A stretch of DNA of 37,053 bases from positions 1-37,053 of the forward strand of contig JAUQWO010000027.1 of the NCBI GenBank assembly GCA_030835135.1, in the 5' to 3' direction. The notes under the pieces are model-generated. The model did not search any database and had not been told where the DNA came from. It saw nothing but the letters and a program-made list of their open reading frames with translations. Below are positions 1-37,053 of the stretch, piece by piece (positions within the stretch are counted from its first letter, which is position 1; each line of letters begins with the position of its first letter). The stretch comes from Bacteroidota bacterium. Lineage in GTDB: Bacteria > Bacteroidota > Ignavibacteria > UBA10030 > UBA6906. Made by a program: the position numbers and the translations under genes.

Positions 1-261
1 CACGACCTGCACTACCTCGATGTGGCGCGCCTGCTGGTGCACGACACCAAATCCATGCTCGCTCTCCCGGGACGTCAGTACGATATGAAAGGGATCGGAT
101 GGCAGCAGGAAGGCTGGCGTATGGGTCCGGGCGGACCCGGCCGGGGGGTTGGGGGGCACCGGTTCTGGCTGCCATGGGTGTCTGCCAACCATCTGTACAG
201 CATCACCGGGCTGGAAGAATTCGATCCGGATCTGTATCAACAACTGGCGAATGGGAAATGA
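1..261 (+). CDS. C-terminal fragment of an unrecognised protein (5' end outside window)
   Basis: An open frame runs from the first base of the window to a TGA at 259-261 and gives 86 residues with no start codon that has to be used, so this is the tail of a gene beginning upstream. It is rich in Trp, Gly and aromatic residues (for example HRFWLPWVSANHLY) and has a Gly/Pro-rich stretch near its middle, but I do not recognise a family. Its stop codon overlaps the ATG of the following carboxylesterase in an ATGA arrangement, so the two are very likely co-transcribed and translationally coupled. By location it probably belongs to the same glycan-degradation cluster, but that is inference. Another reading frame covers the same bases; I chose this one because it ends exactly at the coupled start and its composition looks protein-like. 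Confidence 0.6.
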   Translation, partial: HDLHYLDVARLLVHDTKSMLALPGRQYDMKGIGWQQEGWRMGPGGPGRGVGGHRFWLPWVSANHLYSITGLEEFDPDLYQQLANGK

Positions 262-1814
262 AGATCTCGATACTGTGTTCAGCAATGCTCGTGATGCTTG
301 CCTGCGCGCCTGTTTGTGCGCAGCAACCCGCGCCGGTCAAGGTCGAAGCGGGTGTGATCCAGGGAACATGGGAAGACGGGTTGACCGTGTACAGGGGCAT
401 CCCGTTCGCCGCGCCGCCTGTCGGCGATCTCCGCTGGCGTCCGCCTCAGCCCGCCGCGAAATGGGACGGCGTACGACAGGCCACGAAGTTCGCGTCCGGC
501 CCCATCCAGGCATGGGGTTCTCCTGCAGGGAAGAGTGAGGATTGCCTGTACCTGAACATCTGGACACCGGCGAGATCTGCGACCGACCGTATCCCCGTGC
601 TCGTCTGGATCTACGGCGGGGGGTTCAATGGAGGGTCCACTGCCGAACCCGTGTACAGCGGAGAGAAACTCGCCGGGAAGGGTGTGGTTCTGGTCAGCAT
701 CGCCTACCGCGTCGGGCAACTCGGATTCATGGCGCATCCGGAGCTGAGCAATGAAAGCCCGGATCATGTCTCGGGGAACTATGGACTTCTGGACATGATC
801 GCCGGCCTCCAATGGGTGCAGAAGAACATTGCCGCATTCGGGGGAGATCCGGAGAAAGTGACGATCTTCGGCGAATCTGCCGGGGGTATCTCGGTCAGCA
901 TGCTGTGTGTATCTCCGCTGGCCAAGGGGCTGTTTCATGGTGCCATATCGCAAAGCGGAGGGTCCTTTGGGCCGATGCGGCGCACAACGTACCCGGGCGA
1001 AAACATGAAGCGTCTCAGCGATGCGGAACGCGCGGGGCGCGTCTATGCCGACAGCGCGGGTGTTTCGTCCATAGCTCAGTTGCGGAAGATCGCGGCCGAC
1101 AAGCTCCCCGCGATCCGGGGGCTGGCGTGGCCTGTTGTCGACGGCTATGTGATTCCGGATGATCAATACAGACTCTACGAGGCAGGCACGTTCAACGATA
1201 CTCCGATCCTTGTCGGTTACAATTCCGATGAAGGTGCGAGCTTCATGCCCCCCAAGACTCCGGGGGAGTACATCGCTGGCGTGGAGACGCGGTACGGGCC
1301 GTTCGCAGAAGGCCTTCTGAAAGCCTACCCTGTTGCGCCGAATGCAGTCCCGAAGACCGCACGGGATCTTGCACGCGATGCGGCCTTTGGATGGCATACG
1401 TGGAGCTGGGCCCGGCTTCAGTCTGCGAGAGGGAAGTCGAAAGCCTACTTCTACTACTTCGATCAGCACCCCGACTATCCGGCAGATTCACCGAAGGCAG
1501 GGTACGGATCACCTCACGGCCAGGATGTGGCCTACGTCTTCCGACATCTCGATCCTTCGAATCCTCAGACAACGAAAACGGACCACGAGATCTCCGAGGC
1601 AATGGCCACCTATTGGACGAACTTTGCGAGGTACGGCGATCCGAACGGGGCAACGGTTCCGGAGTGGCCGGCCTTTAGCGAGGCCAACCCCGTTGTCATG
1701 CACTTCCGTCAGACCCCGCACACGGGGCCGGTGCCGAGCGCCGGGTCGTTAAAGATCCTGGATGCATATTTCCGCTGGAGGCGGACATCTGAGGGAGAAG
1801 CGTGGGCCAGGTGA
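258..1814 (+). CDS. Secreted type-B carboxylesterase (carbohydrate esterase-like)
   Basis: 518-residue alpha/beta-hydrolase of the carboxylesterase type-B (para-nitrobenzyl esterase) family. The start at 258 is chosen because it opens a clear signal peptide (MKISILCSAMLVMLACAPVCAQ) and overlaps the upstream stop as ATGA; the frame stays open further upstream to 99, but that stretch is coded by the previous gene. The full catalytic triad is visible: nucleophile Ser207 in GESAGG, Glu325 in NSDEG, His420 in SPHGQD. The oxyanion-hole motif YGGGFNGGS also fits. The family hydrolyses carboxylic esters. Given the neighbours, removal of acetyl or other acyl groups from plant hemicellulose is a reasonable role, but the substrate cannot be read from sequence. 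It is exported, probably to the periplasm, as no T9SS tail is present. Confidence 0.9.
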   Translation: MKISILCSAMLVMLACAPVCAQQPAPVKVEAGVIQGTWEDGLTVYRGIPFAAPPVGDLRWRPPQPAAKWDGVRQATKFASGPIQAWGSPAGKSEDCLYLNIWTPARSATDRIPVLVWIYGGGFNGGSTAEPVYSGEKLAGKGVVLVSIAYRVGQLGFMAHPELSNESPDHVSGNYGLLDMIAGLQWVQKNIAAFGGDPEKVTIFGESAGGISVSMLCVSPLAKGLFHGAISQSGGSFGPMRRTTYPGENMKRLSDAERAGRVYADSAGVSSIAQLRKIAADKLPAIRGLAWPVVDGYVIPDDQYRLYEAGTFNDTPILVGYNSDEGASFMPPKTPGEYIAGVETRYGPFAEGLLKAYPVAPNAVPKTARDLARDAAFGWHTWSWARLQSARGKSKAYFYYFDQHPDYPADSPKAGYGSPHGQDVAYVFRHLDPSNPQTTKTDHEISEAMATYWTNFARYGDPNGATVPEWPAFSEANPVVMHFRQTPHTGPVPSAGSLKILDAYFRWRRTSEGEAWAR

Positions 1815-1946
1815 GATCGCGCCCCGGTGTGATCGAACTGCTTCCTGCACCCCCACCCGTGCGCACGGAACGGCACTTCTGAAGACGATATTGGTCCTTG
1901 ATGATATGTGCTCCGTAGTCAACTGTTCAGGAAAGGGATCCAAGGC

Positions 1947-4367
1947 ATGAAGATATCACCGTTGACCACCGCAGTACTTCTCTGGGTGATCGTCGCCGCG
2001 GCCAATGCTCAGCCGTATCAGAAAACCGACAGTGGGGTACGATCGACGATCCGATCGACGACGATAGAGATTCAGTTCACCAGTCCTTCTCTGGTGAGGG
2101 TGCTGAAATCGCCTCAGGGAACATCCTTCGTGAAGAGGAGCCTTTCGGTCATTCAGGCCCCGCAACACGTGCCTTATGACCTGCGGCAGGCCGGCGACGA
2201 GTTGTTCCTCAATGCCGAACGGATCCATGTACGCCTGAACCTCACAAGCGGAACGATCGCCTTTGCCAGCGCTTCGGGAGAGCTGTTGTTGTCTGAGAAG
2301 GAATCCGGAGCGGGGTTCACGCCGCGCGATGATGCCGGAACGAAGACCTTTACGGTCGTTCAGGCATTTTGTCTCGAGAAAGACGAACCGATCTACGGTC
2401 TGGGCCAGCAGCAGAAGGGGAAGATGAATCACCGCAATGATACCCTCACCATGATCCAGGGGAATACCGACGACTATATTCCGTTCTTCGTTTCGGCGAA
2501 GGGATATGGATTGTTCTGGGACAATACGTCGCCGACGACATTTGCCGATGACACGGCTTCCACATCATTCACCTCGGAGGTGGGTGATTGCATCGACTAC
2601 TACGTCATGTTTGGCGGCAGTGCGGATGGCGTTATCGCTCAGATGCGCGATCTCACGGGGCAGGTTCCCTTGTTCCCACTCTGGACATTTGGCTACTGGC
2701 AAAGCAAAGAGCGATACAAAAGCCAGTTCGAGACCGTCGACGTTGTCAGAAAATACCGGGAGCTGGGTGTTCCGATCGATGGCATCATCCAGGACTGGCA
2801 GTATTGGGGAGACAACTTCCACTGGAATGCGATGGAATTTCTTAATCCCCAGTTTCCTGAGTCGAAGAAGATGATCGACAGCGTGCATGCGATGAATGCG
2901 CATATCGCCATCTCGGTCTGGGCATCGTTTGGTCCGCACACCAGGCAGTTCGACATCATGAAGAAGAAGGGGATGCTGTTCGATATTGGAACATGGCCCA
3001 TGAGTTCAAAAGACGAGTGGCCACCCGATCCGCAGTTCCCTTCGGGGGTCAAGGTCTATGACGTGTATAACCCTGAGGCCCGGGATATCTTCTGGGAGCA
3101 TCTGAACACAGGGGTCTTCTCGCTTGGCATGGACGGGTGGTGGCTTGATTCGTCGGAGCCCGATCACATGAACTTCAAGCCGTCCGATCTTGACACCAGG
3201 ACGTATCTCGGGTCGTTCCGGAAAGTGCGGAACGCCTTTCCGTTGATGCACGTCGGAGGCATCTACGATCATCAGCGTGCGAGATCGTCTGCCAAGCGCG
3301 TGTTCATCCTCACGCGGTCGGCGTTTGCAGGCCAACAACGGTACGGATCGAATACCTGGTCGGGTGATATCGTCTCGTCGTGGAAGGCGCTGCGGGAGCA
3401 GATCTCCGCCGGACTCAATCTCTCGCTTTCCGGGATCCCGTACTGGAACTCCGATATCGGCGGGTTCTTCCTTTGGAATTTCCCACGCAAGCTTGAGGAT
3501 CCGAATTACCGCGAACTCTACGTCCGTTGGATGCAATTCGGCGGTTTCTGCCCGATGATGAGATCTCACGGCACCGATGCCCCCCGCGAGATCTATCAGT
3601 TCGGCAAGCAAGGCGAAACGATCTTTGATGCGATCAACAAAGCCATCGTGCTTCGCTATGCATTGCTGCCATACATCTACGCGACATCCTGGGATGTTAC
3701 TGCCCATCAGTCCACCATGACCCGCGCCCTGGTGATGGACTTTGCCGGGGACCGCAATGCACTGGACATCAACAACGAATACATGTTCGGCAAATCGTTG
3801 CTGGTATGTCCCGTGACGGATCCGATGTACGTTGATTCCACGGGGAGCGGCAAGGAAGTCCGCCGGTTCGCGAATTTTACCAGTGTCAAATCGACCCCGG
3901 TCTATCTCCCGGCTGGAACCGAGTGGTATGATTTCTGGACGGGGGCACAATGCGCGGGCGGGCAGACCGTACAGAAGCCCGCAGCGATCGACATCATCCC
4001 TCTCTACGTGAGAGCCGGTTCGATACTCCCCATCGGACCCAGGGTCCAGTATGCGGAAGAGAAGACCTGGGACCGTCTCGAAGTCCGCGTGTATCCCGGG
4101 GCGAATGGCCAGTTCACACTGTACGAAGACGAGAATGACAACTACAATTACGAGAAGGGGGCGTACTCCACTGTTTCCTTCTCCTGGGATGAGGCGAACA
4201 AAGCCCTGACGATCGGTGATCGAACCGGGTCGTTCCCGGGTATGCTCAAGGAGAGGACATTCAACATCGTGTTCGTGTCCGGGACCAGGGGCGTCGGGAT
4301 TGCGCCTGCTGCGGCCTACGATGCCGTTGTGACGTACAGCGGGAAAAGGGTGGTGATCCAACGATGA
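1947..4367 (+). CDS. Glycoside hydrolase family 31, alpha-xylosidase/alpha-glucosidase type
   Basis: 806-residue exported GH31 enzyme. The ATG at 1947 opens a signal peptide (MKISPLTTAVLLWVIVAAANAQ) and follows a GGAAAGG stretch; the frame is open from 1908, but those codons lack signal character. Residues about 23-235 are the N-terminal beta-sandwich, about 240-600 the barrel, and the C-terminus carries the beta domains typical of GH31 with DUF5110. The catalytic nucleophile is Asp401 in GWWLDSSEPD and the acid/base Asp474 in NTWSGDI. The segment FGYWQSKERY followed by DGIIQDWQYWGDN is typical of bacterial alpha-xylosidase-like GH31s. Unlike the second GH31 in this window it has no PA14 insert. 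The likely job is removing alpha-linked xylose (or glucose) from oligosaccharides. It overlaps the next gene by ATGA, so the two are coupled. Confidence 0.93.
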   Translation: MKISPLTTAVLLWVIVAAANAQPYQKTDSGVRSTIRSTTIEIQFTSPSLVRVLKSPQGTSFVKRSLSVIQAPQHVPYDLRQAGDELFLNAERIHVRLNLTSGTIAFASASGELLLSEKESGAGFTPRDDAGTKTFTVVQAFCLEKDEPIYGLGQQQKGKMNHRNDTLTMIQGNTDDYIPFFVSAKGYGLFWDNTSPTTFADDTASTSFTSEVGDCIDYYVMFGGSADGVIAQMRDLTGQVPLFPLWTFGYWQSKERYKSQFETVDVVRKYRELGVPIDGIIQDWQYWGDNFHWNAMEFLNPQFPESKKMIDSVHAMNAHIAISVWASFGPHTRQFDIMKKKGMLFDIGTWPMSSKDEWPPDPQFPSGVKVYDVYNPEARDIFWEHLNTGVFSLGMDGWWLDSSEPDHMNFKPSDLDTRTYLGSFRKVRNAFPLMHVGGIYDHQRARSSAKRVFILTRSAFAGQQRYGSNTWSGDIVSSWKALREQISAGLNLSLSGIPYWNSDIGGFFLWNFPRKLEDPNYRELYVRWMQFGGFCPMMRSHGTDAPREIYQFGKQGETIFDAINKAIVLRYALLPYIYATSWDVTAHQSTMTRALVMDFAGDRNALDINNEYMFGKSLLVCPVTDPMYVDSTGSGKEVRRFANFTSVKSTPVYLPAGTEWYDFWTGAQCAGGQTVQKPAAIDIIPLYVRAGSILPIGPRVQYAEEKTWDRLEVRVYPGANGQFTLYEDENDNYNYEKGAYSTVSFSWDEANKALTIGDRTGSFPGMLKERTFNIVFVSGTRGVGIAPAAAYDAVVTYSGKRVVIQR

Positions 4368-6808
4368 GAACTACGGGAAGGCCAAAGCACACGAACGCGC
4401 TCAGACTTCTTGCCCTGGCGTCAGCATGTTTCCTCAGCGGTGTTGCATGCGGCATTGCGCAGGAGATGCCAACGCGATCGCGTCTCTTCGACGAGACCTG
4501 GAGATTTCTCCAGGGAGATCCCCCCTCAGCCGCCACCACCAACTATGATGACAGGAGTTGGCGAGCACTGGACCTGCCACATGACTGGAGCATCGAGGGG
4601 AAGTTCAGCCCGCACAACCCGCCGGGGGGCGGTGGCGGCTATCTCCCCGCAGGTATTGGGTGGTACAGGAAAACATTCACGGTGCCCTCGGTCTGGACCG
4701 GCAAGCGCGTGTCGATATACTTCGAAGGCGTGTACATGAATGCCGAGGTCTTCCTGAACGGGCGGACTCTCGGAGTTCATCCGTACGGATACACTGGATT
4801 CTGGTATGACCTCACGCCGTTGGTGGACTTCGGAAAGGACAATGTCATTGCGGTCCGGGTCGATAATTCCCGGCAAATGAACAGCCGTTGGTACAGCGGG
4901 TCCGGTATCTATCGCCATGTCTGGTTGTGTGTTACGGATCCTGTGCATATCGGCGTGTGGGGAGTGGGAATCACAACCCCGGAGGTGTTGCCTGAGGTGG
5001 CGACGGTGAAAGTCCGAACCCTCCTTCTCAACGAAGGTGATGTGCCACACAGCATCGTCCTGAAGACGGTGGTTCGGGACGCGAATGCCATATCCCGCGG
5101 TGAGGACCAGGTTCGGGTCGATCTTGGCGCACGAAGCGAGAAGACGGTAGAGCAAACGCTCAGGCTGCTCACGCCTTCCCTGTGGACGCCGGAAGGTCCG
5201 CACCTGTACCAGGCGCATGTGCGCGTGCTCAGGGACGGTGCCGTCATCGACGAGACCAGAACGACGTTTGGGGTCCGGTCGATCGCGTATTCCGTTGAGA
5301 ACGGCTTTCAGCTCAACGGCAAGACCGTGAAGCTGAATGGAGGGTGTGTGCATCATGACAATGGCTGTCTGGGAGCCGCAGCGTTTGACCGTGCCGAGGA
5401 GCGTCGGGTTGAATTGCTCAAGTCGGCAGGATTCAACGCGATCCGCACGTCGCACAATCCGCCTTCAACTGCCTTTCTTGACGCATGCGACAGATTGGGA
5501 TTGATGGTCATCGATGAGGCGTTCGACGGATGGAAAGAGGGCAAAACCCCCTACGACTATGCCGTTGTCTTCAATGATTGGTGGCAACGCGATGTCGAAG
5601 CGATGGTTCTACGCGATCGCAACCATCCTTCCATCATCATGTGGAGCACCGGCAACGAAATCATCGAGCGGAAGAAATCGGAAGCAATCGAAACGGCGAC
5701 GATGCTTGCGCACTGTGTTCGCACGCATGATCCGAGCCGCCCGGTGACCTCTGCGATGACGACCTGGGACAAAGAATGGGAAATGTATGATTCGCTTTTT
5801 GCCGTCCATGACATCGCTGGATATAACTATCAGCTTCACCGGGCCCCCGGTGATCATGAACGGGTTCCTGGTCGCATTATTGTGCAGACGGAGTCATTCC
5901 CGAGAGATGCCTATGCAAATTGGCGGATGGTGCAGGACCATCCCTACATCATCGGAGATTTTGTATGGACGGCTCTCGACTATCTGGGCGAATCGGGCAT
6001 CGGTCGATGGTACTACACAGGCGATGTGCCGGGCGAACATTGGGAAGCCAATATGTTTCCCTGGCATGCTGCATCGTGCGGTGACATCGATCTGACGGGC
6101 TGGAGACGTCCAATCTCACACTATCGGAACCTGCTGAACACTGGCACGGAAAAACTCTACATGGCCGTCCGGGAACCCGATCCGGAGCCGCTGCACATCA
6201 AGGAAACTCTCTGGTCCGTCTGGCCAACATGGGAAAGCTGGACCTGGCCGGGGCATGAAGGGAAAGATCTCCAGGTGGAGGTGTATTCACGATATCCCAA
6301 AGTCCGACTGTACCTGAACACGAAGCTCATCGGTGAACAGTCGACGGCCGAGGAACACCAATACAAAGCGACGTTCTCTGTGCCGTATGCCTCCGGTGTG
6401 TTACAGGCCGCCGGCGTGGCGGATAGCAACGAAGTCGAGCACATCACGCTACGAACTGCCAATCGCGCTGCCAGAATATCCCTCCACCCGGACCGGCGGA
6501 TCATCACTGCCGACGGACAGGACCTGTCGTTCGTTGAGATCACGATCAACGACGAGAGCGGAACACCGCAGCCGAATGCGCAGAATCGACTGCAATTCGA
6601 TGTTACCGGTCCGGGAGTTCTCGCCGGAGTGGGAAATGCCGATACCAAGGACCTTGACCAATACGTCGGCACGACGCGCAGAGTGTGGCATGGTCGCGCG
6701 CTTGCCGTCATCAGAAGCACGAGGCACACAGGGAGTATCACGCTTACCGCACGTTCACCGGGATTACCCGAGGCATCCGTGACCATCACTGCCAAGGCTG
6801 CAGAATGA
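4364..6808 (+). CDS. Glycoside hydrolase family 2, beta-galactosidase-like
   Basis: 814-residue secreted GH2 enzyme whose ATG overlaps the stop of the GH31 gene (ATGA). Signal peptide about 1-33 (ending CGIAQ); a weak lipobox look is not convincing. Domains in order: sugar-binding jelly roll about 40-190 (PHDWSIEGKF, GWYRKTF), Ig-like about 195-300, catalytic barrel about 301-590, DUF4982-type about 595-690, and a final Ig-like GH2 C-terminal module about 700-810. Acid/base Glu432 lies in STGNEIIE and nucleophile Glu510 in IVQTESF. GH2 enzymes remove beta-linked galactose, glucuronate or mannose; with GH31 and GH9 neighbours, beta-galactosidase action on galactosylated xyloglucan side chains is the best guess. 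The family does not fix the substrate. Confidence 0.93.
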   Translation: MRTTGRPKHTNALRLLALASACFLSGVACGIAQEMPTRSRLFDETWRFLQGDPPSAATTNYDDRSWRALDLPHDWSIEGKFSPHNPPGGGGGYLPAGIGWYRKTFTVPSVWTGKRVSIYFEGVYMNAEVFLNGRTLGVHPYGYTGFWYDLTPLVDFGKDNVIAVRVDNSRQMNSRWYSGSGIYRHVWLCVTDPVHIGVWGVGITTPEVLPEVATVKVRTLLLNEGDVPHSIVLKTVVRDANAISRGEDQVRVDLGARSEKTVEQTLRLLTPSLWTPEGPHLYQAHVRVLRDGAVIDETRTTFGVRSIAYSVENGFQLNGKTVKLNGGCVHHDNGCLGAAAFDRAEERRVELLKSAGFNAIRTSHNPPSTAFLDACDRLGLMVIDEAFDGWKEGKTPYDYAVVFNDWWQRDVEAMVLRDRNHPSIIMWSTGNEIIERKKSEAIETATMLAHCVRTHDPSRPVTSAMTTWDKEWEMYDSLFAVHDIAGYNYQLHRAPGDHERVPGRIIVQTESFPRDAYANWRMVQDHPYIIGDFVWTALDYLGESGIGRWYYTGDVPGEHWEANMFPWHAASCGDIDLTGWRRPISHYRNLLNTGTEKLYMAVREPDPEPLHIKETLWSVWPTWESWTWPGHEGKDLQVEVYSRYPKVRLYLNTKLIGEQSTAEEHQYKATFSVPYASGVLQAAGVADSNEVEHITLRTANRAARISLHPDRRIITADGQDLSFVEITINDESGTPQPNAQNRLQFDVTGPGVLAGVGNADTKDLDQYVGTTRRVWHGRALAVIRSTRHTGSITLTARSPGLPEASVTITAKAAE

Positions 6809-6834
6809 CCGCGACTTTCCTGGAGGAGGTGTCC

Positions 6835-7273
6835 ATGAGAACTGCCTCGCTTGCTCTGCTTGTAGGGCTGATAGCCTCCGACTGTGTTGCTGGAGACAAA
6901 CCACGGCAAGTCCAATCATGTGATTCGGCCTGGCGATTTTGCGCAGGTGAAATCCCGGGCGCCGAACGGCCGGAATTCAACGATGCCGCATGGCTCAAGG
7001 TCACTGTACCCCATGACTGGAGCATTGAAGGCCTTGCTCCCTCGACAAAGAAAGTGGACGATCCTTCGGAGATCGCTGTTGTCATCGGCGAATGGAGATC
7101 TAGCAGGCAACGGCAACCCGATCAGTCACGAAGCATTCAAAGCGCGCGAGCGGAAGGCATTCCACGGTCTGTGTCTGGCAATCGTGCGATCACAACGCAA
7201 ACCAGGTGCGATCACCCTTTCTGCCTCTTCCGAAGGTCTCCAGGCGGAACAGATCGGAGTCCGGACGAAGTAG
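6835..7273 (+). pseudogene. Remnant of a second GH2 gene: 5' end fused out of frame to 3' end
   Basis: A perfect AGGAGGT (6824-6830) precedes ATG 6835, which opens a signal peptide and then a typical GH2 N-terminus (CDSAWRFCAGE, PEFNDAAW, VPHDWSIEG, the last motif shared with the intact GH2 next door). After about residue 70 the similarity ends. From about 7088, in a different frame (+1), the sequence reads as a GH2 C-terminus (AGNGNPISHEAFKARERKAF, then GAITLSASSEGLQ) and stops at 7271-7273. About 2 kb of gene (sugar-binding domain to catalytic barrel) is missing and the two ends are out of frame, so no working enzyme can be made. The junction lies somewhere in 7045-7088. The initial frame itself runs on to a TAG near 7288 with non-GH2 sequence. 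The C-terminal piece differs from that of the intact GH2, so this was a separate paralogue rather than a partial copy. Confidence 0.85.
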
Positions 7274-7300
7274 ATATCACCAGTGGATAGGCAGAACGCA

Positions 7301-9916
7301 ATGAAATATCTTCTCTGTTTCGCAATTCTCCTGTATCCGTCGTTGTGTGCCGGGCAAGCCGTCCGAGGGCATGAGCAGATCTCCGATAGGGTGAACATCA
7401 CAGTATCGGACGGGACGCTCAGCATACGTCCGCTCACTGACAACGCCGTCAGGATCACATTCGTCAAAGACGCTGACGCACGTCTGCCTGAGCTTGTCTT
7501 CACTGCCGGTGTTCATACTCCGGCGTTCTCGGTCTCCGATCAGCCGTCACGACTCGAAGTGCGGCTCAACCAGATGGTTGTCGTTCTTGACAAGCAGGAC
7601 GGCAATCTGTCGTTCGAGGATACGGCGGGGAAGATCTTCCTGAGCGAAAGAGGCGGAACCCGTTACCTGGTGCCTGACACCGCCACGGGTGAGCGGCGCT
7701 GCAAAGCGGAATTGACATTCGATTCGCCGGCAGATGAATCTCTCTTCGGGTTGGGTCAATTCCAGGACGGGCACTTCAATGTTAAAGGCGTCACGCGTCG
7801 CATGGCGCAGGTCAACTCCCAGATCGCCATCCCCTTCGTGTACTCCACCAGGGGATATGGACTCCTGTGGCATCAGTACGGGTTGACGGATTTCAATCCG
7901 GCCGACAACGCGGTGCCGCTCGCGCCTGGCGCGCAGCAGGGCGGGCAGGACGCGTCGACCGCTGATGTTACCACGAGCGCCGGCACCGCGGCTGTCCCGC
8001 AGGGCCAGTCGCTGTTCAGAGGCCGATTCACGGTTCCTCGTTCAGGCCGCTATGCCGTCTTTCTTGACCTCGGCGATATGGGGAACCGGCACTTCGTTGC
8101 CATCGACGGGACCGCGTGTGTCGACCAGAGCAACTACTGGCTGCCCCCATGTGTATCGGCTTTCGTGAACCTTGCGGAAGGGGAGCACCAGGTGGAGATC
8201 GTGTGCAAGTCCAGCAACACGCCGTCGCTCTTCTGGCGGGAGGTTGGTCCGACCACGACCTTCCGCTCTCCGCATGCATCGTGCATCGATTATACGGTCT
8301 TCTATGGCGCGTCCGCCGACAGCGTCATTAAGACCTATCGCACGCTCTCGGGAGCCGTTCCCATGCTTCCCCGGTGGGCGTTTGGATTCTGGCAGTGCCG
8401 CGAACGATACACATCGGGAGAGCATCTTGTGCGCACCGTGCGCACATTCCGCGAGCGTGGGCTGCCAATGGACGCGATCGTTCAGGACTGGCAGTACTGG
8501 GGGAAGTACGGGTGGGGAGTGCCCAGGTTCGATGAAACATCCTACCCCGACCCGGCAGGATTCATCAGCACCCTGCATGGTCTTCATGCGCGGTTTGCGG
8601 TGTCGGTGTGGGAGAACGTGGACAAGAACTCCGCGATCGGCCGGGACTATCTTGCCCGCGCCCTCTATATCCCCGATAGTCCGTGGCTGGACATGACCGA
8701 TCCGCTGGCGCGCGAGGCGCACTGGCAGTCGCTCCGCCGCAATCTCTTTGACGTGGGCGTTGATGCATGGTGGATGGATGCGACGGAGCCTGAGAATGAT
8801 GCCCTGAAGAATGTCACGACGCATCTGGGCAGCGGCAACGCGTTGCGTCTCATCTATCCCTTGTTCACATCCCGCATGGTCTATGAAGGGCAACGTGCGG
8901 CGTCCCGCGAGAAGCGGGTGTGTATCCTCACGCGGTCAGCATTCCCCGGCCAACAGCGCTACGGCACGATCAACTGGTCGGGGGACATCGCCGGAACCTG
9001 GGATGGATTCCGCCGTCAGATCACCGCCGGCCTCGGATATGCCATGACGGGAATGCCATTCTGGACGACCGATGTCGGCGGGTTCTTCCGTCCGGGTCCC
9101 GCCCAGTATCGCGATACGACATATCACGAGTTGCTGACGCGATGGTTCCAGTGGGGCGCTTTCAATCCTCTCTTCCGGGTCCACGGATACCAATCGGAAA
9201 CCGAACCGTGGATGTATGGACCCGCGGTCGAAGCGAACATGAAGGCGACCCTTGCTCTCCGCTATCGACTCCTGCCGTACATCTATGCGCTTGCCTCGCA
9301 GGTCTCGGACGGGGGAACGACGATGATGCGACCGCTCGTCATGGATTTCCGTGATGACCCCCTCGCACTCGAACAACGATATGCTCATATGTTCGGCCCG
9401 GCGTTCCTCGTCGTGCCGGTCACGGAACCGGGCGGACGGCCGCAGCACATCTACCTGCCGGGGAAAGCGCTCTGGTACGATTTCTGGACGGGCAAGTCCT
9501 TCAGCGGCTCGCAGACATTGCACATGCCCGCGCCTGAGGATCACATCCCCGTGTTCGTGAAAGCGGGTTCGATCGTCCCCTTGGGCCCGGTGATACAGTA
9601 TAGCGGTGAACGATCAGATCCCATCGAGATCCGCATCTATCCGGGTGCTGATGGCATGTTCACATTGTATGAAGATGAAGGCGACTCATACCGGTATGAA
9701 CAGGGACAATGCACCCGGATATCCCTGGTGTGGAATGACAGAGATCGGACCCTGTCGATCGGAGAGCGGAACGGGGCCTACCGCGGAATGCCTGATGGCC
9801 ATACGTTCCATGTGACGGTGGTCGGGCCGGGGCGTGGGTGCGGAAGCGCGGAGGTGAGTGAAGGCGCGACCACGATCAGATATACCGGAAGCGCAGTTCA
9901 CGTCGTTGTGCCATGA
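7301..9916 (+). CDS. PA14-containing GH31 alpha-xylosidase
   Basis: 871-residue exported GH31 enzyme. Start 7301 opens a clear signal peptide (MKYLLCFAILLYPSLCAGQA); an in-frame GTG at 7283 would only add a charged leader. A PA14-like beta-sandwich (about residues 230-316, from LFRGRFTVPRSGRYAVF to SLFWREVGP) is inserted in the N-terminal domain, the architecture of characterised xyloglucan alpha-xylosidases such as Bacteroides ovatus BoGH31A and Cellvibrio Xyl31A. The barrel starts near 353 (WAFGFWQCRERY). Nucleophile is Asp493 in AWWMDATEPE, acid/base Asp562 in NWSGDIAG. DUF5110-type beta domain follows near the C-terminus. Expected role: releasing alpha-1,6-xylose from the non-reducing end of xyloglucan oligosaccharides. 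It lies 10 bp upstream of the GH43 gene. Confidence 0.94.
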   Translation: MKYLLCFAILLYPSLCAGQAVRGHEQISDRVNITVSDGTLSIRPLTDNAVRITFVKDADARLPELVFTAGVHTPAFSVSDQPSRLEVRLNQMVVVLDKQDGNLSFEDTAGKIFLSERGGTRYLVPDTATGERRCKAELTFDSPADESLFGLGQFQDGHFNVKGVTRRMAQVNSQIAIPFVYSTRGYGLLWHQYGLTDFNPADNAVPLAPGAQQGGQDASTADVTTSAGTAAVPQGQSLFRGRFTVPRSGRYAVFLDLGDMGNRHFVAIDGTACVDQSNYWLPPCVSAFVNLAEGEHQVEIVCKSSNTPSLFWREVGPTTTFRSPHASCIDYTVFYGASADSVIKTYRTLSGAVPMLPRWAFGFWQCRERYTSGEHLVRTVRTFRERGLPMDAIVQDWQYWGKYGWGVPRFDETSYPDPAGFISTLHGLHARFAVSVWENVDKNSAIGRDYLARALYIPDSPWLDMTDPLAREAHWQSLRRNLFDVGVDAWWMDATEPENDALKNVTTHLGSGNALRLIYPLFTSRMVYEGQRAASREKRVCILTRSAFPGQQRYGTINWSGDIAGTWDGFRRQITAGLGYAMTGMPFWTTDVGGFFRPGPAQYRDTTYHELLTRWFQWGAFNPLFRVHGYQSETEPWMYGPAVEANMKATLALRYRLLPYIYALASQVSDGGTTMMRPLVMDFRDDPLALEQRYAHMFGPAFLVVPVTEPGGRPQHIYLPGKALWYDFWTGKSFSGSQTLHMPAPEDHIPVFVKAGSIVPLGPVIQYSGERSDPIEIRIYPGADGMFTLYEDEGDSYRYEQGQCTRISLVWNDRDRTLSIGERNGAYRGMPDGHTFHVTVVGPGRGCGSAEVSEGATTIRYTGSAVHVVVP

Positions 9917-9926
9917 GAGCAATGCC

Positions 9927-11552
9927 ATGATAAAATTCCTTCTTGTGATCGCGGCCCTGATAGCCATGGTACCGTCGCCGCAGGGGCGTGCCCAGAAACT
10001 CCAAAGCGACAACGGCGATGGGACCTATACCAATCCGGTGATCGCGGCGGACTTCCCCGACCCCGATGTCATCCGGGTGGACTCCGTGTACTACATGGTC
10101 AGCACGACGATGTTCACTTTTCCCGGTGTGCCGATCCTCAGATCGCGGGACCTGGTGAATTGGGAATTCGCGTGCAACGCGGTTCCACGGTTTGACCACG
10201 GTCCATGCTATGACCTTCAGGGGTGCAACCGCTACGGGCACGGGCAGTGGGCGACCAGCCTGAAATATCACAACGGGAAATTCTATCTGCTCTTCATCAC
10301 GCTCGACGAAGGCGGATTTCTGTGCACGGCCGACAGGCCGGAAGGCCCCTGGCAAACGCGGAAGTTGCCCAAAGGCTTCTACGATCCGGGCCTCTTCTTC
10401 GATGAGGATGGGAAGATCTACGTTGCGCATGGGTACAACGACATCCGCATCACCGAACTGAATGCCGACTTTGCGCCGGTGTCCGGTGATTCGCTCGTGT
10501 ACAGGGGTGACATTCGCGGTGGACTCGAAGGGACCCACGTGTATCGCATCAACGGCTATTACTATCTGTATTGCACGTACGGCGGGCTGGACGGCTTTCA
10601 GGTGGCGCTCCGTTCGCGCTCCATCCATGGCCCGTACGAGCAACATGTCGTGATCCGTGATACGACACATGGGATCAACTACGGCATTCACCAGGGTGCA
10701 TTGATCCAGACCGTGACCGGAGAATGGTGGACCATGCTGTTTGTGGACAACGGTCCTTTCGGCAGGTTCCCGTCGCTGCAGCCTGTCACCTGGACCGATG
10801 GCTGGCCTATGGTCGGCGTCCGCGGGAAGGCGGTTGTCACTCACCGCAAGCCGGATGTCGGTGGGGCCTTCCCACGGCTCGTCCTGCCCACGTCCGACGA
10901 ATTCTCGAGCAACGTCCTGGGGATGCAATGGAGCTGGAATCACAATCCGGACCCCGTGTGCTGGTCGCTCACCGAACGGCCTGGCTACCTGCGGCTCAGA
11001 ACCGCGAGCGTGACCGACAGTTTGCCGAAGGCGCGGAACACACTGACCCAGAGGATGTTCGCTCCGTACGTGGATTCACTCGTGACCGTCGGAACGGTGA
11101 AGGCGGACGTCGGTCACCTGCAGGAGGGTGATGTCGGGGGGCTGGCAGTGTTCCAGGACCCGTACGGTTTCATCGCGTGCAGAAGGTCGGGCGGGGTCAC
11201 CTCTATCGTGATGGTCAACAACGGGAAGGTCATCGACTCGGTCGTGATCACCGCGCCCGTGGTGTTCTTCCGGGCAATCGCTTTCCATGGCTCCGGTGCG
11301 GCCCCGCTCTATGGCGGCAAGACCGTTCCGTTCTCCGGCATGACGGCATTCTCCTACAGCCTGGATGGCACAACATTCCTGCCGCTGGGAAATGCGGTCG
11401 CCATGCGGTTCAATCTGCGCGTCTTCACCGGGAACAAATTCTGCGTCTTTGCGTACGCCGGGATCGGAAAAGGAGGGTTCATGGATGTCGATTGGTTCCG
11501 GACAAGCATGGTGCCCTCTGATCCGGTCGCGCAGGGGTTGACGTCGAAGTGA
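9927..11552 (+). CDS. Glycoside hydrolase family 43 beta-xylosidase/alpha-L-arabinofuranosidase
   Basis: 541-residue exported GH43 enzyme. ATG 9927 starts a signal peptide (MIKFLLVIAALIAMVPSPQGRAQ) and lies 10 bp after the GH31 stop; earlier in-frame codons belong to the GH31 3' end. The five-bladed propeller (about 30-330) has the family triad: general base Asp45 in DFPDPDV, pKa-modulating Asp153 in FYDPGLFF, general acid Glu201 in GGLEGTHVY. A C-terminal concanavalin-like beta-sandwich (about 335-530, with SWNHNPDP and QRMFAPY) is the domain that accompanies many GH43 beta-xylosidases. It should remove terminal xylose or arabinofuranose; sequence alone does not decide between them. In the known xyloglucan locus of B. 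ovatus the GH43s are arabinofuranosidases. Confidence 0.93.
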   Translation: MIKFLLVIAALIAMVPSPQGRAQKLQSDNGDGTYTNPVIAADFPDPDVIRVDSVYYMVSTTMFTFPGVPILRSRDLVNWEFACNAVPRFDHGPCYDLQGCNRYGHGQWATSLKYHNGKFYLLFITLDEGGFLCTADRPEGPWQTRKLPKGFYDPGLFFDEDGKIYVAHGYNDIRITELNADFAPVSGDSLVYRGDIRGGLEGTHVYRINGYYYLYCTYGGLDGFQVALRSRSIHGPYEQHVVIRDTTHGINYGIHQGALIQTVTGEWWTMLFVDNGPFGRFPSLQPVTWTDGWPMVGVRGKAVVTHRKPDVGGAFPRLVLPTSDEFSSNVLGMQWSWNHNPDPVCWSLTERPGYLRLRTASVTDSLPKARNTLTQRMFAPYVDSLVTVGTVKADVGHLQEGDVGGLAVFQDPYGFIACRRSGGVTSIVMVNNGKVIDSVVITAPVVFFRAIAFHGSGAAPLYGGKTVPFSGMTAFSYSLDGTTFLPLGNAVAMRFNLRVFTGNKFCVFAYAGIGKGGFMDVDWFRTSMVPSDPVAQGLTSK

Positions 11553-11613
11553 TCTTAAGGGAGGGGGGTGTGGTGACAGTTCATCCAATTGAACACAGAC
11601 AGGACAGAGTATC

Positions 11614-14160
11614 ATGAGAAACATTCGTAGCGGCCGCACCGTCCTCACCCTTGTGACCCTTGTTGCCGTGCTGTCCTGCATCGGGTCCGCACAGCACCTC
11701 AGGATCAATGACCGCGAGTACTTTGAAGAACCCGGATTCAACGTCATGGTGTTCAGCGGCGAATACAACGGCTTCTTCTTCGATGAGAAGACCGCGGGCA
11801 TCGGCATGGTGCATCACGGTGTCCGGACTGCCACCGGTGGAGCGGTCCGGCTGAGCGCCACACCTGAGCAATGGGACCTGATCCCCGAAATGACATCGCG
11901 TCGTGTGGATCGGGCCAACAACGCGATCGAGGTGACACTCAGGTACAGGGACTTCGACTTCGATTCCAGGGTGACCGTAACGGCCGAGGGCTCCGGCGTC
12001 CGGATCCGCGTCGTGCTGGACAAGCCCCTGTCGGATAGGTTGGCGGGTCATGCCGGGTTCAATCTCGAATTCCTGCCGTCCGCGTATTTCGAGAAGACGT
12101 ACTTCATGGACCGGACCAGCGGTGTCTTTCCGGTCCATCCGGTGAGCGCTGCGGCGGTCCGTTCGGCCAGCGAGATCATTCCGCAGTTCAATGGCTATTC
12201 GACATTTGATGCCCATGGCCGTGGCGAGTTCATTGCACCGCAACCCCTGGCCACCGGAAAGACCCTCGTGCTGGCGCCTGAAGATCCCGAACGCCATGTC
12301 CGGATCCGGTCGCTCTCAGGAGACCTCCTCCTCCTCGATGGAAGGATCATGGCGCAGAACGGGTGGTTTGTTGTACGCACGCTGATCCCCGCACGAACGA
12401 CCGGCACCGTCGTGGAGTGGGTCGTGGAGCCCACAACGATCGCCTCCTGGAAGCGTGCTCCTGTCATCGGATTCTCGCAGGTGGGCTATCACCCGCGGCA
12501 GAACAAGGTCGCCGTCATCGAGCTCGACCCGGCCGACGCGCCGCTGGCACAGGCCACCGTCGTCCAACTCACGCCGGACGGGTCTCCGAAGGAGAAACTC
12601 GCTGGGCCGGTCCGGCCGTGGGGGAACTATCTCCGGCATGCGTACGCAACATTCGACTTTTCCGCGCTACGGGATACGGGGATGTATGCGATCTGCTATG
12701 GCGACCAACGGACGCAGTTCTTCCGCATCGCGGACAATGTCTTCGATGACGTCTGGCATCCGACCATGGATGTATGGTTCCCTGTTCAGATGGACCACAT
12801 GTCAGTGCGTGAGGCGTATCGGGTCTGGCATGGGCAGCCGTTCCGTGATGATGCCCTCCAGGCCCCGACCAACATCCGCCACTTCGATGGGTACTGGACT
12901 GACTCGACGACAAATACCCGATACAAGCCGCTCGAGCGGATCCCCGGCCTCGATGTCGGAGGCTGGTTCGATGCGGGCGACTTCGACATCGAAACCGGGC
13001 ATCACTGTTCGGTGGTGCAGACGTTCGTGGACGTGTGGGAGCAGTTCGGCGAGCGGCGCGATCAGACACTCATCGATCAGCAGACCCGTTTCGTTGGCAT
13101 GCATCGGCCCGATGGGAAACCGGACATTCTGCAGCAGATCGAGCATGGCACACTCCAACTGGTTGCGCAGCACGAGAACGTCGGCTTTGCGGTGCGGGGG
13201 ATCAATTTCCCGTTCCTGCATCAGTATCCGCATCTCGGCGACGGTTCGACCCTCACGGACAACTTGCCGTACAACCCACGCCTCAAGCCGTACGAATCGG
13301 ATGGCAGTTCGTCCGGGACGCCGGACGACCGGTGGGTCTTCACCCCGCGGATGCCGCAACTGAATATCCAATCGATCGGTGCGCTCGCCGCTGCGAGCCG
13401 GGCACTCCGCGGGTACAGTGACGGGCTCTCGCGCAGGGCTCTGACGTGTGCACTGAATGCGTGGGCGAAGGAACAGAGCGACAAGCGACCCGTGGACAAC
13501 CGGTGGGCCGCCTGGTTCCTGTCGAATGTTGAATGTCAGGCTGCACTGCAACTCTACGTGACGACCCATGACCAGGCATTCCGTACGAGGTTTGAGGAGC
13601 TGATCTGGCCCCAGTTGGATTCCGCGCTGGTCTGGAACATCGGGACCGCAGTGCGCGCGGTACCCCACCTGTCGGATGCGTACAAGGCCCGCCTGCGCCC
13701 GTACATTCTCCGCTACAAAGATATGATGCCTCGCCTGGCGGCTGACAATCCGTACGGCGTGCCGATCGGGAAACGCGGATGGGCGGGGAACAGCGAATTG
13801 ATCGTGTGGTCAACCACCAACTACTACATCCATCGTGCGTTCCCGGAGATCCTCGGACCCGAGCCCGTCTATGCTGCACTCAACTACGTCTTCGGATGCC
13901 ATCCGTATTCCAATATCTCCTTCGTCGCCGGCGTTGGTACGCACGCAAAGAGGCGGACATATGGGAGCAATCGTGCGGACTTCTCGTTCATCGCCGGAGG
14001 TGTGGTCCCCGGGGTGCTGCTGATCAAACCTGATCTCCTGGAGAATATGGAGGACTGGCCATTCCTGTGGGGCGAGAATGAGGTTGTCATCGATATCTGC
14101 GCGGACTATGTCTTCCTGTCGCTCGCACAGAGCGAGCTGTTGCGTGCCGGCGGCAAATGA
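11614..14160 (+). CDS. Glycoside hydrolase family 9 endoglucanase with long N-terminal extension
   Basis: 848-residue exported protein. ATG 11614 follows AGGA at 11601-11604 and opens a signal peptide ending IGSAQ. Residues about 280-385 are a CelD-type N-terminal Ig-like domain (VIGFSQVGYHPRQNKVAVI), followed by the GH9 (alpha/alpha)6 catalytic domain. The DAGD motif (GGWFDAGDFD, Asp453 and Asp456) supplies the base, and Glu823 in WGENEVVIDICADY is the acid; the conserved late segment with GCHPYS and YGSNRAD is also present. GH9 enzymes cut beta-1,4-glucan backbones, so here it would provide the backbone cleavage of xyloglucan or mixed glucan. About 255 residues before the Ig domain form an unassigned beta-rich region. 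No T9SS tail, so the enzyme may be periplasmic or released rather than surface-anchored. Confidence 0.92.
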   Translation: MRNIRSGRTVLTLVTLVAVLSCIGSAQHLRINDREYFEEPGFNVMVFSGEYNGFFFDEKTAGIGMVHHGVRTATGGAVRLSATPEQWDLIPEMTSRRVDRANNAIEVTLRYRDFDFDSRVTVTAEGSGVRIRVVLDKPLSDRLAGHAGFNLEFLPSAYFEKTYFMDRTSGVFPVHPVSAAAVRSASEIIPQFNGYSTFDAHGRGEFIAPQPLATGKTLVLAPEDPERHVRIRSLSGDLLLLDGRIMAQNGWFVVRTLIPARTTGTVVEWVVEPTTIASWKRAPVIGFSQVGYHPRQNKVAVIELDPADAPLAQATVVQLTPDGSPKEKLAGPVRPWGNYLRHAYATFDFSALRDTGMYAICYGDQRTQFFRIADNVFDDVWHPTMDVWFPVQMDHMSVREAYRVWHGQPFRDDALQAPTNIRHFDGYWTDSTTNTRYKPLERIPGLDVGGWFDAGDFDIETGHHCSVVQTFVDVWEQFGERRDQTLIDQQTRFVGMHRPDGKPDILQQIEHGTLQLVAQHENVGFAVRGINFPFLHQYPHLGDGSTLTDNLPYNPRLKPYESDGSSSGTPDDRWVFTPRMPQLNIQSIGALAAASRALRGYSDGLSRRALTCALNAWAKEQSDKRPVDNRWAAWFLSNVECQAALQLYVTTHDQAFRTRFEELIWPQLDSALVWNIGTAVRAVPHLSDAYKARLRPYILRYKDMMPRLAADNPYGVPIGKRGWAGNSELIVWSTTNYYIHRAFPEILGPEPVYAALNYVFGCHPYSNISFVAGVGTHAKRRTYGSNRADFSFIAGGVVPGVLLIKPDLLENMEDWPFLWGENEVVIDICADYVFLSLAQSELLRAGGK

Positions 14161-14307
14161 GCCCTCCCGTATCAGGATCGTGGTGGGGACAACGTCAGCG
14201 CCGGGACATGACCGGCCAACTTCCATCATTCGCACATCCAACGGGCCTGGTGGCAATGGACCCTGAGGAATATTGTCATTCATCCGTCCATCAAGCATGA
14301 GAAGAAT

Positions 14308-19087
<4,780 letters not shown>

Positions 19088-19171
19088 ACCGGCGGGGGCA
19101 GTTCGCCGTACACCGCGCGGTGTGCCGTACGCATGCGGCGCTATCGTCCACAGTTGATGAGAGTGATGACA

Positions 19172-20734
19172 ATGAAAATAAAGCAGTTGATCGTGATCGG
19201 AGCGCTGGTAGCCCTGCAAGGGCGTCTTCTGGCGCAGTCCGAAAATGTCCTGGTCGTGCATGCCGATGCGGGGAAGGATACCATCAGCAGATTCATCTAC
19301 GGTCAGTTCGCCGAGCATCTCGGCCACGGCATCTACGGCGGCCTGTGGGTCGGGGAGAAGAGCGCGATACCGAATACGCGTGGCATCCGCACCGATGTCC
19401 TCGATGCGCTGAGGAAGATCAAGGTCCCGGCCATCCGCTGGCCGGGGGGGTGCTTCGCCGATGAGTACCACTGGCGTGATGGCATCGGACCGCGTGCGAG
19501 CCGCCCCCGGATGGTGAACTCGAACTGGGGAGGCGTCACGGAGGACAATAGCTTCGGCACGCACGAATTCATGGACCTGTGCGAGCAACTCGGGTCCGAG
19601 CCGGTGATCTGCGGGAATATCGGGAGTGGCAGCGTGAAGGAAATGGCCGACTGGGTGCAATACATGACGTCGGCCGGGGAGAACCCGATGAGTGCATTGC
19701 GCAGGAGCAACGGGAGAAACGCCCCCTGGACGGTGAGGTTCTGGTGCGTCGGAAATGAGACGTTCGGCTGCGGGGGTATCATGGATGCAGCGCACTATGC
19801 CAACGAATTTGCACGGTACTCGTTCTTTCTCAAGGACTTCGATGGGAACAGGTTGTACAAGATCTCATCCGGCGGACTCCCGGAGGATTACGCCTGGACC
19901 GAAACGATCATGAAGAAGTGGCGCGAGACCGACGGATGGCTGCAGGGATTTCTGAGCGGCTATTCGTTGCACTACTACACGGTGGATGACTGGAACCACA
20001 AGGGATCGGCGACGGCGTTCGAGGAGCGGGATTGGTTCACGAGTCTTTCGCGAACGTTGAAGATGGAGGAGTTGATCCAACGGCATTCAGCGATCATGGA
20101 CACCTACGATGCCGGAAAGCGGATCGGTCTGATCGTGGATGAATGGGGCAACTGGTTCGACGTTGAGCCGGGGACCAATCCGGGGTTCCTCTTCCAGCAG
20201 AATACGCTTCGCGATGCGGTGGTGGCCGCGGTCAATCTGAACCTCTTTCACAAGTATTGCTCCCGCGTCAAGCTGACCAGCATCGCGCAGATGGTGAACG
20301 TTCTCCAGGCCATGATCCTGACGCGCGACAAGGAGATGCTCCTGACACCCACGTACTATGTGTACAAGATGTACACCGTACATCAGGACGCCGTCATGCT
20401 TCCGGTGGACCTGCAGTCTGGCACATGTACGAATGGTGGAAAGACCATCCCGGCACTCAGCGCGTCCGCGTCACGCGACAAGAACGGGAAGGTGCATCTG
20501 TCGATCGCGAACCTGGATCCGGCGCATGCACAGAGCGTCCGCTGCACGCTGGCTGGCGCGAAGACAACGGCAGTGACCGGAGAGGTGATCGCCGGCCCGG
20601 CCATGAATGCGCACAACGAGTTCGGGAAGCCGGAGGCGGTGACGATCGCGCCGTTCAATGGTGCGACGATCGAGAATGGGGTCATCACGCTCACGCTCCC
20701 CGCGCACGCGGTGGTGACGCTCGAAGTGCGGTAG
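19172..20734 (+). CDS. Glycoside hydrolase family 51 alpha-L-arabinofuranosidase (copy 2)
   Basis: 520-residue exported GH51 enzyme. Start 19172 (MKIKQLIVIGALVALQGRLLAQ) gives a good signal peptide; in-frame ATGs at 19166 and 19157 are possible alternatives. Motifs are canonical: FIYGQFAEHLG, IRWPGGCFADEYHWRDGIG, CVGNETFG with acid/base Glu196, and IVDEWGNW with nucleophile Glu324. A C-terminal beta domain ends VVTLEVR. It matches mainstream bacterial arabinofuranosidases more closely than copy 1. Role: removing arabinofuranose side chains. It is the last + strand gene of the left arm and converges on the DUF362 gene. The 84 bp upstream hold only a 14-bp palindrome (19110-19123) and no recognisable promoter, so it is probably transcribed with the esterases. 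Confidence 0.94.
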   Translation: MKIKQLIVIGALVALQGRLLAQSENVLVVHADAGKDTISRFIYGQFAEHLGHGIYGGLWVGEKSAIPNTRGIRTDVLDALRKIKVPAIRWPGGCFADEYHWRDGIGPRASRPRMVNSNWGGVTEDNSFGTHEFMDLCEQLGSEPVICGNIGSGSVKEMADWVQYMTSAGENPMSALRRSNGRNAPWTVRFWCVGNETFGCGGIMDAAHYANEFARYSFFLKDFDGNRLYKISSGGLPEDYAWTETIMKKWRETDGWLQGFLSGYSLHYYTVDDWNHKGSATAFEERDWFTSLSRTLKMEELIQRHSAIMDTYDAGKRIGLIVDEWGNWFDVEPGTNPGFLFQQNTLRDAVVAAVNLNLFHKYCSRVKLTSIAQMVNVLQAMILTRDKEMLLTPTYYVYKMYTVHQDAVMLPVDLQSGTCTNGGKTIPALSASASRDKNGKVHLSIANLDPAHAQSVRCTLAGAKTTAVTGEVIAGPAMNAHNEFGKPEAVTIAPFNGATIENGVITLTLPAHAVVTLEVR

Positions 20735-20794
20735 GCAGCGGGTTGCTGAGGGGTGTGGTGGACCGCTGATCCTTCTGTCCTCTGTACTTCTCCT

Positions 20795-20830
20795 CCTCTT
20801 TGTGCCGTCGGCGCAGACGGCACAAAGAGG
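20795..20830. terminator. Perfect 15-bp stem hairpin between convergent genes
   Basis: CCTCTTTGTGCCGTC (20795-20809) is fully complementary to 20816-20830, with loop GGCGCA. It sits 60 bp past the GH51 stop and 137 bp past the DUF362 stop in the only convergent gap, the place for a bidirectional terminator. Neither side has a run of T, so the termination mechanism is uncertain. The rest of the gap (20735-20967) shows nothing else. Confidence 0.7.
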
Positions 20831-20967
20831 TGAGCGGGCATCGGTCACTCTACGGCCGGATCAACGGGACAGCGGCGGCGCGGACTGGTCGAGGTTCTAC
20901 CCGCCAGGGAGGCCACGTGTTTCCACCCGGATATGCGTGGTCGCCGAACCGGCAGTCCCTTTCCTGG

Positions 20968-22413
20968 CTATCGGACATAAAGGAGCTTGATGGTCTCGGA
21001 GAAGCCATCGGCCTGCATGCGACAGAAATAGGTTCCGCTGGGCAGGGCCTCGGGCGTCCAGACGACCTGATGGTCGCCCGCCGCATGCTCTTCATCCGTG
21101 AGCACCTGGATCCTCGCTCCGGTCACGGAGTAGATGGACAGCGAGACGTGACCGTTCCGGGGAACGGTGTATGCGATACGGGTTGCGGGGTTGAACGGGT
21201 TCGGAAAATTCGGGAGGAGCCGGTAGTTGTCCTGAGGCAGGCCGGTGGCACGTTCGGCAACGGAGGTGACGAGGTGCGTGCCGTCTCCCGTGAGGGTGAT
21301 CTCGGACCGCTTGTTCGTGCCTGCACCGCGGGCATTGAGCAGGGCGAGATGATTGTCGCATGTGGCTCCGCCTCCTTTCGGAAGTGGAAGCGTTGCGGCC
21401 TCGGCGTCGAGTCCCATCAGCTGTGCGCCGATGGTGTCGGTTGCGACGGGGTCCTTGCCGGCGATCAGGGCGTGGCGACGGGCGGGCGCGAACGTCGGAT
21501 TCCAGACGCCTTCGCCTCCCGTGGCATTGCGGATGCCATCGATCACCGCGAGGTGGACAGGTCGTGCCCTGTTGAGGTCGCACACGGAGCGGGGGAGATA
21601 GAGGGTTGAGGAACCGCCATCCGCACTGTGCAACGCGGAGCGATTCCCGGTATTCCCGGGGAGGGTATAGCCTGTGATGGGAACGATCCCGACCTGGTTC
21701 TTCAGCGAGCCGGAGAATCCGTTCTCGTAGTGGTGCTTCAGTTTCGGGATCGAGATGTACGTGTCGACCTCCGTGAGGATCCGGTTCATCGAGAACGACG
21801 CGAAGTTGTGATACGGTGCTCCGGTCGTCACGGTCGCGAGGTCCGGATACGGTGCGGCGGCACTGAGATTGATGAACTGGCAGCCGACCGCATTCTTCGC
21901 CGCGGTGAACCCGAAGGTGTCGGTCGCGCCGAACGGCGCGTTCGTCCCTGTATCCCACAGCGCCTCGACGATCGTGATGTTGCCCGGGGAGACACCGGCG
22001 TCGACAAGGAGTTCCGCCACGGCGCGCATCACCGCCGGATGTGTCCACATTGCCTCGGTGATCGGGACGCCTTTGAGTGCGGCGCTGCTCGCGCTGCCGG
22101 AGCCGCCGACAAGGTTGATCTTGATCGCCACTTTGGAGTCGGTACGGACAATGTCAGTGATCCCGCCGATCGCCTCGAACAACGCCTGGACCTGTGCCTT
22201 CACGGTGGCGACATCATAGGCATCCGCCGCAGTGGAACTGGTGTCGGCGATACCCACCGTGGCCAGAGATGTTGCTGCCATGTTCGCGAATGCGCTCCGC
22301 GGGATGAGGAGGGGCGAGAGGGCCATGCCGAATGCCGCGGTGCCGGCCGCACGGAGAAAATCACGGCGGCATACGTCGTTCGCATGGTACGGGCTGCTGT
22401 GTGATCGTTTCAT
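20968..22413 (-). CDS. Tat-exported DUF362 protein with T9SS sorting domain
   Basis: 481 residues on the - strand. The start at 22413 is chosen for an AGGAAAG about 7 bases upstream and because it opens a twin-arginine signal (CRRDFLRAAGTAAFG, Arg16-Arg17, ending near IPRSAFA). The frame stays open upstream but has no signal character. Residues about 85-380 are a DUF362 domain (VAIKINLVGG, HPAVMRAVAELL, PKLKHHYENGFSGSLKN, AGKDPVATDTIGAQLMG). The last 80 or so residues are a Por/T9SS type-A sorting domain (NFPNPFNPATRIAYTV to the end). DUF362 has no settled function; some relatives bind metal or Fe-S centres. The combination suggests a protein folded with a cofactor, exported by Tat, then placed on the cell surface. 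It is oppositely oriented to all other genes here, so its link to glycan use is unclear. Confidence 0.88.
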   Translation of the reverse strand: MKRSHSSPYHANDVCRRDFLRAAGTAAFGMALSPLLIPRSAFANMAATSLATVGIADTSSTAADAYDVATVKAQVQALFEAIGGITDIVRTDSKVAIKINLVGGSGSASSAALKGVPITEAMWTHPAVMRAVAELLVDAGVSPGNITIVEALWDTGTNAPFGATDTFGFTAAKNAVGCQFINLSAAAPYPDLATVTTGAPYHNFASFSMNRILTEVDTYISIPKLKHHYENGFSGSLKNQVGIVPITGYTLPGNTGNRSALHSADGGSSTLYLPRSVCDLNRARPVHLAVIDGIRNATGGEGVWNPTFAPARRHALIAGKDPVATDTIGAQLMGLDAEAATLPLPKGGGATCDNHLALLNARGAGTNKRSEITLTGDGTHLVTSVAERATGLPQDNYRLLPNFPNPFNPATRIAYTVPRNGHVSLSIYSVTGARIQVLTDEEHAAGDHQVVWTPEALPSGTYFCRMQADGFSETIKLLYVR

Positions 22414-22557
22414 ATGTGCGCTTTCCTGAAGTAGGGGACAGAGAGCCCGGCGGGTGTGAGGCGGCCCGGGGTCTCCTGTCCGATGATCCGGACCGAACGA
22501 CAAGGGCGGTTCCGGAGGACAGGCAGGGGCCGGGTTGCGGACCGGACGGGACAGCAG

Positions 22558-22586
22558 ATAATATGGGGTGTTTTTGACAATGTCAA
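22558..22586 (-). promoter_or_regulatory. Sigma70-like promoter for the DUF362 gene
   Basis: On the - strand, TTGACA (22586-22581) is followed after exactly 17 bp by TATTAT (22563-22558). Both boxes are near consensus. A transcript from here would have a leader of about 140 nt before the start at 22413. The -35 box lies inside the palindrome 22573-22587. Confidence 0.65.
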
Positions 22587-22587
22587 A
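22573..22587. promoter_or_regulatory. 15-bp palindrome TTTGACAATGTCAAA, candidate operator
   Basis: TTTGACA and TGTCAAA flank a single central A, a perfect inverted repeat in the divergent DUF362/lacI gap. It covers the -35 box of the DUF362 promoter and lies upstream of the lacI -33 element. It differs from the TGAACCGG boxes, so it could bind another regulator. Confidence 0.45.
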
Positions 22588-22602
22588 CTTTGGTTTTAGT
22601 TC

Positions 22603-22633
22603 TTGCTTTTTGATGTCGAATCCTGTATACTTG
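22603..22633 (+). promoter_or_regulatory. Promoter of the LacI-family regulator gene
   Basis: TTGCTT (22603-22608), 17-bp spacer, TATACT (22626-22631). Read as a Bacteroidota-type promoter it is TTG, then 23 bp start-to-start, then TATACTTG (22626-22633), close to the known TAnnTTTG -7 element. The receptor-gene promoter at 31617 has the same spacing. The operator at 22632 overlaps its downstream end. Confidence 0.65.
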
Positions 22634-22643
22634 AACCGGTTCA
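22632..22643. promoter_or_regulatory. LacI-type operator TGAACCGGTTCA (autoregulatory site)
   Basis: Perfect 12-bp palindrome with a central CG, the form typical of LacI/GalR operators. It overlaps the end of the -7 element and the expected transcription start, 51 bp before the regulator's GTG, so binding should repress lacI itself. Related boxes occur at 23798 and 31646. Confidence 0.7.
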
Positions 22644-22694
22644 TTTCTATCTGTCAAAGTACAGAAGAAGAACCCAAACGAGGAAGGGAGAAGA

Positions 22695-23753
22695 GTGTCA
22701 GCAAAGAAGGTCACCATCTCGGATGTAGCGCGCCGCGCGAAGGTGTCGAAGGGAACCGTCTCGGCAGTGATCAACGGCAAGTCGAACGTCAAGTCCTCCA
22801 CCCGCGACCACATCCTGGAGTTGATGAAGGAGATGAACTACCGGCCGAAGGGGACGGCGCGGAATCTTCGTGGCGAACAGCCCGAAAAGAGCATCGGATT
22901 GATCCTGAAGGACATTTCCTATCCCTTCTACACGGCGATCGCTGCCGGCGCGAAGGAGTACGCCGCATCGAAGGGATATGCGGTGGTTGTCGCCGGATCG
23001 GATGATGATGTGGAGAACGAGAAAAAACTGACGCGGTTGTTCTCGGCGAAGGACATCAAAGGTGCGATCATCGCCCCCGTGGTCGCCGGCACCGCCGAGT
23101 TCGAGCACCTCTACATGCTGAAGATGGTGAACTATCCGTTCGTGTTGCTGGAAGACGTGCAGGGGATCCAGGCGAATGTCGTTGCGATCGATAATATCAA
23201 AGCCGTCAAGCGTGCGGTGAAGTATCTGATCGAGAACGGTCATCAGCGCATCGTGCATTTCGCCGGTCCGCCGCATTCCTCGCACACGCTGGAACGCGTG
23301 GAAGGATTCCGCTACGCCTTCAGCGAGAGCCCGCTGGTCTTCGGTAAGGAGAATGTCGTCTACGCCGGCTCGCATTACGAGGAAGCCTATCAGAAGACGA
23401 TGGAGTATTTCAACGGACGACCACGCTCCGAGTATCCGACCGCGATCGTTTGCTTCAACGATCATCAGGCGCTTGCGGTGATGTGCGCCCTGCGCGAACT
23501 GAAGATCCGCATGCCGGAAGATATCTCGCTGGTCGGCATCGACGATATCTACTACGCGCAGATGTACCCGATCCCGTTGACGACGATACGTGCGCCGCAA
23601 CACGATATCGGTATGAGGGCAGCCGAGATCCTGATCCGGAACATCGAGTCACAGCACATCCTCCCGATCGAGCGCGTCGTGCTGGAAACTGAATTTGTGA
23701 TCCGCGAGACCACCCGGGCGTTCAGCGCTCCTGCAACCTCCTCACCGGCCTGA
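22695..23753 (+). CDS. LacI/GalR-family transcriptional regulator
   Basis: 352 residues from a GTG start with a strong AGGAAGGGAG (22681-22690) upstream. The N-terminal helix-turn-helix (VTISDVARRAKVSKGTVSAV, about residues 6-25) and hinge (NYRPKGTARNLRG) are standard for LacI repressors. Residues about 60-340 form the periplasmic-binding-protein-like effector domain (IGLILKDISYPFYTAIAAGA, VGIDDIYYAQMYPIPLTTI). The effector sugar cannot be read directly; being next to xylA, a xylose-containing oligosaccharide or xylose is likely. The perfect palindrome in its own promoter implies autoregulation, and matching boxes before xylA and the receptor gene suggest a local regulon. Using a LacI repressor here contrasts with the hybrid two-component or SusR-type regulators usual for Bacteroides polysaccharide loci. 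Confidence 0.93.
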   Translation: MSAKKVTISDVARRAKVSKGTVSAVINGKSNVKSSTRDHILELMKEMNYRPKGTARNLRGEQPEKSIGLILKDISYPFYTAIAAGAKEYAASKGYAVVVAGSDDDVENEKKLTRLFSAKDIKGAIIAPVVAGTAEFEHLYMLKMVNYPFVLLEDVQGIQANVVAIDNIKAVKRAVKYLIENGHQRIVHFAGPPHSSHTLERVEGFRYAFSESPLVFGKENVVYAGSHYEEAYQKTMEYFNGRPRSEYPTAIVCFNDHQALAVMCALRELKIRMPEDISLVGIDDIYYAQMYPIPLTTIRAPQHDIGMRAAEILIRNIESQHILPIERVVLETEFVIRETTRAFSAPATSSPA

Positions 23754-23763
23754 GACAGCAAAA

Positions 23764-23794
23764 CACGGCAACAGAGGCCTCTCGCAGTGCCGTG
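23764..23794 (+). terminator. Hairpin after the lacI gene
   Basis: CACGGCA (23764-23770) pairs with TGCCGTG (23788-23794). The 17-base loop contains its own AGAGGCCTCT palindrome. It starts 10 bp past the regulator stop and ends just before the xylA operator region. No T-run follows, so it is a weak terminator candidate. Confidence 0.35.
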
Positions 23795-23797
23795 AAT

Positions 23798-23829
23798 TGA
23801 ACCGGGTCAATGATGGTTTGACTGATTCA
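23798..23829. promoter_or_regulatory. Tandem LacI-type boxes upstream of xylA
   Basis: Box 1, TGAACCGGGTCA (23798-23809), matches the perfect lacI palindrome at 11 of 12 positions. Box 2, TTGACTGATTCA (23818-23829), is a weaker 8 of 12 match. Their centres are 20 bp apart, the same distance as the pair before the receptor gene. The downstream sequence to 23889 contains TTAGATTG, but I cannot assign a promoter with confidence. Confidence 0.6.
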
Positions 23830-23889
23830 TTTATGTTAGATTGATTTTTTCCATGAGTCGCACCCACTAGAGAATGAAGGCAACCTCCC

Positions 23890-25203
23890 ATGGCCTACTT
23901 CCCCGATGTCCCCTCACCGATCCCGTTTGAAGGTCGTGATTCGAAGAACCCTCTCGCGTTCAAATGGTATGACAAGGGCAGGAAGGTCGGGACGAAGACC
24001 ATGGCCGACCACCTGCGCTGTTCGGTGGCGTACTGGCATACCATGAAGGGATCCGGCGCCGACATGTTCGGTGCGCCGAGCATGCAGCGTGCGTGGAGCA
24101 ACGGCGGGTCACCGATGGACATCGCACGGAAGACCCTCGATGCAACGTTCGAGTTTCTCCAGAAACTCGGCGTCACGTACTATTGCTTCCACGACCGTGA
24201 CATCGCGCCTGCGGGTGCCACGTTCGCGGAGAGCTGCCGGAACCTGGAGGCGATCGCCGGAGAAGCGAAGCTTCTGCAGAAAGAGACCGGCATCAGATTG
24301 CTGTGGGGAACCGCGAACCTCTTCGGCGATCCGATCTATGGGCAGGGCGCCGCGACAAGTCCGAACGCCGCGGTCATGGCCCGTGCCGCGGCCCAGGTGA
24401 AACTCGCCATCGATGTGACCCAAATGCTCGGCGGCGAGAACTACGTGTTCTGGGGGGGGCGGGAAGGGTATGAGACCCTCCTCAATACCGACATCCGGCA
24501 TGAACAGGATCAGATGGCACGCTTCTTCCGGATGGCCGTCGACTACAAAAAGCAGATCGGGTTCACGGGACAGTTCCTGATCGAGCCCAAGCCGGCGGAA
24601 CCGTCGAAACACCAGTATGATTTCGACGCGGCAACCACACTCGGCTTCCTCCGCGCGTACGGACTGACCGACCATTTCAAGCTCAATATCGAGGCGAATC
24701 ACGCCACGCTGGCGGGACATACCTTCGAGCATGAACTCGCCGTGGCCTCCGCGGCGGGTGCGCTCGGCAGCGTCGATGCCAACCGCGGCGATCTCCTGCT
24801 TGGCTGGGACACGGACCAGTTCCCCACGGATGTCTACAGTGCGACGTTTGCGATGATGATCATCCTGCAGCAGGGTGGCCTCGGCACGGGCGGACTCAAC
24901 TTCGATGCAAAAGTGCGCCGGAGCTCCACCGACACGCTCGATCTCTTCCACGCGCACATCGGTGGCATGGATACCTTTGCCCGCGGGCTGCTGATCGCCC
25001 ACGAGATCATCAGCGACGGAGTCCTCGCTCAGCATCTCGCGAACCGGTATGCCAGCTTCGCGTCCGGCATCGGGAAGGACATTATGGATGGCACGGTCGG
25101 CCTTGCCGACATCTACCAGCGCGAACGTGAATCCCAGGATCCCGTGCTGACGAGCGGCAGGCAGGAGATGCTGGAGAATCTCATCAACTCCTATATCAGG
25201 TGA
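23890..25203 (+). CDS. xylA: Xylose isomerase
   Basis: 437 residues, essentially the length of class II bacterial xylose isomerases. It converts D-xylose to D-xylulose in the cytosol. Key residues fall on their usual numbers: His101 and Asp104 in FHDRD, and metal ligand Glu232 in EPKPAEPSKHQYDFD. The other conserved blocks are present: FWGGREGYETLLNTD, LNIEANHATLAGHTFEHEL, and GSVDANRGDLLLGWDTDQFP. No signal peptide. A GAAGG stretch precedes the ATG, and LacI-type boxes lie 61-92 bp upstream. The GH3 gene follows after 12 bp, so they form an operon. Xylulokinase, the next step, is not in this window. Its presence shows that xylose is an end product of the polymer broken down by the left-arm enzymes. 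Confidence 0.97.
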   Translation: MAYFPDVPSPIPFEGRDSKNPLAFKWYDKGRKVGTKTMADHLRCSVAYWHTMKGSGADMFGAPSMQRAWSNGGSPMDIARKTLDATFEFLQKLGVTYYCFHDRDIAPAGATFAESCRNLEAIAGEAKLLQKETGIRLLWGTANLFGDPIYGQGAATSPNAAVMARAAAQVKLAIDVTQMLGGENYVFWGGREGYETLLNTDIRHEQDQMARFFRMAVDYKKQIGFTGQFLIEPKPAEPSKHQYDFDAATTLGFLRAYGLTDHFKLNIEANHATLAGHTFEHELAVASAAGALGSVDANRGDLLLGWDTDQFPTDVYSATFAMMIILQQGGLGTGGLNFDAKVRRSSTDTLDLFHAHIGGMDTFARGLLIAHEIISDGVLAQHLANRYASFASGIGKDIMDGTVGLADIYQRERESQDPVLTSGRQEMLENLINSYIR

Positions 25204-25215
25204 GGCCCTCGCCCC

Positions 25216-27540
25216 ATGGCAACTCTCGATGACATTTCCACTGCCGGGGTCGGGCAGTCGACCGCACGTGCACACTACAAAGATCACCGGCGTCCGATCG
25301 ATGAACGCGTGGAGGATCTTCTCGGGCGCATGACGCTCGAGGAAAAGGTCGCGCAGATGATCTGCGTCTGGCACCAGAAAGATGTTCAGGTACTGAACAG
25401 CGATGGCAAACCCGATGTCTGTGTCGTGCAGAAGCACCTGCCGTCCGGTGTGGGACAGATCGCGCGCCTCAGCGATACGAACGGGGGTTTGACACCCCGG
25501 CAGACCGCCGAGTTCGCGAACGAGATCCAGCGGATCTTCGTCGAGCACACGCGTCTGGGCATTCCGGTGATCTTCCATGAGGAGTGCCTGCATGGTCTTG
25601 CGGGACGCGATGCGACGAGTTTTCCCCAGCCGATCGGCCTCGCGGCAACCTTCGATCCGGATCTCGTCGAAGAGATCTATGCCGGCGTCGCCGCCGATGT
25701 CCGGAGCCGGGGCGCACATCAGGCGCTCACCCCCGTGCTCGACGTGGCCCGCGAGCCGCGGTGGGGGCGCGTGGAAGAGACGTTCGGCGAGGATCCCTAT
25801 CTCGTCTCCCGTATGGGCATCGCGGCCGTGCGTGGATTCCAGGGGGATGCATCGTTCCGCGACCGCAAGCATCTGATCGCCACGCTGAAGCATTTTGCCG
25901 CACACGGGCAACCGGAGTCCGGGACCAATTGTGCCCCCGTCAATGTGTCGGAACGCCTGTTGCGCGATACGTTCCTCTATCCGTTCCGGGAAGTCCTGAC
26001 CCATGCCAACGCCCACAGCGTGATGGCCGCCTACAACGAGATCGACGGCGCGCCCTCGCATGCGAACCCGTGGCTGCTGCGTGATGTCCTCCGCACGGAG
26101 TGGGGGTTCGCCGGGACGGTCGTGTCGGACTACTACGCGATCACCGAATTGCACCAACGCGAGGAAGCCACCAGCCATGGCGTGGCGGGCAGCAAAGCAG
26201 AGGCCGCGCTCCTCGCCGTGAAGGCTGGTGTGAACATGGAATACCCGGAACCCGATTGCTATCCGTCGATCGCACAGCTGGTGCGCGAGGGCGCACTCGA
26301 AGAGTCAACGATCGACGAATTGGTGAGGCCGTTGCTGTACCAGAAGTTCCTCCTCGGACTCTTCGAGGATCCGTTTGTCGATCCATCAGCACTCGACCCC
26401 GATCGGACGCTGGCAGAGGAACGGTCGCTTGCCCGGCGCGCTGCCCGTGAGACGATCACGCTCCTCAAGAATGAGGGGGCGCTCCTCCCCCTGGACCCGG
26501 CGAAGTACCGGACGGTGGCGGTGATCGGACCGAATGCGGACCGCATCCTGCTCGGGGGGTACAGCGGTGTCCCGCGCTACACGTCAACTGTCCTGGACGC
26601 GATCCGGGACCGGATCGGCAAGGAGTGCACGGTTCTCCATAGCGCCGGCTGCAGGATCACGGAAGGGGGAAGCTGGAATGAGGACGCGGTGCATCTCCCG
26701 GACCCGGCAGGGGAGGAACAGCGCCTGGCGGAAGCGGTCTCCGTCGCACGCAAGGCCGACCTGGTAGTGCTCGTGGTCGGCGATAACGAGCAGACGTCGC
26801 GTGAAGCGTGGAACCGTGCCCACATGGGCGACCGGACAAGTCTGGATCTGTTCGGCAGGCAGGGCGATCTCGTCAAAGCGATGGTGGCGACCGGCAAGCC
26901 GGTGGCCATGGTCCTCTTCTGCGGACGTCCGCACTCCCTGACATTCGCGCATCAACATGTTGCGGCGATCATGACGTGCTGGTATCTTGGTCAGGAGGCG
27001 GGCCATGCGGTCGCTGACATACTCTTTGGCGATGTCAACCCCTCGGGGAAGCTGCCGATCTCCTTCCCGCGGTCGGTCGGCCACGTGCCGTGCTACTACA
27101 ATCACAAGCCTTCGGCACGAAGGGGATACCTCTTCGACGATTCGACGCCGCTGTATCCGTTCGGATTCGGTCTGAGTTATACCCACTTTTCTCTGGCGAA
27201 CATCAGCCTCGCTGCACCCTGCATCGGGACCGGCGAATCCACGAGCGTGACCGTGGATGTGACGAATACCGGAGACCGGGAAGGAACCGAGGTCGTTCAG
27301 CTGTACATCCGCGACGTCGTTGCCTCTGTCACACGACCGGTCAAGGAACTCCGGGGTTTCAGGCGAGTGACGCTCGGGGCGGGGGAAACCACGCGTGTCA
27401 GCCTGCCCATCACCCCGGATCTGCTCGGCTTCACGACCATCTCGGGCGAATGGAAGGTTGAACCCGGTGAATTCCGCATCATGGTCGGATCGTCTTCAAA
27501 GGACGAGGACCAGATCAGCGTCGCGTTGTCCGTGCGCTGA
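25216..27540 (+). CDS. Cytosolic glycoside hydrolase family 3 beta-glucosidase/beta-xylosidase
   Basis: 774-residue GH3 enzyme 12 bp after xylA. No signal peptide: the N-terminus is hydrophilic and leads straight into the (alpha/beta)8 domain (RVEDLLGRMTLEEKVAQM). Catalytic nucleophile is Asp305 in VVSDYYAI; the substrate-binding block LKHFAAHGQPESG and the motif GRVEETFGEDPYL are intact. The second alpha/beta domain starts near 420 (LLKNEGALLPL), and a fibronectin-III-like domain ends the protein (VTVDVTNTGDREGTEVVQLY). GH3 removes terminal beta-glucose or beta-xylose. A cytosolic place next to a sugar symporter and xylA suggests it splits imported short oligosaccharides such as xylobiose or cellobiose. 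Which sugar it prefers cannot be settled here. Confidence 0.93.
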   Translation: MATLDDISTAGVGQSTARAHYKDHRRPIDERVEDLLGRMTLEEKVAQMICVWHQKDVQVLNSDGKPDVCVVQKHLPSGVGQIARLSDTNGGLTPRQTAEFANEIQRIFVEHTRLGIPVIFHEECLHGLAGRDATSFPQPIGLAATFDPDLVEEIYAGVAADVRSRGAHQALTPVLDVAREPRWGRVEETFGEDPYLVSRMGIAAVRGFQGDASFRDRKHLIATLKHFAAHGQPESGTNCAPVNVSERLLRDTFLYPFREVLTHANAHSVMAAYNEIDGAPSHANPWLLRDVLRTEWGFAGTVVSDYYAITELHQREEATSHGVAGSKAEAALLAVKAGVNMEYPEPDCYPSIAQLVREGALEESTIDELVRPLLYQKFLLGLFEDPFVDPSALDPDRTLAEERSLARRAARETITLLKNEGALLPLDPAKYRTVAVIGPNADRILLGGYSGVPRYTSTVLDAIRDRIGKECTVLHSAGCRITEGGSWNEDAVHLPDPAGEEQRLAEAVSVARKADLVVLVVGDNEQTSREAWNRAHMGDRTSLDLFGRQGDLVKAMVATGKPVAMVLFCGRPHSLTFAHQHVAAIMTCWYLGQEAGHAVADILFGDVNPSGKLPISFPRSVGHVPCYYNHKPSARRGYLFDDSTPLYPFGFGLSYTHFSLANISLAAPCIGTGESTSVTVDVTNTGDREGTEVVQLYIRDVVASVTRPVKELRGFRRVTLGAGETTRVSLPITPDLLGFTTISGEWKVEPGEFRIMVGSSSKDEDQISVALSVR

Positions 27541-27587
27541 GGCCGGTGCATCCACAGCAGGATCCACAGCAACCATGTGAGGTGGCA

Positions 27588-29075
27588 GTGCAGGGAACAC
27601 AGAAACTCTCGGTCGGCGAGAAGATCGCCTACAGCCTTGGCGACGGTGCAGCGAACTTCGTCTTCATGACGATGATCCTGTTCCAGTTGAGCTTCTATAC
27701 CGACACCATGGGTCTCGCCGCCGGCGTCGCAGGGACGTTGTTGCTCGTCGGGCGCTTCTGGGATGCGTTCTTCGATCCGTTGATGGGGACGATCGCGGAC
27801 CGGACGAACACCCGGTGGGGGAAATTCCGTCCGTGGGTCCTGTGGACCGCCCTGCCCTGGGGGATCGTCATGGTCCTCGCCTATACGGTGCCGGATTTCG
27901 ATATGACCGGCAAGATCGTGTGGGCGCTCCTGACGAACATGCTCCTGATGACATTGTATTCCGCCAACAACACGCCGTATGCGGCAATGACGGCAGTGAT
28001 GACGGGCGATGTGCACGAACGGACGAGCCTGTCCGCATACCGTTTCGTCTCCGTGACCGTTGCTCAACTGCTCGTCGGCGGCTTCACCCTGCCTCTGGTG
28101 CTGAAGCTCGGGCAGGGCGACTCGGCGAAGGGATGGCAACTGACGATGGGGATCTGGGCCGTGGTGTGTGTGGTGGCGTTCGTGATCACGTTCCTGGCCA
28201 CGCGCGAACGGATCCCGCCGGTCACCGAACAGAAGGTGTCGGTCAAGGAGGACTTCGGCAACCTCCTGAAGAACGGTCCGTGGATCGCGATGTTCATCCT
28301 CACGCTCGCACATTTTCTCGTCCTTGCGATGCGTGGCGGGACCGTGTTCTACTTCTTCCAGTACTATGTGGACCGGACAAGTCTGTTCACGTTCCTGCAG
28401 CACTGGGGACTCACCACCGTGGGGGTGCATGAAGGCGGCGTGGGCGTGTGGTTGCTCGACACGTTCGGCCTGGTCGTCGATCCCGCGCAGACCAATGTGT
28501 CGTCCGTCGGGTTCAGTCTGCTGAACATCAGCAGTCAGGTCTTCACCATGATCGGTGTCGCCTTTTCGACGGCGCTCTCGGTGCGGTTCGGCAAGAAAGC
28601 GGTGGCGATCGCAGGCTTCAGCATCACCACGGTGTTCATGGCCGCCTTCATCGTCCTGCCGGCGAATGCGATCTGGTCGATCTATATCACCGAATGGCTG
28701 CGGGCACTCAGCTACGGGCCGACCATCCCGCTCATCTGGGCGATCTTCGCGGATGTGGCGGACTACGCCGAGTGGAAGTTCAACCGGCGCTCGACCGGCG
28801 TCATCTATGCGACGATCCTGTTCGGCCTGAAAACCGGACTCAGTCTGGGTGGCTTCCTCGCCGGCGCGATCCTTTCCTTCTATGGCTACCGAGCGAACAT
28901 GGTGCAGACGGCGGAAGCGTTGGTCGGCATCCGGCTCGCGATCAGTGTGTATCCGGCAGTGTTCTTCGGTGTCGTGATCGTGTGCTTGCTCTTCTATGGC
29001 ATCTCAAAACAGATGAACCTGCAGATCCAGGACGAACTTGCGGAACGACGCCGGCTCGCGGCACCGCATGCATGA
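27588..29075 (+). CDS. GPH-family (glycoside-pentoside-hexuronide) sugar:cation symporter
   Basis: About 495 residues with roughly 12 hydrophobic segments, a major-facilitator protein of the GPH group (relatives include the melibiose carrier MelB and XylP, which carries isoprimeverose and xylosides). Family marks are the N-terminal KIAYSLGDGAANFVF, the loop IADRTNTRWGKFRPWVLW and YSANNTPYAAM. A GTG start at 27588 is preferred because GAGG lies about 5 bases upstream and the protein then begins directly before the family's N-terminal motif. An in-frame GTG at 27546 would add 14 residues. An ATG at 27575 is out of frame. It sits 47 bp after GH3 and presumably moves mono- or disaccharides across the inner membrane for GH3 and XylA. 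Confidence 0.9.
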   Translation: MQGTQKLSVGEKIAYSLGDGAANFVFMTMILFQLSFYTDTMGLAAGVAGTLLLVGRFWDAFFDPLMGTIADRTNTRWGKFRPWVLWTALPWGIVMVLAYTVPDFDMTGKIVWALLTNMLLMTLYSANNTPYAAMTAVMTGDVHERTSLSAYRFVSVTVAQLLVGGFTLPLVLKLGQGDSAKGWQLTMGIWAVVCVVAFVITFLATRERIPPVTEQKVSVKEDFGNLLKNGPWIAMFILTLAHFLVLAMRGGTVFYFFQYYVDRTSLFTFLQHWGLTTVGVHEGGVGVWLLDTFGLVVDPAQTNVSSVGFSLLNISSQVFTMIGVAFSTALSVRFGKKAVAIAGFSITTVFMAAFIVLPANAIWSIYITEWLRALSYGPTIPLIWAIFADVADYAEWKFNRRSTGVIYATILFGLKTGLSLGGFLAGAILSFYGYRANMVQTAEALVGIRLAISVYPAVFFGVVIVCLLFYGISKQMNLQIQDELAERRRLAAPHA

Positions 29076-29081
29076 CCGATG

Positions 29082-29106
29082 GCCGGGCCGACCCGTGCGG
29101 CCCGGC
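29082..29106 (+). terminator. GC-rich 9-bp stem hairpin after the symporter gene
   Basis: GCCGGGCCG (29082-29090) is fully complementary to CGGCCCGGC (29098-29106), with a 7-base loop, starting 7 bp after the symporter stop. A smaller CCCTCC/GGAGGG hairpin follows at about 29135-29149 and would occlude the next gene's SD. No T-run follows either. Probably an operon end or partial terminator. Confidence 0.5.
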
Positions 29107-29151
29107 ATGACGTGGTGACGAAGACCCCCCGGGTCCCTCCCCGGGAGGGCA

Positions 29152-31536
29152 ATGGTTGCGCACCTTAGCGGACGTGGTTGGGCAATGACCAGAACACTCC
29201 GGCATCAGCGATCGATACTGCTGGCCCTGCTCTCGATGGCGATCCTCTCGCTCGAGGTGATCGCCACGCGTCTTGCCTCCGTGATCTTCGTCAGCGACCG
29301 GGCATACATCATCCTGTCCGTGGGCATCCTCGGGCTGGGAGCCGGTGGGTTCATCGCTCACGTGCGCGAGCAGAAGGGGAATGCGGGGGGGAGCTTCAGT
29401 CCCTGGCAGCTGTTCCTGCTTCTGGGCATCGCTCTTGCACTCTTTGCCGCGATCGTCACCACTCCCGCTGCCACATCACCAGTCGTCATTCTGCCCCTCC
29501 TCCTCATTCCGTTCGTGATCGGGGGATACCTGTCCGCCCGTCTGTACCGGGGTGCGTCGGGCTGGGGCTCCCTCGCATACGCTTCGGACCTCGCCGGCGC
29601 GGTGATCGGTGCGCTCGCATCGCTCTGGATCATCAACACGTTCGGCGGCGTGAATGCTGTCCTCTGCATCACCCTCGTCGCGTGGGGCGGGGCGGGCATT
29701 GCCCTCGCATTCGATGGAAGGAAGAGGGCAGGTGCCCTCGCGGCGGTGCTGGTGCTTTCGGCGTTCGCCGGTCTGTGGTCGGTGGGACAGAAGCGGATCC
29801 TCGGGGACGTGCCGATCGGTGTCGCCCCGGAAAAGGATTTCTACTCCGTCTATGATGACCCGGGGGCGCGCCCGACGATCATCGACAGCCGCTGGAGCGT
29901 GTTCGGGAGGGCAGACCTCGTCGCCTATGGTCATCAGGATATGGTGATGCAACTCTTTGTCGATGGATCTGCCGGTTCCCAGGTGTATCGCTTCAACGGA
30001 GATATCCATCATACCAATCCATTCCTTCATGAACTGCTGCTCCACCACACGAACGCCATCCCGTTTCTCTGTCTGCCGGACTCGGCGAAACGGCGCATGC
30101 TGGTGATCGGTCCGGGGGGAGGGAAGGACGTGCTGCTCGGACTCCTGGGAGGGGCCGGGAGCATCCGTGCGGTGGAAGTGAACCCGGATTTCGTCGCGAT
30201 GGTCCGGGACCATGGGTCGTATACGGGTGGGATCTACACGGACTTCGCCAACGTCTCGGTCGTCGTCGATGAAGGGCGCCGTCACGTTCAGCGGATGCGC
30301 GACACCGTCGACCTCATCGTGATGGCGCTGCCGTCCACGGCACAGGTGCAGGGGATCGAGGCGTTCGCCACGAACGAGAATTTCCTGCTGACGCGCGAGG
30401 CGTTCAAGGAGTATGCCCGGGTCCTTTCACCGTGGGGCGCCATCGTTCTCACCGTGCACAATTCCTGGGAACTCGCACGGGTCCTCGTCACTGCGGTCGC
30501 CATGTTCCAGGATGCAGGCGTGCCGGCAGGAGAGATCCCGCATCATTTTGTGATGCTCGAATCGGAGTACGCACCGACGATCGTGATCGGCAAGACGGCG
30601 TTCTCGCCCGGAGAGGCTGCCCGCTGGCGCGATGTGTGCACGCGCCTCCGGGCGGATTATCCGCGGGTCACCTATCTTCCGCATGACATGCTGGGGGAGA
30701 ACCCGTCGGCGATGTCCGGTTTTCTCCGCGTCATCGCACAATCTCCGATGGCGCTTCAGACGGCGGTGGACCGGAACCCGGTCCAGATCGCACCGTGTAC
30801 CGACGACAGTCCTTACTTTTATAACCGCTTCCGGACCGGTCCGCGTGAACTGCACTGGCTCCTTGCCTTCATCGGCTTCTGGTGCCTCGTCGTTGCCCTC
30901 GTTGCACTTCTGCGACGGCGGTCAGGGATGCATCAGCAGACAGCTCATGTGGGTGTGTTGCCGGAATGGATCGCACTGTGCGCGGGAGCGGGGTTCATGA
31001 TCGTAGAGGTGTCGTTGCTGCAGAAGCTCGTCCTGTGGGTGGGTACACCCACCACATCCCTCGCGATCCTGTTGTCGGTACTACTGACGGGGGCGGGTAT
31101 CGGCAGTCTCATCTCGAGCGCACTGTCGTCCACGCTCAGGCCTCTCAGGGTGCTGCTCATCGCCCTGACCGCGATCATTGTCCTTGGCGTCTGTCTGGTC
31201 GTCGCGTCGCCATATGTTCTGTCCCTCGTCATTGATGGCAGCGATGGATCCCGGTTGGGGGCAGTAGCGGTACTCCTGCTGCCACTTGCCGTGGCGCTGG
31301 GCATTCCCTTTCCGGTGGCCCTTGGCATGCTCACAGATGCAGGGCGTGAACGGTCCATCCCGAGGTTGTATGCTCTGAGCTGTTCGTTCGGTGTCCTGGG
31401 GTCTGTTCTTGCCATCCTGCTATCGGTGGTCTGGGGGTTCACCGCCGCCATCGTGGTAGGCCTTGCATGGTATGGTGTGCTGTTCGTTCCGGCAACCAGG
31501 GTATGGCAGGGATCGGATGCGGGGAGGGGAAAATGA
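29152..31536 (+). CDS. Membrane-fused spermidine-synthase-like protein
   Basis: 794 residues. The N-terminal third (about 20-215) has some seven hydrophobic segments. The middle (about 235-560) is a Rossmann-fold methyltransferase-like domain of the spermidine/spermine synthase type, with the nucleotide-binding loop LVIGPGGGKDVLLG near residue 317 and acidic AVEVNPDF after it. The C-terminal third (about 565-785) has about six more membrane segments. Such fused proteins are common in bacterial genomes but their substrate is not established, so polyamine synthesis should not be assumed. Start 29152 follows GGGAGGG very closely (2-3 bases); ATG 29185 is an alternative directly before the first membrane segment. 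Why it sits between a sugar symporter and a TonB receptor is unclear. Confidence 0.8.
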   Translation: MVAHLSGRGWAMTRTLRHQRSILLALLSMAILSLEVIATRLASVIFVSDRAYIILSVGILGLGAGGFIAHVREQKGNAGGSFSPWQLFLLLGIALALFAAIVTTPAATSPVVILPLLLIPFVIGGYLSARLYRGASGWGSLAYASDLAGAVIGALASLWIINTFGGVNAVLCITLVAWGGAGIALAFDGRKRAGALAAVLVLSAFAGLWSVGQKRILGDVPIGVAPEKDFYSVYDDPGARPTIIDSRWSVFGRADLVAYGHQDMVMQLFVDGSAGSQVYRFNGDIHHTNPFLHELLLHHTNAIPFLCLPDSAKRRMLVIGPGGGKDVLLGLLGGAGSIRAVEVNPDFVAMVRDHGSYTGGIYTDFANVSVVVDEGRRHVQRMRDTVDLIVMALPSTAQVQGIEAFATNENFLLTREAFKEYARVLSPWGAIVLTVHNSWELARVLVTAVAMFQDAGVPAGEIPHHFVMLESEYAPTIVIGKTAFSPGEAARWRDVCTRLRADYPRVTYLPHDMLGENPSAMSGFLRVIAQSPMALQTAVDRNPVQIAPCTDDSPYFYNRFRTGPRELHWLLAFIGFWCLVVALVALLRRRSGMHQQTAHVGVLPEWIALCAGAGFMIVEVSLLQKLVLWVGTPTTSLAILLSVLLTGAGIGSLISSALSSTLRPLRVLLIALTAIIVLGVCLVVASPYVLSLVIDGSDGSRLGAVAVLLLPLAVALGIPFPVALGMLTDAGRERSIPRLYALSCSFGVLGSVLAILLSVVWGFTAAIVVGLAWYGVLFVPATRVWQGSDAGRGK

Positions 31537-31616
31537 TCGGTCGGACTCGATTTTCTGGCATGGGACCCCATCACTTCCGGGTACTGCAAAAAAAAGTGTC
31601 ATTGTGTTCTTTTTAC

Positions 31617-31647
31617 TTGACTTTTGAAACTGTTGAATGTAAATTTG
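31617..31647 (+). promoter_or_regulatory. Promoter of the TonB-dependent receptor gene
   Basis: TTGACT (31617-31622), 17 bp, TAAATT (31640-31645). Read in Bacteroidota style, TTG is followed 23 bp start-to-start by TAAATTTG (31640-31647), an exact TAnnTTTG -7 element. Surrounding sequence is AT-rich in an otherwise GC-rich region. The operator begins inside the final TG. Confidence 0.75.
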
Positions 31648-31677
31648 AACCGGTTTCAGTGTGGTTTAACCAGTTCA
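31646..31677. promoter_or_regulatory. Tandem LacI-type boxes over the receptor-gene start
   Basis: Box 1, TGAACCGGTTTCA (31646-31658), carries the AACCGGTT core with one extra T in the right half. Box 2, TTAACCAGTTCA (31666-31677), matches the lacI palindrome at 10 of 12 positions. Centres are 20 bp apart, about two helical turns, as upstream of xylA. Box 1 covers the expected transcription start, so binding should repress receptor expression. Confidence 0.65.
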
Positions 31678-32038
31678 TCATTCGATGTCAGACTGACGGA
31701 TATTTTCATCGGACCCCCTCCCCCTAATCTCCACCTGTGAGCCAGGGATCGTCCGTGAGTGCAGTCGTGAAGCATGTGAGTGTTGAAGTCCTGTCCTTTG
31801 TTCCGTTGGCAACCGCCGCCCGCACCACGCTCAAGAGAGTTGCTGAGCCGTGTCCTTACACGGGCGACAGAGCAAGTACTCAGGTGACGTAGAACGACAA
31901 CGGTGCATCTTCTGGTGTCTGTGCGATGCGATGGCTCGGGAATGGGCCATTGGTGAGGATGTGACGTTCTGTCCCCGGTTCTCCGAAAATACTACACATC
32001 AATCCTACTACTACACACAACTACTCGTGGGACTCATC

Positions 32039-35000
32039 ATGCGACATTCACGCGTTCTGTTCGCACTTGCTGTCCTCGTCATCGCCGTTACGGGCCTGGC
32101 AACCGCCCAGCAAACGTCCGGCCAGATCGAGGGCTTCATCGCCGATTCTCTCTCCCACGAACGATTGACGGGAGCGAATGTCTGGATCGATGGGACGGGG
32201 ATGGGAGCGGTCACCAACCTTGACGGAAGGTACGTGATCACCAACGTGCCGCAAGGCAGCTATACCCTGATCGTCCGTTACATCGGGTATCGTGCCAAGC
32301 GGCAGCAGGTGGTCGTGACGGCAGGGGAGATCCTCAAGCGGGATTTCGCCATGATCCCCGAGGCCCTGGAAGGAGAGACCTTCCTCGTTCTGGCGCAGGC
32401 GCGAGGCCAGCAGGAAGCCATCAATCAGCAACTCTCCTCGAGCACGATCACGAATGTGGTCTCATCGGAGAAGATCCATCAGCTGCCCGATGCGAACGCG
32501 GCCACGGCGCTCAGCCGCCTCCCCGGCGTGTCGCTGATGAACGGCGACCAGGTGGTCATCCGCGGTATGCAGGCGAAACTCAATACGGTTCTGATCAACG
32601 GCATCCAGATCCCGTCCACCGATATGAATGACCGGTCGACGAACCTTGGCTTTATTTCCTCCAACCTGCTGTCCGGGATCGAGGTCATGAAAGTGCTGAC
32701 CCCCGACCGTGATGCGAACACGCTGGGTGGTTTGGTGAATCTGCGCTTGCGGGAAGCCCCCACCGGGTTCCATGGCGACCTGTTCGCCCAGGGGAACTAT
32801 AACACGCAGGACCGTGTGTCGGACAACTACAAGTTCTGGGGAAGCGTCAGCTCGCGGTTCCTTGATGATAACCTCGGGATCTTCGTCCAGGGAAGTGCCG
32901 ATCGTTCGGATATCGGTCAGGACATCGCGGCGGCGACGTACGGCATCAATGGTGCGGGTTCCATCCGGTACGGTGAAGCCCCCTACCAGATGAACCAGTT
33001 CACATTTCAGGACCAATGGAATGTGATCACCAACAGCAGCGCCAGCGTGATCATCGATTATGTCCTCCCGCACGGGAAGATCCTGTTCTCGAACACGTTC
33101 GCGAATAATCTGAGCGACAACACCACGTTCCGGAACCGCCTCGATCTTGAACAGACCGTCGTGGGCTACACCCTGAGCCGCGACAAATACGGCAAGGCCC
33201 TGATGATCAATGCCCTCCAGGGGGAGTACAATTTCGGCGATCTGAAGGCTGAGCTCTCGCTGTCCCATTCCCTCTCGAACAAATACACGCGCGTCCGGTA
33301 TGGTGATCCCGGCACAAATTTCACGTTCGAGAACCAGGCACACCGTCCGTTCGGGGTCGATCCGGCGAGCGGCCTTGCGATCAATTACGTCTCCCAGCGG
33401 CGCTTCATGACCCCGGAGGACGTGTATGGGATCACGATCGATCCCAATGATGCCCTTGGTGCGAAGGTAGGGGGATGGGTCATCTCGCGCTCCGAGGCCT
33501 TTGATCAGCATGTGTACAATACCGCTCTGGATTTCACACTGCCGGTGACGCTGTCGGAAGACATCACAACCAAGATCAAGTTCGGCGGAAAGTTCTCGCG
33601 ATCGGCACGTGCCAACGACGTGGAGTCGACGTTCAAGGGCTCTTCAGACGACGACTACTATAACGCCACCCGGTCCTTCTTCCCGAACCACCAGGGGCTG
33701 TCGGCAGCCAATCCGGTTCTGTTCGGGGATCTCTGGGACCGCGGCTTCACACGCGGCGACTACTTTCTGAAGGGCGACTATCCGTTCAAGTACGCATATG
33801 ACCGCGATCTGATGGATCAGTATATGGGCACCTCGATCTCGGGCTGGGCGGTGGCGCGACACAAGCCGTCGTCGGAGCGGGACGATTGGGGTGGGGCTGA
33901 GATCTATTCGGCCGGATATCTGATGGGTTCGTTCGACTTCGGACCCATGGTGTCCCTCATCGCCGGCGGTCGCTATGAGCACTACAACATGCAATACCAT
34001 TCGAAGTTCGTGTACGTCACGCACTCGGTGTATGGGTATGCGAACCTGTACGATACGCTGAACACCGTGGACCGCAGCGACAACGACTTCTTCCCGAATG
34101 CCCAGCTCCGGTACCGGGTCAATGAATGGTCGGATATCCGGCTGGCGTACTCGAAGGGCATCGCGCGACCCGACTTCCGGGCCGTCATGCCGAGCATCTA
34201 TCTCGAACCGGGCGGGGGAGCACAGGCAGGCAACACGAAATTGCGGCCGGCCCTTTCGGACAACCTGGACGTGATGGTTTCGGTGTACAGTGGCGACGTC
34301 GGGTTGTTCACCGTTGGCGGGTTCTACAAGAAGATCCGTAACTTCTTCTATCAGACGGACATCTTCTACCAGAACCTGGGGTACTACAATGCGTCGTTCC
34401 CGGATTCGATGACGTTCGCAGCGCTGGGTATCAAGCCCGCCGGCATGCCCACACCCTCGCAGCGTATCACGACGTTCCTGAACAACCCGAATCCGGCGTA
34501 TGTCCGTGGATTCGAACTCGAATGGCAGACCAACTTCTGGTATCTCCCGGTGCCGTTCAACAGCCTGGTGCTGACGGTCAACTATACGAAGTCGTGGTCG
34601 GACATGGATTACCAGCAGATCAGGAACATCGACTCCGCCTATCAGGACCCGACCAACCCCCGTATCACCCGCCATAAGTACATCACCATCGACACCGTAC
34701 GCAATGCACGTCTGCTGTTCCAGTCGGATGACGTCATCAACGTCGCCCTCGGCGTCGACTACAAGGGGTTCTCCGGACGTCTGTCGTTCAACATGCAGGG
34801 GAACATCATCACGACCGTGGGTGCACGGCCGGAAGATGACCAGTTCACCGGCAATATCTACCGTTGGGATCTTACGCTTCAGCAGCAGCTCCCCATCGAA
34901 GGCTTCCGCGTCATCTTCGACGCGGTCAATCTCTTCCACAATGCCACGTATACATACCAGAAATTCCGGCGTGTCAGTGATGGCGAGATCCTTGAGAATC

Positions 35001-35059
35001 TTCAGTCGACAGCCTATTCACCGCGGTTCATTCAGCTCAGTCTGCGCTATAGCATGTGA
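32039..35059 (+). CDS. TonB-dependent outer-membrane receptor, glycan-uptake type
   Basis: 1006 residues. ATG 32039 opens a signal peptide (MRHSRVLFALAVLVIAVTGLATAQ). Residues about 28-112 are a carboxypeptidase-D regulatory-like domain (GANVWIDGTGMGAVTNLDGR). The plug spans about 125-235 (LPDANAATALSRLPGVS, QVVIRGMQAKLNTVLINGIQ, LTPDRDANTLGGLVNLR), then a 22-strand-type barrel ending in an aromatic-rich tail (RFIQLSLRYSM). The plug resembles TonB receptors of the Xanthomonas/Caulobacter carbohydrate type more than classic SusC, and no SusD gene follows. It should import oligosaccharides with TonB energy. LacI-type boxes at its promoter tie it to the xylose regulator. The next gene, a surface protein, lies 156 bp downstream and may be its partner. 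Confidence 0.92.
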   Translation: MRHSRVLFALAVLVIAVTGLATAQQTSGQIEGFIADSLSHERLTGANVWIDGTGMGAVTNLDGRYVITNVPQGSYTLIVRYIGYRAKRQQVVVTAGEILKRDFAMIPEALEGETFLVLAQARGQQEAINQQLSSSTITNVVSSEKIHQLPDANAATALSRLPGVSLMNGDQVVIRGMQAKLNTVLINGIQIPSTDMNDRSTNLGFISSNLLSGIEVMKVLTPDRDANTLGGLVNLRLREAPTGFHGDLFAQGNYNTQDRVSDNYKFWGSVSSRFLDDNLGIFVQGSADRSDIGQDIAAATYGINGAGSIRYGEAPYQMNQFTFQDQWNVITNSSASVIIDYVLPHGKILFSNTFANNLSDNTTFRNRLDLEQTVVGYTLSRDKYGKALMINALQGEYNFGDLKAELSLSHSLSNKYTRVRYGDPGTNFTFENQAHRPFGVDPASGLAINYVSQRRFMTPEDVYGITIDPNDALGAKVGGWVISRSEAFDQHVYNTALDFTLPVTLSEDITTKIKFGGKFSRSARANDVESTFKGSSDDDYYNATRSFFPNHQGLSAANPVLFGDLWDRGFTRGDYFLKGDYPFKYAYDRDLMDQYMGTSISGWAVARHKPSSERDDWGGAEIYSAGYLMGSFDFGPMVSLIAGGRYEHYNMQYHSKFVYVTHSVYGYANLYDTLNTVDRSDNDFFPNAQLRYRVNEWSDIRLAYSKGIARPDFRAVMPSIYLEPGGGAQAGNTKLRPALSDNLDVMVSVYSGDVGLFTVGGFYKKIRNFFYQTDIFYQNLGYYNASFPDSMTFAALGIKPAGMPTPSQRITTFLNNPNPAYVRGFELEWQTNFWYLPVPFNSLVLTVNYTKSWSDMDYQQIRNIDSAYQDPTNPRITRHKYITIDTVRNARLLFQSDDVINVALGVDYKGFSGRLSFNMQGNIITTVGARPEDDQFTGNIYRWDLTLQQQLPIEGFRVIFDAVNLFHNATYTYQKFRRVSDGEILENLQSTAYSPRFIQLSLRYSM

Positions 35060-35215
35060 TCAGCGCGGAGACGTAGCGCCCGCGCGCGGTATGCGGCATC
35101 GTGGTCACCAATTCAGAGTCAGGTATCGTGAACAACACACGGAGGGTGAAGGCTCGTGAATGGTACGTCAGTCTCTACCAGTCCTTCAATAACCAGTCAG
35201 ATTTAGGAGGATTCC

Positions 35216-36994
35216 ATGAAGAAGCTGCTAATACTCTCGATGTTGCTGTTGCTTCTCGCAAGCATGGCGGTGTCCCAGACCCTGATGGATTATGTTTCCG
35301 CGGTCAGCGGGGATACGCTTGTCATTAAGGATTTCGTTGAGATGGGCAATCAGCCGAACTCACTGTACAACGCCATGTTGCTGGACTCGTTGAACGTTCC
35401 GGCCGGCCGCGTGTACAAGCTGAAGGTCAATGGTACCTATCCACTCGTCAATTCGCCGAACACCGTCCGGCCCGTGACGATCGTGGGTGGCGACGCGACG
35501 ATCCTCGTGAACAACACGAACGCCGCATCGGCCCCGCCGCTTATCTGCGGTTCGACCTATGAGGGCGGTGCGAATACCGGTGGCATCAACTATTCGTACG
35601 ACCTGACCGTGAAGAACTGCAGCGTCATTCCGGCAACGGCGGCGCGTGACCTCGGCTGGAACTTCTTCTGGTCAAACGGCCAGAACGCAAAGCTGACGCT
35701 GGACAATGACTACCTCGAACGTACCCGGTGGGTTCTCTTCGCCAGCAGCGCCTCCGGTCAGCGGTATCTTATCAAGAACTGCTACTTCGTGAACCTGAAT
35801 GGCCAGCCCTGCCGCCGTAATGGCGGTGTGTATGATGCCTTCGCCTTCATGGATTCCATGTGGGTCGAGAACTGCACCCATATCATGACACAGGGCATGA
35901 TGTACAAGTTCCGTCAGTATCCGTTCAAGCGCGTCGTCATGAACCACAATACCTTCATCAACTGCTCCGGCAATATCTATCTGGATTGGGGCTATCAGAC
36001 GAATGTCAGCAACACCAACAATATCTATGTGAACTGCAACGTTCAGGCATATCCCGGGATCTCCACCATCGATGTCGGCGAACAGGATCTCGACGGCCTG
36101 CCGATGGGCCTCGTCAATCTGCATACGTTCCCCGATCCCGATTCGTCCTATGACCAGTACAGAGCACTTCCGAGGAAGTATCTCTTTGAAGGAAACGTCG
36201 TTTACTGGGATCCGAAACTCAGCAGCGTCGTCTCCACGTTGAACACGAACCACGTGAATGGTGTCACGAACTGGCAGGACCAGATGATCATCATGAACTC
36301 GCGCACAACCGCGATGTTCAACGACAATAGCACCTATCCGTACCTCACACTGGGCACGAACTACACGGAAGCGCCGGTCTTCACGGATCCGAAGACGCTT
36401 ATGACGACGGAGGTGGATAATCTCAAGGCGTTCACCATCGCGACGTGTGACACGAACAGCACGGATGTCCTTCCGGACTGGCGCGTGACGAACGTCGGAA
36501 ATGACTTCTACGTCTATTCGGACTGGCCGATCCCGGTCAATCTCGCCTACAGCAACGCCACACTGTTGACGGGCGCGACGGGCGGATTCCCGGTCGGCGA
36601 TCTGAACTGGTTCCCCGTGAGGAAGACCCAGTGGAACGCCCAGCGGACCGCAGAGTACACCGCGATCGATCAGGCCCTCAATACCGGTGGCAGGACGATC
36701 ACGGCCGTCCCCACGGACGCGAACGCTCCGGTGGAGTTCAGCCTTGCGCAGAACTATCCGAACCCCTTCAACCCGAGCACCAAGATCTCCTTCTCCATCG
36801 CGAAGAGTGCCGTCACCACGCTGAAGGTCTTCAATGCTCTCGGACAGGAAGTGGCGACACTGGTCAATGGTATCATGCCGGCAGGTACGCATGATGTCAG
36901 CTTCAATGCCTCCGGCCTGGCCTCGGGCATGTATTTCTATCGCCTGACCAGCGGCGCAGCGACGCAGATGAAGCAGATGGTGATCCTGAAGTAG
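35216..36994 (+). CDS. T9SS-exported surface protein, probable beta-helix, possible glycan binder
   Basis: 592 residues. AGGAGG (35205-35210) precedes ATG 35216 and a signal peptide (MKKLLILSMLLLLLASMAVSQ). Residues about 22-500 are rich in Asn, Thr, Ser and aromatics with recurring short strands (LTVKNCSVI, YLIKNCYFVNLNG, VWVEN/VVMNHNTFINCSGNIY), the look of a right-handed parallel beta-helix of the pectate-lyase-like class. I see no catalytic set I would trust. Residues about 513-592 are a T9SS type-A sorting domain (NYPNPFNPSTKISFSI, then GQEVATLVNG and SGMYFYRLTSG). Export through T9SS would place it on the outer surface. Located after the TonB receptor where SusD normally stands, it may bind or cut glycan for the receptor; this is inference. 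Confidence 0.85.
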   Translation: MKKLLILSMLLLLLASMAVSQTLMDYVSAVSGDTLVIKDFVEMGNQPNSLYNAMLLDSLNVPAGRVYKLKVNGTYPLVNSPNTVRPVTIVGGDATILVNNTNAASAPPLICGSTYEGGANTGGINYSYDLTVKNCSVIPATAARDLGWNFFWSNGQNAKLTLDNDYLERTRWVLFASSASGQRYLIKNCYFVNLNGQPCRRNGGVYDAFAFMDSMWVENCTHIMTQGMMYKFRQYPFKRVVMNHNTFINCSGNIYLDWGYQTNVSNTNNIYVNCNVQAYPGISTIDVGEQDLDGLPMGLVNLHTFPDPDSSYDQYRALPRKYLFEGNVVYWDPKLSSVVSTLNTNHVNGVTNWQDQMIIMNSRTTAMFNDNSTYPYLTLGTNYTEAPVFTDPKTLMTTEVDNLKAFTIATCDTNSTDVLPDWRVTNVGNDFYVYSDWPIPVNLAYSNATLLTGATGGFPVGDLNWFPVRKTQWNAQRTAEYTAIDQALNTGGRTITAVPTDANAPVEFSLAQNYPNPFNPSTKISFSIAKSAVTTLKVFNALGQEVATLVNGIMPAGTHDVSFNASGLASGMYFYRLTSGAATQMKQMVILK

Positions 36995-37053
36995 TCCGGC
37001 TGTACTCCCGCTAGCGACCCTAAACAGCGGTCCCCCCGCTTGGAGCCGCGATC

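Follow-up and report, generated by a model that had tools for sequence, protein, structure and literature searches.

A GH2 gene very probably reduced to its two ends by an internal deletion in a hemicellulose-type gene cluster of a Bacteroidota bacterium

The window, the whole stretch of DNA analysed here, is an entire contig (C80) of 37,053 bases from a 4.9-Mb genome assembled in 88 contigs. On its plus strand, an alpha-xylosidase-like GH31 gene (GH31a, 1932–4367), whose best PDB matches are alpha-xylosidases, is followed by a GH2 gene (GH2a, 4364–6808), by the remnant of a GH2 paralogue (GH2b, 6835–7273), by a further alpha-xylosidase-like GH31 gene (the downstream GH31, 7301–9916) with matches to PDB 7kmp, 5jou (BoGH31A) and 2xvg, and by a GH43 gene (9927–11552), the four complete genes being assigned by Pfam. 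An earlier note on this DNA had described an intact GH2 directly upstream of the remnant and two GH31 genes flanking the GH2 pair, and both descriptions hold: GH2a is complete by Pfam and is 69% identical to its counterpart in a homologous locus, L084 (described below), and Pfam and PDB matches identify both flanking genes as GH31. The note's name for the downstream gene, PA14-GH31, is right as to the GH31 part, and the PA14 part is weakly supported, with a Pfam PA14 match at E 0.22, below the cut-off. The insert so named occupies 7901–8360 within the downstream GH31. The other genes of the window include a GH9, two arabinofuranosidase-type genes, esterases, a GH3, a LacI-type regulator and an MFS transporter, and in the source genome the GH2 barrel family is matched 13 times, GH2a included (12 besides GH2a). 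Scanning the region or the window for promoters, terminators, repeats and Rfam families yielded nothing useful, the terminator-like sites being two weak ones on the minus strand.

The gap between the GH2a stop and the remnant (6809–6834), read directly, carries the Shine-Dalgarno-like GGAGGAGG and leads to an ATG at 6835 and a signal-peptide-like start, so that the well-formed ribosome-binding site, start and signal peptide reported in the earlier note are all present. The 5' part of the remnant (6835–7105), delimited by alignment with L084 and by tblastn, comprises this start and the beginning of the N-terminal sugar-binding domain and extends up to the first residues of a nested domain; the 3' part (7106–7273), delimited by alignment with L084 and a second relative, G016, and by Pfam, comprises the last 55 codons, the stop and the end of the Glyco_hydro2_C5 domain. 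As the note had stated, a GH2 N-terminus thus runs into a GH2 C-terminus in another frame, and both ends match L084 GH2b. In pairwise comparisons, residues 7–91 in the frame of 6835 correspond to L084 GH2b residues 26–107 (59% identity, E 1e-29), and the frame of 6884 corresponds to residues 900–961 (65%, E 4e-22); tblastn against the collected loci gave E 1.5e-24 and E 1.5e-21 for the N and C parts. The C part is 65–69% identical to L084 and 74% identical to G016, and Pfam recognises Glyco_hydro2_C5 in it (PF18565, E 3.3e-15), finds no domain in the N part, and finds the GH2 TIM barrel with its catalytic residues in neither frame. The two frames are one base apart and the reading frame is broken: the C frame ends at TAG 7271–7273, and the N frame continues out of frame to TAG 7288–7290, 10 nt before the ATG of the downstream GH31 (7301), which gives on translation a fused ORF of 151 aa (6835–7290). 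A second copy of the remnant was not found in the source genome.

Alignment with L084 on both sides and with G016 on the C side places the deletion junction, with its one-base frame shift, at about 7104–7107, some 15–65 bases downstream of the interval 7040–7090 given in the earlier note. The N side tracks L084 to about this point, and the C side, from GGCAACGG (7106), is identical to G016 over 26 bases. The segment missing from the window corresponds to L084 7413–9808, that is, 2396 bp, which is not a multiple of 3 and represents about 800 of the 961 codons of the intact homologue, catalytic barrel included; the internal loss noted earlier is confirmed in the sequence, and its size is corrected from about 2 kb to about 2.4 kb. 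No word longer than 7 nt is common to the 200-nt flanks (window N side, G016 C side), the longest being 7 nt; in L084, the longest word common to both deletion ends, within 100 nt of each, is 6 nt; and there are no repeats of at least 12 nt within 6600–7500. Collapse of an assembly graph requires a shared repeat or word, and the lack of a repeat at the ends argues against both such a collapse and a repeat-driven deletion.

The earlier note had proposed looking among relatives for a full-length GH2 at this place, and had named the lack of one as a refutation; the outcome favoured the note, since one was found in L084 (PLMC01000009.1, from a metagenome-assembled genome (MAG) labelled Bacteroidales, isolate fen_982). 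Its gene order is that of the window, GH31-GH2a-GH2b-GH31-GH43, with a full-length GH2b of 961 codons, and identity to the window is 67% for GH31a, 69% for GH2a, 60% for the downstream GH31 and 36% for GH43. The GH43 genes share a position (9927–11552 in the window), and because their identity is just 36% they are probably not orthologous. L084 came from a search for loci across genome contigs with the downstream GH31, from which the best 80 of a longer match list were taken. Apart from L084, one of these, from a Granulicella MAG, has a GH2 (L103:7446-9470, 40% identical to L084 GH2b) immediately before a GH31 of the same type; in the other 78 of the best 80 loci, 10 of the 80 having less than 3 kb of sequence upstream of the GH31, no directly upstream GH2 match was found at E 1e-20. 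G016 aside, no GH2 more than 57% identical to L084 GH2b was found in 98 genomes of the order or 395 of the phylum, among matches at E 1e-150 or better with up to eight (order) or two (phylum) candidates scored per genome.

Within the family, 21 genomes, the source genome included, were searched with L084 GH2b. In G016, a GH2b 73% identical to that of L084 immediately precedes the orthologous GH31; the contig, 4.7 kb long, ends inside the gene, so that the first ~217 residues are absent, and the gene is open save for one frame change, which falls on a 2-N assembly gap. An intact orthologue at the same place is therefore present in L084 and, apart from the contig edge and the 2-N gap, in G016. 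In the congener G002 (contig analysed as the reverse complement of JAGDMK010000306.1, isolate CTSoil_038), GH31a is directly followed by the downstream GH31, both GH2a and GH2b having been lost, and in the stretch between the two GH31 genes (L011:2617-2811, minus strand) about 60 bp of the GH2b 3' end survive as a frameshifted relic. This relic aligns with the end of the window remnant at a score of 49 (200 shuffles: mean 16.4, sd 2.9, maximum 30) and with the end of G016 GH2b also at 49 (200 shuffles: mean 16.1, maximum 27), each alignment carrying a one-base gap; the same intergenic stretch gave no alignment with the ends of L084 GH2b (score 17) or window GH2a (14). A GH2 signal peptide at the head of this stretch was considered and rejected, the scores being within those of the shuffles. 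GH2b or a trace of it thus occurs in all three family genomes with the downstream GH31 at 58% identity or more, namely the window's, G016 and G002; G020, which shows just 118 aa of a GH31 at the edge of a contig, was left out of this count.

To place these loci, GH31 trees were built from 24 loci hand-picked from the 84 collected, plus the window. In the downstream GH31 tree, the window, G016 and G002 cluster together in a single clade (SH-aLRT 97), within which the window groups with G016 (SH-aLRT 89), and in the GH31a tree the window pairs with G002 (SH-aLRT 100). The window branches are about twice those of G002 in both trees (0.74 against 0.33 and 0.37 against 0.19). This lengthening is therefore not specific to the downstream GH31, and faster evolution of that gene owing to the loss of GH2b was rejected on the same grounds. 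Since L084 has GH2b at full length, G016 has it before the same GH31 and G002 has a 3' relic, the comparison indicates that the ancestor of the family's form of the locus had GH2b before this GH31 and that the gene was lost in the window's genus, which bears out the earlier note's view of an ancestral locus with two GH2 genes, one now lost. The comparison shows GH2b retained in G016, cut to its two ends in the window and, in G002, surviving as no more than a 3' relic.

The remnant contains no in-frame stop inside either end. Differences at codon positions 1, 2 and 3 are 0.17, 0.11 and 0.31 for the C end against G016, 0.30, 0.20 and 0.52 for the C end against L084, 0.29, 0.12 and 0.48 for the intact G016 end against L084, and 0.32, 0.23 and 0.57 for the N end against L084. 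Dividing positions 1+2 by position 3 gives ratios of 0.88, 0.96, 0.84 and 0.98, which lie close together and exceed the value of 0.66 for the complete G016-L084 comparison. The remnant thus appears little decayed, with a position pattern like that of the intact end over about 135 codons, although so few codons leave room for some relaxed change at its ends. Since the ends are short, calling the loss recent rests on these ~135 codons.

L084 GH2b carries an extra ~145 aa (about residues 90–235; L084:7361-7798) inside its N-terminal sugar-binding domain; the insert's end is covered by G016, and its first residues are present in the window remnant. Queried with residues 60–306, the 395 phylum genomes gave no match across both insert borders, and nine matched (E 1e-35 or better) over the insert alone, in ORFs of 349–382 codons, with up to six candidates scored per genome. 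The nested-domain form was seen only in the small group of the window, L084 and G016. The insert's best PDB match is residues 242–361 of 7kmm, an acetylesterase chain (E 3.5e-14), with GH2 sugar-binding domains next; we take 7kmm to be the Xanthomonas xyloglucan acetylesterase with X448, and the matched residues fall inside the stretch 217–396. X448 is described as that stretch of the enzyme (PMC8245568). A structure prediction for the N-terminal part of L084 GH2b had a mean pLDDT of 41 and was set aside.

By NCBIfam, L084 GH2b scores 886.5 bits against GalB (NF041463) and 851.1 bits against GalA (NF041462), just below the curated cut-offs of 900 bits each, and the Pfam domains over cut-off are PF02837, PF00703 and PF02836 (GH2 sugar-binding, Ig-like and TIM-barrel); the intact form is nearest to the GalA/GalB beta-galactosidases. 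The neighbours of the remnant (two GH31, GH43, GH9, arabinofuranosidase-type genes, esterases, GH3, regulator and transporter) suggest that the cluster targets xyloglucan or a related hemicellulose. Neither the substrate narrowing suggested in the earlier note nor a loss of galactose release is a safe conclusion, because GH2a is kept and the genome has 13 GH2 barrel matches.

Taken together, the remnant is very probably what is left of a secreted GH2 beta-galactosidase, a pseudogene formed by internal deletion in a xyloglucan- or hemicellulose-type cluster. It has the features of a unitary pseudogene: its two ends are homologous to a single intact gene, the middle is gone, the frame is broken and relatives have an intact orthologue. 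Against this reading, the full-length copy, in L084, comes from a lineage that the GH31 tree places outside the family's clade, and the G016 copy lacks its first ~217 residues at the contig end. The species might instead have a full GH2b whose ends were misjoined in assembly, or of which a minority deletion allele was taken from a strain mixture. The 2.4-kb piece left over by such an error could be absent from the assembly, and the searches of the family genomes and of the contigs found no independent record of the species. However, the ends share no repeat, the window contains zero N, and the same gene is lost in the congener G002, and we consider an artefact unlikely. A real deletion is likelier because the ends show no repeat and the middle was not found elsewhere in the assembly, where the best match to it does not exceed 43%.

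The good Shine-Dalgarno sequence, the signal-peptide-like start and the 151 codons without a stop, ending 10 nt before the next gene, might also be read as a new small secreted protein under selection. The tail frame, however, is also open over 62 codons in the intact GH2b of G016, where it is unused, and the same frame is open in 3085 of the 9578 overlapping stretches of 55 codons from 16 genes of the window; the openness of the tail is therefore no evidence of selection, and a functional new protein seems highly improbable. Still less credit can be given to a deletion by recombination between the two adjacent paralogues. GH2a and GH2b did lie side by side, but the remnant is GH2b at either end and GH2a has nothing missing, an anatomy that contradicts such an exchange, and L084 GH2b shares only about 38% identity with window GH2a. 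Returning to the internal deletion, a loss of ~2.4 kb would have removed GH2b from codon ~91 to its last ~55 codons, leaving the two ends fused in different frames; the event was probably an illegitimate one, independent of repeats. The remnant could yield just a short secreted peptide with no catalytic domain, and, as the fused frame is open to just before the downstream GH31, translation may stay coupled and the loss may be non-polar.

Ordinary gene decay and loss, with the pseudogene real, is the most likely meaning of the remnant. A more speculative reading, which we think doubtful, is that GH2b, whose nested second domain is sugar-binding-like, represents a separate, dispensable GH2 architecture for one particular decorated hemicellulose side chain, lost repeatedly and independently in one genus with remnants differing in size at a single place. 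A literature search on glycosidase genes collapsed within utilization loci returned nothing on topic, judged by titles and abstract openings. The intact gene, the two-ended remnant and the 3' relic at one locus in related bacteria show hemicellulose clusters losing single enzymes, and the nested-domain GH2 may merit biochemical study.

Among known enzymes, L084 GH2b resembles the GalB/GalA-type GH2 beta-galactosidases, matching PDB 5t98, 4ypj and 7cwd at E 1e-203 or less, and differs from them in its extra nested domain, whereas the window copy has no barrel. The insert resembles the insert domain of the CE20 acetylesterase (7kmm) and stand-alone two-domain proteins, but it lies within a GH2 N-terminal domain while its CE20 counterpart lies within an esterase. 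In the xyloglucan utilization locus (XyGUL) of Bacteroides ovatus, GH31, GH43A/B and GH2 enzymes are described as stripping the side chains of xyloglucan (oligosaccharides) (PMC4967831). Like the XyGUL of B. ovatus, Cellvibrio japonicus and Xanthomonas, the window cluster brings together alpha-xylosidase-like GH31, GH2, GH43, GH9 and GH3 genes; by gene content, it differs from them in its two GH31 genes, in the two GH2 genes of its ancestral form, and in the presence of arabinofuranosidase-type genes and of esterases.

Follow-up and report, generated by a model that had tools for sequence, protein, structure and literature searches.

The receptor and the surface protein gene behind it

The window analysed here, the whole stretch of 37,053 nucleotides, corresponds to contig C80 in an assembly of 4.9 Mb and 88 contigs. 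It terminates with a TonB receptor gene followed on the same strand by the gene of a candidate surface protein, and 59 bp remain between the stop codon of the latter and the contig end. The features of the locus are the following:

99..31536, + strand: co-directional neighbours, namely esterases, two GH31, GH2, GH43, GH9 and two alpha-L-arabinofuranosidases, and further a LacI regulator, a xylose isomerase, GH3, a GPH symporter and a membrane spermine-synthase-like protein
32039..35059, + strand: TonB-dependent receptor, TIGR01782-like, from ATG 32039 to stop 35059, 1006 aa
32126..32383, + strand: CarboxypepD_reg-like N-terminal domain, receptor residues 30-115 (PF13715, 5.7e-18)
32435..32728, + strand: Plug domain, receptor residues 133-230 (PF07715, 3e-12)
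35205..35210, + strand: strong Shine-Dalgarno AGGAGG of the surface protein gene
35216..36994, + strand: T9SS beta-helix surface protein, proposed partner of the receptor, from ATG 35216 to stop 36994, 592 aa
35216..35275, + strand: signal peptide, residues 1-20 (predicted from sequence)
35294..36613, + strand: right-handed beta-helix body, residues 27-466 (AlphaFold2 model; PL6 C-terminal domain, Z 28.7)
36596..36616, + strand: GDLNWFP signature, residues 461-467, near-invariant among 64 homologues
36755..36985, + strand: T9SS type A sorting domain, residues 514-590 (PF18962, 6e-10; TIGR04183, 1.4e-11)

The receptor is composed of a signal peptide, a CarboxypepD_reg-like domain, a Plug and a TonB barrel. 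Its best family is TIGR01782, the Xanthomonas/Caulobacter type, with 305.2 bits, just below the curated cut-off of 310, while it falls far below the cut-off of the SusC/RagA model TIGR04056 (47 bits vs 368). TIGR01782 was matched by all 48 of 48 paired receptors (best 1.7e-118), which agrees with the likeness of the plug to proteobacterial receptors pointed out in the first-pass annotation. As judged by its AlphaFold2 model (pLDDT 89.8), this protein is an ordinary TonB transporter; the nearest folds are HasR, BtuB and FecA, and BtuB1 of the BtuB-BtuG complex was also retrieved (Z 36.6).

The surface protein gene starts after an intergenic gap of 156 bp, in which no terminator-like site or inverted repeat was found, and no promoter or terminator signal exceeded the shuffled background. 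Gln21, located at the predicted signal-peptidase site, is kept in 61 of the 64 homologues, and the lipoprotein cysteine is absent there. Since this residue fits the Q-rule followed by Bacteroidetes SPI substrates (PMC5837995), its conservation speaks against the surface protein being a lipoprotein. At the other end, the Por_Secre_tail passes threshold (TIGR04183, 44 bits vs a cut-off of 23) and is present in 64/64 aligned homologues. T9SS export is plausible because the machinery is encoded in the same genome (SprA, about 1070 bits; PorU, 965 bits). In this context, signal peptide and T9SS tail suggest a surface location.

The enzyme families encoded upstream of the pair point to xyloglucan or arabinoxylan as the putative cluster substrate. 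The membrane spermine-synthase-like protein (29152-31536, 794 aa) lies upstream of the receptor, and about a dozen related loci have a homologue of it behind the pair; in the clade closest to the window, such a homologue also occurs in the extended cluster. In this clade, the body gene is followed by one for a PpiC-type PPIase-domain protein of about 590-640 aa (L083:9902-11656, L077:6139-7935, L073:6237-8153 and 12 more loci), possibly the third component of the module. In some of these loci the PPIase gene is followed by a glucuronoyl esterase with a T9SS tail, and this combination (domain PF22244) was found in the cluster of the pair at L087:11703-14093 and L073:8153-10531. Since the contig ends so close behind the body, this downstream arrangement is not visible in the window; a PPIase homologue is encoded on contig C38 of the same genome.

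Fold and conserved residues of the surface protein body

The body had been described in the first-pass annotation as beta-helix-like from its sequence, with structure prediction proposed as a check. AlphaFold2 returned a confident right-handed beta-helix (pLDDT 91.2, pTM 0.81). Pfam gave no domain match within the body of the window protein; among the 64 homologues, 25 matched Beta_helix, and weak matches to DUF5123 (5/64) and DUF4957 (1/64) were obtained. Among solved structures, that of the C-terminal domain in the PL6 lyase BcAlyPL6 is nearest in fold (Z 28.7, 2.5 A over 292 residues). This match came from the VIA second look, Foldseek alone giving mostly matches to the Ig-like tail and none at E 0.001. 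The body sequence profile also finds the PL6 C-terminal domain (E 2.5e-13), covering only residues 445-693 of 7dmk. Relatives were thus found only in the non-catalytic beta-helix of PL6 enzymes and, by weak matches of a few members, in DUF5123/DUF4957. No unrelated structural family came up, clear homology to which would have refuted the proposal according to the first-pass annotation.

Polysaccharide lyases or related enzymes are common among right-handed beta-helices. With PL6 entries as the closest solved relatives and a few near-invariant polar residues in the 64-homologue alignment (D57, R65, D213, H244 and D462), one could expect a surface lyase, epimerase or esterase that trims the glycan, the receptor importing the products. 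However, the PL6 catalytic features, a Lys/Arg and Ca-binding acidic residues, belong to a domain that was not matched; the C-terminal domain that was matched is, in AlyGC, a dimerisation domain partly covering the active site (PMC6879350). A PL6 lyase identity was rejected because the matched domain is the non-catalytic one. In addition, the invariant lyase-type Lys/Arg/Glu set is absent from the body: none of its Lys or Glu residues is near-invariant, and the single conserved Arg (55/64 homologues) sits near the N-terminus. The H244-N245-T246 motif resembles an Asn-ladder turn, and such ladders occur in PL6 helices (PMC6879350). Finally, the body family is found beside differing pathways, which fits a scaffold better than a single chemistry. 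An enzymatic role therefore seems unlikely to us.

We give slightly less weight still to a partner that never touches the glycan, acting as a structural surface protein or as an assembly or stability factor of the receptor, with which it would be co-transcribed for biogenesis. It would account for conservation peaking in the GDLNWFP signature and the Asn-ladder turns instead of an obvious binding groove, and the PPIase-domain protein next in the cluster in the window's own clade is in line with it. Nevertheless, beta-helices typically face carbohydrates, and from one paralogue to another the body sequences vary strongly (19-25% identity to the window body), as expected of a part that determines specificity.

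As to the signature itself, GDLNWF was found in 106 of 115 body proteins, and the corresponding GDLNWFP DNA pattern has exactly 5 matches in the genome, one per body gene, with 0 for the control. A plasmid search with the body gave no match.

Pairing within the genome and in other genomes

T9SS tails occur at about 150 places in this genome. Matches to the T9SS tail alone left aside, the body has four paralogues, on contigs C37, C22, C13 and C28, all immediately preceded by a close receptor paralogue. As determined from listed match coordinates, with gene ends partly estimated, 5/5 bodies are directly behind a TIGR01782-type receptor vs about 2/144 of the other T9SS-tail genes (hypergeometric chance about 4e-8).

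A profile built from the five own-genome bodies was searched in genomes of the class and in named loci. It matched 48 of 197 class genomes and 80 named loci, the record labels being Ignavibacteria, Melioribacter, Balneola, Rhodothermia, Saprospiraceae, Bacteroidales, KSB1, Kryptoniota and Neomarinimicrobiota. Looked for in this way, in other Ignavibacteria-type genomes as the first-pass annotation had advised, the pair was kept and the surface gene proved co-conserved with the receptor: where enough upstream DNA was present, a receptor was directly upstream on the same strand in 67/74 named and 26/28 class-sampled loci, two counts that are not independent because some loci are the same DNA. 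In the single-contig genome G153, a receptor precedes all eight listed bodies, at a distance of up to about 0.3 kb for seven of them and of about 1.7 kb for the eighth. Across 59 complete pairs, the receptor-body gap ranged from -40 to 387 bp.

Receptor and body trees of these 59 pairs correlate with r 0.86 (permuted maximum 0.11), much of which could be shared ancestry. The nearest neighbour is identical in both trees for 40/59 pairs, while agreement on the nearest own-genome partner is limited to 40 of 54 cases. Nine body genes lack a receptor immediately upstream; some of them lie in CAZyme clusters and one (L074) shares its contig with a complete pair. Three close receptor paralogues on contig C31 (L033:8728-11697, L034:4382-7600 and L035:8507-11485) are without a beta-helix neighbour. 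Because of these unpaired genes on both sides, receptor and body are not strictly interdependent.

With about 150 T9SS-tail genes in the genome and a pair at a contig end, the surface gene might have been a coincidental neighbour unrelated to the receptor, a very improbable reading that we rejected on the own-genome adjacency control and on co-conservation elsewhere (93/102 loci for both counts together, shared DNA included).

A candidate uptake module without SusD

No SusD is encoded in the window, and PF07980 and PF14322, two models that were positive on a Bacteroides control, found none in the entire genome; a SusD hidden elsewhere in the genome was rejected on this basis. The claim that the receptor is followed by a T9SS beta-helix protein instead of SusD thus holds. 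PF07980 went undetected in 32 of the 48 module genomes, so the module is often without SusD, yet able to coexist with it.

The first-pass annotation had suggested an alternative surface capture module. The recurrence of the pair, the lack of SusD in the genome and the carbohydrate neighbours support the module, standing in SusD's place; as to capture, we infer glycan binding, formation of a receptor-partner complex and a capture or lid action. On balance we favour a SusD-less glycan uptake module made of a TIGR01782-type receptor and a beta-helix protein delivered by T9SS as its dedicated surface partner. The TonB receptor would be the outer-membrane gate. The beta-helix protein would be exported by Sec, cross the outer membrane via T9SS using its C-terminal sorting domain, and be retained on the surface as the extracellular partner of the receptor. 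There it could capture arabinoxylan or xyloglucan fragments and pass them to the barrel, or cap it, with GDLNWFP proposed as a receptor-facing or structural docking element. Given how many related bacteria carry the two-gene pair, we regard it as a probable, so far unrecognised route by which plant sugars are caught for import. More tentatively, it could represent a widespread, undescribed class of glycan transporters in which a TIGR01782-type TonB receptor has a T9SS beta-helix instead of a lipoprotein as its lid or capture subunit, doing the job of SusD in SusD-poor lineages.

The proposed module resembles SusC/SusD (RagA/RagB) by its TonB gate with a CarboxypepD_reg-like N-terminus, by a surface partner encoded directly behind and by the CAZyme cluster. 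It differs by its receptor, TIGR01782-like and not TIGR04056, and by its partner, a T9SS beta-helix in a genome without SusD instead of an alpha-helical TPR lipoprotein. Plug and barrel are closest in sequence to the family of the proteobacterial TIGR01782 TonB-Xanth-Caul receptors, from which the present receptor differs by the CarboxypepD_reg-like N-terminal domain and the presence of a partner. To our knowledge, the proteobacterial receptors operate without a dedicated surface partner. Likeness to the PL6 alginate lyases BcAlyPL6 and AlyGC is confined to the C-terminal beta-helix fold and a remote sequence match over the body, which here stands alone with a T9SS tail, without a lyase domain and with an extra C-terminal GDLNWFP segment.

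A dedicated surface partner other than SusD is also found with the TonB transporters of BtuB-BtuG and XusA-XusB. BtuG, however, is a surface lipoprotein that binds vitamin B12, whereas the partner here is a T9SS beta-helix encoded in a glycan locus. SusD and BtuG illustrate that unrelated lids can serve TonB barrels (PMC7618045, PMC10404256), and the best reading of the beta-helix partner is by analogy with either of them, being related to neither. In the xylan locus of Rhodothermus marinus, the TonB receptor Rmar_1070 is followed by Rmar_1071, annotated as a 'hypothetical protein' and carrying a Por sorting domain; both are predicted to be co-transcribed with the xylanase Xyn10A, and the locus also holds a SusC/SusD pair (PMC6987092). 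Its likeness to the present pair is one of gene arrangement, compared by the published locus table alone. Apart from this apparent, unnamed pair, no description of the receptor/beta-helix pair or of the body family was found in the literature.

Polysaccharide capture in the Bacteroidota group is mostly modelled on SusC/SusD. A conserved receptor-partner pair built from unrelated parts and using another export route would account for the uptake of plant glycans by Ignavibacteria-type degraders poor in SusD, and would unite T9SS export and TonB uptake in a single machine. GDLNWF would then serve annotators as a marker for such loci.

The reverse gene order was also observed. In four cases in the same genome, G000 (contigs C88, C74, C63 and C38), a T9SS-tail gene immediately precedes a TonB receptor, and this arrangement may be another association.
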